A DNA stretch of 57,843 nt from Modestobacter excelsi (GTDB lineage Bacteria; Actinomycetota; Actinomycetes; Mycobacteriales; Geodermatophilaceae): positions 1 through 57,843 of the forward strand of contig NZ_SJEX01000021.1 of assembly GCF_005930495.1 (NCBI RefSeq). The letters run 5' to 3'. The position numbers and the translations under genes are program-made. The notes below the pieces were generated by a model. That model was not told the origin of the DNA, made no database searches, and worked only from the letters and a program-made list of their open reading frames with translations. This document shows positions 1 through 57,843 of the stretch, in pieces. The number at the start of each line of letters is the position of its first letter. Position 1 is the stretch's first letter.

Positions 1-505
1 GCGTCGCGGGCGTGACGACGGCGGGCACGGCGGTGCCCGGCGCGGTCGCGGGCTGACCGCTGCCGGTCACCGGGTCGCTGGGGGCGGGCACCGGAGGAAC
101 GGGGACGGGCACGGTGGGGGTGGTCGGCGCCGGCGAGCTGACCGCGTCCGGGACGGGGCCCTCGTCGGAGTCGGCGACCGGGACCTCGGGCTCGTCGGCG
201 TCGGGCGGAGCGGGCGCGGGATCGGGCGCCACGACCGGCGCGACGTCCTCGTCCGGCGCCGGAGAGGGAGCGGGCGGAACGTCCTGGACCGCTGCGCCCG
301 GGGTCCCGACCGTCACCGGCCCCGGGTCCACGGTCCCCTCGTCGGCCTGCGCGGTGCCCACCCCCACGACCCACAGGCCGACCAGGAGGGCTCCGAGCAG
401 CAGGAGGCGACGAGCCCAGGACGCCGCACGTGCGGTGGGGTCGCGTCGGCCGGACGGGCAGCGCACGGCAGCGGCAGACCGCTGCTCGGCGGTGCTCCCC
501 ACCAC
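1..505 (-). CDS. secreted Pro/Ala/Asp-rich protein, partial (C-terminus beyond window)
   Basis: The minus-strand frame is open from a GTG-GTG start (about 505) to the window edge. GGAG lies a few bases upstream. The product has a short Arg-rich N-terminus, then a hydrophobic stretch (LLLLGALLVGLWVVGVG) ending in TAQA-DEG, a good signal peptide with an Ala-x-Ala cleavage site. The rest, about 110 residues, is low complexity: Pro, Ala, Val, Asp and Glu in short repeats, typical of an extended cell-wall-spanning linker. No catalytic domain is visible; one may lie beyond the left edge (such linkers precede Rpf, NlpC/P60 or LysM domains in actinobacteria). The function is unknown. Opposite-strand frames here read as shadows. 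Confidence 0.6.
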   Translation of the reverse strand, partial: MVGSTAEQRSAAAVRCPSGRRDPTARAASWARRLLLLGALLVGLWVVGVGTAQADEGTVDPGPVTVGTPGAAVQDVPPAPSPAPDEDVAPVVAPDPAPAPPDADEPEVPVADSDEGPVPDAVSSPAPTTPTVPVPVPPVPAPSDPVTGSGQPATAPGTAVPAVVTPAT

Positions 506-739
506 GCCTCCGCACCCCGCCGGAACTCCGACGGTGACCCCAGGTCATCGACTACCGCCGCACGAGGGACCCCCGGTGCGCTGAACGGCAGACTTTGATC
601 TGCGGAGAGTCACAGGTCAACAGCTGAGCGGCCGGAGAGTGACCGGCACGCGGGTCGCGCTACACGGCGTGAACGACCAGACCTGCTGAGTGAGCGGCAC
701 GAGTCCGTTCCGTCCTCACGACGACGGGCTGCGAGGTCG

Positions 740-982
740 TCAGGTCCGGCCGGCGCGCCGCTCGGCGAGGTTGCGGCCCTTGACGGTGCCGCGGTACTCG
801 ACGAGGACCTCACCGCGCGGGCCGTACGTTTCCTCGGGCCCGGTCATGCTCATGGTGGCCCAGTCCGGCTCCTCCAGGCCGCGCTCGGCGGTGGAGAGGC
901 GGACCACCTCCTGCCGGATCGCGGCGATGGCTCGTTCCCGGTGGGAGAAGGGCAACGTGACCGTCGCGCGGTAGGTGTACAT
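740..982 (-). CDS. small hypothetical protein
   Basis: 80-residue reading frame with balanced composition (begins MYTYRATVTLPFSHRERAIA). It mixes charged and hydrophobic residues like a small folded alpha/beta protein, with no low complexity, membrane segment or recognised motif. The ribosome-binding site is weak (GGGGC just before the ATG). It is flanked by about 230-260 bp intergenic stretches and is not obviously in an operon. I do not recognise a family. The overlapping frames on both strands are Arg/Pro-rich and look like shadows. Confidence 0.5.
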   Translation of the reverse strand: MYTYRATVTLPFSHRERAIAAIRQEVVRLSTAERGLEEPDWATMSMTGPEETYGPRGEVLVEYRGTVKGRNLAERRAGRT

Positions 983-1240
983 GCCCCGAAGGTCGGGACG
1001 CCGGGCCGGGCACTGGACGCCGGAGGGCGCCGTCTCCCCCGAAGGGGTCGGTCGGCGGCAGCGCAGTGCACCTCTGACGCTCCGTCACCGCACTCGTCCC
1101 GATGACCGCCGGGAACCTGCTGTCCAGCGCCTCGATCGACACCCCGGTCACACGATCGGGTGATTCGAGACTGCGACGGTCGTGACCGTGGGTAGATGAC
1201 GTCCGCGGCAGTCCGCCGCGACAGCCGAGAAGGGAACGTC

Positions 1241-1513
1241 ATGACCCACAGCGCGGGGTACACCGGGCAGCCGGCCAACGCCCAGCAGAACCACGTCGGG
1301 AACGGGCTGGCCGTCGCCGGCCTGGTCTGCGGCCTCGTCGGGCTCCTGTTCCTCCCGATCGTCCTCGGACCGCTGGCGATCATCTTCGGTGGCGTCGGTC
1401 TCTCCCGGGCCAACCGCGGGGCCGGCCACAAGGGCATGTCGATGGCGGCGATCATCCTGGGCATCGCCGACCTCGTCGTCATGGTGGTCTACGCGGTCGC
1501 CATCTCCAGCTGA
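1241..1513 (+). CDS. DUF4190-type small membrane protein
   Basis: 90-residue protein. The ATG at 1241 is chosen because AGAAGGGAACGTC sits just upstream; a longer frame from 1196 lacks such a site. A polar N-terminus (Gln/Asn-rich, about 22 residues) is followed by two hydrophobic helices (about 24-50 and 65-88) joined by a short basic loop with GAGHKG. The pattern NGLAVAGLVCGLVGL followed by IFGGVGL and AIILGIADL is the DUF4190 signature common in actinobacteria, often as a membrane anchor of unknown role. It ends 23 bp before the protease gene and may share its transcript. Confidence 0.75.
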   Translation: MTHSAGYTGQPANAQQNHVGNGLAVAGLVCGLVGLLFLPIVLGPLAIIFGGVGLSRANRGAGHKGMSMAAIILGIADLVVMVVYAVAISS

Positions 1514-1536
1514 GCGCCCCCGCTCGTCCCGACGTC

Positions 1537-2337
1537 ATGACCACGGCCACCGACGGGGCGCCCCAGGCGCGCCGGTCGCTGATCGAGCGGACGGTGCTCG
1601 ACGAGCAGATCCGCGCCGCCCGGCAGGCCGGTCCGCAGTCCTGGGGCGTGCGCAGCTGGCTCGGCCCGCTGGTCGGCCTGGCGGCGCTGATCGTCGGCTC
1701 CGGCGTCGTCGCGGGCGTCCTGCCCGAGCGGGGCACCGGCCGCACGATCGGCGTCGCTGCGCTCTCCATCGGCCTCGAGCTGGTGCTGCTGGCGGTGCTG
1801 GTCGCCTTCGGCCGGCCGCTCGCTGCGCGTGGTGGTGGCTGGCGGCAGACCCTCGGGCTGGACCGGGTGCGCCGGTCGGACTGGCTGCCGTGGATCACCG
1901 GCGTCGGCTTCGCCTACCTCGGGCGCACCGTGGTCAGCGTCGTGGCCCTGGCCCTCACCGGCGGCACGGCGCTGGCGGAGGCGAGCAACCTCACCGCGGG
2001 CGACCGGAGCGTCGTCTCGATCGTCGTGCTGGTCGTGGTGGCCGTCGTCCTGGCGCCGATCGCCGAGGAGCTGATGTTCCGCGGGCTGCTGCTGCGCGCC
2101 TTCATGCACCGGATGAGCTTCTGGCCGGCCGCGGGGTTGTCGACGTTCCTGTTCGGCGCCTTCCACGTCTACGAGGTCGACACCGTCGCCGGCGCCGTGA
2201 CGCTGGCCTGCTCGGTCGGCGTGCTCGGCCTGGTCAACTGCCACCTGGTCCGGATCACCGGGCGGCTGACGCCCGGGATCATGGTGCACGCCACCTACAA
2301 CGCGCTGGCCGTCGCGGTCGTCCTGCTGCTCGGCTGA
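1537..2337 (+). CDS. CPBP family intramembrane metalloprotease
   Basis: 266 residues with about seven hydrophobic segments. The C-terminal half carries the three conserved CPBP (Abi/CAAX-protease) motifs: EELMFRG (EExxxR) near residue 180, FGAFHVYE (FxxxH) near 208, and HATYNAL (HxxxN) near 250. These residues bind the metal and form the active site within the membrane. Family members cleave prenylated or membrane proteins, and some mature bacteriocins or give immunity; the substrate here is unknown. The gene follows the DUF4190 gene by 23 bp. Its stop is followed at once by a strong hairpin terminator shared with the convergent SDR gene. Confidence 0.85.
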   Translation: MTTATDGAPQARRSLIERTVLDEQIRAARQAGPQSWGVRSWLGPLVGLAALIVGSGVVAGVLPERGTGRTIGVAALSIGLELVLLAVLVAFGRPLAARGGGWRQTLGLDRVRRSDWLPWITGVGFAYLGRTVVSVVALALTGGTALAEASNLTAGDRSVVSIVVLVVVAVVLAPIAEELMFRGLLLRAFMHRMSFWPAAGLSTFLFGAFHVYEVDTVAGAVTLACSVGVLGLVNCHLVRITGRLTPGIMVHATYNALAVAVVLLLG

Positions 2338-2343
2338 CCGAGC

Positions 2344-2377
2344 GGTGCGCGGCCGACCCGGGAGCCGGCCGCGCACC
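2344..2377. terminator. bidirectional hairpin between convergent genes
   Basis: A perfect 12-bp inverted repeat, GGTGCGCGGCCG (2344-2355) and CGGCCGCGCACC (2366-2377), is separated by a 10-nt loop. It lies in the 47-bp gap between the stop of the CPBP protease and the stop of the convergent SDR gene. No T-tract follows, which is usual in very GC-rich actinobacteria. It probably ends both transcripts. Confidence 0.7.
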
Positions 2378-2384
2378 CCGGTGC

Positions 2385-3236
2385 TCAGCGGTTGGTGCGG
2401 CCGAGGTCCACCGGCAGCTGGATGCCGGTGACGTGCCGCGCCTCGTTGGAGGCCAGCCACGCGACGGCGGCGGCGATGTCGTCGGCCTGGCTGACCGGGT
2501 CGGGGAGCTGACCCATGTACAGCGTGCTCAGCGTCGGGCTGGCGTCGGAGATCATCGGGAACAGCTCGGGCACGGTCAGGCCGGTCTGCACGCCGTGCGG
2601 GTGCACCGTGTTCACCCGGATCCGGTGCTCGGCGAGCTCGTTGGCCAGCGTCTTGGCCAGCCCGGTCACCCCGTGCTTGGCGGCGACGTAGCCGGCGAGG
2701 TACGGCAGACCGCGCAGCCCGGCGACCGAGCTGGTGAAGACGATCGCGCCGCCGGTGCCCTGCTCGATCATGATCGGGATGGCCGCCTTGGCGGTGTGGA
2801 ACGGCCCGTTGAGGTTGGTGTCGATCTGCTCGGCCCAGTGCGCGGCGTCGATCTCCCAGGCCCGGGCGGCGGTCGTCGTCCCGGCGTTGGCGATGACGAC
2901 GTCCAGGCGCCCCAGCTCGGCGACGCCGGCGTCGAGCGCCGTCTTGAGTGCCTCGTAGTCGCGGATGTCGGTCTGCGAGGCGACGATCCGGCGGTCCAGC
3001 GCCTCGACCAGGCGGACGGTCTCGGCGAGGTCCTCCGGCGTCGACCCCGCGTACTGCGTCTCGGGCACCTGCGCGGCGATGTCCACGGCGATGATGTCGG
3101 CGCCCTCGGCCGCGAGCCGCACGGCCTCCGCCCGCCCCTGGCCACGGGCGGCGCCGGTGATGAACGCGACCTTGCCCTCGAACCGGCGGGCGATCGGGTC
3201 GTGCGGGACGGGCGCTTCGGGGACCGGGGTGGTCAT
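2385..3236 (-). CDS. SDR family oxidoreductase, probably mycofactocin-coupled
   Basis: 283 residues. The ATG at 3236 is preceded by GGAGGAGAACCCG; an upstream in-frame extension to 3308 is less likely. The Rossmann motif FITGAARGQGR, then ADIIAVDIA, an NAG motif (VVIANAGTTT), and a YxxxK active site (YVAAKHG) mark a classical short-chain dehydrogenase. The GARGQGR loop and the IAVDI start of strand 2 are typical of the mycofactocin-associated SDR subfamily, whose members keep tightly bound NAD and pass electrons to the peptide-derived cofactor mycofactocin. The substrate is unknown. No mycofactocin biosynthesis gene is in the window, so the cofactor link is inference. Confidence 0.85.
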   Translation of the reverse strand: MTTPVPEAPVPHDPIARRFEGKVAFITGAARGQGRAEAVRLAAEGADIIAVDIAAQVPETQYAGSTPEDLAETVRLVEALDRRIVASQTDIRDYEALKTALDAGVAELGRLDVVIANAGTTTAARAWEIDAAHWAEQIDTNLNGPFHTAKAAIPIMIEQGTGGAIVFTSSVAGLRGLPYLAGYVAAKHGVTGLAKTLANELAEHRIRVNTVHPHGVQTGLTVPELFPMISDASPTLSTLYMGQLPDPVSQADDIAAAVAWLASNEARHVTGIQLPVDLGRTNR

Positions 3237-3318
3237 CGGGTTCTCCTCCAGGATCGGTGCGGCGACTGCCTGCCCCGACTCTGTCACCCTCGTGGCACTG
3301 TGTGCCACGAACCTCCGA

Positions 3319-5268
3319 TCAGACCTCGACGTCGCTGCCCATCGTCACCGTCGCGTCCGGCGGCAGGCCGAAGTAGGCGGCCGGGTTGGCCGCGGTGTGC
3401 GCCAGCCCGACGAACAGCGCCTTCCGCCAGCGCGCCATGCCCGGCGCCGACGTCCGACGGATCGACCCGCGGGACAGGAAGTAAGAGGCGTCGTCCAGGT
3501 CGGCGGTCGGGGGCTCGATCATCCCGGCCGCGTGCGCCTGGCGGAGCGCCGCCGGCAGGTCCGGCGGGTCGGCGAACCCGAGCCTCACGGAGAGGTGCTG
3601 GATGCCGTCGTCCTCGTAGCCCAGGTCGTCGACGGTGAGCCGGTCCTCCGGCGGCACGTGTGGCACGTTGGCCGCGCCCATCGACACGATCACCACCGTC
3701 TCGTGCAGCACGTGGTTGTGCTGGGTGTTGGCGCGCAGCGCGAGCGGCACGGTCTCCTTGCTGGGGTGCGGGAACACCGCGACGCCGCGCACCCGCGGCT
3801 TGCCGTGGTGCCGGGCCTCCTCGACGAAGTCGGCGAGCGACCCCTCCATGGTGCGGCGGTTGGCGCTGACGATCTCCCGGCCGCGCCGCCAGGTGGTCAT
3901 CACGGTGAAGACCAGGACGGCGATGAGCAGCGGCAGCCACCCGCCGTGCAGCACCTTCGACAGGTTGCCGGCCAGGAAGACCAGCTCCACCCCGCCGAAC
4001 GCGACCGCGGCGAGGGCGAGCTTCCACGGCTGCCAGTGCCACAGCACCCGGGCGACGATGAGCAGCAGCAGGGTGTCGATGACGAGCGCGCCGGTGACCG
4101 AGACGCCGTAGGCGGTGGCGAGCCGCTCGGAGGACCGGAAGCTGAGCATCAGGACGAGCACGCCGACGAAGAGGATCGCGTTGACGCCGGGCAGGTAGAT
4201 CTGGCCGCTCTCCTCCTCCGAGGTCTGCCGCACGGTCAGCGGCGGGAGCAACCCGAGCTGCATCGCCTGCCGGGACAGCGAGAAGGCGCCGGAGATGACG
4301 GCCTGGCTGGCGATCACCGTCGCCGCGGTGGCCAGCACGACCATCGGGACCCGCGACCAGTGCGGGAAGAGCAGGAAGAACGGGTTGGTGGCCGCGCCGG
4401 GGTGGTGCAGGATCAGCGCCGCCTGGCCCAGGTAGTTGAGCACCAGCGCGGGGAAGACCAGGAAGAACCAGGCGCGCAGGATCGGGGTGCGACCGAAGTG
4501 CCCCATGTCGGCGTAGAGCGCCTCGGCCCCGGTGATCACGAGGACGACGGCGCCGAAGGCGACGAACGCGATGCCCGGGTGGTCGATGACGAACAGCAGG
4601 GCGTACGTCGGCGAGAGCCCCTTGAGCACCTCGGGGTGTGGCAGCACCTCGCTCAGTCCACCCACCGCCAGGGCGGCCAGCCACAGCGCGGTGACCGGGC
4701 CGAACAGCCGTCCCACCCGGCCGGTGCCGAACCGCTGGGCGGCGAAGAGCACGGTGAGGATGGCGGCCGCGATGGGCAGGACGACGTGGCTCAGGCTCGG
4801 CGCGGCGACCTCGAGCCCCTCGACCGCCGAGAGCACGCTGATCGCCGGGGTGATGACCGAGTCGCCGTAGAAGAGCGAGACGCCGACGACGCCGATGAGC
4901 AGCAGCCACTTCGTCGGTCGGTCGCGGTCGGCATAGAGCCGCCGGGCGAGCGCGGCCAGGGCCATCACGCCGCCCTCGCCGTCGTTGTCGGCGCGCATCA
5001 CCACGCCGACGTACTTCGCCGACACGATCAGCGTGACCGACCAGAACATCAGCGAGATGACGCCGTAGACGTCACCGGGCGTGGGCTGGACGGCGCCGTT
5101 GTCGATGGAGAAGACGGTCTGCAGGGCGTAGAGCGGGCTGGTGCCGATGTCGCCGAACACGATGCCGAGCGCGGCGAGGACCAACCCCCGCCCGGCATGG
5201 GCAGCCGGCGACCGGTGCGGCGGCCGCGCGTCCTCCGCGGCGTCCGGCGTGGCGACGGACTCGGTCAC
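3319..5268 (-). CDS. kup: KUP/HAK/KT family potassium uptake transporter
   Basis: 649 residues, matching the usual Kup length (about 620-660). The N-terminal half has about 12 hydrophobic helices and starts with the family signature ALGIVFGDIGTSPLYALQ, followed by the conserved FWSVTLIVSAKYV and GEGGVMAL segments. The last 170 residues are a soluble cytoplasmic domain, ending in the short tail MGSDVEV. Kup proteins import K+ coupled to protons. The GTG start at 5268 has GAGGAGTGACTC upstream. It is a single gene flanked by the SDR gene and an intergenic gap of about 140 bp. The very long open frames opposite it are antisense shadows. Confidence 0.95.
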   Translation of the reverse strand: MTESVATPDAAEDARPPHRSPAAHAGRGLVLAALGIVFGDIGTSPLYALQTVFSIDNGAVQPTPGDVYGVISLMFWSVTLIVSAKYVGVVMRADNDGEGGVMALAALARRLYADRDRPTKWLLLIGVVGVSLFYGDSVITPAISVLSAVEGLEVAAPSLSHVVLPIAAAILTVLFAAQRFGTGRVGRLFGPVTALWLAALAVGGLSEVLPHPEVLKGLSPTYALLFVIDHPGIAFVAFGAVVLVITGAEALYADMGHFGRTPILRAWFFLVFPALVLNYLGQAALILHHPGAATNPFFLLFPHWSRVPMVVLATAATVIASQAVISGAFSLSRQAMQLGLLPPLTVRQTSEEESGQIYLPGVNAILFVGVLVLMLSFRSSERLATAYGVSVTGALVIDTLLLLIVARVLWHWQPWKLALAAVAFGGVELVFLAGNLSKVLHGGWLPLLIAVLVFTVMTTWRRGREIVSANRRTMEGSLADFVEEARHHGKPRVRGVAVFPHPSKETVPLALRANTQHNHVLHETVVIVSMGAANVPHVPPEDRLTVDDLGYEDDGIQHLSVRLGFADPPDLPAALRQAHAAGMIEPPTADLDDASYFLSRGSIRRTSAPGMARWRKALFVGLAHTAANPAAYFGLPPDATVTMGSDVEV

Positions 5269-5412
5269 GAGTCACTCCTCGGTTGCACGACGAACCAGTG
5301 TCGTCCCACAACCTGTGCTGCGCTCCACCAGATCACCCGCGCGGGTCAGCCGGCAGCTGACCATCTCCTCAGGTGAGCGGGGCAATACTGCCCGGCACGC
5401 CCAACGGGTCGA

Positions 5413-6621
5413 TCAGACCTGGAGGAGTGGTCCGATGAGGATCTCGGTGCCCTCGGGGCGGTAGGTGTGCCATCGGCCGTCGGGATCTCGTTCGATCCGG
5501 AAGCCGTGGTGGACCTTGGTGTGGTGCCGTTCGCACAGGAGCGCGGAGTTCTCGAGTGAGGTCTCGCCGTGGTCGCGGAGCCATTCGAGGAGGTGGTGGA
5601 CGTCGCACCAGTGGGTGGGGGCGTCGCAGCCGGCGAACACGCAGTGCCGGTCGCGTTGCTCGACCGCCCGCCGGATGTGCGCCGGCACGACCCGCTTCTC
5701 CCGCCCGACGTCCAGCGGGAGCCCGTCGGGGTCCAGCACCATCCGGGTGATCTCGGCGTCACAGGCGATCCAGCGGGCCGCGGCGGCTGAGATCACCGCC
5801 CCGAACCCGGTCTCGGCAGCCCCCGGGCCGGTTCCGCCGTCGAGGAGGTCCTCGATGTCGACGGTCACGATCACCCGCGGCTTCACGGTGCGCAGCAGCG
5901 GCAGGTTCCCGGCGGCGAGGGCGTTGTCGCACAGCTGGACCAGGGCGTCGGCCTGCTGCTGGGCGCGGCTGCGGTCATCGCCCTGGGGGCGGGATGCCTG
6001 CACGATCGACTCGATCGCGGCCCGCACCTTCTCCAACCCGACCGCGTCCAGGTCGAAGCGGCCGGTGCCGCTGCCCTCGGCGTGCCGGGTGAACGACAGC
6101 CGCCGCCCCTCGGTGGGGTCGGGTTCGGTGCCGTCGGGGTCCAGGGCCTGCCGGTAGTGGTGCACCACCTGCGGCAGCCGGTCGTGCGCCTCACCCTCGG
6201 CGACGGCGACCAGCGCCCGGTCCACCGCCCCGAGGTCGACGTCCTGCTCGGCGGCGGCGGCCCGCTCCGCGTCTCCGGCGATGGGGGCGATGGTCGCGAC
6301 CTGGGCGGCGGTGAGCGTGCCGGCGGCGAACGCCGCCGCGGTGGCCGGCAGGTGCTCCAGCGCCCGGCCCGACCGCACCAGCCGCCCGGCGTCGCCGGCG
6401 GTCAGGTGGCCGTGCCCGCGCAGCCAGGAGGCCACCGTCTTCTTGCCGTCGTGCTCAGCGGCGCCCGTGGAGTCGGCGTGCCGGACGGTGCGGGTCAACT
6501 CCGCGTTGGCCCGGTTGACCACGGTCACCAGCAGGGTGGCCCGGTCCAGCACCGCACCCGGGGGAAGGGCGAAGAGGTCCTCAGCGGCCAGGGCGTCCAG
6601 CGCGGACTGCAACTCCCCCAC
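5413..6621 (-). CDS. DUF222 / HNH endonuclease (13E12 repeat family)
   Basis: 402 residues. The N-terminal 300 residues are the Ala/Leu/Arg-rich helical DUF222 domain; the C-terminal 80 carry an HNH nuclease fold with CVFAGCDAP, WCDVHHLLEW and LLCERHHTKVHH, where the Cys and His residues bind zinc and cut DNA. The GTG start at 6621 follows GGAGGAGGTGTCCG. Genomes of this group carry dozens of such 13E12/REP-family genes, often near recombination points. The cellular role is unknown. The gene stands alone. Confidence 0.9.
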   Translation of the reverse strand: MGELQSALDALAAEDLFALPPGAVLDRATLLVTVVNRANAELTRTVRHADSTGAAEHDGKKTVASWLRGHGHLTAGDAGRLVRSGRALEHLPATAAAFAAGTLTAAQVATIAPIAGDAERAAAAEQDVDLGAVDRALVAVAEGEAHDRLPQVVHHYRQALDPDGTEPDPTEGRRLSFTRHAEGSGTGRFDLDAVGLEKVRAAIESIVQASRPQGDDRSRAQQQADALVQLCDNALAAGNLPLLRTVKPRVIVTVDIEDLLDGGTGPGAAETGFGAVISAAAARWIACDAEITRMVLDPDGLPLDVGREKRVVPAHIRRAVEQRDRHCVFAGCDAPTHWCDVHHLLEWLRDHGETSLENSALLCERHHTKVHHGFRIERDPDGRWHTYRPEGTEILIGPLLQV

Positions 6622-6824
6622 CGGACACCTCCTCCACCGCTTCGAACAGGTGTACGAAGTCTAGCGGTGGCGGGGGTCTCCGACAAGGCATATCCCCAGC
6701 TCAGAGGGCTGTCCACAAATCACGCTGAGCGGTTGACAGGAGCCGCGACAACCGACGCGGACGCCACAGGCAGGCCTTCGGTGAACTCGGACAGACGGGC
6801 GGACGGGCGGACGGACCTCGAGGT

Positions 6825-7934
6825 TCAGTCGCCCGTGAAGCGGTCGGGTCGGAAGGCGTCGAGCAGCGGGCTGGGGGTCCCGCTGACGACCTCCTCGGCG
6901 AGCAGCTCACCCGCGATCAGCCCGATCGTGGCGCCGCTGTGCGTGAAGGCGACGTGCAGGCCGTCCACTGCGGGAACGGCGCCGAGCACCGGGTGCCCGT
7001 CGCCCGGGACGGGCTTCCGCCCGACACCGCAGGACTCCGCGATCAGGTCGGGGTGGCCCGCGAGCACCGCGGATGCCTCCCGGAGCAGGCCCTCGACCGT
7101 GGAGTCGCGGACCTCGAACGTGCCGCCGTCCCGCGCGACGACCTCCTCCTCCGCCCAGCCCGCGTCGAGGACCACGCCTCCGCCTGGTGACGGTCGGACC
7201 GCGACGCGCGGGGTGTTGAGCACGGCGCGCAGCCGGTGGTCGAACGGCGGGGTGCGGACCAGCAGCGCGTTCGTCGTCCCGTCCGGCACGTGGATGCCGA
7301 GCTCGGCGAGGCTGCCGGGGACAGCGTCACCGGTGGCGAGGACCACCACGTCGGCGGGGAGGACGTCGCCGGTGCCCGTGGCGACCCCGGCGACGTGGTC
7401 CCCGTCGCGGACCAGCGCGCACCGGCCGGCGCCGGTGCGGACCTCTCCCCCGGCGTCCACCAGGTCGTGCACGAGCTCGTCGACCAGCGACGGCAGGTCG
7501 ACCCAGCCCTCGGCCGGGTTGAGCAACGCGCCCTCGGCGGCCACGGCGGCCGGGTCGACGCCGGGCACCCGGCCGGCCACGTCCTCGCGGGAGAGCCACT
7601 CGGCCGGGTAGCCGATCGCGCGCTGGTGCTCGAAGGACTCCCGGACACCGACGCCCCAGCGCAGCCCGCCGTCGAACGCGATGGCCGCTCGGGGGTCGTC
7701 GCGCGCGGCGAAGGTGCGGTACCGGTCGAGGCCGAGCATCCGCAGCCGGTGGTACGCGGGCGGGTAGGAGCCTGCGGAGTTCAGCCAGGACAGCGACCGT
7801 CCCGTCGCGCCGCTGGCCAGCCGACCGTCGGTGACCAGGGTGACGTCGACCCCACGGGCCGCCAACTGCGCCGCGGTCGACGTCCCGAGCACTCCCCCAC
7901 CGACGACGGCGACCCGTCGACCGTCCTGTCCCAT
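6825..7934 (-). CDS. FAD-dependent amine/amino-acid oxidoreductase (DAO family)
   Basis: 369 residues from the ATG at 7934. The protein opens directly with the dinucleotide-binding motif RRVAVVGGGVLGTSTAAQLAARG, so this start fits best; an upstream extension of 14 residues is Arg/Cys-rich and unlikely. The C-terminus has GLHVAFTHSGATIGLIAGELLAEEV, the FAD-contacting segment seen in glycine oxidase, sarcosine oxidase and D-amino-acid dehydrogenase. It probably oxidises a secondary or D-amino acid to an imino acid. No neighbour narrows the substrate. Confidence 0.85.
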   Translation of the reverse strand: MGQDGRRVAVVGGGVLGTSTAAQLAARGVDVTLVTDGRLASGATGRSLSWLNSAGSYPPAYHRLRMLGLDRYRTFAARDDPRAAIAFDGGLRWGVGVRESFEHQRAIGYPAEWLSREDVAGRVPGVDPAAVAAEGALLNPAEGWVDLPSLVDELVHDLVDAGGEVRTGAGRCALVRDGDHVAGVATGTGDVLPADVVVLATGDAVPGSLAELGIHVPDGTTNALLVRTPPFDHRLRAVLNTPRVAVRPSPGGGVVLDAGWAEEEVVARDGGTFEVRDSTVEGLLREASAVLAGHPDLIAESCGVGRKPVPGDGHPVLGAVPAVDGLHVAFTHSGATIGLIAGELLAEEVVSGTPSPLLDAFRPDRFTGD

Positions 7935-7986
7935 GCCGTGCAGGTAGCCAGCCGGGCGGCGACAGGAACACGACACGGCGCTCCGC

Positions 7987-8220
7987 TCAGCGCGACGGGC
8001 CGCCGACCTCGGTCATCCCCACCGTCCGGATCAGGTCGAACCGGGACGCGTCCTCGGTGCCCGGTTCCGCGGTGTAGGCGACGATGCGCAGGTCGGTGCA
8101 GGAGGCGGTGAACACGTCGCGAACGGGCACGAGGCGAGCGCCTCCCCCGTCCGCCGGTCCCAGCCGTGGAAGCGCGAGCGGTCAGCGGACTCCTGTGCCT
8201 CGGGGACGCCGGGCGCTCAG
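7987..8220 (-). pseudogene. C-terminal remnant, possibly a MmyB-type regulator
   Basis: The minus strand encodes about 45 residues ending in a TGA at 7987-7989, with the motif LRIVAYTAEPGTEDA followed by a Leu/Ile-containing tail. The YTAEPGT pattern resembles the C-terminal end of MmyB-like ligand-binding domains of HTH regulators. Upstream, a stop lies in frame, and a coherent piece (HGWDRRTGEALA) lies in another frame, so the gene is broken. No HTH part remains. The assignment rests on a short motif and is weak. Confidence 0.3.
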
Positions 8221-8249
8221 ATGGGCGGCGCGCCGGTCGAGCTCGTGGA

Positions 8250-9047
8250 TCACAGGCAGTGGGGGCAACCCGTGCCCCTGCGGGCGACCGTGCGAACGCA
8301 GCGGAGCAGGGCAGCGGGACCGGCATCCTCGGGGACGAGCGCGTCTGCGCCGGCGAGTGCCATCTCGCGCCGTGCCTCCGAGCCGGCGCTCAACAGGACG
8401 ATCCGGACCTCGGCCCTGGCCGCCCGTAGGGTCTGCGTGGCGGCGAGGCGACCCCCGATCGGCACGGAGCGGTCCATGCAGACGACATGCGGACGGAGCC
8501 GTGCGGTGGCCTCCACGACCTCCGGACCGTTCTCGCACTCGCCCACGACGCTGAGGTCGGCTTGACCGGCGAACATCTCGACCAGCCTCAGCCGGACCAC
8601 CGGGTGATCATCGACGACGAGCACGCGGATGTGATCCCGGGCGTCGCGGACGTTCCGCGGACCTCCTGCGACCTGCCGACGATGCAGGTGGTCCCCGACC
8701 TCCCGGACAGCCGCGGTGGTGAGCTCGACGAGCCGAGGCGGCCGACCCTCCTGACGCAGGATGTCCGCCCATGCACCGGCCACGAGCTCGGCGGCGACTC
8801 GGGGGTCGGTGAGACCGAAGGCCTCTGTCGTGTCCAGGACCGCGCGTTCGAGGATGGCCGCCATCTGCTCGACATCGCCGAGCATGCCGGCACGGTCGCG
8901 ACCGACGGCGGACACGACCTGTTCCACGCGCAGTGGGCAACCATCGATGCAGTAGACCGCGATGGGGTCCCCGTCCATCCAGCCGACGGCCACGAGTCCG
9001 CCACAGTTCGGGCAGTCCGTCCAGCTGACCCGCTCGCTTGCGTCCAT
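8250..9047 (-). CDS. orphan receiver-domain protein with N-terminal zinc ribbon
   Basis: 265 residues from the ATG at 9047 (GGGAAG about 14 nt upstream). Residues 1-40 hold CPNCGG and a later CIDGC, a zinc-ribbon-like pair. Residues 45-125 are helical. Residues 135-250 form a response-regulator receiver: IRVLVVDDHPVV (acidic pocket), VVCMDRSVP (phospho-acceptor Asp), LLSAGSE (the Ser/Thr position). The conserved Lys before the last helix is replaced in GADALVPEDAG. There is no DNA-binding output domain; the chain ends CPHCL, a second Cys pair. No kinase is adjacent. It may signal by protein-protein contact. The frame stays open upstream into the zinc-ribbon segment at 9330-9506, so a fused 418-residue product is possible. 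Confidence 0.7.
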   Translation of the reverse strand: MDASERVSWTDCPNCGGLVAVGWMDGDPIAVYCIDGCPLRVEQVVSAVGRDRAGMLGDVEQMAAILERAVLDTTEAFGLTDPRVAAELVAGAWADILRQEGRPPRLVELTTAAVREVGDHLHRRQVAGGPRNVRDARDHIRVLVVDDHPVVRLRLVEMFAGQADLSVVGECENGPEVVEATARLRPHVVCMDRSVPIGGRLAATQTLRAARAEVRIVLLSAGSEARREMALAGADALVPEDAGPAALLRCVRTVARRGTGCPHCL

Positions 9048-9329
9048 CGTCGCGCGCTTCCCATGCCGTGTCGGTGACCCGACGGAGGACGTCCGGCGCT
9101 CTCCCTGGACACCCGCTGGACACCCGCTGACCTCGAGGGTGGACAACGGTAGCCAGGCAGTCGGCCTCCGAAACGTCCTACCGAGGCGGGGAACCGCCTC
9201 GATACGTCGTCGACGACAAGGGTCAGCAGGAACGGCCGCAGCGGCAGCCGACGGTGACGGCGACGAAGGCCGCGGACCTGCCACCCATCGACGGCGGCAG
9301 CCGTGGGCGGAGCTGCCCGGACCACGTCC

Positions 9330-9506
9330 GCTGCGGTCGTCGACCATCTGGCCGCAGACGACGCAGGTCGGCCCGTCGGGTGCCATGACGCCGGCGGTGC
9401 TGCAGGCGAAGCAGAGCGCAGGGGTCCCCGCCCGCCGGTAGGCGCACGACGTGCAGGCGTCGAAGCCCGCGGGGTGTCGGCTCGAGCGGCCGCAGGTCGA
9501 TGGCAT
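9330..9506 (-). other. zinc-ribbon coding segment (ComF-like), in frame with the receiver gene
   Basis: An ATG at 9506 preceded by GGAGAGGTGACG opens a frame with four spaced Cys pairs: CTSC, CFAC and CVVCG, plus an N-terminal Cys. The spacing recalls the N-terminal zinc ribbon of ComF-like phosphoribosyltransferases. After about 57 residues the sequence turns Arg/Ser/Pro-rich and loses protein character, but no stop occurs before the receiver gene's ATG at 9047. Either this is a decayed stub or the N-terminus of a longer fusion. The good ribosome-binding site favours real translation of at least this segment. Confidence 0.45.
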
Positions 9507-9735
9507 CGTCACCTCTCCGGACAGCGGCACCGCTCGATGGGAAGGCGGGCTGTAGGGCATGAACCGACCGCGGTCATCCCGCGAGCGTCGCGTGCGCCCC
9601 CACGGCCGCCACGGCGGCGGGGGCTTGGGCTGACGGTGATGGCCCCCGACGAGATCCGGCGACGATCGGGCGTGCACGTGGCCAGGTCCGCCGATAGTTT
9701 GCACGCCCCTACCCCCGACGGTGGGCCGGTGATCG

Positions 9736-10008
9736 GTGGAGGCGTGGATGGCGAGAGTCGGCAGCGACGAGGTGGTCGTGGACGGCGTGACCGGGGTGTT
9801 GGTGAGAAACGGACCTCCGGCCGAGCTCGGAGCGGCGCTCGCGTCGTTGCTCGCCGACCCGGGGCTGCGTCGGCGGCAGGGCGCCGCTGGACGGTGCCGG
9901 TACCTGGCCAACTCCACCCGCGATCGCATGGCCCTGGAGACGACAGCGGTCTACGAACGGCTGCTGCAGGCATCGGCCGGGCCGGCGCTGACCGGGAGCC
10001 GGACGTGA
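9736..10008 (+). pseudogene. C-terminal fragment of a GT4 glycosyltransferase
   Basis: About 90 residues match only the tail of a family-4 glycosyltransferase: EVVVDGVTGVLV followed by a PAELGAALASLLADP helix, LRRRQGAAGRCR and a closing AVYERLL. In whole enzymes (about 370-400 residues) this stretch binds the nucleotide sugar. The N-terminal acceptor domain and most of the donor domain are missing; upstream sequence shows no trace of them. The stop overlaps the GTG of the next gene (GTGA), so the original operon junction has survived the truncation. Confidence 0.75.
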
Positions 10009-10994
10009 CACGGCTGCGGGTGGCCTGCGTGGGCACCGGGTTCATCGCGGGCGAGCACCTGCGGGCGCTCTCGGCGATGGCGGACGTGCAGATCGTGGCG
10101 GTCGCCGACACGCAGCTGGAGCGCGCGGAGCAGGTCGCCGCCCGATACGGCTCTCGCGCCCATGGCGACGGTCTCACACTGCTGAACACCGAAGAGCTGG
10201 ACGCCGTCTGGCTGTGCGTACCGCCGTTCGCGCACGGCGCGCTCGAGGCCGCTGCGATCGCCCGGGGGCTGCCGTTCTTCGTCGAGAAGCCGCTGGCCAG
10301 CGACCTGTCCACCGCGCAGTCGATCGCCGACCAACTGGCCGGTACCGGGCTGACCACCGCCGTCGGATACCACTGGCGGCACCTGGACGTCGTGCAACGG
10401 GCCGCGGAGCTGCTCGCCCGGACGCCGGCCCAACTGGTCACCGGCTACTGGTGGGACAAGACACCCCGCGTCCCGTGGTGGCCCCAACGGGCGCACTCCG
10501 GCGGCCAGGTCGTGGAGCAGACCACCCACATCTTCGACCTGGCCCGCCACCTCGCCGGGGACGTCGCCGAGGTCACGGCGGCCGAGCGGTCTGCTCCCGC
10601 CGGACCGGAGGACGTCCCCCTGGCGGCCTCCTCGCTGCTGCGGTTCGTCTCCGGCGCGGTCGGCAGCATCTCGTCGGCGCGCGTCCTGGACGGGAGGCAC
10701 CGGGTCGCGCTGCACGTCGTGGCGGAGAGCCATGTGCTGGAGATCTCCGAGCACGGGCTGACCGACCACGAACTGCGGATCGGAACCGGGGACGGCGCGG
10801 AGGTGGTGCGTTCCAGGCAGGATCCGATCGCCGTCGAGGACCGGGAGTTCCTCGACGTGCTGCTCGGGATCACCCCTCGTGTGCGCGTTCCCTACCAGGA
10901 GGCACTGCGCACGCACACCCTGGCCTGCGCCGCCGACCGCTCGGCTCGAGACGGGACACCGGTGCGCCTCGATGCCGGGGCCGCCGGTGCCTGA
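10005..10994 (+). CDS. Gfo/Idh/MocA family oxidoreductase
   Basis: 329 residues from a GTG at 10005 that overlaps the preceding stop. The N-terminal Rossmann fold opens LRVACVGTGFIAGEHLRAL; the conserved EKP motif (FFVEKPLA) near residue 97 carries the catalytic Lys, and a QTTHIFDLARHL segment near 175 supplies the HxxD-type residues. Family members oxidise or reduce sugars and inositols with NAD(P). The gene lies between a glycosyltransferase stub and a zinc-type dehydrogenase gene, suggesting a glycan or polyol pathway whose first enzyme has been lost. Confidence 0.88.
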   Translation: MTRLRVACVGTGFIAGEHLRALSAMADVQIVAVADTQLERAEQVAARYGSRAHGDGLTLLNTEELDAVWLCVPPFAHGALEAAAIARGLPFFVEKPLASDLSTAQSIADQLAGTGLTTAVGYHWRHLDVVQRAAELLARTPAQLVTGYWWDKTPRVPWWPQRAHSGGQVVEQTTHIFDLARHLAGDVAEVTAAERSAPAGPEDVPLAASSLLRFVSGAVGSISSARVLDGRHRVALHVVAESHVLEISEHGLTDHELRIGTGDGAEVVRSRQDPIAVEDREFLDVLLGITPRVRVPYQEALRTHTLACAADRSARDGTPVRLDAGAAGA

Positions 10995-12093
10995 GCGCCA
11001 GGTCCGGTCGATCGCGGTGTCCCGCCCCGGTCGCGCGATGATCATCGACGACACCGAACCGGAGCCCGGCCCCGGTCAGGCCTGGGTGGCCACCGAATGG
11101 TCCGGGATCAGCGCGGGAACGGAGGTGGCCCTCGTCCGCGGTACCGATCCGCAGCACCAGCGGGGCTGGGACCCCGACCTCCGGGCCTTCGGGATCAGCC
11201 CCGTGGACCGCTACCCGAAGCGTGGTCTCGGGTACATGGAGGTCGGCCGGGTCACCGAGAGCCGCACCGACGTGCTGGCCGTGGGATCACTGGTGGCGAT
11301 GGCCTACGGCCACCGCACCGGCGCCTGCGCCGACCCGACCCGGACGACGGTGATCCCGGTTCCCGACGACCTCGACCCGCTGCTGGGCATCTACCTGGCG
11401 CAGATGGGGCCGATCTGCGTCAACGGCCTGCTGCACGCCGCGGCGGCGCTCGGAGGGCCGCAGGCCGGGATCGACGCCGGCGTCCGGGCCCAGCACGTCC
11501 TGGTCGTGGGGGCCGGCGTCGTCGGCCTGCTCAGTGCGCTGCTGGCCGTTCGACACGGCGCGGCCGAGGTGTGCGTCGCCGATTCCTCAGCCGAACGACG
11601 CGCGGTCGCCGAAGCCCTCGGCCTCGTCGCCGTGGACGACGCGGACGGGCGCGCGTGGCTGGCGATCAAGCAGCGCTGGCGACACGGCCCCGGGGATGCC
11701 GGAGCCGACGTCGTCCTGCAGTGCCGCGGCCACGACGCCGCGCTGGCCACGGCCCTCAAGGCACTGCGGCCGCAGGGCGTCGTGGTGGACCTGGGCTTCT
11801 ACCAGGCCGGAGCCGAGGCCGTCCGGCTGGGCGAGGAGTTCCACCACAACGGCCTGGCGCTGATCTGCGCCCAGATCGGGCGGGTGCCCCGGGGGATGAG
11901 CGCGACGTGGCCGCGGCCGGCCCTTGCCGCGGTCACCCTCGATCTGCTCCGAGAGCGTGGCGAGGACATCCGTACCCACCTGGTCACCGACGTCGTCCCC
12001 TTCGAGGACGGTCCCCGGCTGCTGACCGACATGGCGGAACGCCGACTGGCGAGCCCGCCGCTGCAGGCCGTGCTGCACTTCCCACTCGGATGA
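10987..12093 (+). CDS. MDR-superfamily (zinc-type) dehydrogenase
   Basis: About 368 residues from the GTG at 10987, which overlaps the previous stop by 8 bp; an in-frame ATG at 10972 is the alternative. The GroES-like N-terminal domain lacks the usual GHE zinc motif but has SGISAGTEVALVRG, typical of a subgroup of threonine/sorbitol-dehydrogenase-like proteins found next to Gfo/Idh/MocA genes. The cofactor domain has HVLVVGAGVVGLLSALLA. The overlap shows translational coupling with the previous gene. The substrate is probably a polyol or amino sugar; this is inferred only from the neighbour. Confidence 0.82.
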   Translation: MPERQVRSIAVSRPGRAMIIDDTEPEPGPGQAWVATEWSGISAGTEVALVRGTDPQHQRGWDPDLRAFGISPVDRYPKRGLGYMEVGRVTESRTDVLAVGSLVAMAYGHRTGACADPTRTTVIPVPDDLDPLLGIYLAQMGPICVNGLLHAAAALGGPQAGIDAGVRAQHVLVVGAGVVGLLSALLAVRHGAAEVCVADSSAERRAVAEALGLVAVDDADGRAWLAIKQRWRHGPGDAGADVVLQCRGHDAALATALKALRPQGVVVDLGFYQAGAEAVRLGEEFHHNGLALICAQIGRVPRGMSATWPRPALAAVTLDLLRERGEDIRTHLVTDVVPFEDGPRLLTDMAERRLASPPLQAVLHFPLG

Positions 12094-12409
12094 TCGGTGC
12101 GTCGGGCAGCGCCACGTGAGAAGCGGAGTCGCACATGGCGGCTCGGACGGCCGACCAGGCGATCCTGCGCCCGCTGCTCGAGTTCGGCTGGCGCCATGGA
12201 TGGCCGCGGTCAAGTCCGCCACCCATGCGTCCACCTGACGCCGGTGCCCCGGAGCAGCGATCAGGTACGCCACGGCGGCGAGCACCCGCGTCCGGGTTAG
12301 CTTGGCGACGACCTCGACCCGGCAGCCGACCACGCCCGGCACGGCCACCCGGCGCTCTCCCTCCCACCGTCCGACCGTGGAGCCGTCGGTCAGGCGACCG
12401 CCGCTCGAG
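12094..12409. other. intergenic, no gene recognised
   Basis: This 316-bp stretch lies between the dehydrogenase stop and the stop of the convergent acetate transporter gene. Short open stretches exist on both strands (a plus-strand ATG at 12135 starting MAARTADQAILRPLLEFG, and a minus-strand piece with RVLAAVAYLIAAPGHRRQV), but each soon turns Arg/Pro-rich. They may be gene debris. I see no terminator-quality hairpin. Confidence 0.4.
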
Positions 12410-13108
12410 TCACAGCTTGTACAGCGGCGGGTTCGGCAGCACCGCGCGGCCGAAGGTCGACGCACTCACCCCGGCGAGGCATGCGTACCAGGCGACGGCG
12501 GCGGTGAGGAGGCCCAGATAGCCGCCGATCGTCGTCAGGCCCTCGTTGTGCGCCACATCCCCGGAGCCGAGGAGGAAGAACGTCACGGCGAGCAGCGTGA
12601 ACAGCAGGGCCAGCGCCGTCGTGGTCTGCAAGGACGCGACCCACAGGACGAGCGTGAAGAGGCCCCAGCCGATGAGGTACCAGCCGACCGCGGTTTCCCG
12701 GTCGGTGGCGTCGGGGATGTCCGCTGCGTAGAAGGTGACGAAGGCCCAGAACGAGATCCAGAAGGCGCCGTAGGAGGTGAAGGCAGTCGCGCCGAAGACG
12801 TTGCCCTTCCGGAACTCCCACATGCCGGCGAGCACTTGGGCCACGCCTCCGTAGGCGAGTGCGACGCCGAAGACGATCGGCTCGCCCGCCGCCGGCAACA
12901 GGCCTGCGTTGAACAGGCTGAGCAGGAACGTGGTGAGTGCGAAAGCGGCCAGGCCGAGCGGCGCCGGGTCGGCGATCATGCGGACGTTCTCGGAGGCGAG
13001 TTCTCTCGCCATGGCCATCCGACCCGCGGTCGGGTCGCTCCGGTCGGCCATGAAGTCGGTGCCGAGGTCGGTGGTCTGCGTTCCTGGCTGCGCTGGCTTG
13101 ACTGCCAC
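12410..13108 (-). CDS. acetate uptake transporter (GPR1/FUN34/YaaH, SatP family)
   Basis: 232 residues. The GTG at 13108 is chosen because AGGAGG lies 9 nt upstream; the open frame continues to 13375 but that extension is not protein-like. After a polar 45-residue N-terminus the family signature DPAPLGLAAFALTTFLLSLFNAG opens the first of six helices; FGVALAYGGVAQVLAGMWEF and TAFTSYGAFWISFW are the other conserved blocks. SatP proteins import acetate or succinate with protons. No acetate-metabolism gene is adjacent. Confidence 0.9.
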   Translation of the reverse strand: MAVKPAQPGTQTTDLGTDFMADRSDPTAGRMAMARELASENVRMIADPAPLGLAAFALTTFLLSLFNAGLLPAAGEPIVFGVALAYGGVAQVLAGMWEFRKGNVFGATAFTSYGAFWISFWAFVTFYAADIPDATDRETAVGWYLIGWGLFTLVLWVASLQTTTALALLFTLLAVTFFLLGSGDVAHNEGLTTIGGYLGLLTAAVAWYACLAGVSASTFGRAVLPNPPLYKL

Positions 13109-13753
13109 TGCCGGACCCTCCTGATCGACGCAGGGAGAGAGAACAGCTGGACGTCGGCAGCGGTCCCCGGCCCAGCGGAGCGCGACCTCGGTCCCGAGTC
13201 GACGAACACGCTCGGTCCGGGCCGGTCGATCGGAAGACGCCGTCCACCCCGACAGTGACGAGGGTGTCATCCGACCGTCAAGACAACTCCGGCGTGTCGT
13301 GGACGTCGGCGGAAACCCGACGCCGACTCGTGTCGGCCTGGATCCGGCTCGCTCGTCGGGTAGGCGCGCCGTCACTCAGCTCGAGCCCCCGGGAAGCTGT
13401 ACCTGCACCAAGCCCGGGTGAGCCATGGCCGCCCCAGCCGTCCAGGCGACCCGGCAGCGTTGGGCGCGCGTCGCCGCCAATGTCCTGGCCCAGACTCGAT
13501 GCACTTTGGGCCGGACAGACCACGAGCGTCTTGCCGGCCTGGGTGCCACCCGAGACCGGGATGTACAGCCCAGCCCCGACCGAGGCCTCCAGGAACCGGG
13601 ACACCTGCGGGGTGAAGCGTGCCCAGGACGACCAGCTCGTCGGGGCTGTGCGCCGGAGAGCACGAGCGGGTTCCGCGCCGAGGCCCTGTGGACGAACCGT
13701 GACGATCCACAGGTCACGTTCACCGTTCGGGTGACAACGGGTAGGCGATCGGG
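13109..13753. other. intergenic stretch holding a CpaF relic
   Basis: 645 bp without an intact gene. Its middle (about 13515-13650, minus strand) is the remnant of a TadA/CpaF ATPase described separately. The rest shows only Arg/Pro/Ser-rich shadow frames. The acetate transporter's ribosome-binding site is at 13117-13123. Confidence 0.5.
13515..13650 (-). pseudogene. fragment of a CpaF/TadA-type secretion ATPase
   Basis: Two adjoining minus-strand frames together read SPDELVVLGT, then TPQVSRFLEASVGAGL and PVSGGTQAGKT. This is the block before and including the Walker A motif of CpaF/TadA ATPases (typically LDELVRLGTLTP, then SGGTQAGKTT), which drive Flp/Tad pilus assembly. A single extra base between the two halves (acgcttcacc instead of acgctcacc) breaks the frame. 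No further ATPase sequence remains on either side, so only about 45 codons of a roughly 400-residue gene survive. Confidence 0.6.
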
Positions 13754-14572
13754 TCAGTGCCGCGGCACCAGCTCGACGACGGCCTGCACCAGCGCCTCGC
13801 CGTCCAGGAGCACCGCGTCGTTGTGGTCGGCGCCGGGCACTTCGACCAGGCGGTGCAGCTGCGCTGCCGCATCGGCGACCCGCCGGCTCTGCTCCGGCGG
13901 CACGATGGTGTCCGCTGTGCCATAGACGACCGTGGTCGGCGCCCGCACCGCGGCGATCAGGTCCGCCACCGGGTACCGGTCGCGCAGCAGCGCCCGCACC
14001 GGCAGGAACGGGTAGTGCTCGCTGCCGACGGCGGCCAGGTCGACGAACGGTGACCGGAGCACCAGCCCGGCCGGCGGGTGCTCGACGGCCAGCTCGGTCA
14101 CCACCGCGCACCCCAGGCTCTCGCCGAGGTAGAGCAGCCGGTCCTCCGGGACGCCGGCCTCCTCGAGCAGGTAGGAGCGCGCGGCGCGGACGTCGAGCGC
14201 CAGCCCGGACTCGGTGGGGCTGCCCGGGTTCCCGCCGTAGCCGCGGTAGTCGAACAGCAGCACCGCCAGGCCGGCCGCGGAGAGAGCGCTGGCCAGGGGG
14301 GCGCGCATCCCCCGGTGGCCGGCGTTGCCGCTGGCGACCAGGACCGCGGGGGCGTCGGGCGCCGGCCCCGGGACGAACCAGCCGCTGAGGACGAGCCCGT
14401 CCGCGGTGTGCAGCTCGACGTCACGGGCACCGCGGATCACCTCGGCCGCGGCCGGCACCGGACCGGCGGAGGGCAGGTAGACCAGGCGGCGTTGCAGCGT
14501 CCAGAGCAGCCCCACCAGCACAGCGAACAGCACCGCGAGGACCACCGCCGTCCGGAGCGCCGTCCGCAGCAC
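13754..14572 (-). CDS. membrane-anchored alpha/beta hydrolase
   Basis: 272 residues from a GTG at 14572 (AGGGA about 11 nt upstream); the frame is open to 14632, so a longer form is possible. A single hydrophobic helix (TAVVLAVLFAVLVGLLW) near the N-terminus anchors the protein. The hydrolase domain has FDYRGYGGNPG, the nucleophile elbow LYLGESLGCAV, an Asp in YGTADTIVP and His in PGADHNDAVL, completing a Ser-Asp-His triad. It resembles the YqiA/BEM46-like group (FrsA or prolyl-oligopeptidase fold). The substrate is unknown. Confidence 0.82.
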   Translation of the reverse strand: MLRTALRTAVVLAVLFAVLVGLLWTLQRRLVYLPSAGPVPAAAEVIRGARDVELHTADGLVLSGWFVPGPAPDAPAVLVASGNAGHRGMRAPLASALSAAGLAVLLFDYRGYGGNPGSPTESGLALDVRAARSYLLEEAGVPEDRLLYLGESLGCAVVTELAVEHPPAGLVLRSPFVDLAAVGSEHYPFLPVRALLRDRYPVADLIAAVRAPTTVVYGTADTIVPPEQSRRVADAAAQLHRLVEVPGADHNDAVLLDGEALVQAVVELVPRH

Positions 14573-14671
14573 GATCCCATGGTCCCTGACCGGCACGCCA
14601 CAGCCGACGTCCTCCTGCGAGTCCACGATCACGGTCGACTTCGAGGCGGTGTCCTACGACGGCGCTGACTG

Positions 14672-15424
14672 TCATCGCAGGAATTCCGCGAGGGCGGCGG
14701 CAAGGAGAGTGCCGTCAACGGCGTGCCCCTGTGCTTCCAGGATCTGCAGCGTGCCGTGGGGGGCCGCGGCGGCAATCGCTTCCGCGACGCCGACTGCCCA
14801 CGGGCTTGCACCACCGGCAAGGGCAAGCAAGGGTGCCTCGATCAACTGCAGCCGTTCGGCTGGCACCACCCCGCCGTTGCACACCCTCACGTCGGCCGAC
14901 AGGGTGCCTGCCAACCTCTCCAGGTGGCCCCAGAACGGTCCGGCCTTCATCTGCTCGACCGCCTCCGGCGGTGTGCCCATGAGGGCCAGGAATGCGGTCA
15001 CCGCTTCTCCCGACTGGTCGGCGGCCACGAGATCGTCCAGCTGGTCCGCCAGCTCCAGGGTCGGCCCGTCGGTATAGGGCACCTCGTAGACGGCCAGCCC
15101 TCGCATCGGGACACCTGCGGCCGCGGCCTCGATGGCGAGCGCACCGCCCGAGGAGTCCCCGAAGACGATCGCATCGACAGCCACGGCGAGAACGGCGGAC
15201 AGGTCCTCGACTTCCTGGGCCGCGGTGGACGCGGAGGTTCCGCCGCTGTCCCCGCGGCCGCGCCGGTCGTACTCGTACACCGTGTACTCGCGACCAAGGA
15301 CTGCAGTCAGTTCCCGCTTCGACGTTCGGTCGCCGAAGGCTCCGGCCACGATCACCAGCGGCAGCCCGTCGCCGGAGCAGTCGTAGGCGATCGTGGTCCC
15401 GTCGGACGACTGCACTGTCTTCAT
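14672..15424 (-). CDS. alpha/beta hydrolase
   Basis: 250 residues; the ATG at 15424 has GGGAGGATCAC directly upstream. An HG-equivalent loop (IVAGAFGDR), YDRRGRGDSG, the nucleophile elbow VFGDSSGGALA, and a C-terminal EAQGHAVDG supply oxyanion hole, Ser and His. Similar proteins are common in actinobacteria beside regulators and are usually annotated as hydrolases of unknown substrate. The gene stands alone; an inverted repeat about 75 bp upstream could be an operator. Confidence 0.85.
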   Translation of the reverse strand: MKTVQSSDGTTIAYDCSGDGLPLVIVAGAFGDRTSKRELTAVLGREYTVYEYDRRGRGDSGGTSASTAAQEVEDLSAVLAVAVDAIVFGDSSGGALAIEAAAAGVPMRGLAVYEVPYTDGPTLELADQLDDLVAADQSGEAVTAFLALMGTPPEAVEQMKAGPFWGHLERLAGTLSADVRVCNGGVVPAERLQLIEAPLLALAGGASPWAVGVAEAIAAAAPHGTLQILEAQGHAVDGTLLAAALAEFLR

Positions 15425-15499
15425 GTGATCCTCCCGATAGGCGCTGCATCCTGTGGTCTCTCCGGCTGAGTCGAGGAGCTGGCCCGCGCCTCGACGGTG

Positions 15500-15522
15500 C
15501 AGACCTCCGCAGGAGAGGTCTG
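15500..15522. promoter_or_regulatory. inverted repeat, operator or terminator
   Basis: CAGACCTC (15500-15507) and GAGGTCTG (15515-15522) form a perfect 8-bp inverted repeat with a 7-nt spacer. It lies between the hydrolase start (15424) and the end of the DinB-like gene (15584), both on the minus strand. It could be an operator for the hydrolase or the terminator of the upstream operon. There is no T-tract. Confidence 0.4.
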
Positions 15523-15583
15523 GTGTTCGCGTACTTCCCTGCGTTCGTTGGGCTCTCGGTGGACGAGTTGTCGACTGAGTGGC

Positions 15584-16180
15584 TCAGCCGCGAGGCAGGG
15601 TCCGGCCGTCGGGCAGGGTGCGGGCGCTGAGGAGCGCCACGAGATCACCGCTGTCGGCCCGCACGACGTCACCGCTGCCCCAGCTCGACTCGGTGTCGGC
15701 AGCCTCGAAGCGGACGCCGGTCAGGTCGAGGCCGAAGAGTGCGCCGTTGGCGGCGGTGAGCTGGTCGAGGACGGCGATCACGGCCTCCTTGGGCGCGACT
15801 GACGGCCGGTCGAGCGCGACGGTGACGTCGAGGGAGTGGATGACGGCGTGGCTGAGCGCACCGGCCGCGCCGCCGCCCGGTGGCTGCCACGCGTGCAGCA
15901 ACGGGGAGCGCAGCGCGTCGAGCTGATCGGCGATCGGCAGGGAGGCGTCGCGCGCGGCCACGGTGTCGGAGAGCACGGTGAAGTCGCCGCCGGCCGCTGC
16001 CATCTCCGCGCCGAACCGCTCGGGCGTCAGCCGTGCCGGCATCGTCACGTGCGCGACCACGTGCCGGACCTGCCAGCCCTCGCACAGCGACGGGGCGTCC
16101 CAGATCTCGGCGGGCGCGCCGGCGAGCAGGTCGGCGAGGCCGTTGCAGGTCGGTGCCACCCAGGACTGCAGGTCGGTCAC
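15584..16180 (-). CDS. maleylpyruvate isomerase / DinB-like (mycothiol-dependent fold) protein
   Basis: 198 residues. The GTG at 16180 overlaps the preceding stop by 4 bp (GTGA). The four-helix DinB/YfiT-like N-terminal domain has SLCEGWQVRHVVAHVTMPA, matching the conserved CxGWxxxDVxAHL block of the TIGR03083/TIGR03086 mycothiol-dependent family, and a later LSHAVIHSLDV that gives the second metal His. Members use mycothiol as thiol cofactor or are of unknown function. It is the last gene of an operon with an AHSA1 protein and an ArsR regulator. Confidence 0.85.
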   Translation of the reverse strand: MTDLQSWVAPTCNGLADLLAGAPAEIWDAPSLCEGWQVRHVVAHVTMPARLTPERFGAEMAAAGGDFTVLSDTVAARDASLPIADQLDALRSPLLHAWQPPGGGAAGALSHAVIHSLDVTVALDRPSVAPKEAVIAVLDQLTAANGALFGLDLTGVRFEAADTESSWGSGDVVRADSGDLVALLSARTLPDGRTLPRG

Positions 16181-16617
16181 GGTCGTTCCTCTCGGATGAG
16201 GCGGGCGACATGCTCTTCGAGCGCGTCGAGGGAGGTGAGGAAGCCGGCACGGGCCTCCGGCGAGCGCATCGCTCCGGGCACGTGCCGCTGGTGGATGACG
16301 ACCTCGGTGCTGCCGTTCCCGAGGTCGGTGAGCGTGCCGGTCGTGTGCATCCCGCTGGCCGGCTCGACCCAGGCGAGCCGTTCGGGCGGGACCACCTCGG
16401 TGAACGTGGCGACCATCCGGTGGCTGCCGGAGTCGCCGACCATCAGGGTCTCGAAGCGGCCTCCGACGGAGAGTTCGACGACGATGCCGTCCAGCGGGGT
16501 GATCGTGCCGCGCGGACCCCAGAACTGCGCGAGCTCGGCCGGCTCGGTCAGGCACCGCCAGACCAGCACGCGCGGCGCGCGCAGAACCCGCCGGTAGACC
16601 AACTCGTCGACGCTCAC
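16177..16617 (-). CDS. SRPBCC / AHSA1 family protein
   Basis: 146 residues, typical for the AHSA1 (activator of Hsp90 ATPase homologue 1-like) branch of the START/Bet v1 fold. Signature elements are the opening YRRVLRAPRVLVWRCLTEP, WGPRGTITPLD, and the C-terminal GFLTSLDALEEHVA. The pocket probably binds a hydrophobic ligand; the function is unknown. It overlaps genes on both sides by 4 bp (ATGA and GTGA), so the three genes are translationally coupled. This ArsR-AHSA1-DinB order is widespread in actinobacteria. Confidence 0.88.
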   Translation of the reverse strand: MSVDELVYRRVLRAPRVLVWRCLTEPAELAQFWGPRGTITPLDGIVVELSVGGRFETLMVGDSGSHRMVATFTEVVPPERLAWVEPASGMHTTGTLTDLGNGSTEVVIHQRHVPGAMRSPEARAGFLTSLDALEEHVARLIREERP

Positions 16618-16961
16618 CGCTGCTGGCCGTCCTGCAGGCGAGCCAGATGCGCCTCGAGCCGGTCCATCCGCTCAGCCCAGGCCCGCCGGCTCTCCTCGAT
16701 CCACGACACCGCAGTCTCCAGCGTCTGCGGTTCCAGCCGGCACGGGCGGGTCTGCCGGTGCCGGCCGCGGCTGACCAAGCCGCACCGCTCGAGCACCCCG
16801 ATGTGCTGCGAGACGGCCTGCAGGGTCATGGCGTACGGGGCCGCGAGCTCTTTGACCGTCGCCTCGCCCTCGCTCAGCCGGGCCACGATGTCCCGCCGGG
16901 TGCGGTCGGCGAGCGCCGCGAACACCGCATCGAGCCGCTCGTCGTCGATGGTGATCGCCAT
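16614..16961 (-). CDS. ArsR family winged-helix repressor
   Basis: 115 residues from the ATG at 16961; an in-frame TTG at 16973 is the alternative. The winged-helix domain has VFAALADRTRRDIVARLSEG, then KELAAPYAMTLQAVSQHIGVLERCGLV (recognition helix) and a basic wing GRHRQTRPCRL. No metal-binding CxC motif is present, so it belongs to the non-metal ArsR group that controls AHSA1 partners. It probably represses its own operon. Confidence 0.88.
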   Translation of the reverse strand: MAITIDDERLDAVFAALADRTRRDIVARLSEGEATVKELAAPYAMTLQAVSQHIGVLERCGLVSRGRHRQTRPCRLEPQTLETAVSWIEESRRAWAERMDRLEAHLARLQDGQQR

Positions 16962-17212
16962 GCGTGTACTCAAGCATCTACTTTATCAAGCGTCAACTGG
17001 ACTACTCCTCCTTCCAGGCGCGGCAGGAACTGGAACGCCCGGGAGGACTGTTGGGGCGATTGCCGTCGGCGCTGGAGCGGCCAGGAGCGAGTCGGGACAG
17101 GGCCAGCTCGAACCTGGCTGGGTCCACAACCCCTCTGTGACGTACGCACGTCGAGGTGAGTGGCCGGCACGCTGTGAACGCGAGGAAAGGCCAGCGCGTG
17201 CAACGTGCCCGT

Positions 17213-17771
17213 TCAGGCGGGGGCGGCCGGAGCGTCGAGCCGGCGGAGGCCGCCCAGGGCCAGGCCGGTGAACGGGGCCGGTCGGGCCAGGTGCAGCCGG
17301 GCCCGTCGGCCGGTTCGGGCGAGACGTCCGGCGATGGAGAGCAGCCGTAGCCGGAGGCGCTTGGTCCCACCGCCGGGCGGCGTGCCCGGTCAGGGCGAGG
17401 GTCCGCATCCAGGCCACGAGGTCGGCGGCGTGGGCGACGATGGCGCACCAGATCTGGTTCCGGGCGAAGTCGTGCAGCGCCAGGTTGGTCTGCCCGCTGT
17501 CTCTCGCGCAGCGGATGCGGGGCTCGGCGCGGGCCCGGCGGCGGTGCCGCAGCTCGAGGTCGGCCAGCTGCCTGCGGCTGGTACTGGTATCGAACGCGGT
17601 GATCCGGTGCCCGCCGTAGTCGGTGATCCGCAGCTGCCCTGCGGGGTGCGGGCGATCCTCGCGCACGATCAGCCGCACTGCGGCCGGCCACCCGGAGAGG
17701 TCGAACAGGCCGGCGACCTCGGCGGCCCAGGCGCCGGGCCGGACTCGGCCCGTCGGAGTCCCGGCGTCCAC
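17213..17771 (-). pseudogene. IS1380-family transposase, C-terminal remnant
   Basis: The minus strand reads QLADLELRHRRRARAEPRIR, then ARDSGQTNLALHDFARNQIWC and a segment around HAADLVAWMRTLAL. This is the conserved C-terminal region of IS1380 transposases, with the catalytic Glu region. At about 17370 the frame shifts by one; the alternate frame continues KRLRLRLLSIAGRLARTG to a proper stop at 17213. The N-terminal two thirds of the transposase (about 300 residues) are missing. The fragment abuts the broken integrase tail at 17777, so an insertion or deletion here cut both genes. Confidence 0.8.
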
Positions 17772-17776
17772 CCCGG

Positions 17777-17896
17777 GTGGTCATGGAGGTCCTCGGCCAC
17801 TCGCAGATGCGGACCACCACCGACACCGACAGCCATGTCATGCCCGCGCTGGGCAAGGACGCGGCCGACCGGATGGGGCGGGCGCTGTGGGACTGA
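17777..17896 (+). pseudogene. tyrosine integrase, C-terminal fragment (copy 1)
   Basis: Thirty-nine codons encode VVMEVLGHSQMRTTTDTDSH, then VMPALGKDAADRMGRALWD and a stop. This is clearly homologous to the end of the intact integrase at 37139 (VVMELLGHSQMRTTMDIYSH). The catalytic Tyr position is Asp here, so the copy is dead twice over. It is followed 88 bp later by the first copy of the tRNA-Ala 3' end repeat, the same arrangement as the intact integrase and its attachment site. Confidence 0.85.
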
Positions 17897-17984
17897 CGGG
17901 GCACCGCTTTGGCGCCACTCGCCACCACGCTGGCACCAGAAACGAGTCAGGCCGCTCTCCGGGATGGAGAACGGCCTGCTCAAC

Positions 17985-18030
17985 GGGGTGGAGCTGAGGG
18001 GACTCGAACCCCTGACCCCCACACTGCCAG
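17985..18030 (+). repeat. attachment-site repeat 1 (tRNA-Ala 3' end)
   Basis: 46 bp identical to 38361-38406, which is the 3' half of the intact tRNA-Ala(GGC) on the minus strand plus flank (core GACTCGAACCCCTGACC). It ends exactly at CTGCCAG, where the tRNA anticodon loop would continue, then diverges. It is in direct orientation with copies 2 and 3. Upstream sits the same hairpin (CAGGCCG to CGGCCTG) as at copies 2 and 3. This is an att scar of an older island. Confidence 0.9.
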
Positions 18031-18529
18031 GCCGACCTGACGGCGTTCGCCGACGTTCGCGGATGTCCGGAAGGGCCTGGTGAGCAGGGAGTTCACCGCT
18101 TGGCCGAACGACGGCGAACGAGCGCGAACCAAGATCGATCTGACCCAACTGCAACCAGAACTGCAACCAGATACGCCACTCCCTAGCTCGGCTCAGAATC
18201 CTGACAGCAGTCGCCGGTGGAGCGTCGTGGGGATGCTCGACGGCCGCGGGCATCGCGCCCGATGGAGTGATCTCAACGGCTGCTTGGACCGACGCCGAGG
18301 TGTCGTTTCGTGGGTCGAGACTGGCGGCAGCGTTGACAGCAGCCTCACGAGCAGGACGCCGAACGCAGCGGGCGCGGCCATGAACAGAGCGGTTGCCTCT
18401 GCCAGGGCTGTGACGGCGGCCCCTAGGTCCACCCAGCGAACTCCGCGGCGAGGAGCGCGACGCTGCGCTTCCTCTGGGCACTCACCGGCGAGTGCTAGTG
18501 GTGAGAGGTGGCGGACCTGCAGATTTGGG
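18031..18529. other. no gene recognised between att repeat 1 and the HxlR gene
   Basis: About 500 bp immediately inside the first repeat. The open frames here are Arg/Ser/Thr-rich and match nothing. The tract near 18140-18170 has a tandem AACTGCAACCAGA-type repeat that recurs upstream of repeat 3 (about 38293-38317), probably part of the integrase-attP arm region. Confidence 0.4.
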
Positions 18530-18916
18530 TCAGGTCGCCGTGGAGTTCTGCCCGGCGATGATGTCCTGTGCATTCTGGATGGCCCAGGCAGCGAGGGGAA
18601 CGAGCAGCGCGCTCAGCTCGTGGCCGCGGTCGGTCAGGCTGTAGTCCACGCGCGGCGGGATGATGGCCTGGGCCTGACGGCTCACGAGACCGTCTCGCTC
18701 GAGGGTCTTCAGGGTCTGAGCCAGCATCTTCTCGCTGATGCCGTCGGCACGCCGGCGGAGGGTGCTCCAGCGCTGCTCGCCCTCGGACAGGGCGATCAGT
18801 AGGAGAAGGCCCCACTTGCTCGTGACGTGTTCCAGCACTGTCCGACTGGGGCAGCCCGCCAGGAAGACGTCGTCGGTGGCGATCACGGGGGTCGCGGAAG
18901 AAGTACTAACTGCCAT
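18530..18916 (-). CDS. HxlR family redox-type repressor (QorR-like)
   Basis: 128 residues. Cys22 in LAGCPSRTVLEHVTSKWGLLLL is at the position of the conserved redox-sensing Cys of the YodB/QorR/HypR group. The winged helix has RRRADGISEKMLAQTLKTLERDGLV and the wing PPRVDYSLTDRG. It is divergently transcribed from a QorB-like NAD(P)H quinone reductase gene, the arrangement of Corynebacterium qorR/qor2. By analogy it would release DNA when its Cys is oxidised by quinones or diamide. Confidence 0.9.
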   Translation of the reverse strand: MAVSTSSATPVIATDDVFLAGCPSRTVLEHVTSKWGLLLLIALSEGEQRWSTLRRRADGISEKMLAQTLKTLERDGLVSRQAQAIIPPRVDYSLTDRGHELSALLVPLAAWAIQNAQDIIAGQNSTAT

Positions 18917-18947
18917 GCATGCACCTTACTTCAAGGTGCGTACTAAC
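18903..18947. promoter_or_regulatory. HxlR operator candidates in the divergent promoter
   Basis: The 101-bp intergenic region holds a perfect inverted repeat GCACCTT (18921-18927) and AAGGTGC (18933-18939), flanked by two direct copies of GTACTAAC (18903-18910 and 18940-18947). The first GTACTAAC overlaps the regulator start codon. Symmetric sites in this position are expected for a dimeric HxlR regulator that controls both genes. Confidence 0.6.
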
Positions 18948-19017
18948 TCTCGGGAAGCAAGTCGTGGGCGCAGAGATTGTGACCAGTGACCACGTACGAA
19001 CCTCGAGAGGAAAAACC

Positions 19018-19884
19018 ATGAGCATCGTCATCACCGGCGCGACCGGCAAGCTCGGCCGCCACGTCCTTCAGGTGCTGCTGGAGCGCAACGTCCCCGCGGA
19101 AGAGATCGTCGCCGCAGGCCGCTCCATCGAGAAGCTCGAGGACTTCGCCGCCCAGGGAGTCCGGGTCACCGCGATGGACTACGACGACCCGGCCTCCGTC
19201 GCCGCGGCCCTCGCCGGTGCCAGCAAGGTCCTCCTGATCGCCAGCTCCGAGGTGGGCAAGGATCGGCCGGGTCAGCACCGCACCGTGATCGAGGCCGCGA
19301 AGGCGGAGGGCGTCGAGTTGCTCGCGTACACCAGCAACGCGAACGCAGACATCAATGCGACGGTGCTGGGAAAGGACCACAAGGCGACCGAGGCGATCCT
19401 TGCGGACGCCGGAGTCCCTTACACCCTTCTGCGCAACGGCTACTACTTCGAGAACTGGACCGATCAGATCCAGGGAACCCTCGCTCAGGGTGCGCTTGTG
19501 GGTAGCGGCGGCGATGGCCGGGTCAACGCGGCCACCCGCCGTGACTTCGCGGAGGCCGCCGTGGCCGTCCTGCTCGGCGAGGACCAGGCGGGCAAGGTCT
19601 ACGAGCTCGGCGGCGACGTCGCTTTCACGCTGACCGACTTCGCTGCGGAGATCACGGCCGTCACCGGCACCACCGTCGTCTACAACGACCTCCCCGCCGA
19701 GGAGTACGTGGCCCTGTTGACCTCGTTCGGCCTCCCGGAGGCCTTCGCGGGGATCCTGGCGGACTCGGATCAAGGACTCGCCCGCGGCGACCTCCTGGTC
19801 GAGGGCGATGACCTCCGCACGCTCATCGGACGACCGACCACCACCCCGGCAGACGCCGTGCGCACGGCCGTCGCCGCCTCGTAG
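19018..19884 (+). CDS. NAD(P)H:quinone oxidoreductase, NmrA/QorB-like
   Basis: 288 residues; the ATG at 19018 follows AGAGGAAAAACC. Opens with the NAD(P)-binding MSIVITGATGKLGRHVLQVL, then VLLIASSEVGKDRPGQHRTV and the substrate-side PYTLLRNGYYFENW, all typical of atypical SDRs of the QorB/QOR2 type (about 285 residues). Such enzymes reduce quinones with NADPH. The divergent HxlR gene is its probable repressor. It lies inside the second, short island segment between att repeats 1 and 2. Confidence 0.9.
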   Translation: MSIVITGATGKLGRHVLQVLLERNVPAEEIVAAGRSIEKLEDFAAQGVRVTAMDYDDPASVAAALAGASKVLLIASSEVGKDRPGQHRTVIEAAKAEGVELLAYTSNANADINATVLGKDHKATEAILADAGVPYTLLRNGYYFENWTDQIQGTLAQGALVGSGGDGRVNAATRRDFAEAAVAVLLGEDQAGKVYELGGDVAFTLTDFAAEITAVTGTTVVYNDLPAEEYVALLTSFGLPEAFAGILADSDQGLARGDLLVEGDDLRTLIGRPTTTPADAVRTAVAAS

Positions 19885-19885
19885 C

Positions 19886-20230
19886 GTGGACATCGCTGTC
19901 ATCGGCGCCTCTGCCGGCGTCGGAATCACGACCGTGCACGCCGCGCTGGCCCGCGGACGCAGGTTGAGCGCCCTGTAGCGATCGGTCGACGCGTAGTCGA
20001 CCGGCGAGGACCTGACCGTCGTGTAGGGCACCCCAGATCAGCGGACGACGTCCGCCGAGGGACCGTCGATGCGGACGCCGTTCTCATCACCCTCGATATA
20101 AGAAAGCTCGGTGCGACGACGCTGTTCAGCGACACGGCGTCCGCTCTTGGAGGCGATGGCAAGGCGAGAAGAACCAGTGGTCGTGGTGACCGGGTTTGGG
20201 GCTGGCGACAGCGGTTCGTCCTGCCCATTG
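19886..20230 (+). pseudogene. decayed NAD(P)-binding oxidoreductase
   Basis: A GTG 1 bp after the quinone reductase stop begins VDIAVIGASAGVGITTVHAA (Rossmann motif) but stops after 30 codons. Further coherent pieces follow in shifting frames: RSVDA, DADAVLITL, then GATTLFSDTASAL and finally EPVVVVTGFGAGDSG. Together these are in the right order for an atypical SDR of about 210 residues. At least two stops and two frameshifts interrupt it, so it is a genuine pseudogene. It was presumably co-transcribed with the quinone reductase. Confidence 0.75.
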
Positions 20231-20403
20231 CCCGTTCCTAGCGGCCGACGTCTTGGCGGCGCGCCGACGGTCCGGACGCGAGAAGCGGGAGGGGGGACGG
20301 CGATCGATCGCCGCCCCCTCTCCCGTTGTTCTGCCGCGGGACTCGAAACGAACCCACGGGGGCTCGTGACCGCGCGGGGGGTCGGTCTCGTGTTGTCCCG
20401 GCG

Positions 20404-20519
20404 ATGGCCCGCGAAGCCGCCGACCGGATGAGCGCCCTGCTGCTGCCAGGCGAGGGTGGGCAAACTGCGACCAGAGACGACTCAGGCCGCTCTCGCAAAG
20501 GAGAACGGCCTGGTCATTC
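20404..20519 (+). pseudogene. tyrosine integrase, extreme 3' remnant (copy 2)
   Basis: From 20404 the sequence MAREAADRMSALLLPG and the following 70 bp are nearly identical to the end of the intact integrase (38236-38360), including the hairpin CAGGCCG to CGGCCTG. Everything upstream of the MAREAADRM codons is lost; there is no catalytic residue. It marks the end of a second, deleted island. Confidence 0.85.
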
Positions 20520-20564
20520 GGGTGGAGCTGAGGGGACTCGAACCCCTGAGCCACACACTGCCAG
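20520..20564 (+). repeat. attachment-site repeat 2 (variant tRNA-Ala 3' end)
   Basis: 45-bp direct repeat of the tRNA-Ala(GGC) 3' end, aligned with 17985-18030 and 38361-38406 with two mismatches (CTGAGCCAC versus CTGACCCCC). It again stops matching after CTGCCAG. The two changes fall in the variable-loop/anticodon-stem side, so this att may come from an element carrying its own tRNA variant. Confidence 0.88.
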
Positions 20565-21105
20565 GGCGGCTTGAGGGGGTTCGGAGGCGTTCGTCGAAAT
20601 GCATATCCGCAGCTCAGGCGCCCGCGGAAACTATGGCGAACCCTCTCGAACAGCCCTGAACGACGCGCGTTGGCCACCAGCGTGGCACCACGACGGCCGC
20701 CTGACGCGACGGTTTGAGGCGTGCACTTAGCGTCGCGGAGCGGGGCGGGCTGGGCCGCATCGGCCGGAGAACCCTCCGGCCGATGCGTTGTCGGAGCCGC
20801 AATTCGCCCCCAACCAGCGGTTCAACATCATCCGCTCACTGCCGGTGCGGCTGACTGTCGCGTGAGGTCCCGGCGGGCACCAGGTGGTCTCCTCCGCGCC
20901 CGGTACCTGCCGCAGCCCACGCGCTGCTCGCACACTCACAGCCCAGGACCACCTGGCGCGAGGCACCAGTCCCAACGAGCCACCTGGAGGACCCAGAGAG
21001 TCGGATGGACAGGACCGGGCAGAACTGCGGGAGCCTGCGTAGTCGTGCGGGCTATCTGTCAGAGCCACCGCGCGTGACCGGCGGCAGAAATGTTGGCGGT
21101 ACGGC
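20565..21105. other. no gene recognised inside att repeat 2
   Basis: About 540 bp between the second att repeat and the hydrolase stop. Frames on both strands are short and Arg-rich. I see no tRNA, strong hairpin or gene relic that I can name. It is the left edge of the youngest island. Confidence 0.4.
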
Positions 21106-21915
21106 TCATGCCAGCGCGTCTTTCGAACCGAAAGCAAAGGTGATCACGTCGGCGACGAGCCGGTCCCCCTCCTCGAAGGTGAGCATGTGACCGGAGTGCT
21201 CGTACACCTCGAAGCGGGCCCCGGGGATGCCTCGGGCGAGCTCTTCGCCGGCTTCGGGCGGGTTGAGGCCGTCAGCGCGTCCAGAGATGACGAGCGTCGG
21301 CGCCGCGATCGCGGCCAGGTGCGGGCGCAGGTCGAACCCAGCCAGGGATGCCTCGACTGCGGCGCGCTCCTCGGCACTGAGTAGAACCTGATCCTGCAGT
21401 GTTGAGTTCAGGATCTCCTCGCGTCGCTGCGGGGAGGTGGCCGGTGACCACAGTGCGCCGGCCATGAACGTGAGCATCTCCTCCGGAGCTGCGGTGACGA
21501 GGTCGAAGCCCTTCCGCTGGGCGTACGCCGCCACCGACGACGTCGTGCCGTGGGCTTTGGGGACGATGAGCAGCAGTCGTGAGGTTCGGGAGGGGTCCAG
21601 GATGGCCGCCTGGGCAGCGATGTAGGAGCCCATGGAGACCCCCATCAGCGTTGCCGACTCGTAGCCGAGGGCAGCGACCAGCTCGTTGAGGGTCCGGCCC
21701 TGGTCAGCGAGGCTGAACTGACTGGGGTGTGCGGAGTGACCGTGGCCGAGCATGTCGGGGGCGATGACGCGGAAGCGGGCCGCCAGTGCGGTGGCCAGCG
21801 ACTGCACCGCCGACGAGTCGCTGTAGAGGCCGTGGACCAGGAAAAGCGGCGGGTTTCCCCCCTCGCCGAACTCCCGGTAGAAGACCGACGAACCGTTGAT
21901 CTCGACTGTTGTCAC
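21106..21915 (-). CDS. alpha/beta hydrolase
   Basis: 269 residues from a GTG at 21915 preceded by GGAGGGGATCGCGC; a longer open frame upstream lacks protein character. It has FLVHGLYSDSS (oxyanion loop), PDMLGHGHSAHP, the nucleophile elbow LMGVSMGSYIAAQ, an Asp in ISGRADGLNPP and His in EHSGHMLTFE. This is the classical epoxide hydrolase/haloperoxidase-like layout, but without distinguishing cap residues the substrate cannot be given. It is the first gene of island cargo. Confidence 0.87.
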   Translation of the reverse strand: MTTVEINGSSVFYREFGEGGNPPLFLVHGLYSDSSAVQSLATALAARFRVIAPDMLGHGHSAHPSQFSLADQGRTLNELVAALGYESATLMGVSMGSYIAAQAAILDPSRTSRLLLIVPKAHGTTSSVAAYAQRKGFDLVTAAPEEMLTFMAGALWSPATSPQRREEILNSTLQDQVLLSAEERAAVEASLAGFDLRPHLAAIAAPTLVISGRADGLNPPEAGEELARGIPGARFEVYEHSGHMLTFEEGDRLVADVITFAFGSKDALA

Positions 21916-22107
21916 GCGCGATCCCCTCCGATGGACGTAACGGCGCACCGTCCGTGGTTCTGGGGTGCATCCAGAATGAACCAAGCGTCGATCTGTGGAC
22001 CAGCAAGCCCGCACCACGCCGGGGCCGGCCGTCTGCGCTGCTTTGGACTCAGCGGTCGGGTTGGCCTTCGATCGAGATGCCCGACCGCCCCGTCCCCCGT
22101 TGTCAGG

Positions 22108-22932
22108 TCAGGACGTGACGAACTGAGCGCTGGTGTCCCAGAGCTTGGTCGCCAGCGCTGGGTCGTGGGCCAGGTCGTTCGTCTTAGCGATCTTCTTCTT
22201 CTCGTAGTACTCACCCGACGTCCAGGTGGTGCCAGGGGTGCCTTCGGCGAGCCAGGTTAGTGCCCTGCCTCCTTCGTCCGCGCTGATGAGGAGCAGGTGC
22301 TTGAGCGGGGTGTTGTAGATAAAGCGCATGCCGCTGGTGGTGTCGCTGGCGAAGCTGGTAGCGACGTTGCCGGGGTGGAAGGCGACGGTGGAGATGCCCT
22401 GGTGGTGGTAGCGACGGTGGAGCTCTTTGGTGAACAGGATGTTCTCCAGCTTGGCGTCGCCGTAGGCCCGGGTGGGCGTGTAGTTCTTCTCGTTCCCCAG
22501 GTCGTCGAGGTCGAGCTTGCTGAAGGACCGGGCAGCGACGCTGGAGGTCTGGATGACAGTGGCTGAGCTGCTGATGAGGGTGGGCAGCAACAGGTTCGTG
22601 AGCAGGAACGGCGCGAGGTGGTTGACCTGGAAGGTCTTCTCGAACCCGTCCGTGGTGACCTCGCGGTCGCCCATGATCCCGCCGGCGTTGTTCGCCAGGA
22701 CGTCGATGCGCGGGTAGGCCTTCAGGAGCTTGTCGGCGAGGTCTCGGACCTGCGCGAGCTCACTGAAGTCAGCGATGTAGGAGTCGGCCTTCAACTCCCC
22801 CGCGATGGCCTCGGTCTTGGCCTTCGACCGGCCGACGATCACGACCTTCTCGCCCGCAGCCGTCAGCTGGCGGGCTGAGGCAGCACCGATGCCGTCGCTG
22901 GCGCCGGTGATGATGATCGTTCTGTTGCTCAT
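22108..22932 (-). CDS. SDR family NAD(P)-dependent oxidoreductase
   Basis: 274 residues; AGCGAGGACATC precedes the ATG at 22932. It shows TIIITGASDGIGAASARQL, VLANNAGGIMG, the Ser of QTSSVAARS, and the active-site Tyr and Lys in RAYGDAKLENI (YxxxK). The layout resembles retinol-dehydrogenase/WWOX-like SDRs of about 275-300 residues. It is followed on the same strand by the hydrolase gene after about 190 bp. Substrate unknown. Confidence 0.87.
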   Translation of the reverse strand: MSNRTIIITGASDGIGAASARQLTAAGEKVVIVGRSKAKTEAIAGELKADSYIADFSELAQVRDLADKLLKAYPRIDVLANNAGGIMGDREVTTDGFEKTFQVNHLAPFLLTNLLLPTLISSSATVIQTSSVAARSFSKLDLDDLGNEKNYTPTRAYGDAKLENILFTKELHRRYHHQGISTVAFHPGNVATSFASDTTSGMRFIYNTPLKHLLLISADEGGRALTWLAEGTPGTTWTSGEYYEKKKIAKTNDLAHDPALATKLWDTSAQFVTS

Positions 22933-23091
22933 GATGTCCTCGCTCGGTTCGTCTGATGGGGAGGGTGTGCTGCCTTGGTGGATCGCGTCCGATCCAGCGA
23001 CTGGCCGGTCGGTTTCTGCGACCGTGTGATGCCGCGGGTCGCAGACGGCCTGGGTGATGGGACGATGACGATCACCGCTGGATGGCCCTGC

Positions 23092-23706
23092 CTAGCGGTC
23101 GAAGGTCCACAGCTCTGTCATGGCCCGGTCGAGCAGTCCGTCCAGCGGTTGGTCACTGAACTGGGTGGCGGTCCGGCGGGCTGCTGCCATGCAGGCGAAG
23201 GCCGCGCCCACGATGGCTTCGGGTGCGGGGTCGGTGCTGGCCCGAGGGCGGCCGGCCTGCGCCTCGCGGTTTCGGACGATGGTGGCGATGCCGGTCTGGA
23301 TCTGGTCCAGGCGCTGCAGGTAGGCGGCGTTGAGGGCGGGACTGGTGGACACGATGCGCTCCATCTCCTCCATCCGGGCGCTGTTGTCCCTATCCCCGGT
23401 ATAGGTGACGACGTCGTCGAACATGCGTCGCAGTGCGGTCCACACGGGCTCCTCGGCCGGCCGGGCGGCGAGGCTGGCCTGCAGCTGCTCCCCCAGGAGG
23501 TCGTACTTCCCCAGCACGAGGTCTTCCTTGGAGGCGAAGTAGCGGAAGAAGCTGCGCTTGCTCAGGCCGGCCGCCTCGGTGATCGAGTCGACGGTCGTCG
23601 CCTCGTACCCGTGCTCGACGAACAGCCGCTGCGCCACGTCGACCAGCTCGGCCTGGACGGCGCGACGCGTGCGTTCCCGCAGCGACAGGTGCAGGTCTTC
23701 GGCCAT
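23092..23706 (-). CDS. TetR family transcriptional regulator
   Basis: 204 residues from the ATG at 23706; the frame is open further upstream but reads across the divergent promoter. The N-terminal HTH is classical: AELVDVAQRLFVEHGYEATT, then ITEAAGLSKRSFFRYFASKEDL. The C-terminal ligand domain is divergent. It is transcribed away from an SDR gene with a palindrome between them, so it most likely represses that SDR gene and itself. Confidence 0.9.
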   Translation of the reverse strand: MAEDLHLSLRERTRRAVQAELVDVAQRLFVEHGYEATTVDSITEAAGLSKRSFFRYFASKEDLVLGKYDLLGEQLQASLAARPAEEPVWTALRRMFDDVVTYTGDRDNSARMEEMERIVSTSPALNAAYLQRLDQIQTGIATIVRNREAQAGRPRASTDPAPEAIVGAAFACMAAARRTATQFSDQPLDGLLDRAMTELWTFDR

Positions 23707-23731
23707 GGGTGCCAGCCTACACCCATACGCG

Positions 23732-23744
23732 CAAGTGGCACTTG
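23732..23744. promoter_or_regulatory. palindromic TetR operator candidate
   Basis: CAAGTG-G-CACTTG is a perfect 13-bp palindrome with a single central base, located 26 bp upstream of the TetR start and 65 bp upstream of the divergent SDR start. Position and symmetry fit a TetR dimer site covering the shared promoter. Confidence 0.65.
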
Positions 23745-23809
23745 GTGTCAGATTAGGCGTACGGTGCGAGCAGTCGTCAGAGGAGAGCTGACGTTGACAG
23801 AGGAGTGAC

Positions 23810-24643
23810 ATGTCCAAGGTCTGGTTCATCACCGGCGCTGGCCGCGGGTTCGGCTTCGAGTTCGCCAAGTCCGCCCTCGAGCGGGGCGACAAGGTCGCTG
23901 CTACGGCCCGGGACACCGCCGCGCTCGACGGGCTGCTGTCGGCGCACGGCGACGCTGTGCTGCCCCTTCGGCTCGACGTCACGGACCGCGCCGCCGCGTT
24001 CGCCGCCGTCAAAGCGGCACACAAGGAGTTCGGGCGGCTCGACGTCGTGGTGAACAACGCCGGCTACGGCCTGTTCGGCGCGGTCGAGGAGATCACCGAT
24101 AGCCAGCTCCGAGACCAGCTCGAGGTCAACCTGTTGGGAGTCCTCCACGTCACCCAGGCCGTGCTGCCGATCCTGCGGGAGCAGGGGGCCGGCCACATCA
24201 TCCAAATCTCGACCATCGGGGGTGTGGCTGCGTTCCCCAGCCTGGGCGGCTACCACGCCTCGAAGTGGGCCCTCGAAGGCCTGACGGAGTCCCTCGCCCA
24301 GGAGATCGCCGGCTTCGGCATCAAGGTCACCCTCGTCGAGCCCGGCGGCTACGCCACCGACTGGGGCGGCAGCAGCGCCACCCACGCGGTACCGCAGCCG
24401 CAGTACGACGGCCTCCGCGCCGCGATGGCCGAGCAGCGCAGGAACCCGGCCCCGGGCTCGATCGGTGACCCGGTCGCTGCGGGCCAAGCGATCCTCAAGC
24501 TCGCCGACGCCGAGCAGCCCCCGCTGCGGGTCTTCTTCGGCAGCTTCCCCACCCAGATCGCCCCGCACATCTACCAGCAGCGCCTGCAGACCTGGGAGCA
24601 GTGGAAGTGGCTGTCCGACGAAGCCAACGGCGCCCAGCAGTAA
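23810..24643 (+). CDS. SDR family oxidoreductase
   Basis: 277 residues; GAGGAGTGAC precedes the ATG. It has VWFITGAGRGFGFEFAKSAL, VVNNAGYGLFG, ISTIGGVAAFPSLGGYHASKW (Ser and the YxxxK pair) and the following LVEPGGYATDW. This belongs to the classical SDR subgroup often annotated as SDR/oxidoreductase next to TetR regulators. The divergent TetR gene and the palindrome suggest ligand-controlled expression. Substrate unknown. Confidence 0.9.
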   Translation: MSKVWFITGAGRGFGFEFAKSALERGDKVAATARDTAALDGLLSAHGDAVLPLRLDVTDRAAAFAAVKAAHKEFGRLDVVVNNAGYGLFGAVEEITDSQLRDQLEVNLLGVLHVTQAVLPILREQGAGHIIQISTIGGVAAFPSLGGYHASKWALEGLTESLAQEIAGFGIKVTLVEPGGYATDWGGSSATHAVPQPQYDGLRAAMAEQRRNPAPGSIGDPVAAGQAILKLADAEQPPLRVFFGSFPTQIAPHIYQQRLQTWEQWKWLSDEANGAQQ

Positions 24644-24846
24644 CTCCCCCGCCCGTCCACGACCCATCGGCCAGACCCGCAAGTCTGGGCCCCTGGTCTT
24701 CCTGCGAACAGGACCCCATGAAATGACACCGACCGACCCTGCTCCATCCATCCCGAGCGGCACCGTGACCGGCGGCTCCGGACCGGAGCTCACCCGCAGG
24801 GCGGCGGCCCCGCTGACCGCAGCGCTGCGGCGGGGGTGAACTGAAC

Positions 24847-25206
24847 ATGGATGTCCTGCGGATCGTGCTCAGCGTCGTCCTGGCGCTGCTGCTGCTCAGC
24901 ACCGGAGGCGGCAAGCTGGCAGGCATCAAGTCCTCACTGCAGATCCGCGACAGCCTGCACCTCGGCGCCGGACAGTGGAAGGCGATCGGCGCAGCCGAGA
25001 TCCTCGTCGTGATCGGGCTGGTGGTGGGCATCTGGGTGCCGGCGCTCGGCCTGGCGGCCACCATCGGCGTGATCGTCCTGATGGTGGGCGCGATCGCCGT
25101 CCGGGTCCGCGCAGGGGGAGAGCAGCGATCCCGGGGTGTCCCCGCCGACGCCGTCGTCCTCGCCGTCGGGATCGTCGCCGCCATCGCCAGCGCGGCCAGC
25201 CTCTGA
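24847..25206 (+). CDS. DoxX-like four-helix membrane protein
   Basis: 119 residues with four hydrophobic helices. The first has LRIVLSVVLALLLLSTGGGKLAG, followed by RDSLHLGAGQWKAIGAAEI, the usual DoxX/DoxD arrangement. DoxX proteins are membrane parts of redox complexes in some bacteria; for this small branch no role is proven. It follows the SDR gene by about 200 bp on the same strand and may share its control. Confidence 0.82.
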   Translation: MDVLRIVLSVVLALLLLSTGGGKLAGIKSSLQIRDSLHLGAGQWKAIGAAEILVVIGLVVGIWVPALGLAATIGVIVLMVGAIAVRVRAGGEQRSRGVPADAVVLAVGIVAAIASAASL

Positions 25207-25543
25207 GCCCCGGTCGGGCGCGGGCCGCCGCCAGCAAGCCAGCCTCAGCGCGGTCTGCGTGGTCCAGGAACCAGGCCGGCAACGACCGGGAGTTCTTAAT
25301 CCTGGCCTCTGCAGATGCGCAGGGCGGGCGACGTGCAGCCGCGGTGTCCCAGACCCACCGCGGTTTCGCCCGCGACACGCTCACACCACCACTCGTCCTG
25401 GCCTTCGCCCGCGGGTGGAAACTCATGAGTGTCGGACGGCGTCATCGACCCGATCGAGAGCGACCGCTGACGCTGTCGCTCACCGATGCAGCGGCGCCGG
25501 GGCGGTTCTTACCCCAGGCCGCGCCGACGAGAGGACGCTGGCA
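25207..25543. other. no gene recognised upstream of the GH43 gene
   Basis: 337 bp. The glycosidase frame stays open through most of it, but the predicted residues are Arg/Pro-rich and unlike the protein. One tract (about 25270-25430) reads fairly evenly in one plus-strand frame and might be gene debris. The promoter of the GH43 gene should be here; I cannot point to it. Confidence 0.4.
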
Positions 25544-27157
25544 GTGACCATCACCTTCCGGGGCCTGCCCCTCGGCTCCGACGAGCGGTCGGTGAATCCG
25601 TTCCTGCCGAGCAACGAGTTCATTCCCGACGGCGAGCCGCGCGTGTTCGGCGAACGCGTCTACCTCTACGGATCGCACGACGTCGCATCGTCGCCGACGA
25701 GCATGTGCGCGGGAGACTACATCTGCTACTCCGCGGCGCTGGACGACCTCGCGACGTGGCGGTACGAGGGAATCATCTACCGGCGGCTGCAGGACCCGTA
25801 CATCCGCAGCATCGCGCACAAGCGCGACCGGCTGGGCACCGTGCACGGGCTGTTCGCACCCGATGTCGTCGAGGTCGACGATACGTACCACCTGTACTAC
25901 GGCGTCGGGACGTCGCGGTCCGGCTTCGGTATGGCCACCGCCACGTCGCCTGCGGGGCCATTCGAGTACGTCGGACGCGTGCGGTACCCCGAGGCTGACC
26001 GGCCGGACGGGCGGCGGGACGACCTCGACGGCATAGACGACGGAGACCGGGCGTTCGGAGAGGGCATCGGGATGTTCGGCCGGCGCTCGAGCGAGTACGC
26101 CTACGACCCTGCGTTGCTCCACCACGACGGGCGCGTCTTCCTGTACTTCGGATCGTTCAACTGCTCCGTCGTCGAGCTGGACCCGGCCGACATGCGTACC
26201 GTCATGCGGAACGCCGAGACGGGCGAGTACGTGACGCCGATCTTCCGGCAGGGGATGCTCGGGGCCGCACGCGCCATGGCGTCGCGCCGCCGGCGCTGGA
26301 CGTCGTACATGAACGGCCCGTCGATCCGCTGGATCGACGGGCGGTACTGGTTGTCCTACTGGGCCGTGGGCGGCGAGAAGTTCTTCGGCATGTACCACGC
26401 GGTCGCCGACAATCCACTCGGGCCGTTCGAGCCGGCTGGACCGCTCGTCTCGCTGGGCAACGCCTGGAAGAACGCCGGCCCGGGCCCGACCGACCGGATA
26501 GGCAACACGCACGGCGGCATGTTCGAGGCAGACGGCACCTCGTACCAAGTCTACCACCGGCACACCGCCGACGGCCGGCAGGCCTGCGCGACCCCGCTGC
26601 AACGAGCGCCGCACGGCGGTTTCGAGCAGGCCGAGTACACCTCGCGAGGCCTCGACCCGTCCGACCTCGACGCGTTCCGGACCTGGCCGGCCTCCATCGC
26701 GTGCCACCTCACCGGACCGCGCGGGCTACCAGGCCGGTCCCGGCGTCCGACCGTCGTCCTGCGCGAGGACGCCCGTGGCACAGAGGACGAGTCGGGGCGG
26801 CGCACGCTGCAGGTCGTCAGCAACACCCACCGGGGTGGGGTCCTCGGGTTCAAGTACCTCGACTTCGGCGCCGCGGTCGCCCACCGGACGGTCCTGATCG
26901 AGCTCGACGCCCGCAGCACCGGCCGCCTCCTGGTCTATCTCGACGCGCCCGTCGGCACGCCGGTCGCGGCGGTGCCGGTGACCGCTCCTGCCGTCGGTGC
27001 GGGATGGACGACCCTGGAGGCGCGCACGGCGCCGGTGGCCGGCTCGCACGCGGTGTTCCTGCTCTTCGAGCCCGACCGCGGACAGCTCGGTGACGTCTCC
27101 TTCTTCGGCTTCGGACGCGACGACGAGCCCGTCGCTGGCCGGCCGCTGTCGCCCTGA
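25544..27157 (+). CDS. glycoside hydrolase family 43 protein with C-terminal carbohydrate-binding-like domain
   Basis: 537 residues from a GTG at 25544 (GAGGA 8-12 nt upstream). The opening VNPFLPSNEFIPDGEPRVFG with VYLYGSHD is the first blade of the GH43 five-bladed propeller. HGLFAPDVVEVDDTYHLYY supplies a conserved Asp region, and YAYDPALLHHDGRVFLYFG and GPSIRWIDGRYWLSYW form further blades. The last 150 residues look like a beta-sandwich (CBM6-type position). There is no signal peptide, so the enzyme is probably cytoplasmic and acts on imported arabino- or xylo-oligosaccharides. No transporter is adjacent. Confidence 0.85.
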   Translation: MTITFRGLPLGSDERSVNPFLPSNEFIPDGEPRVFGERVYLYGSHDVASSPTSMCAGDYICYSAALDDLATWRYEGIIYRRLQDPYIRSIAHKRDRLGTVHGLFAPDVVEVDDTYHLYYGVGTSRSGFGMATATSPAGPFEYVGRVRYPEADRPDGRRDDLDGIDDGDRAFGEGIGMFGRRSSEYAYDPALLHHDGRVFLYFGSFNCSVVELDPADMRTVMRNAETGEYVTPIFRQGMLGAARAMASRRRRWTSYMNGPSIRWIDGRYWLSYWAVGGEKFFGMYHAVADNPLGPFEPAGPLVSLGNAWKNAGPGPTDRIGNTHGGMFEADGTSYQVYHRHTADGRQACATPLQRAPHGGFEQAEYTSRGLDPSDLDAFRTWPASIACHLTGPRGLPGRSRRPTVVLREDARGTEDESGRRTLQVVSNTHRGGVLGFKYLDFGAAVAHRTVLIELDARSTGRLLVYLDAPVGTPVAAVPVTAPAVGAGWTTLEARTAPVAGSHAVFLLFEPDRGQLGDVSFFGFGRDDEPVAGRPLSP

Positions 27158-28257
27158 GGTCCAGAGGCGGGTGCAGAGCAGGTCATCAGGCCGGGTCCCG
27201 CACGGCATGTGGCCGGGTGGCGGCGTGGTGATCGCTCCGCTGGAGGGGCCTGTCGGCAGACCAATGGGACGCCGTCGAGCGGCAGGCGTGCACGTGGGCC
27301 CACATCTGTGGATCGGAGTCGCGCTGTGCACGAGCAGTCGAGAAACGAAGACCCGCGCGGGGCATAGCTGGAGACCTACCGGAGAAGGTCAGGAGCAATC
27401 CCTCAGCCGAGCCTTTGGTCAGGGGACAACCCGGTGGCTGTTTCGTCCCGTTCGATTTCGCCGCCACGCCAGCGCATCGCCAGCGACCCTCACCAGTCCG
27501 TCGTTCATGTCGGTGCTGAACTGTGGTGCCGCATGGGCACGCCTGAAGCCTGTGCCCCTCAGTCACCTTCGATCGGTCCGCCAGGATTCGCGGACGTACC
27601 GAAAGCGCAGGTCACAGGGTTGCGGCGCCCTTCCCCGTTCGTCCCCATGCGCGGCCGTTCCGAGCGCGTTGCTGTACGGACTGCTGTATTGCTCCCCGCC
27701 TTCGCGCGGTTGGCGGCCCGAGCGCTGGCCCCCGAGTCGTAGACCAGTGCGCCCTGACCCCCGTGCCTGGTGGAGTTGGCCCGATGACGATCGCCATGCT
27801 GCTGGCGAACACGTTGCAGGCGGCGAGGACCCAACAAGGCATCACGAGCTGATGACCCCCACCGACGGCAACGAGGTTCCGACGCCCGTCATCGCACGGC
27901 GGCAGTGGCCCCACTCCGACGGTCAGCGCGCCGACGGAGCACTGCGGTACGCCCCGCCGCACCGCGTCCTCACCGTCCGGGCCGATGCAGCTGGCACGTG
28001 ACGCCGACCCGGTGGACGTCGCGGACCTGGTCGTGTGACGCACGCCATGCACCGGATGGATCGGAGCGATATCAACACCGCATTTCCGCACCGCCCCCGC
28101 TGTTCATAGCGTGCGCTGTGACACGGGTCGCACACCTTCGCCGAGGTCGTAACGCACGGGTCATCCCGCCATCGCGCTCCCCACACCCGCCTCGCCACCC
28201 GATCGGACATCTCATGATCGCTCGCACCGGACACCATGCAGAACTGCGGACGCCCAG
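27158..28257. other. 1.1-kb stretch without a recognised gene
   Basis: Between the GH43 stop and the monooxygenase start. Frames are short, Arg/Pro/His-rich and not protein-like on either strand. GC content appears lower than in the flanking genes, as expected of island filler. I find no hairpin, tRNA or relic I can name. The promoter of the monooxygenase operon must lie near its right end. Confidence 0.5.
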
Positions 28258-29436
28258 ATGACCGCAGTGCGCAGGGTTCTGATCCAGGGCGGCGGCGTCG
28301 GCGGCCTCGCGCTGGCCGCCGCCCTCGGCCGGCGCGGCGTCGAGGTCGACGTCCTGGAGGCTGCCGGCCCGGAGGCCGTGCTCGGCGTGGGACTCAGCCA
28401 GCCGAACAACGCCCTCGCCGCCCTGGACGAGATCGGGGTCCGGGACGCCTGTCTGGAGGTCGGCTTCCCCTTCGAACCGCTGGCCATCTGGAACCCCGCC
28501 GGCGTCGAGGTGGCAAGAATCCCGCCGGCGGAGGGTCGGTACGGCAAGCCGTCGAACAACGCGATCAGCCGTCCGGTCTATAACGCCATCCTGCGCGAGG
28601 CCGCCGAGAAGGCGGGCGCCCGGATCCGCACCGGCTCCACGGTCTGGAACCTGACCGAGGACCTCGACGGGGTGGAGGTCGAACTGGCCACCTGGACCGG
28701 CAAGCGCACCCCACCGGTCCGCGACCACGGCGCGAGCAGCAACCGCTACGACCTGGTCGTCGGCTTCGACGGCGTCAACTCCAAGATCCGCGAGCACCTC
28801 TTCGGAGACCGGTACACACCTCAGTTCACCGGGTCCGCGTGCTGGCGCATCACAATGCCCCGCCCGGCCGACCTCACCCACATCGCCTTCGCCATCAGCG
28901 GCCCGGCCAAGGCAGTGCTGACCCCGATCAGCGACGAGCAGATGTACTTCGGGCTCGTCACCCCCGAGCCCGACAACCCCAGGTTCGACCCCGCCGACTT
29001 CGTCCGGCTCGCGAAGGAGCGCATGCAGGGGTTCTCCGGCCGGATCGGCGAGATGCGCGACAGCATCACCGCCGACAACTACGTCAGCTACGCGCCGCTA
29101 TACCACGTGACAGTGCGCGAGCCCTGGTTCCGCGGCCGGATCGCGATCGCCGGCGACGCAGCCCACACCGCTCCCCCGCACATGGCGCAGGGCGCCGCTA
29201 TGGCGGTGGAGGACGCCGTCACCCTCGCCGCAGCCCTCGACGAGCACCCGACCCTGGACCGGGCGTTGCCGGCCTGGTTCGAGCGCAGGCGGGACCGCGC
29301 GCTGTTCGTTGCCGACATGTCGTTGGCCTTGCTCAAGCAGGAGACCGGTGGCGCCGACCTGACCCCCGCAGAGGCCGAACTGCTGTCCCTCGGCATCCCC
29401 GGGGCGCAGGCCCGCATCGCGCAGGAGGCCTATTGA
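28258..29436 (+). CDS. class A FAD-dependent monooxygenase
   Basis: 392 residues. The N-terminus has RRVLIQGGGVGGLALAAALG (FAD-binding GxGxxG), the middle DLVVGFDGVNSKIRE (the DG motif) and the C-terminal third GRIAIAGDAAHTAPPHMAQG (second FAD motif). This is the single-component aromatic hydroxylase family (para-hydroxybenzoate/salicylate hydroxylase type). It is the first gene of an operon: its stop overlaps the next start (TGATG). With a LigM-like demethylase two genes on, a role in methoxylated or hydroxylated aromatic compounds is likely. Confidence 0.88.
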   Translation: MTAVRRVLIQGGGVGGLALAAALGRRGVEVDVLEAAGPEAVLGVGLSQPNNALAALDEIGVRDACLEVGFPFEPLAIWNPAGVEVARIPPAEGRYGKPSNNAISRPVYNAILREAAEKAGARIRTGSTVWNLTEDLDGVEVELATWTGKRTPPVRDHGASSNRYDLVVGFDGVNSKIREHLFGDRYTPQFTGSACWRITMPRPADLTHIAFAISGPAKAVLTPISDEQMYFGLVTPEPDNPRFDPADFVRLAKERMQGFSGRIGEMRDSITADNYVSYAPLYHVTVREPWFRGRIAIAGDAAHTAPPHMAQGAAMAVEDAVTLAAALDEHPTLDRALPAWFERRRDRALFVADMSLALLKQETGGADLTPAEAELLSLGIPGAQARIAQEAY

Positions 29437-30419
29437 TGCGCGCCTACGTGCTCCCGGCCGAAGGGGCCTCCCCGGTCTTCGCGGACGTGGCGGCACCCCA
29501 GCCGGCCGACGACGAGGTCCTCCTGCGGGTGACCGCGTCCTCGGTCAACCCGCACGACGCGATGGTCGCCAACGGCGGCGCCGCCCGCTACATGACCTAC
29601 CACTACCCCGTCGTGCTCGGCAGCGACTTCGCCGGCACGATCGAGGCTCTCGGTGCCGGTGTCGACGACCTCGCGGTGGGCCGGCGGGTGTTCGGCCTGG
29701 TCCGCGAACTGGTCGCCGGGCGCGGCTCGTTCGCCGAGCTGGTCGCCGTTCCGCGCACGTGGGTGGCGCCGGTCCCCGACGGCGTGGACGATGCAGCCGC
29801 CGGGGCGCTCGGGCTGGCCGCGCTCACCGCCCTCCGCTGCGTCGAGGCAGTCACGCCCACAGCGGGCGACGTGGTCCTCGTCAACGGCGCCACCGGAGGC
29901 GTCGGCAGCTATGCCGTGCAGATGCTGGTGGCCCACGGCGCGACGGTGCTGGCCACGGCCCGGCCGGGCGAAGAGGAGAAGCACGTCCGGAAGAACGGTG
30001 CAACCGACGTCGTGGACTGGTCGACCGCCGACCTCGCCGAGCGGGTCCGCTCGCTGCACCCCGCCGGCGTCGCCGCGGTGATCGACCTGGTCAACCGCGA
30101 CGAGGACGCGTTCACCGCTCTCGCCACCCGGGTCCTCGCTCCCGGCGGGCGGGTCGCCTGCACCGGCCACGCCGCCGACGCTGACCGCCTGCCCGGTGTC
30201 GTAGCGACGAACGTGCGAGCCGCTGTCGACCAGGAGGCGCTGCGCACCATCGCCGAGCTCGCCGGAACCGGTCAGCTGCACGCGCCCATCACCGCGACCT
30301 TCCCCTTCGACGAGATCCCCCTGGCCTTCGAGGCACTCCGGGCGGGGGCTGTCGGAAAGCTCGCGATCGACCGGACCGCCGCCCCGTCAACCCCACCCCA
30401 CGAACAGAGGACGACATGA
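29436..30419 (+). CDS. NADP-dependent quinone-type oxidoreductase (MDR family)
   Basis: 327 residues; AGGAGG sits 9 nt before the ATG and the start overlaps the previous stop by one base. The GroES-like domain (VTASSVNPHDAMVANG) lacks catalytic zinc ligands; the cofactor domain has VLVNGATGGVGSYAVQML, the NADPH-binding motif of zeta-crystallin/quinone oxidoreductases. It ends 4 bp inside the next gene (ATGA). It may reduce a quinone or enone produced by the upstream monooxygenase. Confidence 0.87.
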   Translation: MRAYVLPAEGASPVFADVAAPQPADDEVLLRVTASSVNPHDAMVANGGAARYMTYHYPVVLGSDFAGTIEALGAGVDDLAVGRRVFGLVRELVAGRGSFAELVAVPRTWVAPVPDGVDDAAAGALGLAALTALRCVEAVTPTAGDVVLVNGATGGVGSYAVQMLVAHGATVLATARPGEEEKHVRKNGATDVVDWSTADLAERVRSLHPAGVAAVIDLVNRDEDAFTALATRVLAPGGRVACTGHAADADRLPGVVATNVRAAVDQEALRTIAELAGTGQLHAPITATFPFDEIPLAFEALRAGAVGKLAIDRTAAPSTPPHEQRTT

Positions 30420-31747
30420 ACCTGCCCTCCCTGCAGAGCGGTATCGACCAGGCCGGTAGCCCGGTGAAGCTGCTCTGGAAGCCGGGTGCCCCAGCCGTCA
30501 CCGTCCCGGTGGTGCCGCCGGAGATCACCGGCTGGCGGGAGGAGCAGCGCGCCTGGTACGACGGCGTCGCCTACCTCGAGCTCTCCCACCACATGGCCGA
30601 CCTGTTCGTGGAGGGCCCGGACGCCCTGCGCCTCCTCTCCAGGGTCGGGGCGAACAACTTCGAGAACTACGCCATCGGTCAGGCGAAGCAGTTCATCGTG
30701 GTGAACGAGGAAGGCCTGCTGGTCCAGGACGGCATCCTGACCCGCCTTGCCGAGGACCGGTTCAACCTCGCCGGCATCGGCACCGCGGGCACCTGGGTGC
30801 AGCACGAGGCCGAGCGAGGGGACTACGACGTCACGCTGACGGTCGACCCCGACTCCGCGTTCCGCGGCGGTGCCGACCCGGTCCTCTTCCGGTTCCAGGT
30901 CCAGGGCGCGAAGGCAATACCCTTCCTGGAGTCCGTGTTCGGCGGGCCGATGCCGACGGTGAAGTTCTTCCACTCCGCCGAGGTCTCGCTGGCGGGCAGG
31001 ACGTTCCGAGCGCTCCGGCACGGCATGACCGGCCAGCCCGGTTTCGAGTTCTTCGGGGCGTGGGAGGACTACGCACCGGTCCGCGAGGTGCTGCTGGCAG
31101 CAGGTGAGCAGTTCGGCCTCGTCCAGGTGGGCGGGCTGGCCTACTACACCGCCGGCGTCGTCGGCGGGTGGCTGGCGACTCCGGTGCCGGCCATCTACAC
31201 GTCCGAAAGCACGGCTGGCTTCCGCGGCTTCACCAGTCTGTTCTCGTACGAGGGCCAGGGCGCCCTTCGGGGCAGCTTCTACTCCGACGACATCGAGGAC
31301 TACTACCACTCCCCTTACGAGCTCGGATACGGCCGCTCGGTCTCGTTCAACCACGACTTCATCGGCAAGGACGCCCTCGCCGCGGCGAAGGACCAGGTGC
31401 ACCGGCAAAAGGTCACCCTGGTCTGGTATTCCGACGACGTGGTGACGGTGTTCGGGCCGGAGCGCGACTTCTTCCTGAGCTACACCAAGGACCGCGTGGA
31501 GAAGGACGCCCGCCTCATCGGGCTGTCCGAGTACGCCACGTACATCGACCCTGCGGGCGCCATCCACTCCATCGCCGTCATCGACCGCGAGCACGCCGAA
31601 CCCGGCACCGAGGTCGAGCTGGTCTGGGGCGAGCACCCCGGGCCAGGAACGGCCCCCGACGCGGACCTCGGCTTTTCGCGGATCAGGGCAACTGTGCAGC
31701 CCGCGCCGTACGACAGCTACGCCCGCACGCAGTACCGGAAGTCCTGA
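30416..31747 (+). CDS. LigM-like tetrahydrofolate-dependent O-demethylase (GcvT family)
   Basis: 443 residues, close to LigM (about 470). The sequence has the GcvT/aminomethyltransferase fold with DGVAYLELSHHMADLFVEGP, NFENYAIGQAKQFIV and ELGYGRSVSFNHDFIG, the pattern of the vanillate/3-O-methylgallate O-demethylase branch rather than glycine-cleavage GcvT. LigM moves the aryl methyl group to tetrahydrofolate. The start overlaps the previous stop by 4 bp (ATGA). No metF/folD-like gene is adjacent, so one-carbon units would enter the general pool. The exact substrate is inferred. Confidence 0.8.
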   Translation: MNLPSLQSGIDQAGSPVKLLWKPGAPAVTVPVVPPEITGWREEQRAWYDGVAYLELSHHMADLFVEGPDALRLLSRVGANNFENYAIGQAKQFIVVNEEGLLVQDGILTRLAEDRFNLAGIGTAGTWVQHEAERGDYDVTLTVDPDSAFRGGADPVLFRFQVQGAKAIPFLESVFGGPMPTVKFFHSAEVSLAGRTFRALRHGMTGQPGFEFFGAWEDYAPVREVLLAAGEQFGLVQVGGLAYYTAGVVGGWLATPVPAIYTSESTAGFRGFTSLFSYEGQGALRGSFYSDDIEDYYHSPYELGYGRSVSFNHDFIGKDALAAAKDQVHRQKVTLVWYSDDVVTVFGPERDFFLSYTKDRVEKDARLIGLSEYATYIDPAGAIHSIAVIDREHAEPGTEVELVWGEHPGPGTAPDADLGFSRIRATVQPAPYDSYARTQYRKS

Positions 31748-31891
31748 GCCGGACGGTCGGGGCCTGTCGAGGGGGCGACGGGCCGCGACCACCGCCCTGC
31801 CGACCGTGGCCACACGTTCCGCTTCGCGCCCAAACGAGGACGTTCACCCCCTACCAGCCCTGAACGCGTCGGCGGACGAAGGAGTCTTGCT

Positions 31892-32227
31892 GTGCCCGCT
31901 GTGAACAACGTCCTGGTCGTCGGTGCCGGCGCCGCCGGAGCCACGACGGCGATCCTGCTCGCCGATGACGGGATCGCGTCTGACCTCGTGGAGATCAAGC
32001 CCGAGGTCTCCGCTCCCGGGTCCGGGATCACCCTGCAAGGCAACGCGCTGCGGGTGCTGCGGCAGCTGGGGTGCTCGACGAGTGCCTCGAAGACGGCTTC
32101 CCGTTCTCGCAGCTGGTGGTCCGGGTGCCCAACCCGGCGGGCGACGATCGTCGCCCGCGTCGACGACATCCCGTTCGGTGCGGCCGCAGATCGCTGCGCG
32201 ACCCTGCGGCTGAAGTCCGATGACTAG
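31892..32227 (+). pseudogene. truncated FAD-dependent monooxygenase
   Basis: A GTG at 31892 with AAGGAG upstream starts NNVLVVGAGAAGATTAILLA and continues GSGITLQGNALRVLRQLG. One base then appears to be missing: the neighbouring frame gives VLDECLEDGFPFSQLVVRVP, and the original frame resumes with TIVARVDDIPFG. The sequence ends abruptly at 32227, leaving only about 110 of roughly 380-400 residues. It is a second class A monooxygenase, distinct from the one at 28258, that once extended the operon. Confidence 0.8.
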
Positions 32228-32429
32228 CTACGGGTTCGAGGCCGCTCCGGACCGGACCGGGCCGGACGCGCGGCGAGGTCGCGAAGTACGGCTCGTACCC
32301 GTCTGCTGCTGGGACAGCGGCCGTGTCGTCGGGTGAGCCGACTCAAGGTCGCGCCGAGCGTCCGAGTGCAAGGCCGGACAGTCCCAGCGACGACGGCGGA
32401 CGCCACATGCCGGAATTCACACCTGTCTC

Positions 32430-32897
32430 TCGCTCCTGGCCTTGATGCCCTCGGCTCGGCGGTCAGGTAGCGATCGGTGAGGCGGCGGTGGAACCGTCTG
32501 ATCACCACGCCCACGGGCCCGGCTTGCTCCACCGCCAGTGTCACACGCATGCCGCCGGTTCCGACTTCCTCACGCAGCTTCCGAGCGGAGGTATGGACGC
32601 CCCGACGACGATCGAGGTGCTGCTGGCTAGCGATTCGCCGGAGGACCTGCTCGACCGTGTGACCGGCGGCCACGCAGGTTGATGATCGGCCCGGCGCGAA
32701 GTCGGTCACCGTGGGCTCAGCAGGAGGGATCCGAGGCTGCTCCACCCGCGCTAGGACCCGACGGCGAGCGGCCCGTCGTCCAGGCGTCGCACCGAGGTCA
32801 CCGTCGGCGCCCACTCCGGCCGCCGCTCGACCTCACGCAGCACCCCCCAGACCCGTTGGACCGGGGCCTCGACATCGATCCTGATGCTCTGCTCCAC
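32430..32897 (-). pseudogene. decayed SRPBCC (polyketide cyclase-like) gene
   Basis: A GTG at 32897 with GAGGAGCAGG upstream begins [20 protein letters not shown], continuing [20 protein letters not shown], the classic start of a polyketide-cyclase-type START protein of about 145 residues. It stops after about 48 codons; a shifted frame carries on with RIPPAEPTVTDFAPGRS, a region containing HTVEQV, and then GMRVTLAVEQAGPVGVVI, in the right order for the family. One stop, a frameshift and an insertion-like tract near 32600 break it. Confidence 0.65.
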
Positions 32898-33308
32898 CGG
32901 GCCATCCTGCTCCTCATCGCTACTGGAGATGGAGCAAGATCAAGCCCCACACACGTCTTGCATTTCAGGTGGCCGGACTCGTTGTGACGCACGAGCAGCG
33001 ATGGCGGACCCAGTCAACCGGAACTCGGGCCGGACAACCGGAACCGAACGGAAGAGGCGTATCGCCGATCCACCGACACGGGCCACGGTCCAACCAGACG
33101 TAGAAGCGGAACGAAAATCGGGTGATTGGCGGATGACGGTCGTCGACGGAATTGGCTCTTGACCTGCGGTTCTACGTTTGGCCACCGTTGGCTTCGAAGG
33201 GCCGAGATCGACCGACTTGCGGACTGTGTGCGGACTGACGCTCCCGCGTCGGGCGAGTCGCCCACCTAGCCGGTTCCTCACACGCAGTGAGCGACTGAAG
33301 GCGCCGGC

Positions 33309-33422
33309 TCACCAAGAGCGCCGACGAGCGGCCCACCGAAAGCAGAGGTACGCCGGGACGAGCAGCAGAGTGAACACGGCGAAGAAGGCCGCCATGAAGC
33401 CATCGCCGAAGGCGAGGAACCG
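33309..33422 (-). pseudogene. C-terminal fragment of a membrane protein
   Basis: The minus strand reads FGDGFMAAFFAVFTLLLVPA, then YLCFRWAARRRSW and a stop. This is one membrane helix with a basic cytoplasmic tail, as at the end of an integral membrane protein. No continuation is visible upstream of 33422, where the reading character switches to the other strand. It marks a recombination junction. Confidence 0.45.
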
Positions 33423-33612
33423 TCCACGCCATCTACCACTTCTCGCTCACGCGGGCGACCGTGTTCGAGTGCTCGGTCGGGGAGCAGGACAGCTTCTCGA
33501 CGGAGGTCCAGGTGACCGACTGGTTCCTGGCTGCCCGCTGGGCGGTCTTCACCATCTCCGATCGAGAAGCGCGAGGTCAGAGTCACGCCCCGCCTGGCTT
33601 AGAACCGTAGGG

Positions 33613-33641
33613 AAAGCCTGCTACATCCGATAGCAGGCTTT
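33613..33641. terminator. rho-independent terminator of the Pycsar operon
   Basis: AAAGCCTGCTA (33613-33623) and TAGCAGGCTTT (33631-33641) form a perfect 11-bp stem with a 7-nt loop. T-runs lie on both sides. It starts 2 bp after the stop of the effector gene on the minus strand, so it ends the cyclase-effector transcript. An A/T-flanked intrinsic terminator is unusual in this GC-rich window, consistent with foreign origin. Confidence 0.85.
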
Positions 33642-33643
33642 TC

Positions 33644-34171
33644 TCATACCTCGACGAAGGCCGCCATCATGAAGGCGACGCCGATCAGCACGACGCCGAC
33701 CACCGCCATGAAGATGGACGTCTGCAGCCAGATGTGCTTGGTCCAGGCGATACCGCCAGTGACGCTGATCTGCCGGCTCAGCTGGTCGAGCATTGTTGGC
33801 CCTTCGATGAGGCGCTTGACGTCGTTCGCGTCCTGACCGACCACATGCCCGAAGTAGATGGCGTTACTGCCGCGCTCGGCCGCCAGCTCCTTCGAGCGGA
33901 GCCGGGGGACCACCACGAAGATCAGGCTGCCGATGGCACCGAGGACGCAGAGCAGTCCCAACGCGTACAGGATGAACGCCAGGGGGGAGAGAGCCGCATC
34001 CGTCAGCCGGTCGATGAGTGAGAAGTCGTTGGCCGCCAGGCGGCTGCTGAAGAAGACCATCAGCGCCGACTGGATGGTCAGCAGGAAGCTGGCCTTCGTC
34101 TCAGCGTGCTTGATCCACTCCTGTATCGCCGCATGGATGCGCCAGGCGTGCTCCTCGGCCTCAAGGGTCAT
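33644..34171 (-). CDS. pycTM: PycTM-like membrane effector (Pycsar, DUF5706-type)
   Basis: 175 residues. A polar amphipathic N-terminus with the motif WIKHAETKASFLLTIQSAL leads into a first membrane helix (about 28-45); two more follow (about 63-90, FILYALGLLCVLGAIGSLIF, and about 150-172, FMAVVGVVLIGVAFMMAAF). The (D/E)xKAS-LL motif ahead of the first helix and the central YFGHV are the pattern of the Pycsar effector domain (DUF5706). In known systems the cyclic pyrimidine made by the partner cyclase activates it and it disrupts the membrane, aborting infection. Its ATG overlaps the cyclase stop by one base (TGATG), showing tight coupling. The intrinsic terminator follows. Confidence 0.82.
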   Translation of the reverse strand: MTLEAEEHAWRIHAAIQEWIKHAETKASFLLTIQSALMVFFSSRLAANDFSLIDRLTDAALSPLAFILYALGLLCVLGAIGSLIFVVVPRLRSKELAAERGSNAIYFGHVVGQDANDVKRLIEGPTMLDQLSRQISVTGGIAWTKHIWLQTSIFMAVVGVVLIGVAFMMAAFVEV

Positions 34172-34881
34172 CAGGGCTCACGCCACCACGTCGCACCGTG
34201 AACGGTCTTCTTCAACCCGCCGATGACGGGCCAGTAGGTATTGCCCCACAGGAAGGTCTTTCCGTCGTTCGACCACGTGACGGAGTACCCCATGTCCTTG
34301 TAGACGGCGTCGGAGATGTAGATGTCCGACTCGTGCCGCAGGTCGCTCAGCTTGGCGGCCACGTTCGGCGCTGAACCGATGGACACCAGGTCGTTGTTGT
34401 TCCGCACCCCGCCGCGGACGATCATGGCCTCGCCCATGTCGATGCCGACGCCGTGGTGCATGGTCCAGTCGCTCAAGGTGGACGGCCAGCGCTTCTCGAT
34501 CTTCGGCCTGATGACCTGCTTGACCGCCCAGTTGATCGCCAGGGCAGCCTTGACGGCCTTCGTCGACTGGTCGGTGCCGATGAAGATGCCCATCACCCGG
34601 TCACCGTCGAAGCTGCGAATCTCGCCGCCGTAGTGCCTGATGAGCCGCGTCGCGGCGTTCAGGTAGGTACGGATGACCTTGGCGACCACCTCGTCCGGGG
34701 CTGTTTGCGCCAGCTTCGAGCTGCCGGCCATGTCGGCGTAGAGGTAGGTCGCATCCAGCATCACCGCACCGTTGCTGAGGGAGACGTCAGACGTCTCGGG
34801 GACCGTGCGACCTGACCGCGTGTTCCAGCTGGTCGTGATGATGTCGTCGATGGCCGACTTCACGTCGGCAGAGATCCCCAA
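34171..34881 (-). CDS. pycC: PycC-like nucleotide cyclase (Pycsar), intact copy
   Basis: 236 residues from a TTG at 34881 (GAGGGGAAACCAG upstream, matching the site of the upstream cyclase gene). The class III cyclase core has ATYLYADMAGSSKL (metal Asp about 50), GGEIRSFDGDRVMGIF (metal Asp about 94) and GVGIDMGEAMIVRGG followed by SIGSAPNVAAKLSDL. The spacing and the YLYADMAGSS start are those of the Pycsar PycC group, which make cUMP or cCMP rather than cAMP. Whether U or C is the base cannot be told here. It is coupled to the PycTM-like effector. It lies about 2.3 kb from the integrase module of a tRNA-linked island. Confidence 0.85.
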   Translation of the reverse strand: MGISADVKSAIDDIITTSWNTRSGRTVPETSDVSLSNGAVMLDATYLYADMAGSSKLAQTAPDEVVAKVIRTYLNAATRLIRHYGGEIRSFDGDRVMGIFIGTDQSTKAVKAALAINWAVKQVIRPKIEKRWPSTLSDWTMHHGVGIDMGEAMIVRGGVRNNNDLVSIGSAPNVAAKLSDLRHESDIYISDAVYKDMGYSVTWSNDGKTFLWGNTYWPVIGGLKKTVHGATWWREP

Positions 34882-35018
34882 CTGGTTTCCCCTCTGTTGA
34901 TAGCTGCCGATCAATTGGCGCCCGGCGTGCTCGGTAGGCAGGAGGTCAGACGGATCAACTGGCGGGTGCTGTGGTTGGGCTCGAGCCCGGAGCGGGGCCA
35001 GCAGGACGACGAGCAGCC

Positions 35019-35734
35019 TCAAGCGATCGACCAGTTGAAGCTGGACCGGTAGTAGCTGTGCTTGTTGCCGCCCACCTCCAATGAGTACAGACCGTCCCAC
35101 ATGTTCTTGCCACCCTTACCGATCTTCCCGGCGTCGGTGAGGCCCTTGTACGTCGCCGTGTCGATGCGGACGTGATACGGGTCTGTCCGCTGGTCGCTCA
35201 GTTTGGCGGCCAGGTTGGTGCCAGGCCGACGGACACCAGGTCGCTACCCGTCCGGCGGACGCCGCCCCGGATGATGAACGCCTCACCGCTCGAAATGCCG
35301 GTGCCGGGCTTGAGCAGCCACCCGGACTTCTGGATGCTGCCGTACCGGCTGTTGAGCTCCGGCTGGATGATGTTGAGGCAGGCCCACTTGATCTGCATCG
35401 CGGCCTTGACCGCCGTGTTGAAGCGCCCGTCGTCGATGAAGATGCCCATGACTCGGTCGCCGTCGAAGCTGCGGATGTGGCCGCCGTTCTTGCGGATGAT
35501 GCGGACGGACAGGTCGAGGTAGAGGCGCAGGACCTTGCCGACCGTCTCCTTGGGGCTGATCGCCACGAGGCCGCTGCTGTTGGCCATGTCGGCGTAGAGG
35601 TAGGTCGCCTTCAGCTTGACCGCCTCGTTGAAGCCGACGTCGGTGGAGACGGGGACGACCGTGCCATCCCTGGTCACGAAGTCTTTCTTGACGATGTCGT
35701 CCTTCGCGGCGACCAGGTCATCCTTGAACGTCAC
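35019..35734 (-). pseudogene. second PycC-like cyclase, one frameshift from intact
   Basis: A GTG at 35734 (GGGGGAAACAC upstream) starts a paralogue of the next cyclase: ATYLYADMANSSGL (first metal Asp), GGHIRSFDGDRVMGIFIDDG (second), then GTGISSGEAFIIRGGVRR and DLVSVGLAP. At about 35215-35222 one base is missing: the frame then stops 4 codons later, whereas the neighbouring frame continues NLAAKLSDQRTDPYH and on for about 65 residues to a stop at 35019. All catalytic residues lie before the break. Restored, the protein would be about 238 residues, like its neighbour. It may be a real defect, a programmed shift or a sequencing error. Confidence 0.75.
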
Positions 35735-36160
35735 GTGTTTCCCCCGCTCACTCGGCTGTCAGGCGGGGGCAGGCTAGCGGCGGCAGGTGACGGTCCTTGA
35801 CCCCTTAGCTGCCACCGCCCACAGATCGCTCAATGGACGCCATGGAGACCAGCGTGTCAGCGGCGTCGCGGAGGCTGACTGCGCCGCAGACGGCATGCTC
35901 CGCCTCCGGTCCATGGCCATGCAGGGGTCCGCAGAGTCCCATCCCTGAGTCGGGTATCCCATAGGCCGCCTTCAGGGACGCCCCTAAGGCGAGTCCGCAC
36001 GCAGACACCACCCCGACTATTGCGGAGTCGCGACACGCGAGACGCCGCCCCAGCCAACGCACTGGAGCTCATCACATCACGAGGCATCACACCTCATGCA
36101 CCTGCCGTATGCCGAATCGTGGTGACGGGTTCCAGGAGACTCCTCCGGAGCCTTGACGGC
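35735..36160. other. upstream region of the Pycsar locus
   Basis: 426 bp between the divergent cyclase and zinc-ribbon genes. It holds the promoters of both and one uncertain 85-codon frame (35805-36062, listed separately). A direct ribosome-binding site GGGGG lies at about 35741-35745. I see no clear -10/-35 pair or long palindrome. Confidence 0.4.
35805..36062 (-). CDS. possible small protein upstream of the cyclases
   Basis: 85 codons on the cyclase strand, from GTG to TAA, 70 bp upstream of the first cyclase. The sequence has a hydrophobic stretch (AIVGVVSACGLALGASL) and then a Cys/His cluster, LCGPLHGHGPEAEHAVCG, that could bind a metal. Codon third positions are moderately GC-rich, like the cyclases. 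I do not recognise it, and there is no good ribosome-binding site. It could be chance. Confidence 0.3.
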   Translation of the reverse strand: MRWLGRRLACRDSAIVGVVSACGLALGASLKAAYGIPDSGMGLCGPLHGHGPEAEHAVCGAVSLRDAADTLVSMASIERSVGGGS

Positions 36161-36646
36161 ATGGGAACCAGCGGTAGCCCCGAATATCGAGCACGCCGGC
36201 GTGAGCGCGAGCGGCAACGGCGTCAGCAATCCCAGCGGACGACTCCCGAAGCCCGCGCGGACCCGGCCGCAGCGGACGTACACGGTCGCGAGCGGAGGAC
36301 CGCGGCGACGGCGTGCGGTTGGTGCGGCGGGCCGATCAGCCCGCGGAGCCGAGGGCCGATCCCGAAGTGGTGCTCGGCTACCTGCCGGCACGGCGCCTGG
36401 GAGCAGGCCCGAGCCGCGGCCTCGGGGCTGTCCGCGGTGGAGGTCGTCGAGCGGCGCGTCGATGTCCAGGTTCCACTCGTGCCCACCCGCCGCGACTGGC
36501 CCAGACTGCTCGGCGAGCTCGTAGGCCAGCTTGACGACGGGCGGGTCCACGACCGCGACCTGCCCGCCCTGGCGCGGGCTCTCCAGCCCGTACTGGAGAG
36601 CTACAGGAGACGCGCCCACCCCACCGGCGCTCCCCACTTGCGCTGA
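36161..36646 (+). CDS. zinc-ribbon protein of integrative elements
   Basis: 161 residues from the ATG at 36161 (GGAG upstream); the open frame begins earlier but is not protein-like. After an Arg/Glu/Gln-rich N-terminus comes ACGWCGGPI and KWCSATCRHGAWEQ, four Cys (plus His) in zinc-ribbon spacing, and a helical C-terminus. Proteins of this look occur next to the excisionase and integrase of actinobacterial integrative elements. The function is unknown. It reads toward the excisionase and integrase genes and probably belongs to their module. Confidence 0.65.
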   Translation: MGTSGSPEYRARRRERERQRRQQSQRTTPEARADPAAADVHGRERRTAATACGWCGGPISPRSRGPIPKWCSATCRHGAWEQARAAASGLSAVEVVERRVDVQVPLVPTRRDWPRLLGELVGQLDDGRVHDRDLPALARALQPVLESYRRRAHPTGAPHLR

Positions 36647-36821
36647 CCGATGCTGCAGCGGCTCTGCAGTAACGAGGGGCATGTGCTCGCGTCTCCAGTC
36701 AGCAGCGGTCACCGCTCGGTGCGCGCCACGGGAGAGGAACAGGAGATGTTCGGGAGGCCGCTCCCCCACCGTCGTGCAGCAGCCTTTACGCAGCCACGCC
36801 ACTGATCCGGGAGATGTCGAC

Positions 36822-37064
36822 ATGGGTGATCCGCAGCCGCTCCGCGAAGTCATGGCGGCCGATCGGCTTCTCCTCACGCCCGAGGAGGCGGCGGAGGTCC
36901 TCCGCGTCGGCCGCACGACGGTGTACGCGCTCATGAAGAGCGGGGATCTGCGTCCCGTGCACATCGGCCGCAGCTGCCGGATCTCTCAGGCGGAGCTCGG
37001 CCGCTACGTCCGCCGGCTCGAGGCTTCTTCGTCCCGTCCACAGCCTTCGCCGGACGCTGCGTGA
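36822..37064 (+). CDS. excisionase-family HTH protein
   Basis: 80 residues from the ATG at 36822 (GGGAGATGTCGAC upstream). A MerR/excisionase-type winged helix fills most of it: RLLLTPEEAAEVLRVGRTTV, then YALMKSGDLRPVHIGRSCRI. This is the TIGR01764 domain. Next to a tyrosine integrase it most likely acts as the directionality factor (Xis), binding attachment-site arms to promote excision. The integrase start follows 74 bp later. Confidence 0.88.
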   Translation: MGDPQPLREVMAADRLLLTPEEAAEVLRVGRTTVYALMKSGDLRPVHIGRSCRISQAELGRYVRRLEASSSRPQPSPDAA

Positions 37065-37138
37065 ATCCCCAGCGAGCCTGCCCCTTACGTCAGCGCTCCG
37101 GGACACTCAGCCTCCGAACGAGCGCCAAGGGGTAGCGG

Positions 37139-38614
37139 ATGGCCGGACGCGCGTCGAACGGCGAGTCGACGATCTACAAGGGCGCCGACGGGCGCTGGCA
37201 CGGCTACGTCTCCGTCGGGTTCACGCTCGACGGCAAGGTCGACCGCCGGCACGTCAGCAGCATGAGCCGCGGCGTGGTGGTGGCGAAGGTCCGAGAGCTC
37301 GAACGCAAGCGCGACACCGGGACGGTCAGCGAGACGTCGACCCCGACAGTCGCCTGGTGGCTCGAGCACTGGCTGACGGAGATCGCCCCGCGCCGGGTGC
37401 GACAGCGGACGCTGGAGAGCTATGAGTCGGCCGTCCGCAAGCACCTGATCCCCGGCATCGGCCGGCACCGCCTCGACCGGTTGCGTCCGGAGCACCTCGA
37501 CCAGCTCTACAGCGCCCTGCTGGACGAGGGCTACTCCCCCGCCTCGGTGCTGCGGCACCACCGCATCCTGTCCCGGGCCCTCACCGTCGCCGTCCAGCGC
37601 GGCCACGTCCCCCGCAACGTCGCCGCCCTCGTCGACCCGCCCGCCCAGCGCCACAGCGACATCGCCACCGCACTCGACCTCGGCGAGGCCCGCGCCGTCC
37701 TGGAAGCGGCCGCCACCGTGCGCAACTCCGCCCGCTGGACCGTCGCGCTCGCCCTCGGCCTGCGCCAGTCCGAGGCGCTGGCGTTGCAGTGGAAGGACAT
37801 CGACCCGCTGGCCGGCACCCTGAGCGTGCGGCGCAGCATCCACCGGGTCCGCGGCGGCGGGCTGGTCTACGAGGAGCCCAAGACCCGCCGCAGCCAGCGC
37901 ACGTTGGCGCTGCCGCTGCCCCTGCTCGCCGCGCTGCAGGAGCACAAAGCCGCCCAGCTCGGCGAGCGGATGCTGGCCGGCTATGAGTGGCACGACGGGG
38001 ACCTGGTCTTCGCCCAGCCCAACGGCCGGCCGATCGACAAGAAGACCGACTACGACGACTGGACCCGTCTGCTGCAGAAGGCCGGCGTCCGCCACGTCCG
38101 CCTGCACGACGGTCGGCACACTGCGGCGACCCTGCTTCTCAGCGAGAACGTGCATCCGCGGGTGGTCATGGAGCTGCTCGGCCACAGCCAAATGCGCACG
38201 ACGATGGACATCTACAGCCACGTCATGCCGGCCATGGCCCGCGAGGCCGCCGACCGGATGGGCGCCCTGCTGCTGCCAGGTAAGGGTGGGCAAACTGCAA
38301 CCACAACTGCAACCAGAGACGACTCAGGCCGCTCCCCAGAAGGGGAACGGCCTGGTCATCGGGGTGGAGCTGAGGGGACTCGAACCCCTGACCCCCACAC
38401 TGCCAGTGTGGTGCGCTACCAGCTGCGCCACAGCCCCTTGCCGACCCGGTCTGGTGTGTCCGAGCCGTTGACAACCATACAGACCCCCGCGGCGGCGCCT
38501 GGCGAGGGGTCCTCTCCCAGGCGCCGCGTGTCGGGAGGCGGTCGCCCCTCGTGCCGAACTCCCCGTCCAGCGCCAGGTCGAGCTCCAGCACGTCCACGTG
38601 GGGCGCCTCGATGA
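37139..38614 (+). CDS. tyrosine-type site-specific integrase
   Basis: Open to 491 residues. The arm-binding N-terminus (STIYKGADGRWHGYVS), the SAM-like core-binding domain (about 65-165) and the catalytic domain are complete: Arg209 in LGLRQSEAL, His323 and Arg326 in LHDGRHTAAT, His349 in LLGHSQMRTT and Tyr359 in DIYSHVM. Homology to the family ends near residue 381 (MGALLLPG). The frame then has no stop and reads through the integrase-end hairpin, the att core and the antisense of tRNA-Ala into the chromosome, giving a tail (GTRTPDPHTASVVRYQLRHS) that is just translated tRNA complement. The true functional protein is about 380-400 residues. It drives integration at this tRNA. Confidence 0.92.
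   Translation: MAGRASNGESTIYKGADGRWHGYVSVGFTLDGKVDRRHVSSMSRGVVVAKVRELERKRDTGTVSETSTPTVAWWLEHWLTEIAPRRVRQRTLESYESAVRKHLIPGIGRHRLDRLRPEHLDQLYSALLDEGYSPASVLRHHRILSRALTVAVQRGHVPRNVAALVDPPAQRHSDIATALDLGEARAVLEAAATVRNSARWTVALALGLRQSEALALQWKDIDPLAGTLSVRRSIHRVRGGGLVYEEPKTRRSQRTLALPLPLLAALQEHKAAQLGERMLAGYEWHDGDLVFAQPNGRPIDKKTDYDDWTRLLQKAGVRHVRLHDGRHTAATLLLSENVHPRVVMELLGHSQMRTTMDIYSHVMPAMAREAADRMGALLLPGKGGQTATTTATRDDSGRSPEGERPGHRGGAEGTRTPDPHTASVVRYQLRHSPLPTRSGVSEPLTTIQTPAAAPGEGSSPRRRVSGGGRPSCRTPRPAPGRAPARPRGAPR
38325..38354 (+). terminator. hairpin between integrase and attachment site
   Basis: CAGGCCG (38325-38331) pairs with CGGCCTG (38348-38354), with an inner CCCC/GGGG pairing. The same hairpin precedes att repeats 1 (about 17949-17979) and 2 (about 20482-20513), with the inner pair changed to TCTCC/GGAGA and similar, so the pairing rather than the sequence is kept. 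It is probably the integrase transcript terminator and protects the convergent tRNA gene. Confidence 0.6.
38361..38406 (+). repeat. attachment-site repeat 3 (in the intact tRNA-Ala)
   Basis: This 46-bp copy lies within the intact tRNA-Ala(GGC), covering its 3' half from anticodon loop to acceptor end plus 4 bp. It is identical to 17985-18030 and differs at two positions from 20520-20564. It is the current right attachment site; the nearest left partner is repeat 2, giving an island of about 17.8 kb. Confidence 0.9.
38365..38437 (-). tRNA. tRNA-Ala (GGC anticodon)
   Basis: 73 nt on the minus strand. Acceptor stem GGGGCTG pairs with CAGCTCC, including the G3-U70 pair that is the alanine identity element; discriminator A at 38365. 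D arm GCGC-AGCTGGTA-GCGC, anticodon arm CCACA-CTGGCAG-TGTGG with anticodon GGC, T arm AGGGG-TTCGAGT-CCCCT. CCA is not encoded in full (ACC follows). The gene is the integration target of the adjacent integrase and remains intact because the element restores its 3' end. Confidence 0.97.
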
Positions 38615-38774
38615 CACCCAGGGCCCGGCCGTAGGTCGCCTGCGCCACCAGGGCCGTCACCTCGCACCGGGTGCCCGCGACCGTTCTTGACGGGTTCCTG
38701 ACGGGTGCTGCCGCGTACCTTGACGGCGTCTGACCCCGCCGTCCGGCCGGGGTGGCCGCCCCCGGGAGGGCACC

Positions 38775-39389
38775 GTGCTGACGACGCTGCTCGACGCCGT
38801 CGGCAGCTGGCCGGCCGCGGTCGTGCTCGCCGTCGGCGCGGCGGTGCTGTTCCTGGAGACCGGCGTCGTCCTCGGCGTCCTGCTGCCGGGCACCACGACG
38901 TTGGTGGTGCTGGGTCTGTGGTCCGCCGCAGCGGACACCGGAGCCGTGCTGCCGATCGCCGTGGCGGCGCCGGCGAGCGCCGCGGGCGCGCTGGTCGGCT
39001 GGTCGCGCGGGCACCGCCGGCAGGACGTCGCCCCCGCCGGGCACAGGCGGTTGCGGGCCCGGGTCGACCCGGTCGTCCGGCGGGCCCGGCGGTGGCTGGC
39101 CGCTCAGGGGCCGCTCGGCGCCGGCCTGCTGGTGGTGGGGGCGCACTGGGTGGCGGTCACCCGCACGCTCACCCCGCGGGTGGCCGGCGGTGCCGGGGTG
39201 CCGCTCCGCCTGGCCGGTCCGGCGATCGTCGTCAGCGCCACCGCCTGGGCCACCACCTTCGTGCTGCTCGCCCGCTCGCTCGGTGCACAGGTGGCCGGCG
39301 ACGTCGGTTGGGTGACCGCCGGCGTCCTCGTCGTCCTGGTGCTCCTGCTGGGGGTGCGGTCCTGGCTGCACCACCGCTCCGCCACCTGA
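38775..39389 (+). CDS. DedA/VTT-like membrane protein
   Basis: 204 residues from a GTG at 38775 (GGGAGGGCACC upstream). Hydrophobic segments surround FLETGVVLGVLLPGTTTLVV, the DedA (VTT domain) hallmark with an acidic residue and a GxxLPG-like turn in a re-entrant loop; RTLTPRVAGGAGVPL matches the second conserved half. DedA proteins include lipid carrier flippases (undecaprenyl phosphate or phosphatidylethanolamine). The loop between the halves is more basic than usual. First gene of the core chromosome right of the island. Confidence 0.8.
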   Translation: MLTTLLDAVGSWPAAVVLAVGAAVLFLETGVVLGVLLPGTTTLVVLGLWSAAADTGAVLPIAVAAPASAAGALVGWSRGHRRQDVAPAGHRRLRARVDPVVRRARRWLAAQGPLGAGLLVVGAHWVAVTRTLTPRVAGGAGVPLRLAGPAIVVSATAWATTFVLLARSLGAQVAGDVGWVTAGVLVVLVLLLGVRSWLHHRSAT

Positions 39390-39423
39390 CGGGGCCATGT
39401 TGGCCACCATGGCCCCGCGGATG

Positions 39424-39846
39424 TCAGGCGGAGGGCGGCGGGGTCAGCTGCGCGACCCGGACGGAGTTGCCGAACGGGTCGCGGAAGCCGAAGTCGATGC
39501 CGTAGGGCTGGACGATCGGCTCCTCGGGCAGGTCGACGCCGCGCTCCTCGAGCTCCGCGTGGGTCTTGTGCGCGTCGTCGGTGCGGAGGAACAGGTGCCC
39601 GCCGCCGGCCCCCTTGCTGACCAGGTCGCGCACCTGCTCGGCGACGTCCGGGCTGACCGAGGGCGGGGCCGGCAGCTCCAGCAGCACCGCGTGGTCGGGG
39701 TCCTCGGGCAGGGCGACGGTGAGGAAGCGCATCGGGCCGAACTGCTGGTCGACCTTGACCTCGAAGCCGAGCTTCCCGACGTAGAAGTCGAGCGCGGCGT
39801 CCTGGTCGAGCACGTAGATGGAGGTGATGGTGATGGCGTTCAACAT
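39424..39846 (-). CDS. VOC (glyoxalase/bleomycin resistance-like) protein
   Basis: 140 residues from the ATG at 39846. It has ITSIYVLDQDAALDFYVGKL at the first beta-alpha unit and FGFRDPFGNSVRVAQL at the end, with a metal-binding-type Glu in LLELPAP. This is a two-module vicinal-oxygen-chelate protein of the PhnB/glyoxalase type. It lies 10 bp downstream of an AraC-type regulator gene on the same strand, so the two are likely co-transcribed. The substrate is unknown. Confidence 0.88.
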   Translation of the reverse strand: MLNAITITSIYVLDQDAALDFYVGKLGFEVKVDQQFGPMRFLTVALPEDPDHAVLLELPAPPSVSPDVAEQVRDLVSKGAGGGHLFLRTDDAHKTHAELEERGVDLPEEPIVQPYGIDFGFRDPFGNSVRVAQLTPPPSA

Positions 39847-39856
39847 GCCCGGAACG

Positions 39857-40291
39857 CTAGGGCGGGGACGCCGCCCCGGGCTTCTCCGAAACTGCGGTGT
39901 TCGAACCGGGCCGCAACCAGCGCATGCCGAAGCAGCTGGGCACCGGGGCCAGCGGCCCGCGCCGGCGGTAGACGCTCGGCGGCTCCCCCACGACGTCGGC
40001 GAACACCCGGCTGAAGGTGCCCAGGCTGCTGAGACCCACGGCCATGCAGATGTCGGTGACGGTCCGGTCGGTGCTGCGCAGCAGGAACATGGCCCGCTCG
40101 ACCCGCCGCCGCTGCAGGTAGCGGTTGGGCGTCTCGCCGAACGTCGTCTTGAAGGTGCGGATGAAGTGCGCCTCCGACACGTGCGCGATCCGGGCCAGCG
40201 CCGGGACGTCGAGCGGCTCGGCGTAGGAGCGGTCCATCGCGTCCCGGGCACGCAGCATCCGCCGGTTGGAGTCCTCGCTCGCCCGGCTCAC
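39857..40291 (-). CDS. AraC family helix-turn-helix regulator
   Basis: 144 residues from a GTG at 40291. It consists almost only of the double HTH domain: DVPALARIAHVSEAHFIRTF, then ETPNRYLQRRRVERAMFLL, TDICMAVGLSSLGTFSRVFAD and a GEPPSVYRR end. There is no N-terminal ligand domain, so another input must control it, or it acts constitutively. It is coupled to the VOC gene. Regulator-VOC pairs of this kind occur across actinobacteria. Confidence 0.88.
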   Translation of the reverse strand: MSRASEDSNRRMLRARDAMDRSYAEPLDVPALARIAHVSEAHFIRTFKTTFGETPNRYLQRRRVERAMFLLRSTDRTVTDICMAVGLSSLGTFSRVFADVVGEPPSVYRRRGPLAPVPSCFGMRWLRPGSNTAVSEKPGAASPP

Positions 40292-40393
40292 CCGGCCATC
40301 ATCGCAAGGCCGGAGCCGTACCTCGGCATGGCTCGCGGCACCGTGCACACCTGGGCGCCGCCCCCGGCGGCGGGACCGAGCTGGACGTCGACG

Positions 40394-40452
40394 CGCCCAC
40401 CCCCGGTACCTGCACACCGAACCCGGCATGGGCTACCGCTTCCTCCCTGACC
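40394..40452 (+). pseudogene. C-terminal scrap of an OmpR/KdpE-type response regulator
   Basis: About 19 codons read HPRYLHTEPGMGYRFLPD, the invariant end of OmpR-type winged helices (KdpE ends almost identically). No more of the regulator is recognisable upstream, and the strand is opposite to its neighbours. It lies in the 250-bp gap between the AraC and M23 genes. A kdpDE locus may once have been here. Confidence 0.55.
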
Positions 40453-40484
40453 CGCGCTCCCGCGCGCGGAACTACAGACCCCGG

Positions 40485-40545
40485 CCTCCGTGCAGGAGCC
40501 CGCCGCGAGCGTGCGAGCGGTGGGAGGCACGGGGGTCCTTGCTCA
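40485..40545 (+). repeat. two-stem hairpin repeat, copy A
   Basis: Outer stem CCTCCGTGC (40485-40493) with GCACGGGGG (40527-40535); 5-nt bulge AGGAG; inner stem CCCGCCGC (40499-40506) with GCGGTGGG (40517-40524); loop GAGCGTGCGA. TCCTTGC then leads to TCA, the complement of the M23 gene's stop codon at 40543-40545. One of four copies in this window with shared design. Confidence 0.85.
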
Positions 40546-41379
40546 GAGGTCGACGCCGCGGGCGCGGAGCCAGGCCACCGGGTCGATGCGCTTGCCGTCC
40601 ATGCCGCCCGAGTGCACCTCGAAGTGCAGGTGCGGGCCGGTGGACTGGCCGCGGCTGCCCTCCAGCGCGATCGTGTCGCCGGCCTCCACGACGTCGCCCG
40701 CGTCGACGAGGATCTTCTCCATGTGCCCGTACACGGTGACGTCGCCGCTCACGCCCAGGATGTAGACGGCGTAGCCGAACCCGGTGGCGGCGCCGGCCCG
40801 CAGCACGACCCCGTCCTCGGCGGCGTACTCAGGGGTCAGCTTGGGGGCGGCCAGGTCGACGCCCCAGTGCATGGTGCCCCAGCGCATGCAGAAGCAGGTG
40901 GTCATCCGGGCGCCCTGGATCGGCATCACGGCCTTGGGGCGGGCGGCCTCGGCGGCGGCCTGCGCCGCGGCCTCGGCGGCCTCGGCCTCGGCGGCGCGCT
41001 GGGCACGGCTGGCGGCGACCTCGTCCAGCCGGGCCTTCGCCTCGACCTCGGTGATCGCCTCCTGCGGGCTCATCTCCGGCTCGAGCATCCCCTCGGCGTC
41101 CGAGCCCAGCAGCTCCGTGACCGAGAGGGGCTCCTCCGCGTCGGCCGAGGGCAGCGCCTGGGTGCCGATCACGGCGGCGGCCATGCCGCCGACCACCAGG
41201 GCGGCGAGCAGGGCAGCCGGACGGCGCCGGCCGACGGCGCTGCGGCGCGCCCGCGGAGCGGCGGTCCCGGTGGTGGCGGCCTCCGAGGTGGCAGGCTCCG
41301 GGGAGGCAGTCTCCGAGGACAGGGGCCCGACCTGTGCACCGCGGCTGCGGACGGTCGTGCCGGTGTGCCTCGAACCCAC
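40543..41379 (-). CDS. M23 family metallopeptidase
   Basis: 278 residues from a GTG at 41379 (AAGGGCAGGCACC upstream); ATGs further upstream are possible. An N-terminal basic cytoplasmic part leads to one membrane helix (ALLAALVVGGMAAAVIG), then an Ala/Glu-rich coiled coil (about 120-165) and the lysostaphin-type domain. Zinc ligands are seen in HWGVDLAAP (HxxxD) and HLHFEVH (HxH), with catalytic His in VYGHMEKI. The CFCMRWG motif before the domain may form a disulfide. It probably cleaves peptidoglycan cross-links or activates other hydrolases. Its stop abuts repeat copy A. Confidence 0.9.
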   Translation of the reverse strand: MGSRHTGTTVRSRGAQVGPLSSETASPEPATSEAATTGTAAPRARRSAVGRRRPAALLAALVVGGMAAAVIGTQALPSADAEEPLSVTELLGSDAEGMLEPEMSPQEAITEVEAKARLDEVAASRAQRAAEAEAAEAAAQAAAEAARPKAVMPIQGARMTTCFCMRWGTMHWGVDLAAPKLTPEYAAEDGVVLRAGAATGFGYAVYILGVSGDVTVYGHMEKILVDAGDVVEAGDTIALEGSRGQSTGPHLHFEVHSGGMDGKRIDPVAWLRARGVDL

Positions 41380-41544
41380 GGTGCCTGCCCTTCGCTCCCC
41401 GTCCGACGCCCCGGTGGGCCGGATCGGGTGTGCGTGCATCCAAACATCGAATGACAGAGTTGTAATTCGTTGCACGGCGTGTTCCTCCGAACACGCCGTG
41501 CAACCGCCGTGGGATGGACGATCCCGCTCCGGGACGTCGACCGG

Positions 41545-42144
41545 TCAGCCCGCGACGGCGTCGGCCGCGGGCGCCGTCGGCTGCCCGTGACCGGCGGCCC
41601 AGGAGCGGCGCACCGTCCCGAGCCCGCCGACGACCAGGCCCAGGCCACCGGCGACGAGGACCGCGACGGCGGCCCGGGCCAGCGGCTGCGGGCCGGTGGT
41701 GAGGGCGTGCGCGGTCCACAGCACGTCGATGTCGGGCAGCCCTCGACCAGCAGCAGCGCGTACAGCGGCCGGACCAGCCACCCCGGTGGCAGCGGGCTCC
41801 AGGTCAGCTCCCCGGTGACGACGTCGGCGCGGCCGTAGGTCATCGGCACCGTCCACCGGCTGACGGTGTGCGCCGATCCCGGGTCCGCGGCCACCACCGG
41901 CGGCAGCTGTCCCTCCGTCATCCAGTGCGTGCGGTGGTCGTGCCACGCGTACCGGGGCTGCGTGGAGACCTGCTCCCAGCGCGGCGCAGCGGCGATGTCG
42001 ACGTCGTCGGGCACCTGGGTGCGGCCGTAGCGGTCGAGGTCCAGCCGCCGACGTGCGCGCTCGCCGGACCCGCCACGCCCAGGGTGGCGAGCAGCCCGAG
42101 CACGACCACCCGGGCGGCGGCCCGCCACCTGCCTGCGGGCTCAC
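41545..42144 (-). pseudogene. membrane protein of the copper operon, two frameshifts
   Basis: Three frames in sequence form one sensible protein: a signal peptide (RVVVLGLLATLGVAGPASAHVG), an extracytoplasmic middle (LDLDRYGRTQVPDDVDIAAA to WLVRPLYALLLVEG) and an end with one membrane helix (ARAAVAVLVAGGLGLVVGGL) and a stop at 41545. Each junction needs only a one-base change in a GC run (about 42043 and about 41735). The start GTG overlaps the Sco stop but also needs a shift to reach the signal peptide. The gene is the fourth of the CopCD-YcnI-Sco operon. Sequencing error is as likely as decay. Confidence 0.6.
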
Positions 42145-42803
42145 TCGGCGGCGACGACGGCCAGGTCGTGGGCGATGTCGGCGCCGGTGTTGCCGGCGTC
42201 GAAGGCGACGTCGGCCTCGCCGTCGGTGCCGTAGAGCAGCAGCAGCGCCGAGTGCGTCTGGCCCATGTCCTCGGCCAGCGGCACCCCGGCGGCCAGCTGC
42301 GCCTGGTCGATCTGCTCCTGGTCGCCGGTGAGCCCGATGAACGGGGTGGGCAGGTCGGCGTCGAACTGGTCGAGGTAGGCACCGAGCACGTCCGGGGTGT
42401 CCCGGGTCGGGTCGGTGGTCACGAAGACCACCGAGGTCTCCGCGGCGACGGCCGGGTCGACCTTGCGCAGGGCCAGCGCGATGTCGGCCATCGTCGTGGG
42501 GCAGACGTCGGGGCAGTTCGTGTACCCGAAGAAGAGCAGCGTCGGTCCGGTGCCGGTGCGGTCGGCGAAGGCGAACGGGGCACCGGCGCTGTCGGTGAGG
42601 GTGAACTCCGGCTTCTGGTACGGGTCGGCCAGGTGCAGACCGTCGTAGGCGTCGTCGTCGGCGCTCTCGACCGTCGCCGGTGCGGAGGTGGCGGAGTGGT
42701 CGTGCCCCCCGCCCGTGGCGTCGGCGTCCCCGCTGCAGCCGGCCAGCAGCAGACCCGCGGCCAGCCCGAGGGCGGCCAGCGCGGGCCGGGTCACAGAGCT
42801 CAC
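42141..42803 (-). CDS. Sco1/SenC family copper chaperone lipoprotein
   Basis: 220 residues; the GTG at 42803 overlaps the previous stop by 4 bp (GTGA). A lipobox LLLAGCSG directs lipid attachment at the Cys, followed by a His/Asp-rich linker (GGGHDHSATS). The thioredoxin-like domain has FFGYTNCPDVCPTT with the CxxxC copper site and TDPTRDTPDVL; the conserved distal His is in QTHSALLLL. Sco proteins load copper into the CuA centre of cytochrome oxidase. It sits in an operon with CopCD and YcnI. Confidence 0.92.
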   Translation of the reverse strand: MSSVTRPALAALGLAAGLLLAGCSGDADATGGGHDHSATSAPATVESADDDAYDGLHLADPYQKPEFTLTDSAGAPFAFADRTGTGPTLLFFGYTNCPDVCPTTMADIALALRKVDPAVAAETSVVFVTTDPTRDTPDVLGAYLDQFDADLPTPFIGLTGDQEQIDQAQLAAGVPLAEDMGQTHSALLLLYGTDGEADVAFDAGNTGADIAHDLAVVAAE

Positions 42804-43522
42804 GAGGACACGGTACGTCGGCGCGCGCTCAGCCCGAGGCCGAGACCGGCCAGCCCGGCGAGCAGCCCGAGGACGGCGAGCACCAGGGCGACGGTGGCGG
42901 TCGTGTCCCCGCCGTCGTCCGCAGCCGCGCTCGCGGAGCTGATCGTCGGAGCGGCGCCGTGGGCGTCGGTGCCGGCCGCGGCGGAGAGCGACAGCACCGG
43001 CGCCGGGTGCTCCGGCTCGGGCTGACCGTCGACGGTCGGCTCGATCCACGCGGCCTCGCTGCCGTCGCTGTAGGTCTGCACCACGTTGAACGTCAGCCGG
43101 TCGACGTCCGGGAACGGGCCACCGGACAGCGCGAACTCCTGGAACTGCCCCGGCGCGATGCCGGTCCCCGGGTCGGCCTGGAAGTCCACCACCGAGACCG
43201 CCGAGTCGACGGTGCCGCCGTCGTCGGAGGTGACCGGCGGGTCGAGCGCGACGGTGGTCAGGGTGACCGTCCAGCCGGGCACCGGCTGGGCCCGCACCGA
43301 GGTCAGCGGCGGGTCGGTGGGCAGCTGGATGCGCAGCCCGACGGTGCTCGCGGCATCGCTCTCGTCGGGCACGCTGAAGGTGACCTTGCCGTAGCCGCCC
43401 GGGGAGGCGTCCGCCGAGGAGACCGTCACGTGCGCGGAGGCGACGCCCGTGCCGGCCAGCAGCAGGGCGCCGGCGGCCGTGAGCACGACAGGCAGTCGAC
43501 GGAGGGGGCGGACCAGGGACAC
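42800..43522 (-). CDS. ycnI: YcnI-type (DUF1775) copper-binding protein
   Basis: 240 residues from a GTG at 43522. The signal peptide ends VASAHVTVSS, placing the conserved His at the mature N-terminus, the first ligand of the copper brace; Trp ligands follow in the Ig-like DUF1775 domain (GWTVTLTT). A C-terminal helix (ATVALVLAVLGLLAGLAGLGL) anchors it in the membrane. YcnI binds Cu(II) and is usually found with CopC/CopD and Sco genes, as here. It starts 21 bp after CopCD ends. Confidence 0.92.
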   Translation of the reverse strand: MSLVRPLRRLPVVLTAAGALLLAGTGVASAHVTVSSADASPGGYGKVTFSVPDESDAASTVGLRIQLPTDPPLTSVRAQPVPGWTVTLTTVALDPPVTSDDGGTVDSAVSVVDFQADPGTGIAPGQFQEFALSGGPFPDVDRLTFNVVQTYSDGSEAAWIEPTVDGQPEPEHPAPVLSLSAAAGTDAHGAAPTISSASAAADDGGDTTATVALVLAVLGLLAGLAGLGLGLSARRRTVSS

Positions 43523-43543
43523 GGTTCTCCTCGTTCTCAGGGG

Positions 43544-45277
43544 TCAGCGGACCGGGAAGACGGTGCTGGCGGTGACGGCGGTGAACTCGTCCAGCCGGAC
43601 GGTCACGGTGAGGGTCCAGCTTCCGGCCGAGGGCAGGTCGGGATCGCCGGTGTAGTGGCCGGGGCCGGCGGCGGCGAGCCCGACGTCCAGCGGGCCGATC
43701 TGCTGCGGCACCTCGGTGAGCGAGACCGCGATCTGCTGCGGCTGGGTGAGCTGCCCGTCGGCGTCGTAGAGGTACACGTGCACGGTCGTCGGTCCGGGGG
43801 TCGCCGGGTCCACCGACACCTGGACGCTGCCGTTCCCCTCGGTGCCGCTGGCCGACTGCAACGGGAGGGTGACCTCCACCGGCATCGCGACCGACGCCTT
43901 GGCCGGGTACTGGCTGACCAGCACGGCCGACAGCGCGAGGACGACGACCGCCCCGGCGCACTCCAGGAGCACCGAGCGGCGCAGCACCCCCAGCGTGGCC
44001 GGCGGTGGATCCGCCTCCTCGGTCGCGGAGAACGCCTGGGCGACCACCCGGCGACCGGAGCCGGGACGGCGGCCCCGCCCGGCCCGCTGCTGCACCCAGT
44101 CCCGGCTGACCAGCGCGGCGACCAGCACGAGCAGCACCACCGCGAGCTTGGCCAGCAGCACCCAGCCGTAGCTGGTGGAGACCAGCGCGGAGAAGGAGCC
44201 GACCTCGCGGACCGACTGCAGCACCCCGGTGACGACGAGCGCGCCGATGTACCCCCCGGCCAGGTGCGACCAGCGGGGCAGCGCGGCGTCCAGCTCGCGG
44301 GTCGGGGTGCCGTCGCGCAGCAGGCCGGTGAACAGCACGACCAGGCCGCCCAGCCAGCCGCTCATCGCGGCCACGTGCACCGCCGACACGGCGACGGCCA
44401 GCCCGGGGAGCGCGCCCGCGACCGGGTGCCCGACCCCGGCGACCGCCACCACCAGCCCGGCGGCCAGCAGCCCGGCGACGGCGAGCGCCGGGGCACCCGG
44501 CCGTCGGCCGGACCGCCAGCTCCCCGCCAGGACGGCACCGAGGAGCACCGCCAGCGCCATGCGGACCAGCAGCGTCCGGCCGTAGCTCGAGTCGACGGTC
44601 GTGCCGACCAGCTGCCCGTCGAACAGCGACCCGAGCCCGGTGGCCGCTGCGTAGGGGCCCTGCACGAGGAGGGACAGCGCGCCGCCGACGACGACCGCGG
44701 CCAGCCCGCCCAGCGTGCCCCGGCGCAACCGCCCCGACGACCAGCCGCCGGGCCAGACGGTGGCCAGCGCCAGCGGGATGCCGAGGCCCGGCGCCACCCC
44801 GGCGTAGCCCAGCCAGCGCGCCAGCGGCAGCACCAGCGCCACCCCGGGGTCGATCGTGTCCCCGGTGCCCACCGACCCGGCCGGCACGAGCTCGCCGTCC
44901 CCGACGACGAAGGCGAAGGCACCCGAGACCGGGTGCGAGTCCGCCGACACCACCCGGTAGGTGACGACGTACCCGGCGTCGGGCAGGTCCGCGCGCAGCG
45001 GCACGGTGACGACGTCGTCGCGCACCCCGGCCGTGCCGGTGTCGACCCGCTCGCCGTCGCCGTCCAGCACGCGCGCGTACCCGGCGCCGAGGGAGACGTG
45101 CTCGTCGAACTCGATGGTCACCTGCGCCGGGGCGACGTCCACCCGCTCGCCGTCGGCGGGGGTCGTCGTCACCACCATCGCGTGCGCCGCGGCGGGCGGC
45201 GCGGTGACGACGTCGAGCAGCAGACCGGCGCCGAGCAGTGCGGACAGCAGCAGGACGGCGGGGAGCAACCGCTTCAC
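43544..45277 (-). CDS. CopC-CopD fusion copper import/resistance protein
   Basis: 577 residues from a GTG at 45277. A signal peptide is followed by AHAMVVTTTPADGERVDVAP, where the His after cleavage starts the CopC beta-barrel (about 30-125). Eight or so membrane helices of the CopD domain follow, including LARWLGYAGVAPGLG and HVAAMSGWLGGLVVLF with conserved His, then a C-terminal periplasmic domain (about 460-577) resembling the FixH/YtkA-like fold. The fusion delivers copper across the membrane. It is the first gene of the operon with YcnI and Sco and is divergent from DUF47-PiT. Confidence 0.92.
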   Translation of the reverse strand: MKRLLPAVLLLSALLGAGLLLDVVTAPPAAAHAMVVTTTPADGERVDVAPAQVTIEFDEHVSLGAGYARVLDGDGERVDTGTAGVRDDVVTVPLRADLPDAGYVVTYRVVSADSHPVSGAFAFVVGDGELVPAGSVGTGDTIDPGVALVLPLARWLGYAGVAPGLGIPLALATVWPGGWSSGRLRRGTLGGLAAVVVGGALSLLVQGPYAAATGLGSLFDGQLVGTTVDSSYGRTLLVRMALAVLLGAVLAGSWRSGRRPGAPALAVAGLLAAGLVVAVAGVGHPVAGALPGLAVAVSAVHVAAMSGWLGGLVVLFTGLLRDGTPTRELDAALPRWSHLAGGYIGALVVTGVLQSVREVGSFSALVSTSYGWVLLAKLAVVLLVLVAALVSRDWVQQRAGRGRRPGSGRRVVAQAFSATEEADPPPATLGVLRRSVLLECAGAVVVLALSAVLVSQYPAKASVAMPVEVTLPLQSASGTEGNGSVQVSVDPATPGPTTVHVYLYDADGQLTQPQQIAVSLTEVPQQIGPLDVGLAAAGPGHYTGDPDLPSAGSWTLTVTVRLDEFTAVTASTVFPVR

Positions 45278-45474
45278 GCCGGCGGCTGCCCGGGTCGGGG
45301 ACGGGTGGTCGCACGGTGCACGGGAGAACAGTCGTCGCCCGAGCCCGTCCAGTTCCCGGAAGGCGGGGGCAACCCGCTGAACGGACGATGGACCGCAGGG
45401 GACCTATGCTCCCCGAGGTCGCCATGCCCCGCGGGGAGACGGCCACCCCGTCGCCGTCACCCCCGGAGCACTGC

Positions 45475-46092
45475 GTGGCCTTCCGTCTGACCCCCAAGGA
45501 CTCGAGCTTCTACGACATGTTCACCGCCTCGGCGGAGAACCTGGTCGAGGCCACCGACGTCCTGGGCACCTTCGTGCACGAGCACACCCGCCGCGAGGAG
45601 CTCGGCCGCACCCTGCGCGACCTGGAGCACAAGGGCGACCAGGCGACCCACGCGATCTTCCGGCAGGTGAACTCCAGCTTCGTCACGCCGTTCGACCGCG
45701 AGGACATCTACAACCTGGCCAGCGACCTCGACGACGTCATGGACTGCATCGAGGCCGCCGCGGACCTGGTGGTGCTCACCAAGCTGGGGACGCTGCCTGC
45801 GGAGATGGGCCAGCAGGTCGCCCTGCTGCAGCGCTGCGCCCAGGTGACGGCGGAGTCGATGCCGCGGCTGCGCTCGATGAAGGACCTCTCCGACTACTGG
45901 ATCGAGGTCAACCGGCTGGAGAACGAGGCGGACAAGCTGTACCGCCGCCTGCTCTCCCGGCTGTACTCCGGCGAGTTCGACGCGCTGGAGATCCTCAAGC
46001 TCAAGGAGGTCGCCGACCAGCTCGAGGAGGCCGCCGACGCCTTCGAGCACGTGGCGAACGTCGTCGAGACCATCGCCGTCAAGGAGTCCTGA
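45475..46092 (+). CDS. DUF47 family phosphate transport regulator (PhoU-like)
   Basis: 205 residues from a GTG at 45475 (CGGAG 9 nt upstream), the length usual for this family; an in-frame ATG at 45424 would add 17 Pro/Ser-rich residues. FRLTPKDSSFYDMFTASAENL opens the helical bundle and DREDIYNLASDLDDVMDCIE carries the acidic ExxD-type metal motif. DUF47 proteins associate with and regulate PiT transporters; the PiT gene begins 7 bp downstream. Confidence 0.92.
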   Translation: MAFRLTPKDSSFYDMFTASAENLVEATDVLGTFVHEHTRREELGRTLRDLEHKGDQATHAIFRQVNSSFVTPFDREDIYNLASDLDDVMDCIEAAADLVVLTKLGTLPAEMGQQVALLQRCAQVTAESMPRLRSMKDLSDYWIEVNRLENEADKLYRRLLSRLYSGEFDALEILKLKEVADQLEEAADAFEHVANVVETIAVKES

Positions 46093-46099
46093 CCACCCG

Positions 46100-47101
46100 A
46101 TGGACGGGGCACTCCTGGCGCTGGTCGTCATCGTCGTCGTCGCGCTGGCCTTCGACTACACCAACGGCTTCCACGACGCGGCCAACGCGATCGCCGTCGC
46201 CGTCTCCACCAAGGCACTGACCCCGCGCGCAGCGCTCGGGCTGGCCGCGGTGATGAACCTGATCGGTGCGCTGATCTCCACCAAGGTGGCGGCCACCGTG
46301 GGGAGCGGGATCATCGACCCGCCCACCGGCGGCGGCGGCCTGCAGGTGGTGTTCGCCGCGCTCATCGGAGCGATCGTCTGGAACCTGATCACCTGGTACT
46401 TCGGGCTGCCGTCGTCGTCCTCGCACGCGTTGATCGGCGGCCTGGTGGGGGCGGCGCTGGCGGCTGCGGAGTCGGTGAAGTGGCTGGGCATCGTCGACAA
46501 GGTCGTCATCCCGATGGTGCTCTCGCCGCTGATCGGGTTCGGCCTGGGCTACCTGTTCATGCTGGCGATCCTCTGGTCCTTCCGGCGGGCCAACGCGCAC
46601 AAGGCGCACCGCGGCTTCCGCTACGCGCAGATCGTCAGCTCGGCGACGATGGCCTTCGGCCACGGCACCCAGGACGCGCAGAAGACGATGGGCATCATCA
46701 CCCTGGCGCTGGTCACCTCCGGCGAACTGGACGACTTCGACGTGCCGCTGTGGGTGATCCTCGCCTCGGCGCTGGCGATCAGCGCCGGCACCTACGCCGG
46801 TGGTTTCCGGATCATGCGGACCCTGGGCCGGCGGATCATCCAGCTGACCCCGGCCGGCGGCTTCGCGGCGCAGACCGTCGCCTCCAGCGTCCTGATCGCC
46901 ACCGCGACGGTGTTCGCCGTCCCGGTGTCGACGACGCACATCACCACCGCCTCGATCATGGGTGTCGGGGCGACCCGGCGGCTCTCGGCGGTGCGCTGGG
47001 GCGTCGCGGGCAACATCGTCGTCGCCTGGGTGGTCACCCTCCCCGCTGCCGGCGCGGTCGCCGCGGTGGCGTACTTCGTCACGCACGCGATCGTGGGCTA
47101 G
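46100..47101 (+). CDS. PiT family inorganic phosphate transporter
   Basis: 333 residues with about ten helices. The twin PiT signatures are present: FDYTNGFHDAANAIA in the first helix pair and QIVSSATMAFGHGTQDAQKT in the second half, each with the conserved Asn/His/Asp/Gln residues of the substrate path. It moves phosphate, often as metal phosphate, with protons. It is 7 bp downstream of the DUF47 partner and forms a two-gene unit. Confidence 0.94.
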   Translation: MDGALLALVVIVVVALAFDYTNGFHDAANAIAVAVSTKALTPRAALGLAAVMNLIGALISTKVAATVGSGIIDPPTGGGGLQVVFAALIGAIVWNLITWYFGLPSSSSHALIGGLVGAALAAAESVKWLGIVDKVVIPMVLSPLIGFGLGYLFMLAILWSFRRANAHKAHRGFRYAQIVSSATMAFGHGTQDAQKTMGIITLALVTSGELDDFDVPLWVILASALAISAGTYAGGFRIMRTLGRRIIQLTPAGGFAAQTVASSVLIATATVFAVPVSTTHITTASIMGVGATRRLSAVRWGVAGNIVVAWVVTLPAAGAVAAVAYFVTHAIVG

Positions 47102-47110
47102 GAAGGACCG

Positions 47111-48571
47111 GTGACGTCGTCCCCCGTGCCGGAGGGGACGACGCCCGGCCCGGTCGAGCCGGTCGGGCCGGCCGCCGCCGACGCGGTCCGGCTGGGCACC
47201 GCACCCGGCCGCTGGGTGCTGCTGGCCACCGTGCTGGCCTCGGGCATGGCGTTCCTGGACTCCAGCGCCGTCAACGTGGCGCTGCCGGCGATCGGCGAGG
47301 ACCTCGGCGCCGAGCTGGCCGGGCTGCAGTGGACCCTCAGCGGCTACACGCTGGCGCTCGCGTCGCTGATCCTGCTGGGCGGCGCGCTGGGCGACCGCTA
47401 CGGACGGCGGCGGGTCTTCGTGGTCGGCGTCATCTGGTTCGCGGTCACCTCGCTGGGCTGCGGCCTCGCCCAGACCACCGGCCAGCTGGTCGCCATGCGG
47501 GTGCTGCAGGGCGTCGGCGGCGCGCTGCTCACCCCGGGCAGCCTGGCGATCATCCAGTCCTCGTTCCCGCACGCCGACCGGCCGCGGGCCATCGGGCTGT
47601 GGTCCGCCCTCGGTGGGGTGGCCGGGCTGGTCGGACCGTTCCTCGGCGGCTTCCTGGTCGACGCGGTCAGCTGGCGGTGGGTGTTCCTGGTCAACGGGCC
47701 GCTGGCGGTCGTGGTGGTGCTGGTCGCCGTCCGGCACGTGCCGGAGAGCCGCGACCCCGGGCGCACCGGGCGGTTCGACGCCCTCGGGGCGGTGTGGGGG
47801 GCGCTGGCGCTGGCCGGGGTGACCTACGCGCTCATCGCGGCCGGTGACGGTCCCGGCCGGCCCCAGGTCTGGGTCGCCGCGGCGGTCGGCGCGCTGGCCG
47901 GGGTGGCGTTCGTCCGCCGCGAGCGGCGGGCGCGCGAGCCCATGCTGCCGCCCGCGGTGTTCGGCGACCGGGAGTTCACCGGCGCCAACCTCAGCACCTT
48001 CCTGGTCTACGGCGCGCTGGGTGGCTGGGGGTTCTTCCTGGTCGTCGAGCTGCAGACCGTGCTCGGCTACAGCGCCACCGAGGCGGGGGCGGCGATGATC
48101 CCGTCGACCGTCGTGCTCATCCTGCTGTCCTCCCGGGCCGGTGCGCTGGCGCAGCGCACCGGCGCCCGGCTGCCGATGGCGGTCGGTCCGCTGGTCACCG
48201 CCGCCGGCCTGCTCTGGTTGTCCCGGGTGGAGGCGGGCAGCTCCTTCCTGCGTGACGTGCTGCCACCGTCGCTGGTCAGCGGGATCGGGCTCGCCCTGCT
48301 GGTGGCCCCGCTGACCGCGACCGTGCTGGACGCCGCGCCCGACCACCTCGCCGGCGTCGCCAGCGGGGTGAACAACGCGGTCGCCCGGGCGGCGCAGCTG
48401 CTCGCGGTGGCCGCGCTGCCGGTCGCGGTCGGCCTCTCCGGGGACGACTACGCCGACCCGGCCAGCTTCAGCGACGGCTTCCGCACGGCGATGGTGGTCT
48501 GCGCGGGGCTGCTCGTGGGTGGCGGCGCGGTCGCCTGGGCGACGATCAGGACCGACACGCTCAGGGGGTGA
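47111..48571 (+). CDS. MFS transporter, DHA2 (EmrB/QacA-like) family
   Basis: 486 residues from a GTG 9 bp after the PiT stop (GGAAGGACCG upstream). Fourteen helices are predicted. The first has MAFLDSSAVNVALPAIGEDL (motif D1 of 14-helix drug transporters), then GGALGDRYGRRRVFV (motif A) and GVGGALLTPGSLAIIQSSFP (motif C, the antiporter signature). It probably exports hydrophobic cations or other drugs. It may be co-transcribed with PiT, but the link is probably chance. Confidence 0.92.
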   Translation: MTSSPVPEGTTPGPVEPVGPAAADAVRLGTAPGRWVLLATVLASGMAFLDSSAVNVALPAIGEDLGAELAGLQWTLSGYTLALASLILLGGALGDRYGRRRVFVVGVIWFAVTSLGCGLAQTTGQLVAMRVLQGVGGALLTPGSLAIIQSSFPHADRPRAIGLWSALGGVAGLVGPFLGGFLVDAVSWRWVFLVNGPLAVVVVLVAVRHVPESRDPGRTGRFDALGAVWGALALAGVTYALIAAGDGPGRPQVWVAAAVGALAGVAFVRRERRAREPMLPPAVFGDREFTGANLSTFLVYGALGGWGFFLVVELQTVLGYSATEAGAAMIPSTVVLILLSSRAGALAQRTGARLPMAVGPLVTAAGLLWLSRVEAGSSFLRDVLPPSLVSGIGLALLVAPLTATVLDAAPDHLAGVASGVNNAVARAAQLLAVAALPVAVGLSGDDYADPASFSDGFRTAMVVCAGLLVGGGAVAWATIRTDTLRG

Positions 48572-48628
48572 GCGAGGCCTGCGGACCCGCCGCTCGACAA
48601 AGCCCACCGGGATGGTAGGAATGACGTC

Positions 48629-48724
48629 GTGCCGACGTCCGCAGAGCTCCCTGGCGACCTGCTGGTGAGCCGACTGCACGTCGACCTGCTCCGCGTGACC
48701 ACCACCGCCTGTCGCGGCTGCTGA
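48629..48724 (+). CDS. cysteine-type leader peptide upstream of the sulfite exporter
   Basis: 31-codon ORF from GTG at 48629 (TAGGAATGACGTC upstream), or 19 codons from an in-frame GTG at 48665. It ends SRLHVDLLRVTTTACRGC and a stop. The HVDLxRV core with Cys just before the stop is the pattern of actinobacterial leader peptides found before sulfur-assimilation and transport genes. Slow translation of the Cys codons when cysteine is scarce is thought to control the downstream gene. A GC-rich hairpin (GCGCG to CGCGC, about 48731-48746) follows, and the TauE-type gene starts 84 bp later. Confidence 0.75.
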   Translation: MPTSAELPGDLLVSRLHVDLLRVTTTACRGC

Positions 48725-48808
48725 CCCCTGCGCGCTCCCGCGCGCCTCCCCTCAGCCCTGCGGCCCGCGTCTGCGTGCGCGACCGTGCCCTCACCTCGGA
48801 GCCTCCCC

Positions 48809-49807
48809 GTGAAGACCCTCATCGTGCTCGCCCTGGCCGGCCTCGGCGCCCAGCTCGTCGACGGCAGCCTCGGCATGGGCTACGGCGTCACCTCGACGAC
48901 GCTGCTGCTCGCCCTCGGCACCAACCCGGCCGCCGCCTCCGCCACCGTCCACCTGGCCGAGATCGGCACCAACCTCGCCTCGGGCGTCTCCCACTGGCGG
49001 TTCGGCAACGTCGACTGGGGGGTCGTCGCCAAGATCGGCGTCCCCGGAGCCGTCGGCGCCTTCGTCGGGGCGACCGTGCTGTCGAACCTCTCCACCGAGG
49101 TCGCCGCACCGGTCATGCAGCTGATCCTGCTGGCCCTCGGCCTCTACCTGCTGGCCCGCTTCACGCTGCGCGGGATCGACAAGCGGCACCTGGGCAAGCC
49201 GATGCGCAAGCGCTTCCTCGCCCCGCTGGGGCTGGCCGCGGGCTTCGTCGACGCCACCGGCGGCGGCGGCTGGGGCCCGGTCAGCACCCCGGCCATCCTG
49301 GCCAGCGGCCGGCTGGAGCCGCGCAAGACGATCGGCTCGATCGACACCTCCGAGTTCCTCGTCTCGGTGGCGGCGAGCCTCGGCTTCCTCCTCGCCCTCG
49401 GCGACCAGGGCATCGACGTCGGCTGGGTCGCTGCGCTGCTGGTCGGTGGGCTGGTCGCCGCGCCGATCGCGGCCTGGTTGGTGCGCTACGTGCCGCCGCG
49501 GCTGCTCGGCGCCGGCGTCGGCGGGATCATCGTGCTGACCAACGCCAAGAGCCTGCTCACCAGCGACTGGATCGACGCCGGCGACCCGGTCCGGTACACG
49601 GTCTACGCGGTCGTCTACCTGGTCTGGGCCGCCGCGGTGACGTGGTCCTACCGCGAGTACCGCAAGGACCGCGCCCAGGAGTCGGCCGACGCGCTGTCCG
49701 CCGAGGCGGCCCGGCTGGCCGAGGCGGAGGGGGCCGCCGCCCCGAACGGGGTCGCCCCGGTCGAGGAGTCCGTCCGCTCCGGCCGGCCGAGCGCCCCGCG
49801 CGACTGA
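48809..49807 (+). CDS. TauE/SafE family sulfite (anion) exporter
   Basis: 332 residues from a GTG at 48809 (CGGAG upstream); an earlier in-frame GTG at 48785 is possible. Eight to nine helices. Two inverted repeats each start with a Gly-rich motif: QLVDGSLGMGYGVTSTTLLL in the first and GLAAGFVDATGGGGWGPVST in the second, diagnostic of TauE/SafE (DUF81). A charged C-terminal tail follows. The leader peptide indicates sulfur control, so the likely substrate is sulfite or a sulfonate. Its stop codon is the first base set of repeat copy B. Confidence 0.9.
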   Translation: MKTLIVLALAGLGAQLVDGSLGMGYGVTSTTLLLALGTNPAAASATVHLAEIGTNLASGVSHWRFGNVDWGVVAKIGVPGAVGAFVGATVLSNLSTEVAAPVMQLILLALGLYLLARFTLRGIDKRHLGKPMRKRFLAPLGLAAGFVDATGGGGWGPVSTPAILASGRLEPRKTIGSIDTSEFLVSVAASLGFLLALGDQGIDVGWVAALLVGGLVAAPIAAWLVRYVPPRLLGAGVGGIIVLTNAKSLLTSDWIDAGDPVRYTVYAVVYLVWAAAVTWSYREYRKDRAQESADALSAEAARLAEAEGAAAPNGVAPVEESVRSGRPSAPRD

Positions 49808-49864
49808 GCAAGCACCCTCCTGCCCCCACCGCTCGCAAGCTCGCGGCGGGCCCCTGCAGGAGGG
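49805..49864 (-). repeat. two-stem hairpin repeat, copy B
   Basis: Reverse orientation relative to the other copies, as its gene is on the plus strand. Outer stem CCCTCCTGC (49815-49823) with GCAGGAGGG (49856-49864), a perfect 9 bp; inner stem CCCACCGC (49825-49832) with GCGGCGGG (49843-49850); loop, read on the minus strand, GAGCTTGCGA. It begins at the TGA of the TauE gene (49805-49807) and ends 3 bp before the stop of the convergent XRE gene, so it could end both transcripts. Confidence 0.85.
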
Positions 49865-49867
49865 CCG

Positions 49868-50461
49868 TCAGCTCCCCTTCGGGCGGGCGCGGACGTGCAT
49901 GCGCTCGCCCTGCGGCCCGAAGAGCATCAGGACCTCCACCGGCTGGTCGGTGACGTTGCCGAACCAGTGCGGGGTGTGGGTGTCGAACTCGGCGACCTCC
50001 CCGGGGCCCAGGACGAGGTCGTGCCCCCCCAGCAGCAGCCGCAGCCGACCGGACAGCACGTACATCCACTCGTAGCCCTCGTGCGACTGCTGCTCCGGCT
50101 CGCGCCGTCCCTGCGGCGGGATCAACGCCCGGTAGGCCTGCACCCCGCCGGGCCGGCGGGTCAGCGGCCACATGGTCATGCCGTTGCGCTGGACCGGCTG
50201 CGGGTGGACCCGCGGATCGGCCGCGGACGGCGCCCCGACCAGCTCGTCCAGCGGCACCTGGTGGACCCGGGCGAGCGGCAGCAGCAGCTCCAGGGTGGGC
50301 CGGCGCTGCCCCGACTCGAGCCGGGACAGCGTGCTCACCGAGATGCCCGTGCTGGCAGAGAGCTCGGCCAGCGTCGCCCCGTGCTGCCGGCGCAGCTCGC
50401 GCAGCCGCGGCCCCACGCCGTCGAGCACGCCGTCAAGGTCGCCGTCCAGGTCGTCGTCCAT
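49868..50461 (-). CDS. XRE family regulator with cupin sensor domain
   Basis: 197 residues. An acidic start (MDDDLDGDLDGVLDG) precedes a classical HTH, LRELRRQHGATLAELSASTG with ISVSTLSRLESGQRRP (about 18-72), and a C-terminal cupin (about 110-185) with HEGYEWMYVLSGRLRLLL and PGEVAEFDTHTPHWFGN giving the two metal-binding motifs. This architecture senses small molecules. It is divergent from the flavoprotein-methyltransferase pair and probably controls it through the inverted repeat between them. Confidence 0.9.
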   Translation of the reverse strand: MDDDLDGDLDGVLDGVGPRLRELRRQHGATLAELSASTGISVSTLSRLESGQRRPTLELLLPLARVHQVPLDELVGAPSAADPRVHPQPVQRNGMTMWPLTRRPGGVQAYRALIPPQGRREPEQQSHEGYEWMYVLSGRLRLLLGGHDLVLGPGEVAEFDTHTPHWFGNVTDQPVEVLMLFGPQGERMHVRARPKGS

Positions 50462-50497
50462 GCGTCCATTTGCTGCTCCGGCAACGGAGTTTGTCAA

Positions 50498-50517
50498 GTG
50501 CACCCCCACGGGTGCAC
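50498..50517. promoter_or_regulatory. operator candidate between XRE-cupin and flavoprotein genes
   Basis: GTGCACCC (50498-50505) and GGGTGCAC (50510-50517) form a perfect 8-bp inverted repeat with a 4-nt spacer. A second, smaller repeat CTCCG-GCAA-CGGAG lies at 50476-50489. Both fall in the 100-bp divergent promoter, 37 and 15 bp from the XRE start. Confidence 0.6.
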
Positions 50518-50561
50518 CGTCGTCCCTGCCGGGCCCACCCGGCGGTCGAGAGGAGCAGACG

Positions 50562-51578
50562 ATGGACGAGCGGCACGACGTGGTGGTGGTCGGCGGCGGC
50601 GCCGCCGGCCTGAGCGGGGCGTTGGCGCTGGGCCGCGCCCGGCGGTCGGTGCTGGTGGTGGACGGCGGACAGCCGCGGAACGCCCCGGCCGACGCGATGC
50701 ACAACTACCTGGGCCGCGACGGCACCCCGCCCGGCGACCTGCTGGCCGCCGGACGGGCGGAGGTCGCCGGGTACGGCGGGCGGGTCGTGACCGGCGAGGC
50801 CGTCTCCGCCCGGGCCGAGGACGGCGGGTTCGTCGTCCGGCTGGCCGACGGGCAGGAGGTGCGGAGCAGGCGGCTGCTGGTCACCACAGGACTGGTCGAC
50901 GAGCTGCCCGACCTGCCCGGACTCCGCGAGCGGTGGGGTTCCGACGTGCTGCACTGCCCGTACTGCCACGGCTGGGAGGTCCGCGACCGGGCCGTCGGGG
51001 TGCTGTCGACCGGGCCGGCGGGCGTGCTGAAGGCGCTGCTCTGGCGGCAGTGGACGGCGGACGTGACGCTGTTCCTGCACACCGGACCGGAGCCCACCGA
51101 CGAGGAGTGTGAGCAGCTGGCCGCCCGCGGCATCGCGGTGGTGACCGGGGAGGTGGCCGCGGTGGAGTCCGCCGGCGACCGGCTGACCGGCGTCCGGCTC
51201 GCCTCGGGCCGGGTGGTCCCGCGGGACGCGCTGGTGGTCTCCCCCGTCTTCACCGCCCGCTCCGCGGTGCTGGCCTCGCTCGGCCTGCCGGTGGAGCCGG
51301 TGGAGGCGATGGGGCACACCGTCGGCACCGCCGTGCCCTCCGGGCCGATGGGCGCGACCGCCGTCCCCGGGGTGTGGGTGGCCGGCAACGTCACCGACCT
51401 GATGGCCCAGGTGGTCACCGCGGCCGCGGCGGGGCTGCAGGCCGGTGCCGCGATCAACGCCGATCTGCTGTTCGAGGACGTCCGCCTGGCGGTGCAGGAG
51501 CGGCGGGCACCGTTCTCCGCTGCCACCGAACGCGAGTTGTGCGACATGGTGCTGGGCGACCGGCGCCACGGGATCTGA
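50562..51578 (+). CDS. thioredoxin-reductase-like NAD(P)/FAD oxidoreductase
   Basis: 338 residues; GAGAGGAGCAGACG precedes the ATG. It has HDVVVVGGGAAGLSGALALG (FAD), the redox pair in VLHCPYCHGWEVRDR (CxxC) and a late GVWVAGNVTDLMAQVVTAAA. The NADPH-binding motif in the middle (GVLSTGPAGVLKAL) is weakened. This is the branch often fused or linked to XRE-cupin regulators rather than true TrxB; its partner is unknown. It is 9 bp upstream of a methyltransferase gene. Confidence 0.9.
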   Translation: MDERHDVVVVGGGAAGLSGALALGRARRSVLVVDGGQPRNAPADAMHNYLGRDGTPPGDLLAAGRAEVAGYGGRVVTGEAVSARAEDGGFVVRLADGQEVRSRRLLVTTGLVDELPDLPGLRERWGSDVLHCPYCHGWEVRDRAVGVLSTGPAGVLKALLWRQWTADVTLFLHTGPEPTDEECEQLAARGIAVVTGEVAAVESAGDRLTGVRLASGRVVPRDALVVSPVFTARSAVLASLGLPVEPVEAMGHTVGTAVPSGPMGATAVPGVWVAGNVTDLMAQVVTAAAAGLQAGAAINADLLFEDVRLAVQERRAPFSAATERELCDMVLGDRRHGI

Positions 51579-51587
51579 GGAGCACCG

Positions 51588-52220
51588 GTGCAGGGACACG
51601 AGCACGGGCCGGTGTCGACCGGCCACGACCACGCCTCCTGGGAGGAGCGCTACCGGGACGCCCCGGCGCTGTGGAGCGGACGGGTCAACCCGCCCCTGGT
51701 CACCGAGGCCACCGGGCTGACCCCGGGCCGCGCGCTGGACGTCGGCTGTGGCGAGGGGGGTGACGCGCTGTGGCTGGCCGGCCAGGGCTGGCAGGTCACC
51801 GGCCTGGACTGGTCGGAGGTCGCGCTGGCCCGCGCCGCGGAGCACGCGGCCGCGGCCGGGGTCGGCGAGCGGGTGACCTGGGTGTGCGGCGACGTCGACA
51901 CCTGGCAGCCGCCGGTCGCGGCGTACGACCTGGTCACCGCCCACTTCCTGCACCCGACGGCCGCGCAGCGGCACGCCCTGGTGCCCCGACTCGCGGCCGC
52001 TGTCGCCCCCGGCGGGACGCTGCTGTGGGTCGGCCACCCCTACGACGAGGAGCGCGCCGCCCTCTGGGGTGGGGAGCGGTTCGCCACCGCCGCCGAGGTG
52101 GCCGCCGACCTCGATCCCGGGGAGTGGGAGGTGCTGGTGGCTGCCCAGCGTCCGCGGGCCGGCCAGGACGCCGGTCACCACCACGCCGACGAGGTCCTGC
52201 GGGCCCGCCGGCGGGGCTGA
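51588..52220 (+). CDS. class I SAM-dependent methyltransferase
   Basis: 210 residues from a GTG with GAGGAGCACCG upstream. A His-rich start (QGHEHGPVSTGHDHASWEER) precedes motif I, RALDVGCGEGGDALWLAGQG, and the fold continues with VTGLDWSEVALARA and YDLVTAHFLHP. A similar fold occurs in tellurite-resistance TehB-like and thiopurine-type enzymes. With the flavoprotein and XRE-cupin genes it forms a recurrent actinobacterial cassette of unknown function. Its stop touches the stop of the convergent epimerase gene (adjacent TGA and TCA). Confidence 0.88.
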   Translation: MQGHEHGPVSTGHDHASWEERYRDAPALWSGRVNPPLVTEATGLTPGRALDVGCGEGGDALWLAGQGWQVTGLDWSEVALARAAEHAAAAGVGERVTWVCGDVDTWQPPVAAYDLVTAHFLHPTAAQRHALVPRLAAAVAPGGTLLWVGHPYDEERAALWGGERFATAAEVAADLDPGEWEVLVAAQRPRAGQDAGHHHADEVLRARRRG

Positions 52221-53016
52221 TCAGCCGTCAGCGAGCAGCGCGGCCTCCAGCTCCGGCGGCAGCCGGGCAGCTCCCGGGCGGCCGGGGGCTCCGGCCGGTC
52301 GGCGGCCTGCATCCAGGCCCAGCTCCCGGGCGCGGGTGGTGTCGACCTCCCACGCGGTAGGGGCCGTCTCCGGCGCCAGCCACAGCGGCAGGTGCACCCA
52401 CTCCTCGACACCGGCGGCCAGCAGGTGGGCGTCGGGGACGCGCACCCACTCCGCGTCGCTGCCGGTGACCGCACGGCAGGTGTCCAGCAGCCCGCCCAGC
52501 GTCGTCATCCCGGCCGGCCCGGTGGTGTTCACCGGGCCCGACAGCCCCCGCTCTGCCACCTCGACCAGCCAGCCGGCCAGGTCCCGGGCGTCGACCAGCG
52601 CGATCGGCTGGGCGGTGTTCCCCGGGACGACGACCCGGCCACCCGCGGCGATCCTGTCCAGCCACCAGCCGAGCCGGTACAGCGGGTCGAACGGGCCGAC
52701 GATCAACCCGGCCCGGGCGGTGAGGAACCGGTCCCGCAGCGCCGCGCCCAGCACCCGCTCGGCGTGCGCCTTGTCCTGGCCGTACCCGCGTTCCTCGGTC
52801 TGCCAGGTCGGCTCGTCGTTCTCGCTGCCGATCGGGCCGGGCGGCCAGTTCTGGTAGGCGTTGAGGCTGCTGGCCCCCGTGCAGGGCGCGGGCCCCGTCC
52901 GGCGGGGCGCCGGACACGCCGCGGGTGAAGGTGGCGACCTCGTGCCCGCGCTCGAGCCCGGCGCTGACCACGTGCCGCCCGAGGAAGAGCGTGCCGCCGA
53001 GGACCAGGAGTCGCAT
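52221..53016 (-). pseudogene. NAD-dependent epimerase/dehydratase with internal deletion
   Basis: The start at 53016 gives MRLLVLGGTLFLGRHVVSAG and continues FTRGVSGAPPDGARALHG. Immediately after, at about 52875, the frame changes and reads SSLNAYQNWPPGPIGSENDE with GYGQDKAHAERVLG, then continues normally to a stop at 52221 (VVVPGNTAQPIALVDARDLA, SGPVNTTGPAG). About 50 residues that normally lie between these parts are absent. The catalytic YxxxK equivalent (YGQDK) survives but is out of frame. Confidence 0.8.
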
Positions 53017-53092
53017 GCGCCGACCTCAGCGCACCCGCCCGCCGCCGTCCACCCGGTTCACCCCCGGCGTACCCGGTGACGTGCTGGAACGG

Positions 53093-53153
53093 CCCCCTTC
53101 CAGGGGCCCGCCCCGAGCGTGCGAGGGGTGGGGAGGAAGGGGGTCCTTCCTCA
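53093..53153 (+). repeat. two-stem hairpin repeat, copy C
   Basis: Outer stem CCCCCTTCC (53093-53101) with GGAAGGGGG (53135-53143), perfect; bulge AGGGG; inner stem CCCGCCCC (53107-53114) with GGGGTGGG (53125-53132), where two bases on each side have changed together relative to the other copies; loop GAGCGTGCGA. TCCTTCC leads to TCA, the DUF5994 stop (53151-53153). Confidence 0.88.
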
Positions 53154-53651
53154 GCCGGCGCGGACGCCGCGGAGGGGGACGACCTCGGGGCGCGGACGGG
53201 AGCCGGCCGCGGCGAGCACCCGCTGCGGGCTCCCGGAGTCCTCGCGCAGGCCGGCCATCCGCAGCGCGCGGACGCCGGTCAGCGCGTCGGCCTCCGGCGG
53301 CACGACGAGCAGGTCGAGCCGCCGGTCGCCGTCCACGGTCAGCGAGACCAGCTGCGGGTCCATGCTGCGGAAGGCGCCGGTGCGCACGGTCCGCCCGGAG
53401 ACGGTGACCTTGCGCTGCACCGGGTGCTCCCAGGCCTCGACCGGGTAGGTGAACCGCTCCACCCGGACGTCGAGCATGGACAGGGCGGCGATCAGCTCGG
53501 GGAGCTCGGCGCCCAGGTCCCGGCTGCGCGGCCACCAGGCACCGTCGACCGCGGCGTCACCCGCCGCCCCCTCCCGGCGCAGCCGCACCCGCACGTCGAT
53601 CCCGTTCCGGAAACCCGCTGCCCGCTGGACCGTCATCGACTGCCCGACCAC
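53151..53651 (-). CDS. DUF5994 family protein
   Basis: 166 residues from a GTG at 53651 (AGGGCGAGAG upstream), with an in-frame ATG at 53636 as alternative. DGAWWPRSRDLGAELPELIA, then GAFRSMDPQLVSLTVDG and LDLLVVPPEAD are the conserved blocks of the actinobacterial DUF5994 family. No signal peptide or membrane helix. The function is unknown; paralogues are frequent in this group. It stands alone and ends at repeat copy C. Confidence 0.8.
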   Translation of the reverse strand: MVGQSMTVQRAAGFRNGIDVRVRLRREGAAGDAAVDGAWWPRSRDLGAELPELIAALSMLDVRVERFTYPVEAWEHPVQRKVTVSGRTVRTGAFRSMDPQLVSLTVDGDRRLDLLVVPPEADALTGVRALRMAGLREDSGSPQRVLAAAGSRPRPEVVPLRGVRAG

Positions 53652-53943
53652 CTCTCGCCCTCATCCCCCAGGTGTCGTGCGGCCTCCCCAGCCGCGCACA
53701 CCTCTCGCGACGGGAACGTACGACCGGCACCGCGACACCCCCGCGCGCCACGAGGGACGCCGCAGTGGCTGTCCGGCCAGGGCGGCCTGTCATCACCTGA
53801 CGTGATCATCCGGCCACTGTCACCACAGGAGCACCACCTGTATCGGCAGGTGTGGCCCGCGCGCCGTCGCCGACACCCCCCGGAACGCCGGACGCCGCCG
53901 TCCCCGAGGGGACGACGGCGTTCGCGGTGACGTGCTGGAACGG
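53652..53943. other. intergenic upstream of the DUF5994 gene
   Basis: 292 bp between the DUF5994 start and repeat copy D. It has a few imperfect palindromes, such as TGTCATCACCTGACGTGATCA near 53789, partly symmetric and possibly a regulator site. No gene is visible. Confidence 0.35.
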
Positions 53944-54001
53944 CCCCGCTGCAGGGTCCCGCCGCGAGCTTGCGAGCGGTGGGGGGCAGTGGGGTCCTTC
54001 G

Positions 54002-54004
<3 letters not shown>
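53944..54004 (+). repeat. two-stem hairpin repeat, copy D
   Basis: Outer stem CCCCGCTGC (53944-53952) with GCAGTGGGG (53986-53994), one G-U pair; bulge AGGGT; inner stem CCCGCCGC (53958-53965) with GCGGTGGG (53976-53983); loop GAGCTTGCGA. TCCTTCG leads to TCA, the complement of the typA stop (54002-54004). The flank ACGTGCTGGAACGG before the outer stem is shared with copy C. Confidence 0.88.
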
Positions 54005-55891
<1,887 letters not shown>

Positions 55892-56035
55892 GCGGAGAGG
55901 CACCTCAGGAGATCGCGTGGGGGTCTGCGCGCTGCGGCGCGCGACACTGGGTCAACGACCGTGCGGGCCGAGACCTTCCCGCCCAGGGTACGGGACGTGC
56001 GGGCGCCCCCAGACCGGTTGTGACCGGTCCCCCAC

Positions 56036-56380
56036 TCAGACGGTGGGCACCGGCCGGTCCGCGACCGCCCAGGCGAGAGCCGCGGCGGCGGCGGTGACCA
56101 CCCCGACGGCGAGCCAGGCCGGCCAGCCGACGCCGAGGGCCAGCACGTGGGCGAGGACGAACGCGGCGACGTAGGCCACACCCAGGGCGGCGGCCACGGC
56201 CGCTCCGCGACGGCGGTACCAGAGCCACCCGGCGGCCAGCCCGCCGGCGGCGAAGACGACGCCGCCCAGCGCCCGGACCCCGGTGCCCTGCGCGATGCCG
56301 AAGCCGGCGGCCAGCCCGACGGCGACCGCGACGGCCGACGGGAAACGGGTCTGCACGCGGGCCAGGGTGGAGGTCGACAT
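56036..56380 (-). CDS. small integral membrane protein
   Basis: 114 residues with about four hydrophobic helices in Ala/Val/Gly-rich sequence ([37 protein letters not shown], then [20 protein letters not shown]). Starts [14 protein letters not shown]. Similar short four-helix proteins are common next to typA in related genomes but have no assigned role. The gene is co-directional with typA, about 130 bp upstream of it. Confidence 0.72.
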
Positions 56381-56643
56381 GGGCCCAGTGTCCTACTGCT
56401 GTGCAGCGGAGACGGCGGCGGTCAGCACGACCGGGGCGACCACGCAGCCGAGCAGCAGCGTGCGGCGGTCGCCGCCCAGGGTCCGGGGGCCCTCACGCCG
56501 CCACGGTCGTCCGCGGAGCTGGCACGGTTCCCGGACACCCCCTGGGAACTGGCTGGGACCCGCCTCGGTGCGGCGGTCCACCGCGTACGACGTCGCCGGG
56601 CGGTACCGTTCGCGGACTCCTGCACTGCTGAGGGCGGAGGCCG

Positions 56644-57843
56644 ATGACCGAGCCCGACGACCGGCCACCCCGGGTGGTGGACGGGGCGTGGCGCGCGCGG
56701 GTGACCGACGCGCTCGGGTCGATCACCGAGGCGGTCTACGTCCTGGACGCCGACGACCGGTTCACCTGGGTCAACCCCGCCGCCGAGCGGCTCCTCGAGC
56801 GCCCGGCTCCTGAGCTCGTGGGCCGGTGGATCTGGGCGGAGTTCCCCGACCTGCCCGGCGGGCCGCTGCAGCGGTCCCTGGCGACGGCGCGGTCCACCCG
56901 GGAGACCCAGCACCTGGAGTTCTTCTACGACCACCTGGACCGCTGGTTCGAGGTCCGCACCTACCCGGTGCTCGGGGACCTCGTCGTCTTCTTCCGGGAC
57001 GTGCACGAGCGCCGCAGGATGGACGAGGAGCGGGCTGCGGAGTCCTCGCTCATCCGCGCGGTGCTCAACGCGCTGCCCGCCCGCACCGCCATCCTCGACG
57101 GCGACGGCACGATCCTCACCACCAACGCGGCGTGGGCGGCCGGCACGGCGGTCGCCGGCCGGCCGGTGGCCAGCCGGGCCGGCGCCAACTACCTCGACGC
57201 CTGCCGGGCGGCCGCCGCCAACGGCGACCCGTGGTTCCGGGCGACGGTCGAGGGGCTGGAGTCGGTCCTCGCCGGGCGGGCACCGTCGTTCTCGCTGGAC
57301 TACGCCGCGACGCCGGCCGGCGACCGGGCCCGGGAGACGACCTGGTGGCACCTGCAGGTCTTCCCCGTCGACGGCGGGCCGCGCGTCGTCGTCACCCACA
57401 CCGACATCACCGACCGGGTGACCGCCGAGCAGCGGGCCGCCTGGCAGGCCCGGCACGACCACCTCACCGCGCTGCCCAACCGCGCGGCCCTGGACGAGGC
57501 GATCGCCGGCGCCCTGGCCGACGACGAGGGCGGCCGGGTGACCGTGCTCTACATGGACGTGGACGGCTTCAAGGCGGTCAACGACTCCCTCGGGCACGCG
57601 GCCGGGGACACGTTGCTGCGCGAGCTCGCCGCCCGGCTGTCGCACCGCACCCGGCCGACCGACGTCGTCGGCCGGCTGGGCGGCGACGAGTTCGTCGTGG
57701 TCGCCCGGGACTGCGACGCCTCGGGCGGCGAGGCGCTGGCCCGGCGGTTCCGGTCGGTCTTCGACGAGCCGTTCGAGGTGGCCGGCACGCGGCTGCCGCT
57801 GACCGTCAGCATCGGCATCGCCACCTCCGACCCCGCGCCCACC
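56644..57843 (+). CDS. PAS-PAS-GGDEF diguanylate cyclase, partial (runs off window)
   Basis: Open from the ATG at 56644 (GGAGG just upstream) to the last base: 400 residues. A first PAS domain (about 20-120) has VYVLDADDRFTWVNPAAERL; a second PAS-like domain (about 140-265) has ILDGDGTILTTNAAW. The GGDEF domain starts near 275: HDHLTALPNRAAL, then YMDVDGFKAVNDSLGH and the active GRLGGDEFVVVAR (A-site intact). It makes cyclic di-GMP in response to an unknown input. An EAL domain may follow beyond the edge. No I-site RxxD is evident five residues before GGDEF (RTRPTDVVG holds RPTD, a near match). Confidence 0.9.
   Translation, partial: MTEPDDRPPRVVDGAWRARVTDALGSITEAVYVLDADDRFTWVNPAAERLLERPAPELVGRWIWAEFPDLPGGPLQRSLATARSTRETQHLEFFYDHLDRWFEVRTYPVLGDLVVFFRDVHERRRMDEERAAESSLIRAVLNALPARTAILDGDGTILTTNAAWAAGTAVAGRPVASRAGANYLDACRAAAANGDPWFRATVEGLESVLAGRAPSFSLDYAATPAGDRARETTWWHLQVFPVDGGPRVVVTHTDITDRVTAEQRAAWQARHDHLTALPNRAALDEAIAGALADDEGGRVTVLYMDVDGFKAVNDSLGHAAGDTLLRELAARLSHRTRPTDVVGRLGGDEFVVVARDCDASGGEALARRFRSVFDEPFEVAGTRLPLTVSIGIATSDPAPT

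What the first reader, a model, noticed from the sequence alone, without database searches (positions are those of the whole stretch)
40485..54004. Family of covarying two-stem hairpins that begin exactly at stop codons
Four copies (40485-40545, 49805-49864, 53093-53153, 53944-54004) share one design: 9-bp outer stem, 5-nt one-sided bulge (AGGRK), 8-bp inner stem and a near-invariant 10-nt loop GAGCKTGCGA. Outer stems differ in every copy (CCTCCGTGC, CCCTCCTGC, CCCCCTTCC, CCCCGCTGC) yet each pairs with its own partner; the inner stem of copy C changed on both sides. In all four the element starts at the stop codon of the adjacent gene (M23, TauE, DUF5994, typA). The strict position, covariation and fixed loop go beyond a generic terminator and suggest a recognised RNA element, a specialised terminator or a mobile REP-like unit.
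Basis: partly seen in the sequence, partly recalled or inferred. Interest (0 to 1): 0.78.

Follow-up and report, generated by a model that had tools for sequence, protein, structure and literature searches.

The report
Stop-codon-hugging mobile hairpin repeats
A family of short, apparently mobile, hairpin-forming DNA repeats sits directly behind the stop codons of many genes in soil and rock bacteria related to Modestobacter, is often swapped for a different copy at the same place between close species, and lacks the enzyme known to spread similar repeats in other bacteria.

Summary
The four window copies belong to a family of at least 177 copies in this genome, found in 102 of 112 Geodermatophilaceae genomes searched but in 3 of 296 drawn from the class: this one and two with weak hits. 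143 of 177 copies begin within 15 nt of a stop codon of a same-strand gene, 84 with identical spacing. Stems vary with compensation. The complement of the mRNA strand folds better in 169 of 177 copies and no U-tract follows. Eleven of 166 copies carry part of an older copy right behind them, 7 starting at its hairpin tip. Best reading: a REP-like mobile palindrome that docks behind stop codons and is repeatedly replaced. No Y1 (RAYT-type) transposase was found in 108 genomes of the family, so the mover is unknown. A terminator role is not excluded.

The parts
40483..40545 (-). Copy A behind the M23 peptidase gene: stop TGA 40545-40543, foot AAGGA 40540-40536, outer arms 40535-40527 and 40493-40485, inner arms 40524-40517 and 40506-40499, loop 40516-40507
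   Evidence: 79.4 bits; Pfam
49805..49866 (+). Copy B behind the TauE gene: stop TGA 49805-49807, outer arms 49815-49823 and 49856-49864, inner arms 49825-49832 and 49843-49850, loop 49833-49842; lies between two convergent genes (the other ends at 49868)
   Evidence: (79.6 bits); Pfam
53075..53153 (-). Copy C behind the DUF5994 gene: stop TGA 53153-53151, outer arms 53143-53135 and 53101-53093, inner arms 53132-53125 and 53114-53107 (CCCC/GGGG in place of CCGC/GCGG), loop 53124-53115, tail GTTCCAGCACGTCACC 53090-53075
   Evidence: 84.7 bits; Pfam
53926..54004 (-). Copy D behind typA: stop TGA 54004-54002, outer arms 53994-53986 and 53952-53944, inner arms 53983-53976 and 53965-53958, loop 53975-53966, tail GTTCCAGCACGTCACC 53941-53926
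   Evidence: 90.9 bits; Pfam
53890..53923 (-). Separate inverted repeat (GAACGCCGTCGTCCCC..GGGGACGGCGGCG type) just downstream of copy D, kept with or without the element in 11 of 15 relatives: probable typA terminator
   Evidence: compared by eye; boundaries approximate

Best explanation
It is a dispersed, non-autonomous, REP-like mobile palindrome of Geodermatophilaceae. Its unit is about 75 nt, from GAAGGACC to the tail ..CCGTTCCAGCACGTCACC where that is kept. New copies end up directly behind stop codons, oriented with AAGGACC at the stop. Shown by sequence: copy number, lineage restriction, fixed register to the stop, compensating stems, strong strand bias of folding, patchy presence, a different copy at the same stop in a close relative, and nested remnants in which a complete unit is joined by its tail to the hairpin tip of an older one whose stop-proximal half is gone. 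Inferred: that copies move at all (no movement was observed); that the folded, recognised form is the single DNA strand complementary to the mRNA; that insertion or copying acts at a short G-W-N site (a stop codon, or the loop of an existing copy), either through an unidentified enzyme other than a Y1/RAYT transposase or through template switching at hairpins during replication; and that selection against copies inside genes leaves those at stop codons. In the mRNA the copy then forms a 3'-UTR hairpin a few nt after the stop, which may affect termination, decay or ribosome release; that effect is not shown.
For: Copy number: 94 core hits with up to 2 mismatches against 4 for the reversed pattern; 150 of 150 scored candidates matched, at the cap; 177 distinct copies read. 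Range: 102 of 112 genomes of the family, 3 of 296 of the class including this one. Copy number swings within genera: 146-149 of 150 scored in G085, G087, G106 and G043, but 0, 4, 2, 1 and 5 in G001, G007, G017, G029 and G076. Placement: of 60 copies in long gaps behind a same-strand gene, 49 are within 6 nt of the stop against 4.6 expected for random placement (maximum 12 of 2000 runs). G at -6 from GGAC is found in 83% of 29 copies without a nearby stop and 65% of 65 copies whose stop lies in another register, so part of the junction motif does not depend on the stop. Turnover: 54 gene ends with an orthologue in G085 (last 110-150 nt of the gene 86-100% identical): same copy 4, different copy 21, inverted copy 4, none 25; controls 0 same-strand copies of 20 (Fisher p 6e-5 for 25/54 against 0/20). 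Nested remnants: 12 of 166 copies in an unbiased scan, 11 of them directly behind, controls 3 of 166 and 2 of 165; 7 of 12 begin within -3..+1 of the loop's GCTC. 18 distinct tip junctions from three genera, and none found with the older stop-proximal half retained (patterns chosen for these junctions). Strand: the complement folds better in 169 of 177 copies, median 6.3 kcal/mol, control 39 of 74.
Against: No enzyme or autonomous element was found; Y1_Tnp is absent (0 of 1 and 0 of 108 genomes). No clean empty site with target duplication or exact join was obtained; flanks differ at most empty sites (by eye). Occupation of the same stop at 25 of 54 sites, above the controls, could also mean selection for a hairpin there. 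Of the 21 'different' copies 17 have 67-82% identity to ours over 66 nt, but four have 85-88% (L082, L085, L108, L138) and could be the same copy diverged or partly converted. Stop usage at element sites (TGA 111 of 134) equals that elsewhere (276 of 321), so there is no simple TGA target. Only 41 of 165 copies carry the tail.
Confidence: 0.68

Rival explanations
1. A family of U-less (I-shaped) transcription terminators or 3'-end protecting hairpins, kept behind stops by selection and exchanged between genes by gene conversion.
For: Occupied at the same stops above controls. Gene ends without the element also show post-stop hairpins (18 of 74 with z below -2, against 2 of 74 in the same genes before the stop), and orthologous ends lacking the element show 10 of 25 (10/25 against 18/74 is not significant, p 0.20). 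Hairpin ends without U-tract are known in Streptomyces Term-seq (PMC8269248, passages).
Against: No U-tract in 165 copies and 36 of 72 co-directional next starts within 60 nt. typA has a separate terminator-like inverted repeat behind the element. The mRNA strand is the poorer folder in 169 of 177. Present at few orthologues of the window genes.
Confidence: 0.2
2. A hairpin that tunes translation by hindering the terminating ribosome, as reported for E. coli REPs closer than 16 nt to the stop.
For: 138 of 177 copies lie within 6 nt of the standard stop spacing. E. coli precedent quoted in PMC12306157, section 8.
Against: Patchy among orthologues. It would be an effect, and does not explain spreading or the strand bias. 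Not testable here.
Confidence: 0.15
3. A DNA site for a nucleoid protein, topoisomerase or recombination protein, with the hairpin as cruciform.
For: Largely fixed loop and strand-asymmetric mismatches at inherited positions; mostly outside genes (11 of 177 inside a called gene).
Against: Fixed orientation to the stop and occupation by different stems are not expected. No candidate protein was sought or found.
Confidence: 0.1
4. A structured RNA acting from antisense transcripts, since the complement folds best.
For: G-U pairs fall on the complement: sense A-C 28 against sense G-U 3 in outer stems of 114 copies, in part from an inherited position.
Against: 72 of 143 stop-proximal copies have a co-directional next gene, so no regular transcript of the complement is expected. 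The inner-stem bias (194 to 17) is mostly two inherited positions; the other six give 26 to 15.
Confidence: 0.05

Closest known systems
REP elements (GTAG and CGTC super-families) and RAYTs (PMC3733652; abstract, passages, section 15 seen)
   Same: Short palindromes in high copy number, between convergent or co-directional genes, close to the 3' end of the upstream ORF; G-T pairs in stems; GTAG REPs often supply a TAG stop; copy number varies between related species; CGTC REPs lack a dedicated transposase.
   Different: About 75 nt with two stacked stems and a one-sided bulge instead of 20-40 bp; no GTAG or CGTC tag at the foot as a rule (NG AAGGACC, first base free); no Y1 transposase found in the family; a narrow register to the stop codon; tip-junction replacement, which I did not see in the parts I read.
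E. coli REPs near stop codons and computed REPs in other phyla (PMC12306157; abstract, sections 8 and 11, passages seen)
   Same: Some lie within 15 nt of a stop (446 of 4,072 predicted in E. coli) and are cited as lowering translation there; predicted palindromes are counted in three Actinomycetota.
   Different: Those counts are algorithmic and not one sequence family; here 81% of one family is stop-proximal.
MIRU of mycobacteria (one passage in PMC12548453; insertion at DTGA recalled from Supply et al. 1997, not read)
   Same: Actinobacterial mobile intergenic repeat that inserts at a translation signal with little harm to the gene.
   Different: MIRUs are said to insert at start codons and carry an ORF coupled to the next gene; this family sits behind stops and is a palindrome. 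An ORF inside the unit was not tested.
I-shaped (U-less) terminators of GC-rich bacteria (PMC8269248, passages seen)
   Same: GC-rich hairpin behind the gene without U-tract.
   Different: Here a repeat family with fixed loop and foot, patchy, and followed by a separate terminator-like repeat at typA.
MITEs (general knowledge)
   Same: Short non-autonomous repeats near genes.
   Different: No parent transposon was searched for systematically; target duplications not seen by eye.

Membership tests
REP (GTAG/CGTC tagged) | Palindrome in high copy number, mostly in intergenic DNA | tested here: met
   177 distinct copies, 11 of them inside a called gene
REP (GTAG/CGTC tagged) | Unpaired GTAG or CGTC tag at one end | tested here: not met
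   Foot is G-N-N-GAAGGACC with free middle bases; CGTC occurs in reverse complement only where the foot reads TGACG; a tail holding ACGTCACC or similar is in 41 of 165 copies at up to 4 mismatches
REP with RAYT | Y1 (IS200/IS605) transposase in the genome | tested here: not met
   PF01797: 0 in own genome, 0 of 108 genomes of the family; the same search rang in 6 and 5 of 14 control genomes
REP (GTAG/CGTC tagged) | Size 20-40 bp | tested here: not met
   Hairpin of about 57 nt plus a tail in some
Intrinsic terminator, U-rich type | U-tract after the hairpin | tested here: not met
   0 of 165 with 4 or more T in 8 nt
I-shaped terminator | Mapped transcript 3' end at the hairpin | not testable with these tools
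   No RNA data
MITE | Target-site duplication and a parent transposase with the same ends | tested here: inconclusive
   No duplication seen by eye at the sites compared; parent element not searched systematically
MIRU | Insertion at a start codon with internal ORF coupled to the next gene | tested here: not met
   143 of 177 sit behind a stop; the ORF part was not tested
Known Rfam family | Match above gathering score | tested here: not met
   Only a tRNA found in the window

The most novel reading that the evidence does not exclude
A new kind of mobile palindrome whose spreading is guided by single-stranded hairpin tips and stop-codon junctions: each new copy attaches its tail to the apex of the resident hairpin and replaces the half next to the stop, so that one gene end receives a succession of different hairpin cassettes without harm to the coding sequence, driven by an enzyme or replication process not yet described.
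Probability: 0.3. Interest if true: 0.82.

Novelty: new variant of a known kind. Interest (0 to 1): 0.62.

Why it matters
GTAG-type REPs are thought to be moved by Y1 transposases; here a large, apparently active family exists where no Y1 transposase was found in 108 genomes of the family, giving a clean system for finding another mover. A different hairpin at the same stop codon between species whose gene ends are 86-100% identical makes turnover directly measurable. It also shows how a bacterial genome can acquire and exchange 3'-UTR hairpins at many genes at once, with possible effects on termination, mRNA decay and ribosome release.

Tried and rejected
Known RNA family: none besides a tRNA. 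RAYT/IS200 transposase: absent. Phage or plasmid carriage: no exact match of one 27-base core pattern in viral contigs, no plasmid match to copy D. TGA as the specific target: stop usage equals the baseline. Old stop-proximal half kept before a new copy: 0 found with one pattern. DNA-level palindrome correction as the cause of covariation: unlikely, because the A-C mismatch at inner position 4 persists in 125 of 168 copies. Inner-stem wobble counts as proof of strand: discounted, because two inherited positions dominate; the folding-energy comparison is stronger but rests on some of the same inherited positions. Exceptional folding of single copies: not found; over 70 copies the median z is -1.16 for the mRNA strand and -1.73 for the complement.

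Limits: the gene caller was a home-made codon score trained on the window, so contexts can be wrong; deduplication was by identical first 70 nt; R1 contains the stop columns; copies from other genomes are mostly best-scoring ones. Of 177 copies, 168 had a recognisable loop, 165 a stem and 160 an anchor; the rest were dropped from those counts. In 'same' means at least 90% identity over 66 nt after the stop. Two sites counted there as 'none' (L048, L115) show by eye an inverted copy in the relative that my window or rule missed. Control gene ends came from the same fetched stretches, not from the whole genome at random.
Full report
Observation. The four hairpins are at the given places. Seen from the adjacent stop codon, all four read TGA-NN-AAG(G/C)ACC foot, 9-nt outer arm, 8-nt inner arm, 10-nt loop TCGCNNGCTC, inner arm, 5-nt bulge, outer arm, CC. 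Three are on the minus strand and one on the plus strand, each on the strand of its gene (M23, TauE, DUF5994, typA). Copies C and D also share the tail GTTCCAGCACGTCACC. Folded singly they are not exceptional (z 0.0 to -2.4), and the loop motif with one mismatch is not enriched in the window; the case rests on the repeated design.

Family. The 18-nt core gives 94 places in the genome at up to two mismatches against 4 for the reversed pattern. From the fetched stretches I read 190 hits, 177 distinct. In the family Geodermatophilaceae 102 of 112 genomes have copies. Of 296 genomes drawn from the class only this one and two others, with 1 and 3 weak hits, match. A DUF5994 scan gave 30 named loci; the 15 nearest, from Modestobacter, Goekera and strain URHA0031, were searched with R1, the other 15 (Rhodococcus, Mycobacterium and others) were not. 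Copy number differs sharply inside genera: 146-149 of 150 scored in G085, G087, G106 and G043, 81 in G024, but 0, 4, 2, 1 and 5 in G001, G007, G017, G029 and G076. One core pattern had no exact match in viral contigs, and copy D had no plasmid match.

Position. 143 of 177 copies have a same-strand stop within 15 nt, 138 within 6, and 84 at exactly the same spacing; stops are TGA 116, TAG 21, TAA 6. Of 30 copies fetched by the core alone, 29 lie within 15 nt. In 60 copies lying behind a same-strand gene in gaps at least 60 nt longer than the element, 49 are within 6 nt of the stop; random placement gives 4.6 and never more than 12 in 2000 runs. In other genomes 47 of 53 copies, mostly best-scoring, lie within 6 nt, 41 exactly. 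Stop usage next to elements (TGA 111 of 134) matches that of other genes (276 of 321). The next gene is co-directional in 72, convergent in 67 and not seen in 4 of the 143. A G at -6 from GGAC is common whether or not the stop uses it (65% of 65, 83% of 29), so the junction motif is roughly G-N-N-GAAGGACC. A few copies without a stop sit just before a likely -10 element of a divergent gene (by eye).

Structure. Covariation exceeds shuffles and slid controls on an unfitted alignment and in a fixed-position test on 168 copies. The complement of the mRNA strand folds better in 169 of 177 copies, median 6.3 kcal/mol, against 39 of 74 for gene ends without the element. The reason is visible in the sequence: recurrent A-C mismatches in the mRNA strand are G-U or G-T pairs in the complement, and the loop GAGCNNGCGA can add G-A pairs there (structural inference). 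Much of this comes from a few inherited positions. No U-tract follows (0 of 165).

Comparison between species. At typA the element is present behind the same stop in 5 of 15 named relatives (L190, L197, L200, L201, L202) and absent or reduced in the others; a terminator-like inverted repeat a little further downstream is kept in 11 of 15 by eye (L193, L195 and L197 have a different one and L203 is not syntenic). Behind DUF5994 only L190 of 15 has a copy. Among 20 other TauE orthologues three have a same-strand copy (L227, L228, L229); among 19 other M23 orthologues whose end could be read, one (L256), with inverted copies in L264, L265 and L272. Some empty sites keep a short remnant such as TGAGGAAGGACCCC in L225 or a reduced hairpin in L198. 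For a wider test I took 55 gene ends with elements and compared them with G085; the length of its contig C72 equals that of a Modestobacter altitudinis record. 54 had an orthologue: same copy 4, different copy behind the same stop 21, inverted copy 4, none 25. Of 20 control gene ends without element, none had a same-strand copy and one had an inverted copy (Fisher p 6e-5). Of the 21 different copies, 17 share 67-82% and four 85-88% with ours over 66 nt, while the last 110-150 nt of the gene are 86-100% identical. So gene ends keep an element above the background, but the element itself is usually another one, often with a different spacing to the stop.

Nested remnants. In an unbiased scan 12 of 166 copies are followed by part of another copy (controls 3 of 166 and 2 of 165); one of these (L122) lies 45 nt away, leaving 11 directly behind. 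In 7 of 12 the older part starts within -3..+1 of the GCTC of its loop. A pattern that asks for the tip junction, (G/C)TC(A/G)CC, up to 3 nt, GCTC, gives 18 distinct cases from three genera, some two deep (L130, L175, L432); in all of them the spacer was 1-2 nt. One pattern for an older stop-proximal half kept before a new copy gave no case. At one site (L026 against L333) the older type remains in the relative while this genome shows a new unit plus the old 3' half (by eye). This points to polar replacement: a complete new unit from the stop to GTCACC is joined to the apex of the resident hairpin.

Reading. The simplest account is a mobile REP-like palindrome. Spreading is inferred from comparison, not observed. 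The known mover of GTAG REPs, a Y1 transposase, was found in none of 108 genomes of the family nor in the own genome. The mover may be another enzyme, or replication template switching at hairpins. Selection against copies inside genes can account for part of the stop-codon preference, but not for the narrow register, which needs a junction rule or selection on spacing. Function in the host is open; post-stop hairpins are frequent even without the element (18 of 74 with z below -2 against 2 of 74 before the stop), and orthologous ends lacking the element show 10 of 25, which is not significantly more (p 0.20). The element may be tolerated, or used as one of several 3'-end hairpins.

Known systems. 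PMC3733652 (abstract, passages and section 15 read) describes GTAG and CGTC REPs, their closeness to the 3' ends of ORFs, GTAG REPs that supply stop codons, and the missing transposase of CGTC REPs; the searched words Geodermatophilus, Modestobacter, Blastococcus, Frankia and Actinobacteria do not occur in its main text. PMC12306157 (abstract, sections 8 and 11, passages) reports E. coli REPs within 15 nt of stops, cites their effect on translation, and counts predicted REPs in three Actinomycetota. PMC12548453 (one passage) describes MIRUs. PMC8269248 (passages) describes U-less terminators in Streptomyces. My paper searches listed no description of this family; the library is partial and I saw only listings there.

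Noticed in passing
L231, L232, L255, L269, L271, L273 behind the stops of TauE or M23 orthologues: Other palindromic repeats (GCTTTCGGTACCGAAAGC and TTTCGGCGCCGAAACC types) also sit shortly behind stop codons in Modestobacter relatives.
   Followed up: no
L263 and L264, end of the M23 orthologue: The last codons and the stop are repeated in tandem (CGCCCGCGGCGTCGAGCTGTAG units).
   Followed up: no
L197 near 3508-3736; L311 near 1640-1760; L453: Tandem head-to-tail repeats of the element core at one stop codon, about 54 bp unit in L197.
   Followed up: no
L225, TauE site: A 5' remnant of the element (TGAGGAAGGACCCC) is followed by a different large palindrome (GTTGATCATGGGCG...), as if another repeat had replaced the rest.
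   Followed up: no
L191, L194, L196, L198-L202 upstream of typA: A mostly older-looking copy of the element family, in inverted orientation, lies between the preceding gene and typA in several species, unlike the patchy young copies.
   Followed up: partly
L028:2789, L086:1501, L062:2215, L147:588: Copies without a stop that lie just before a likely -10 element of a divergent gene with a nearby start codon (by eye).
   Followed up: partly
L045, L096, L104, L064, L316, L322, L333: A second subfamily (CGTCCTCCTCACCCCTCGC..GGGGCGAGCCTCTGGACG) coexists with the main one and alternates with it at orthologous stops.
   Followed up: partly
G392 and G113 (L219-L222): Weak matches to the model in two genomes of another family of the class; could be a distant relative of the element or chance.
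   Followed up: no
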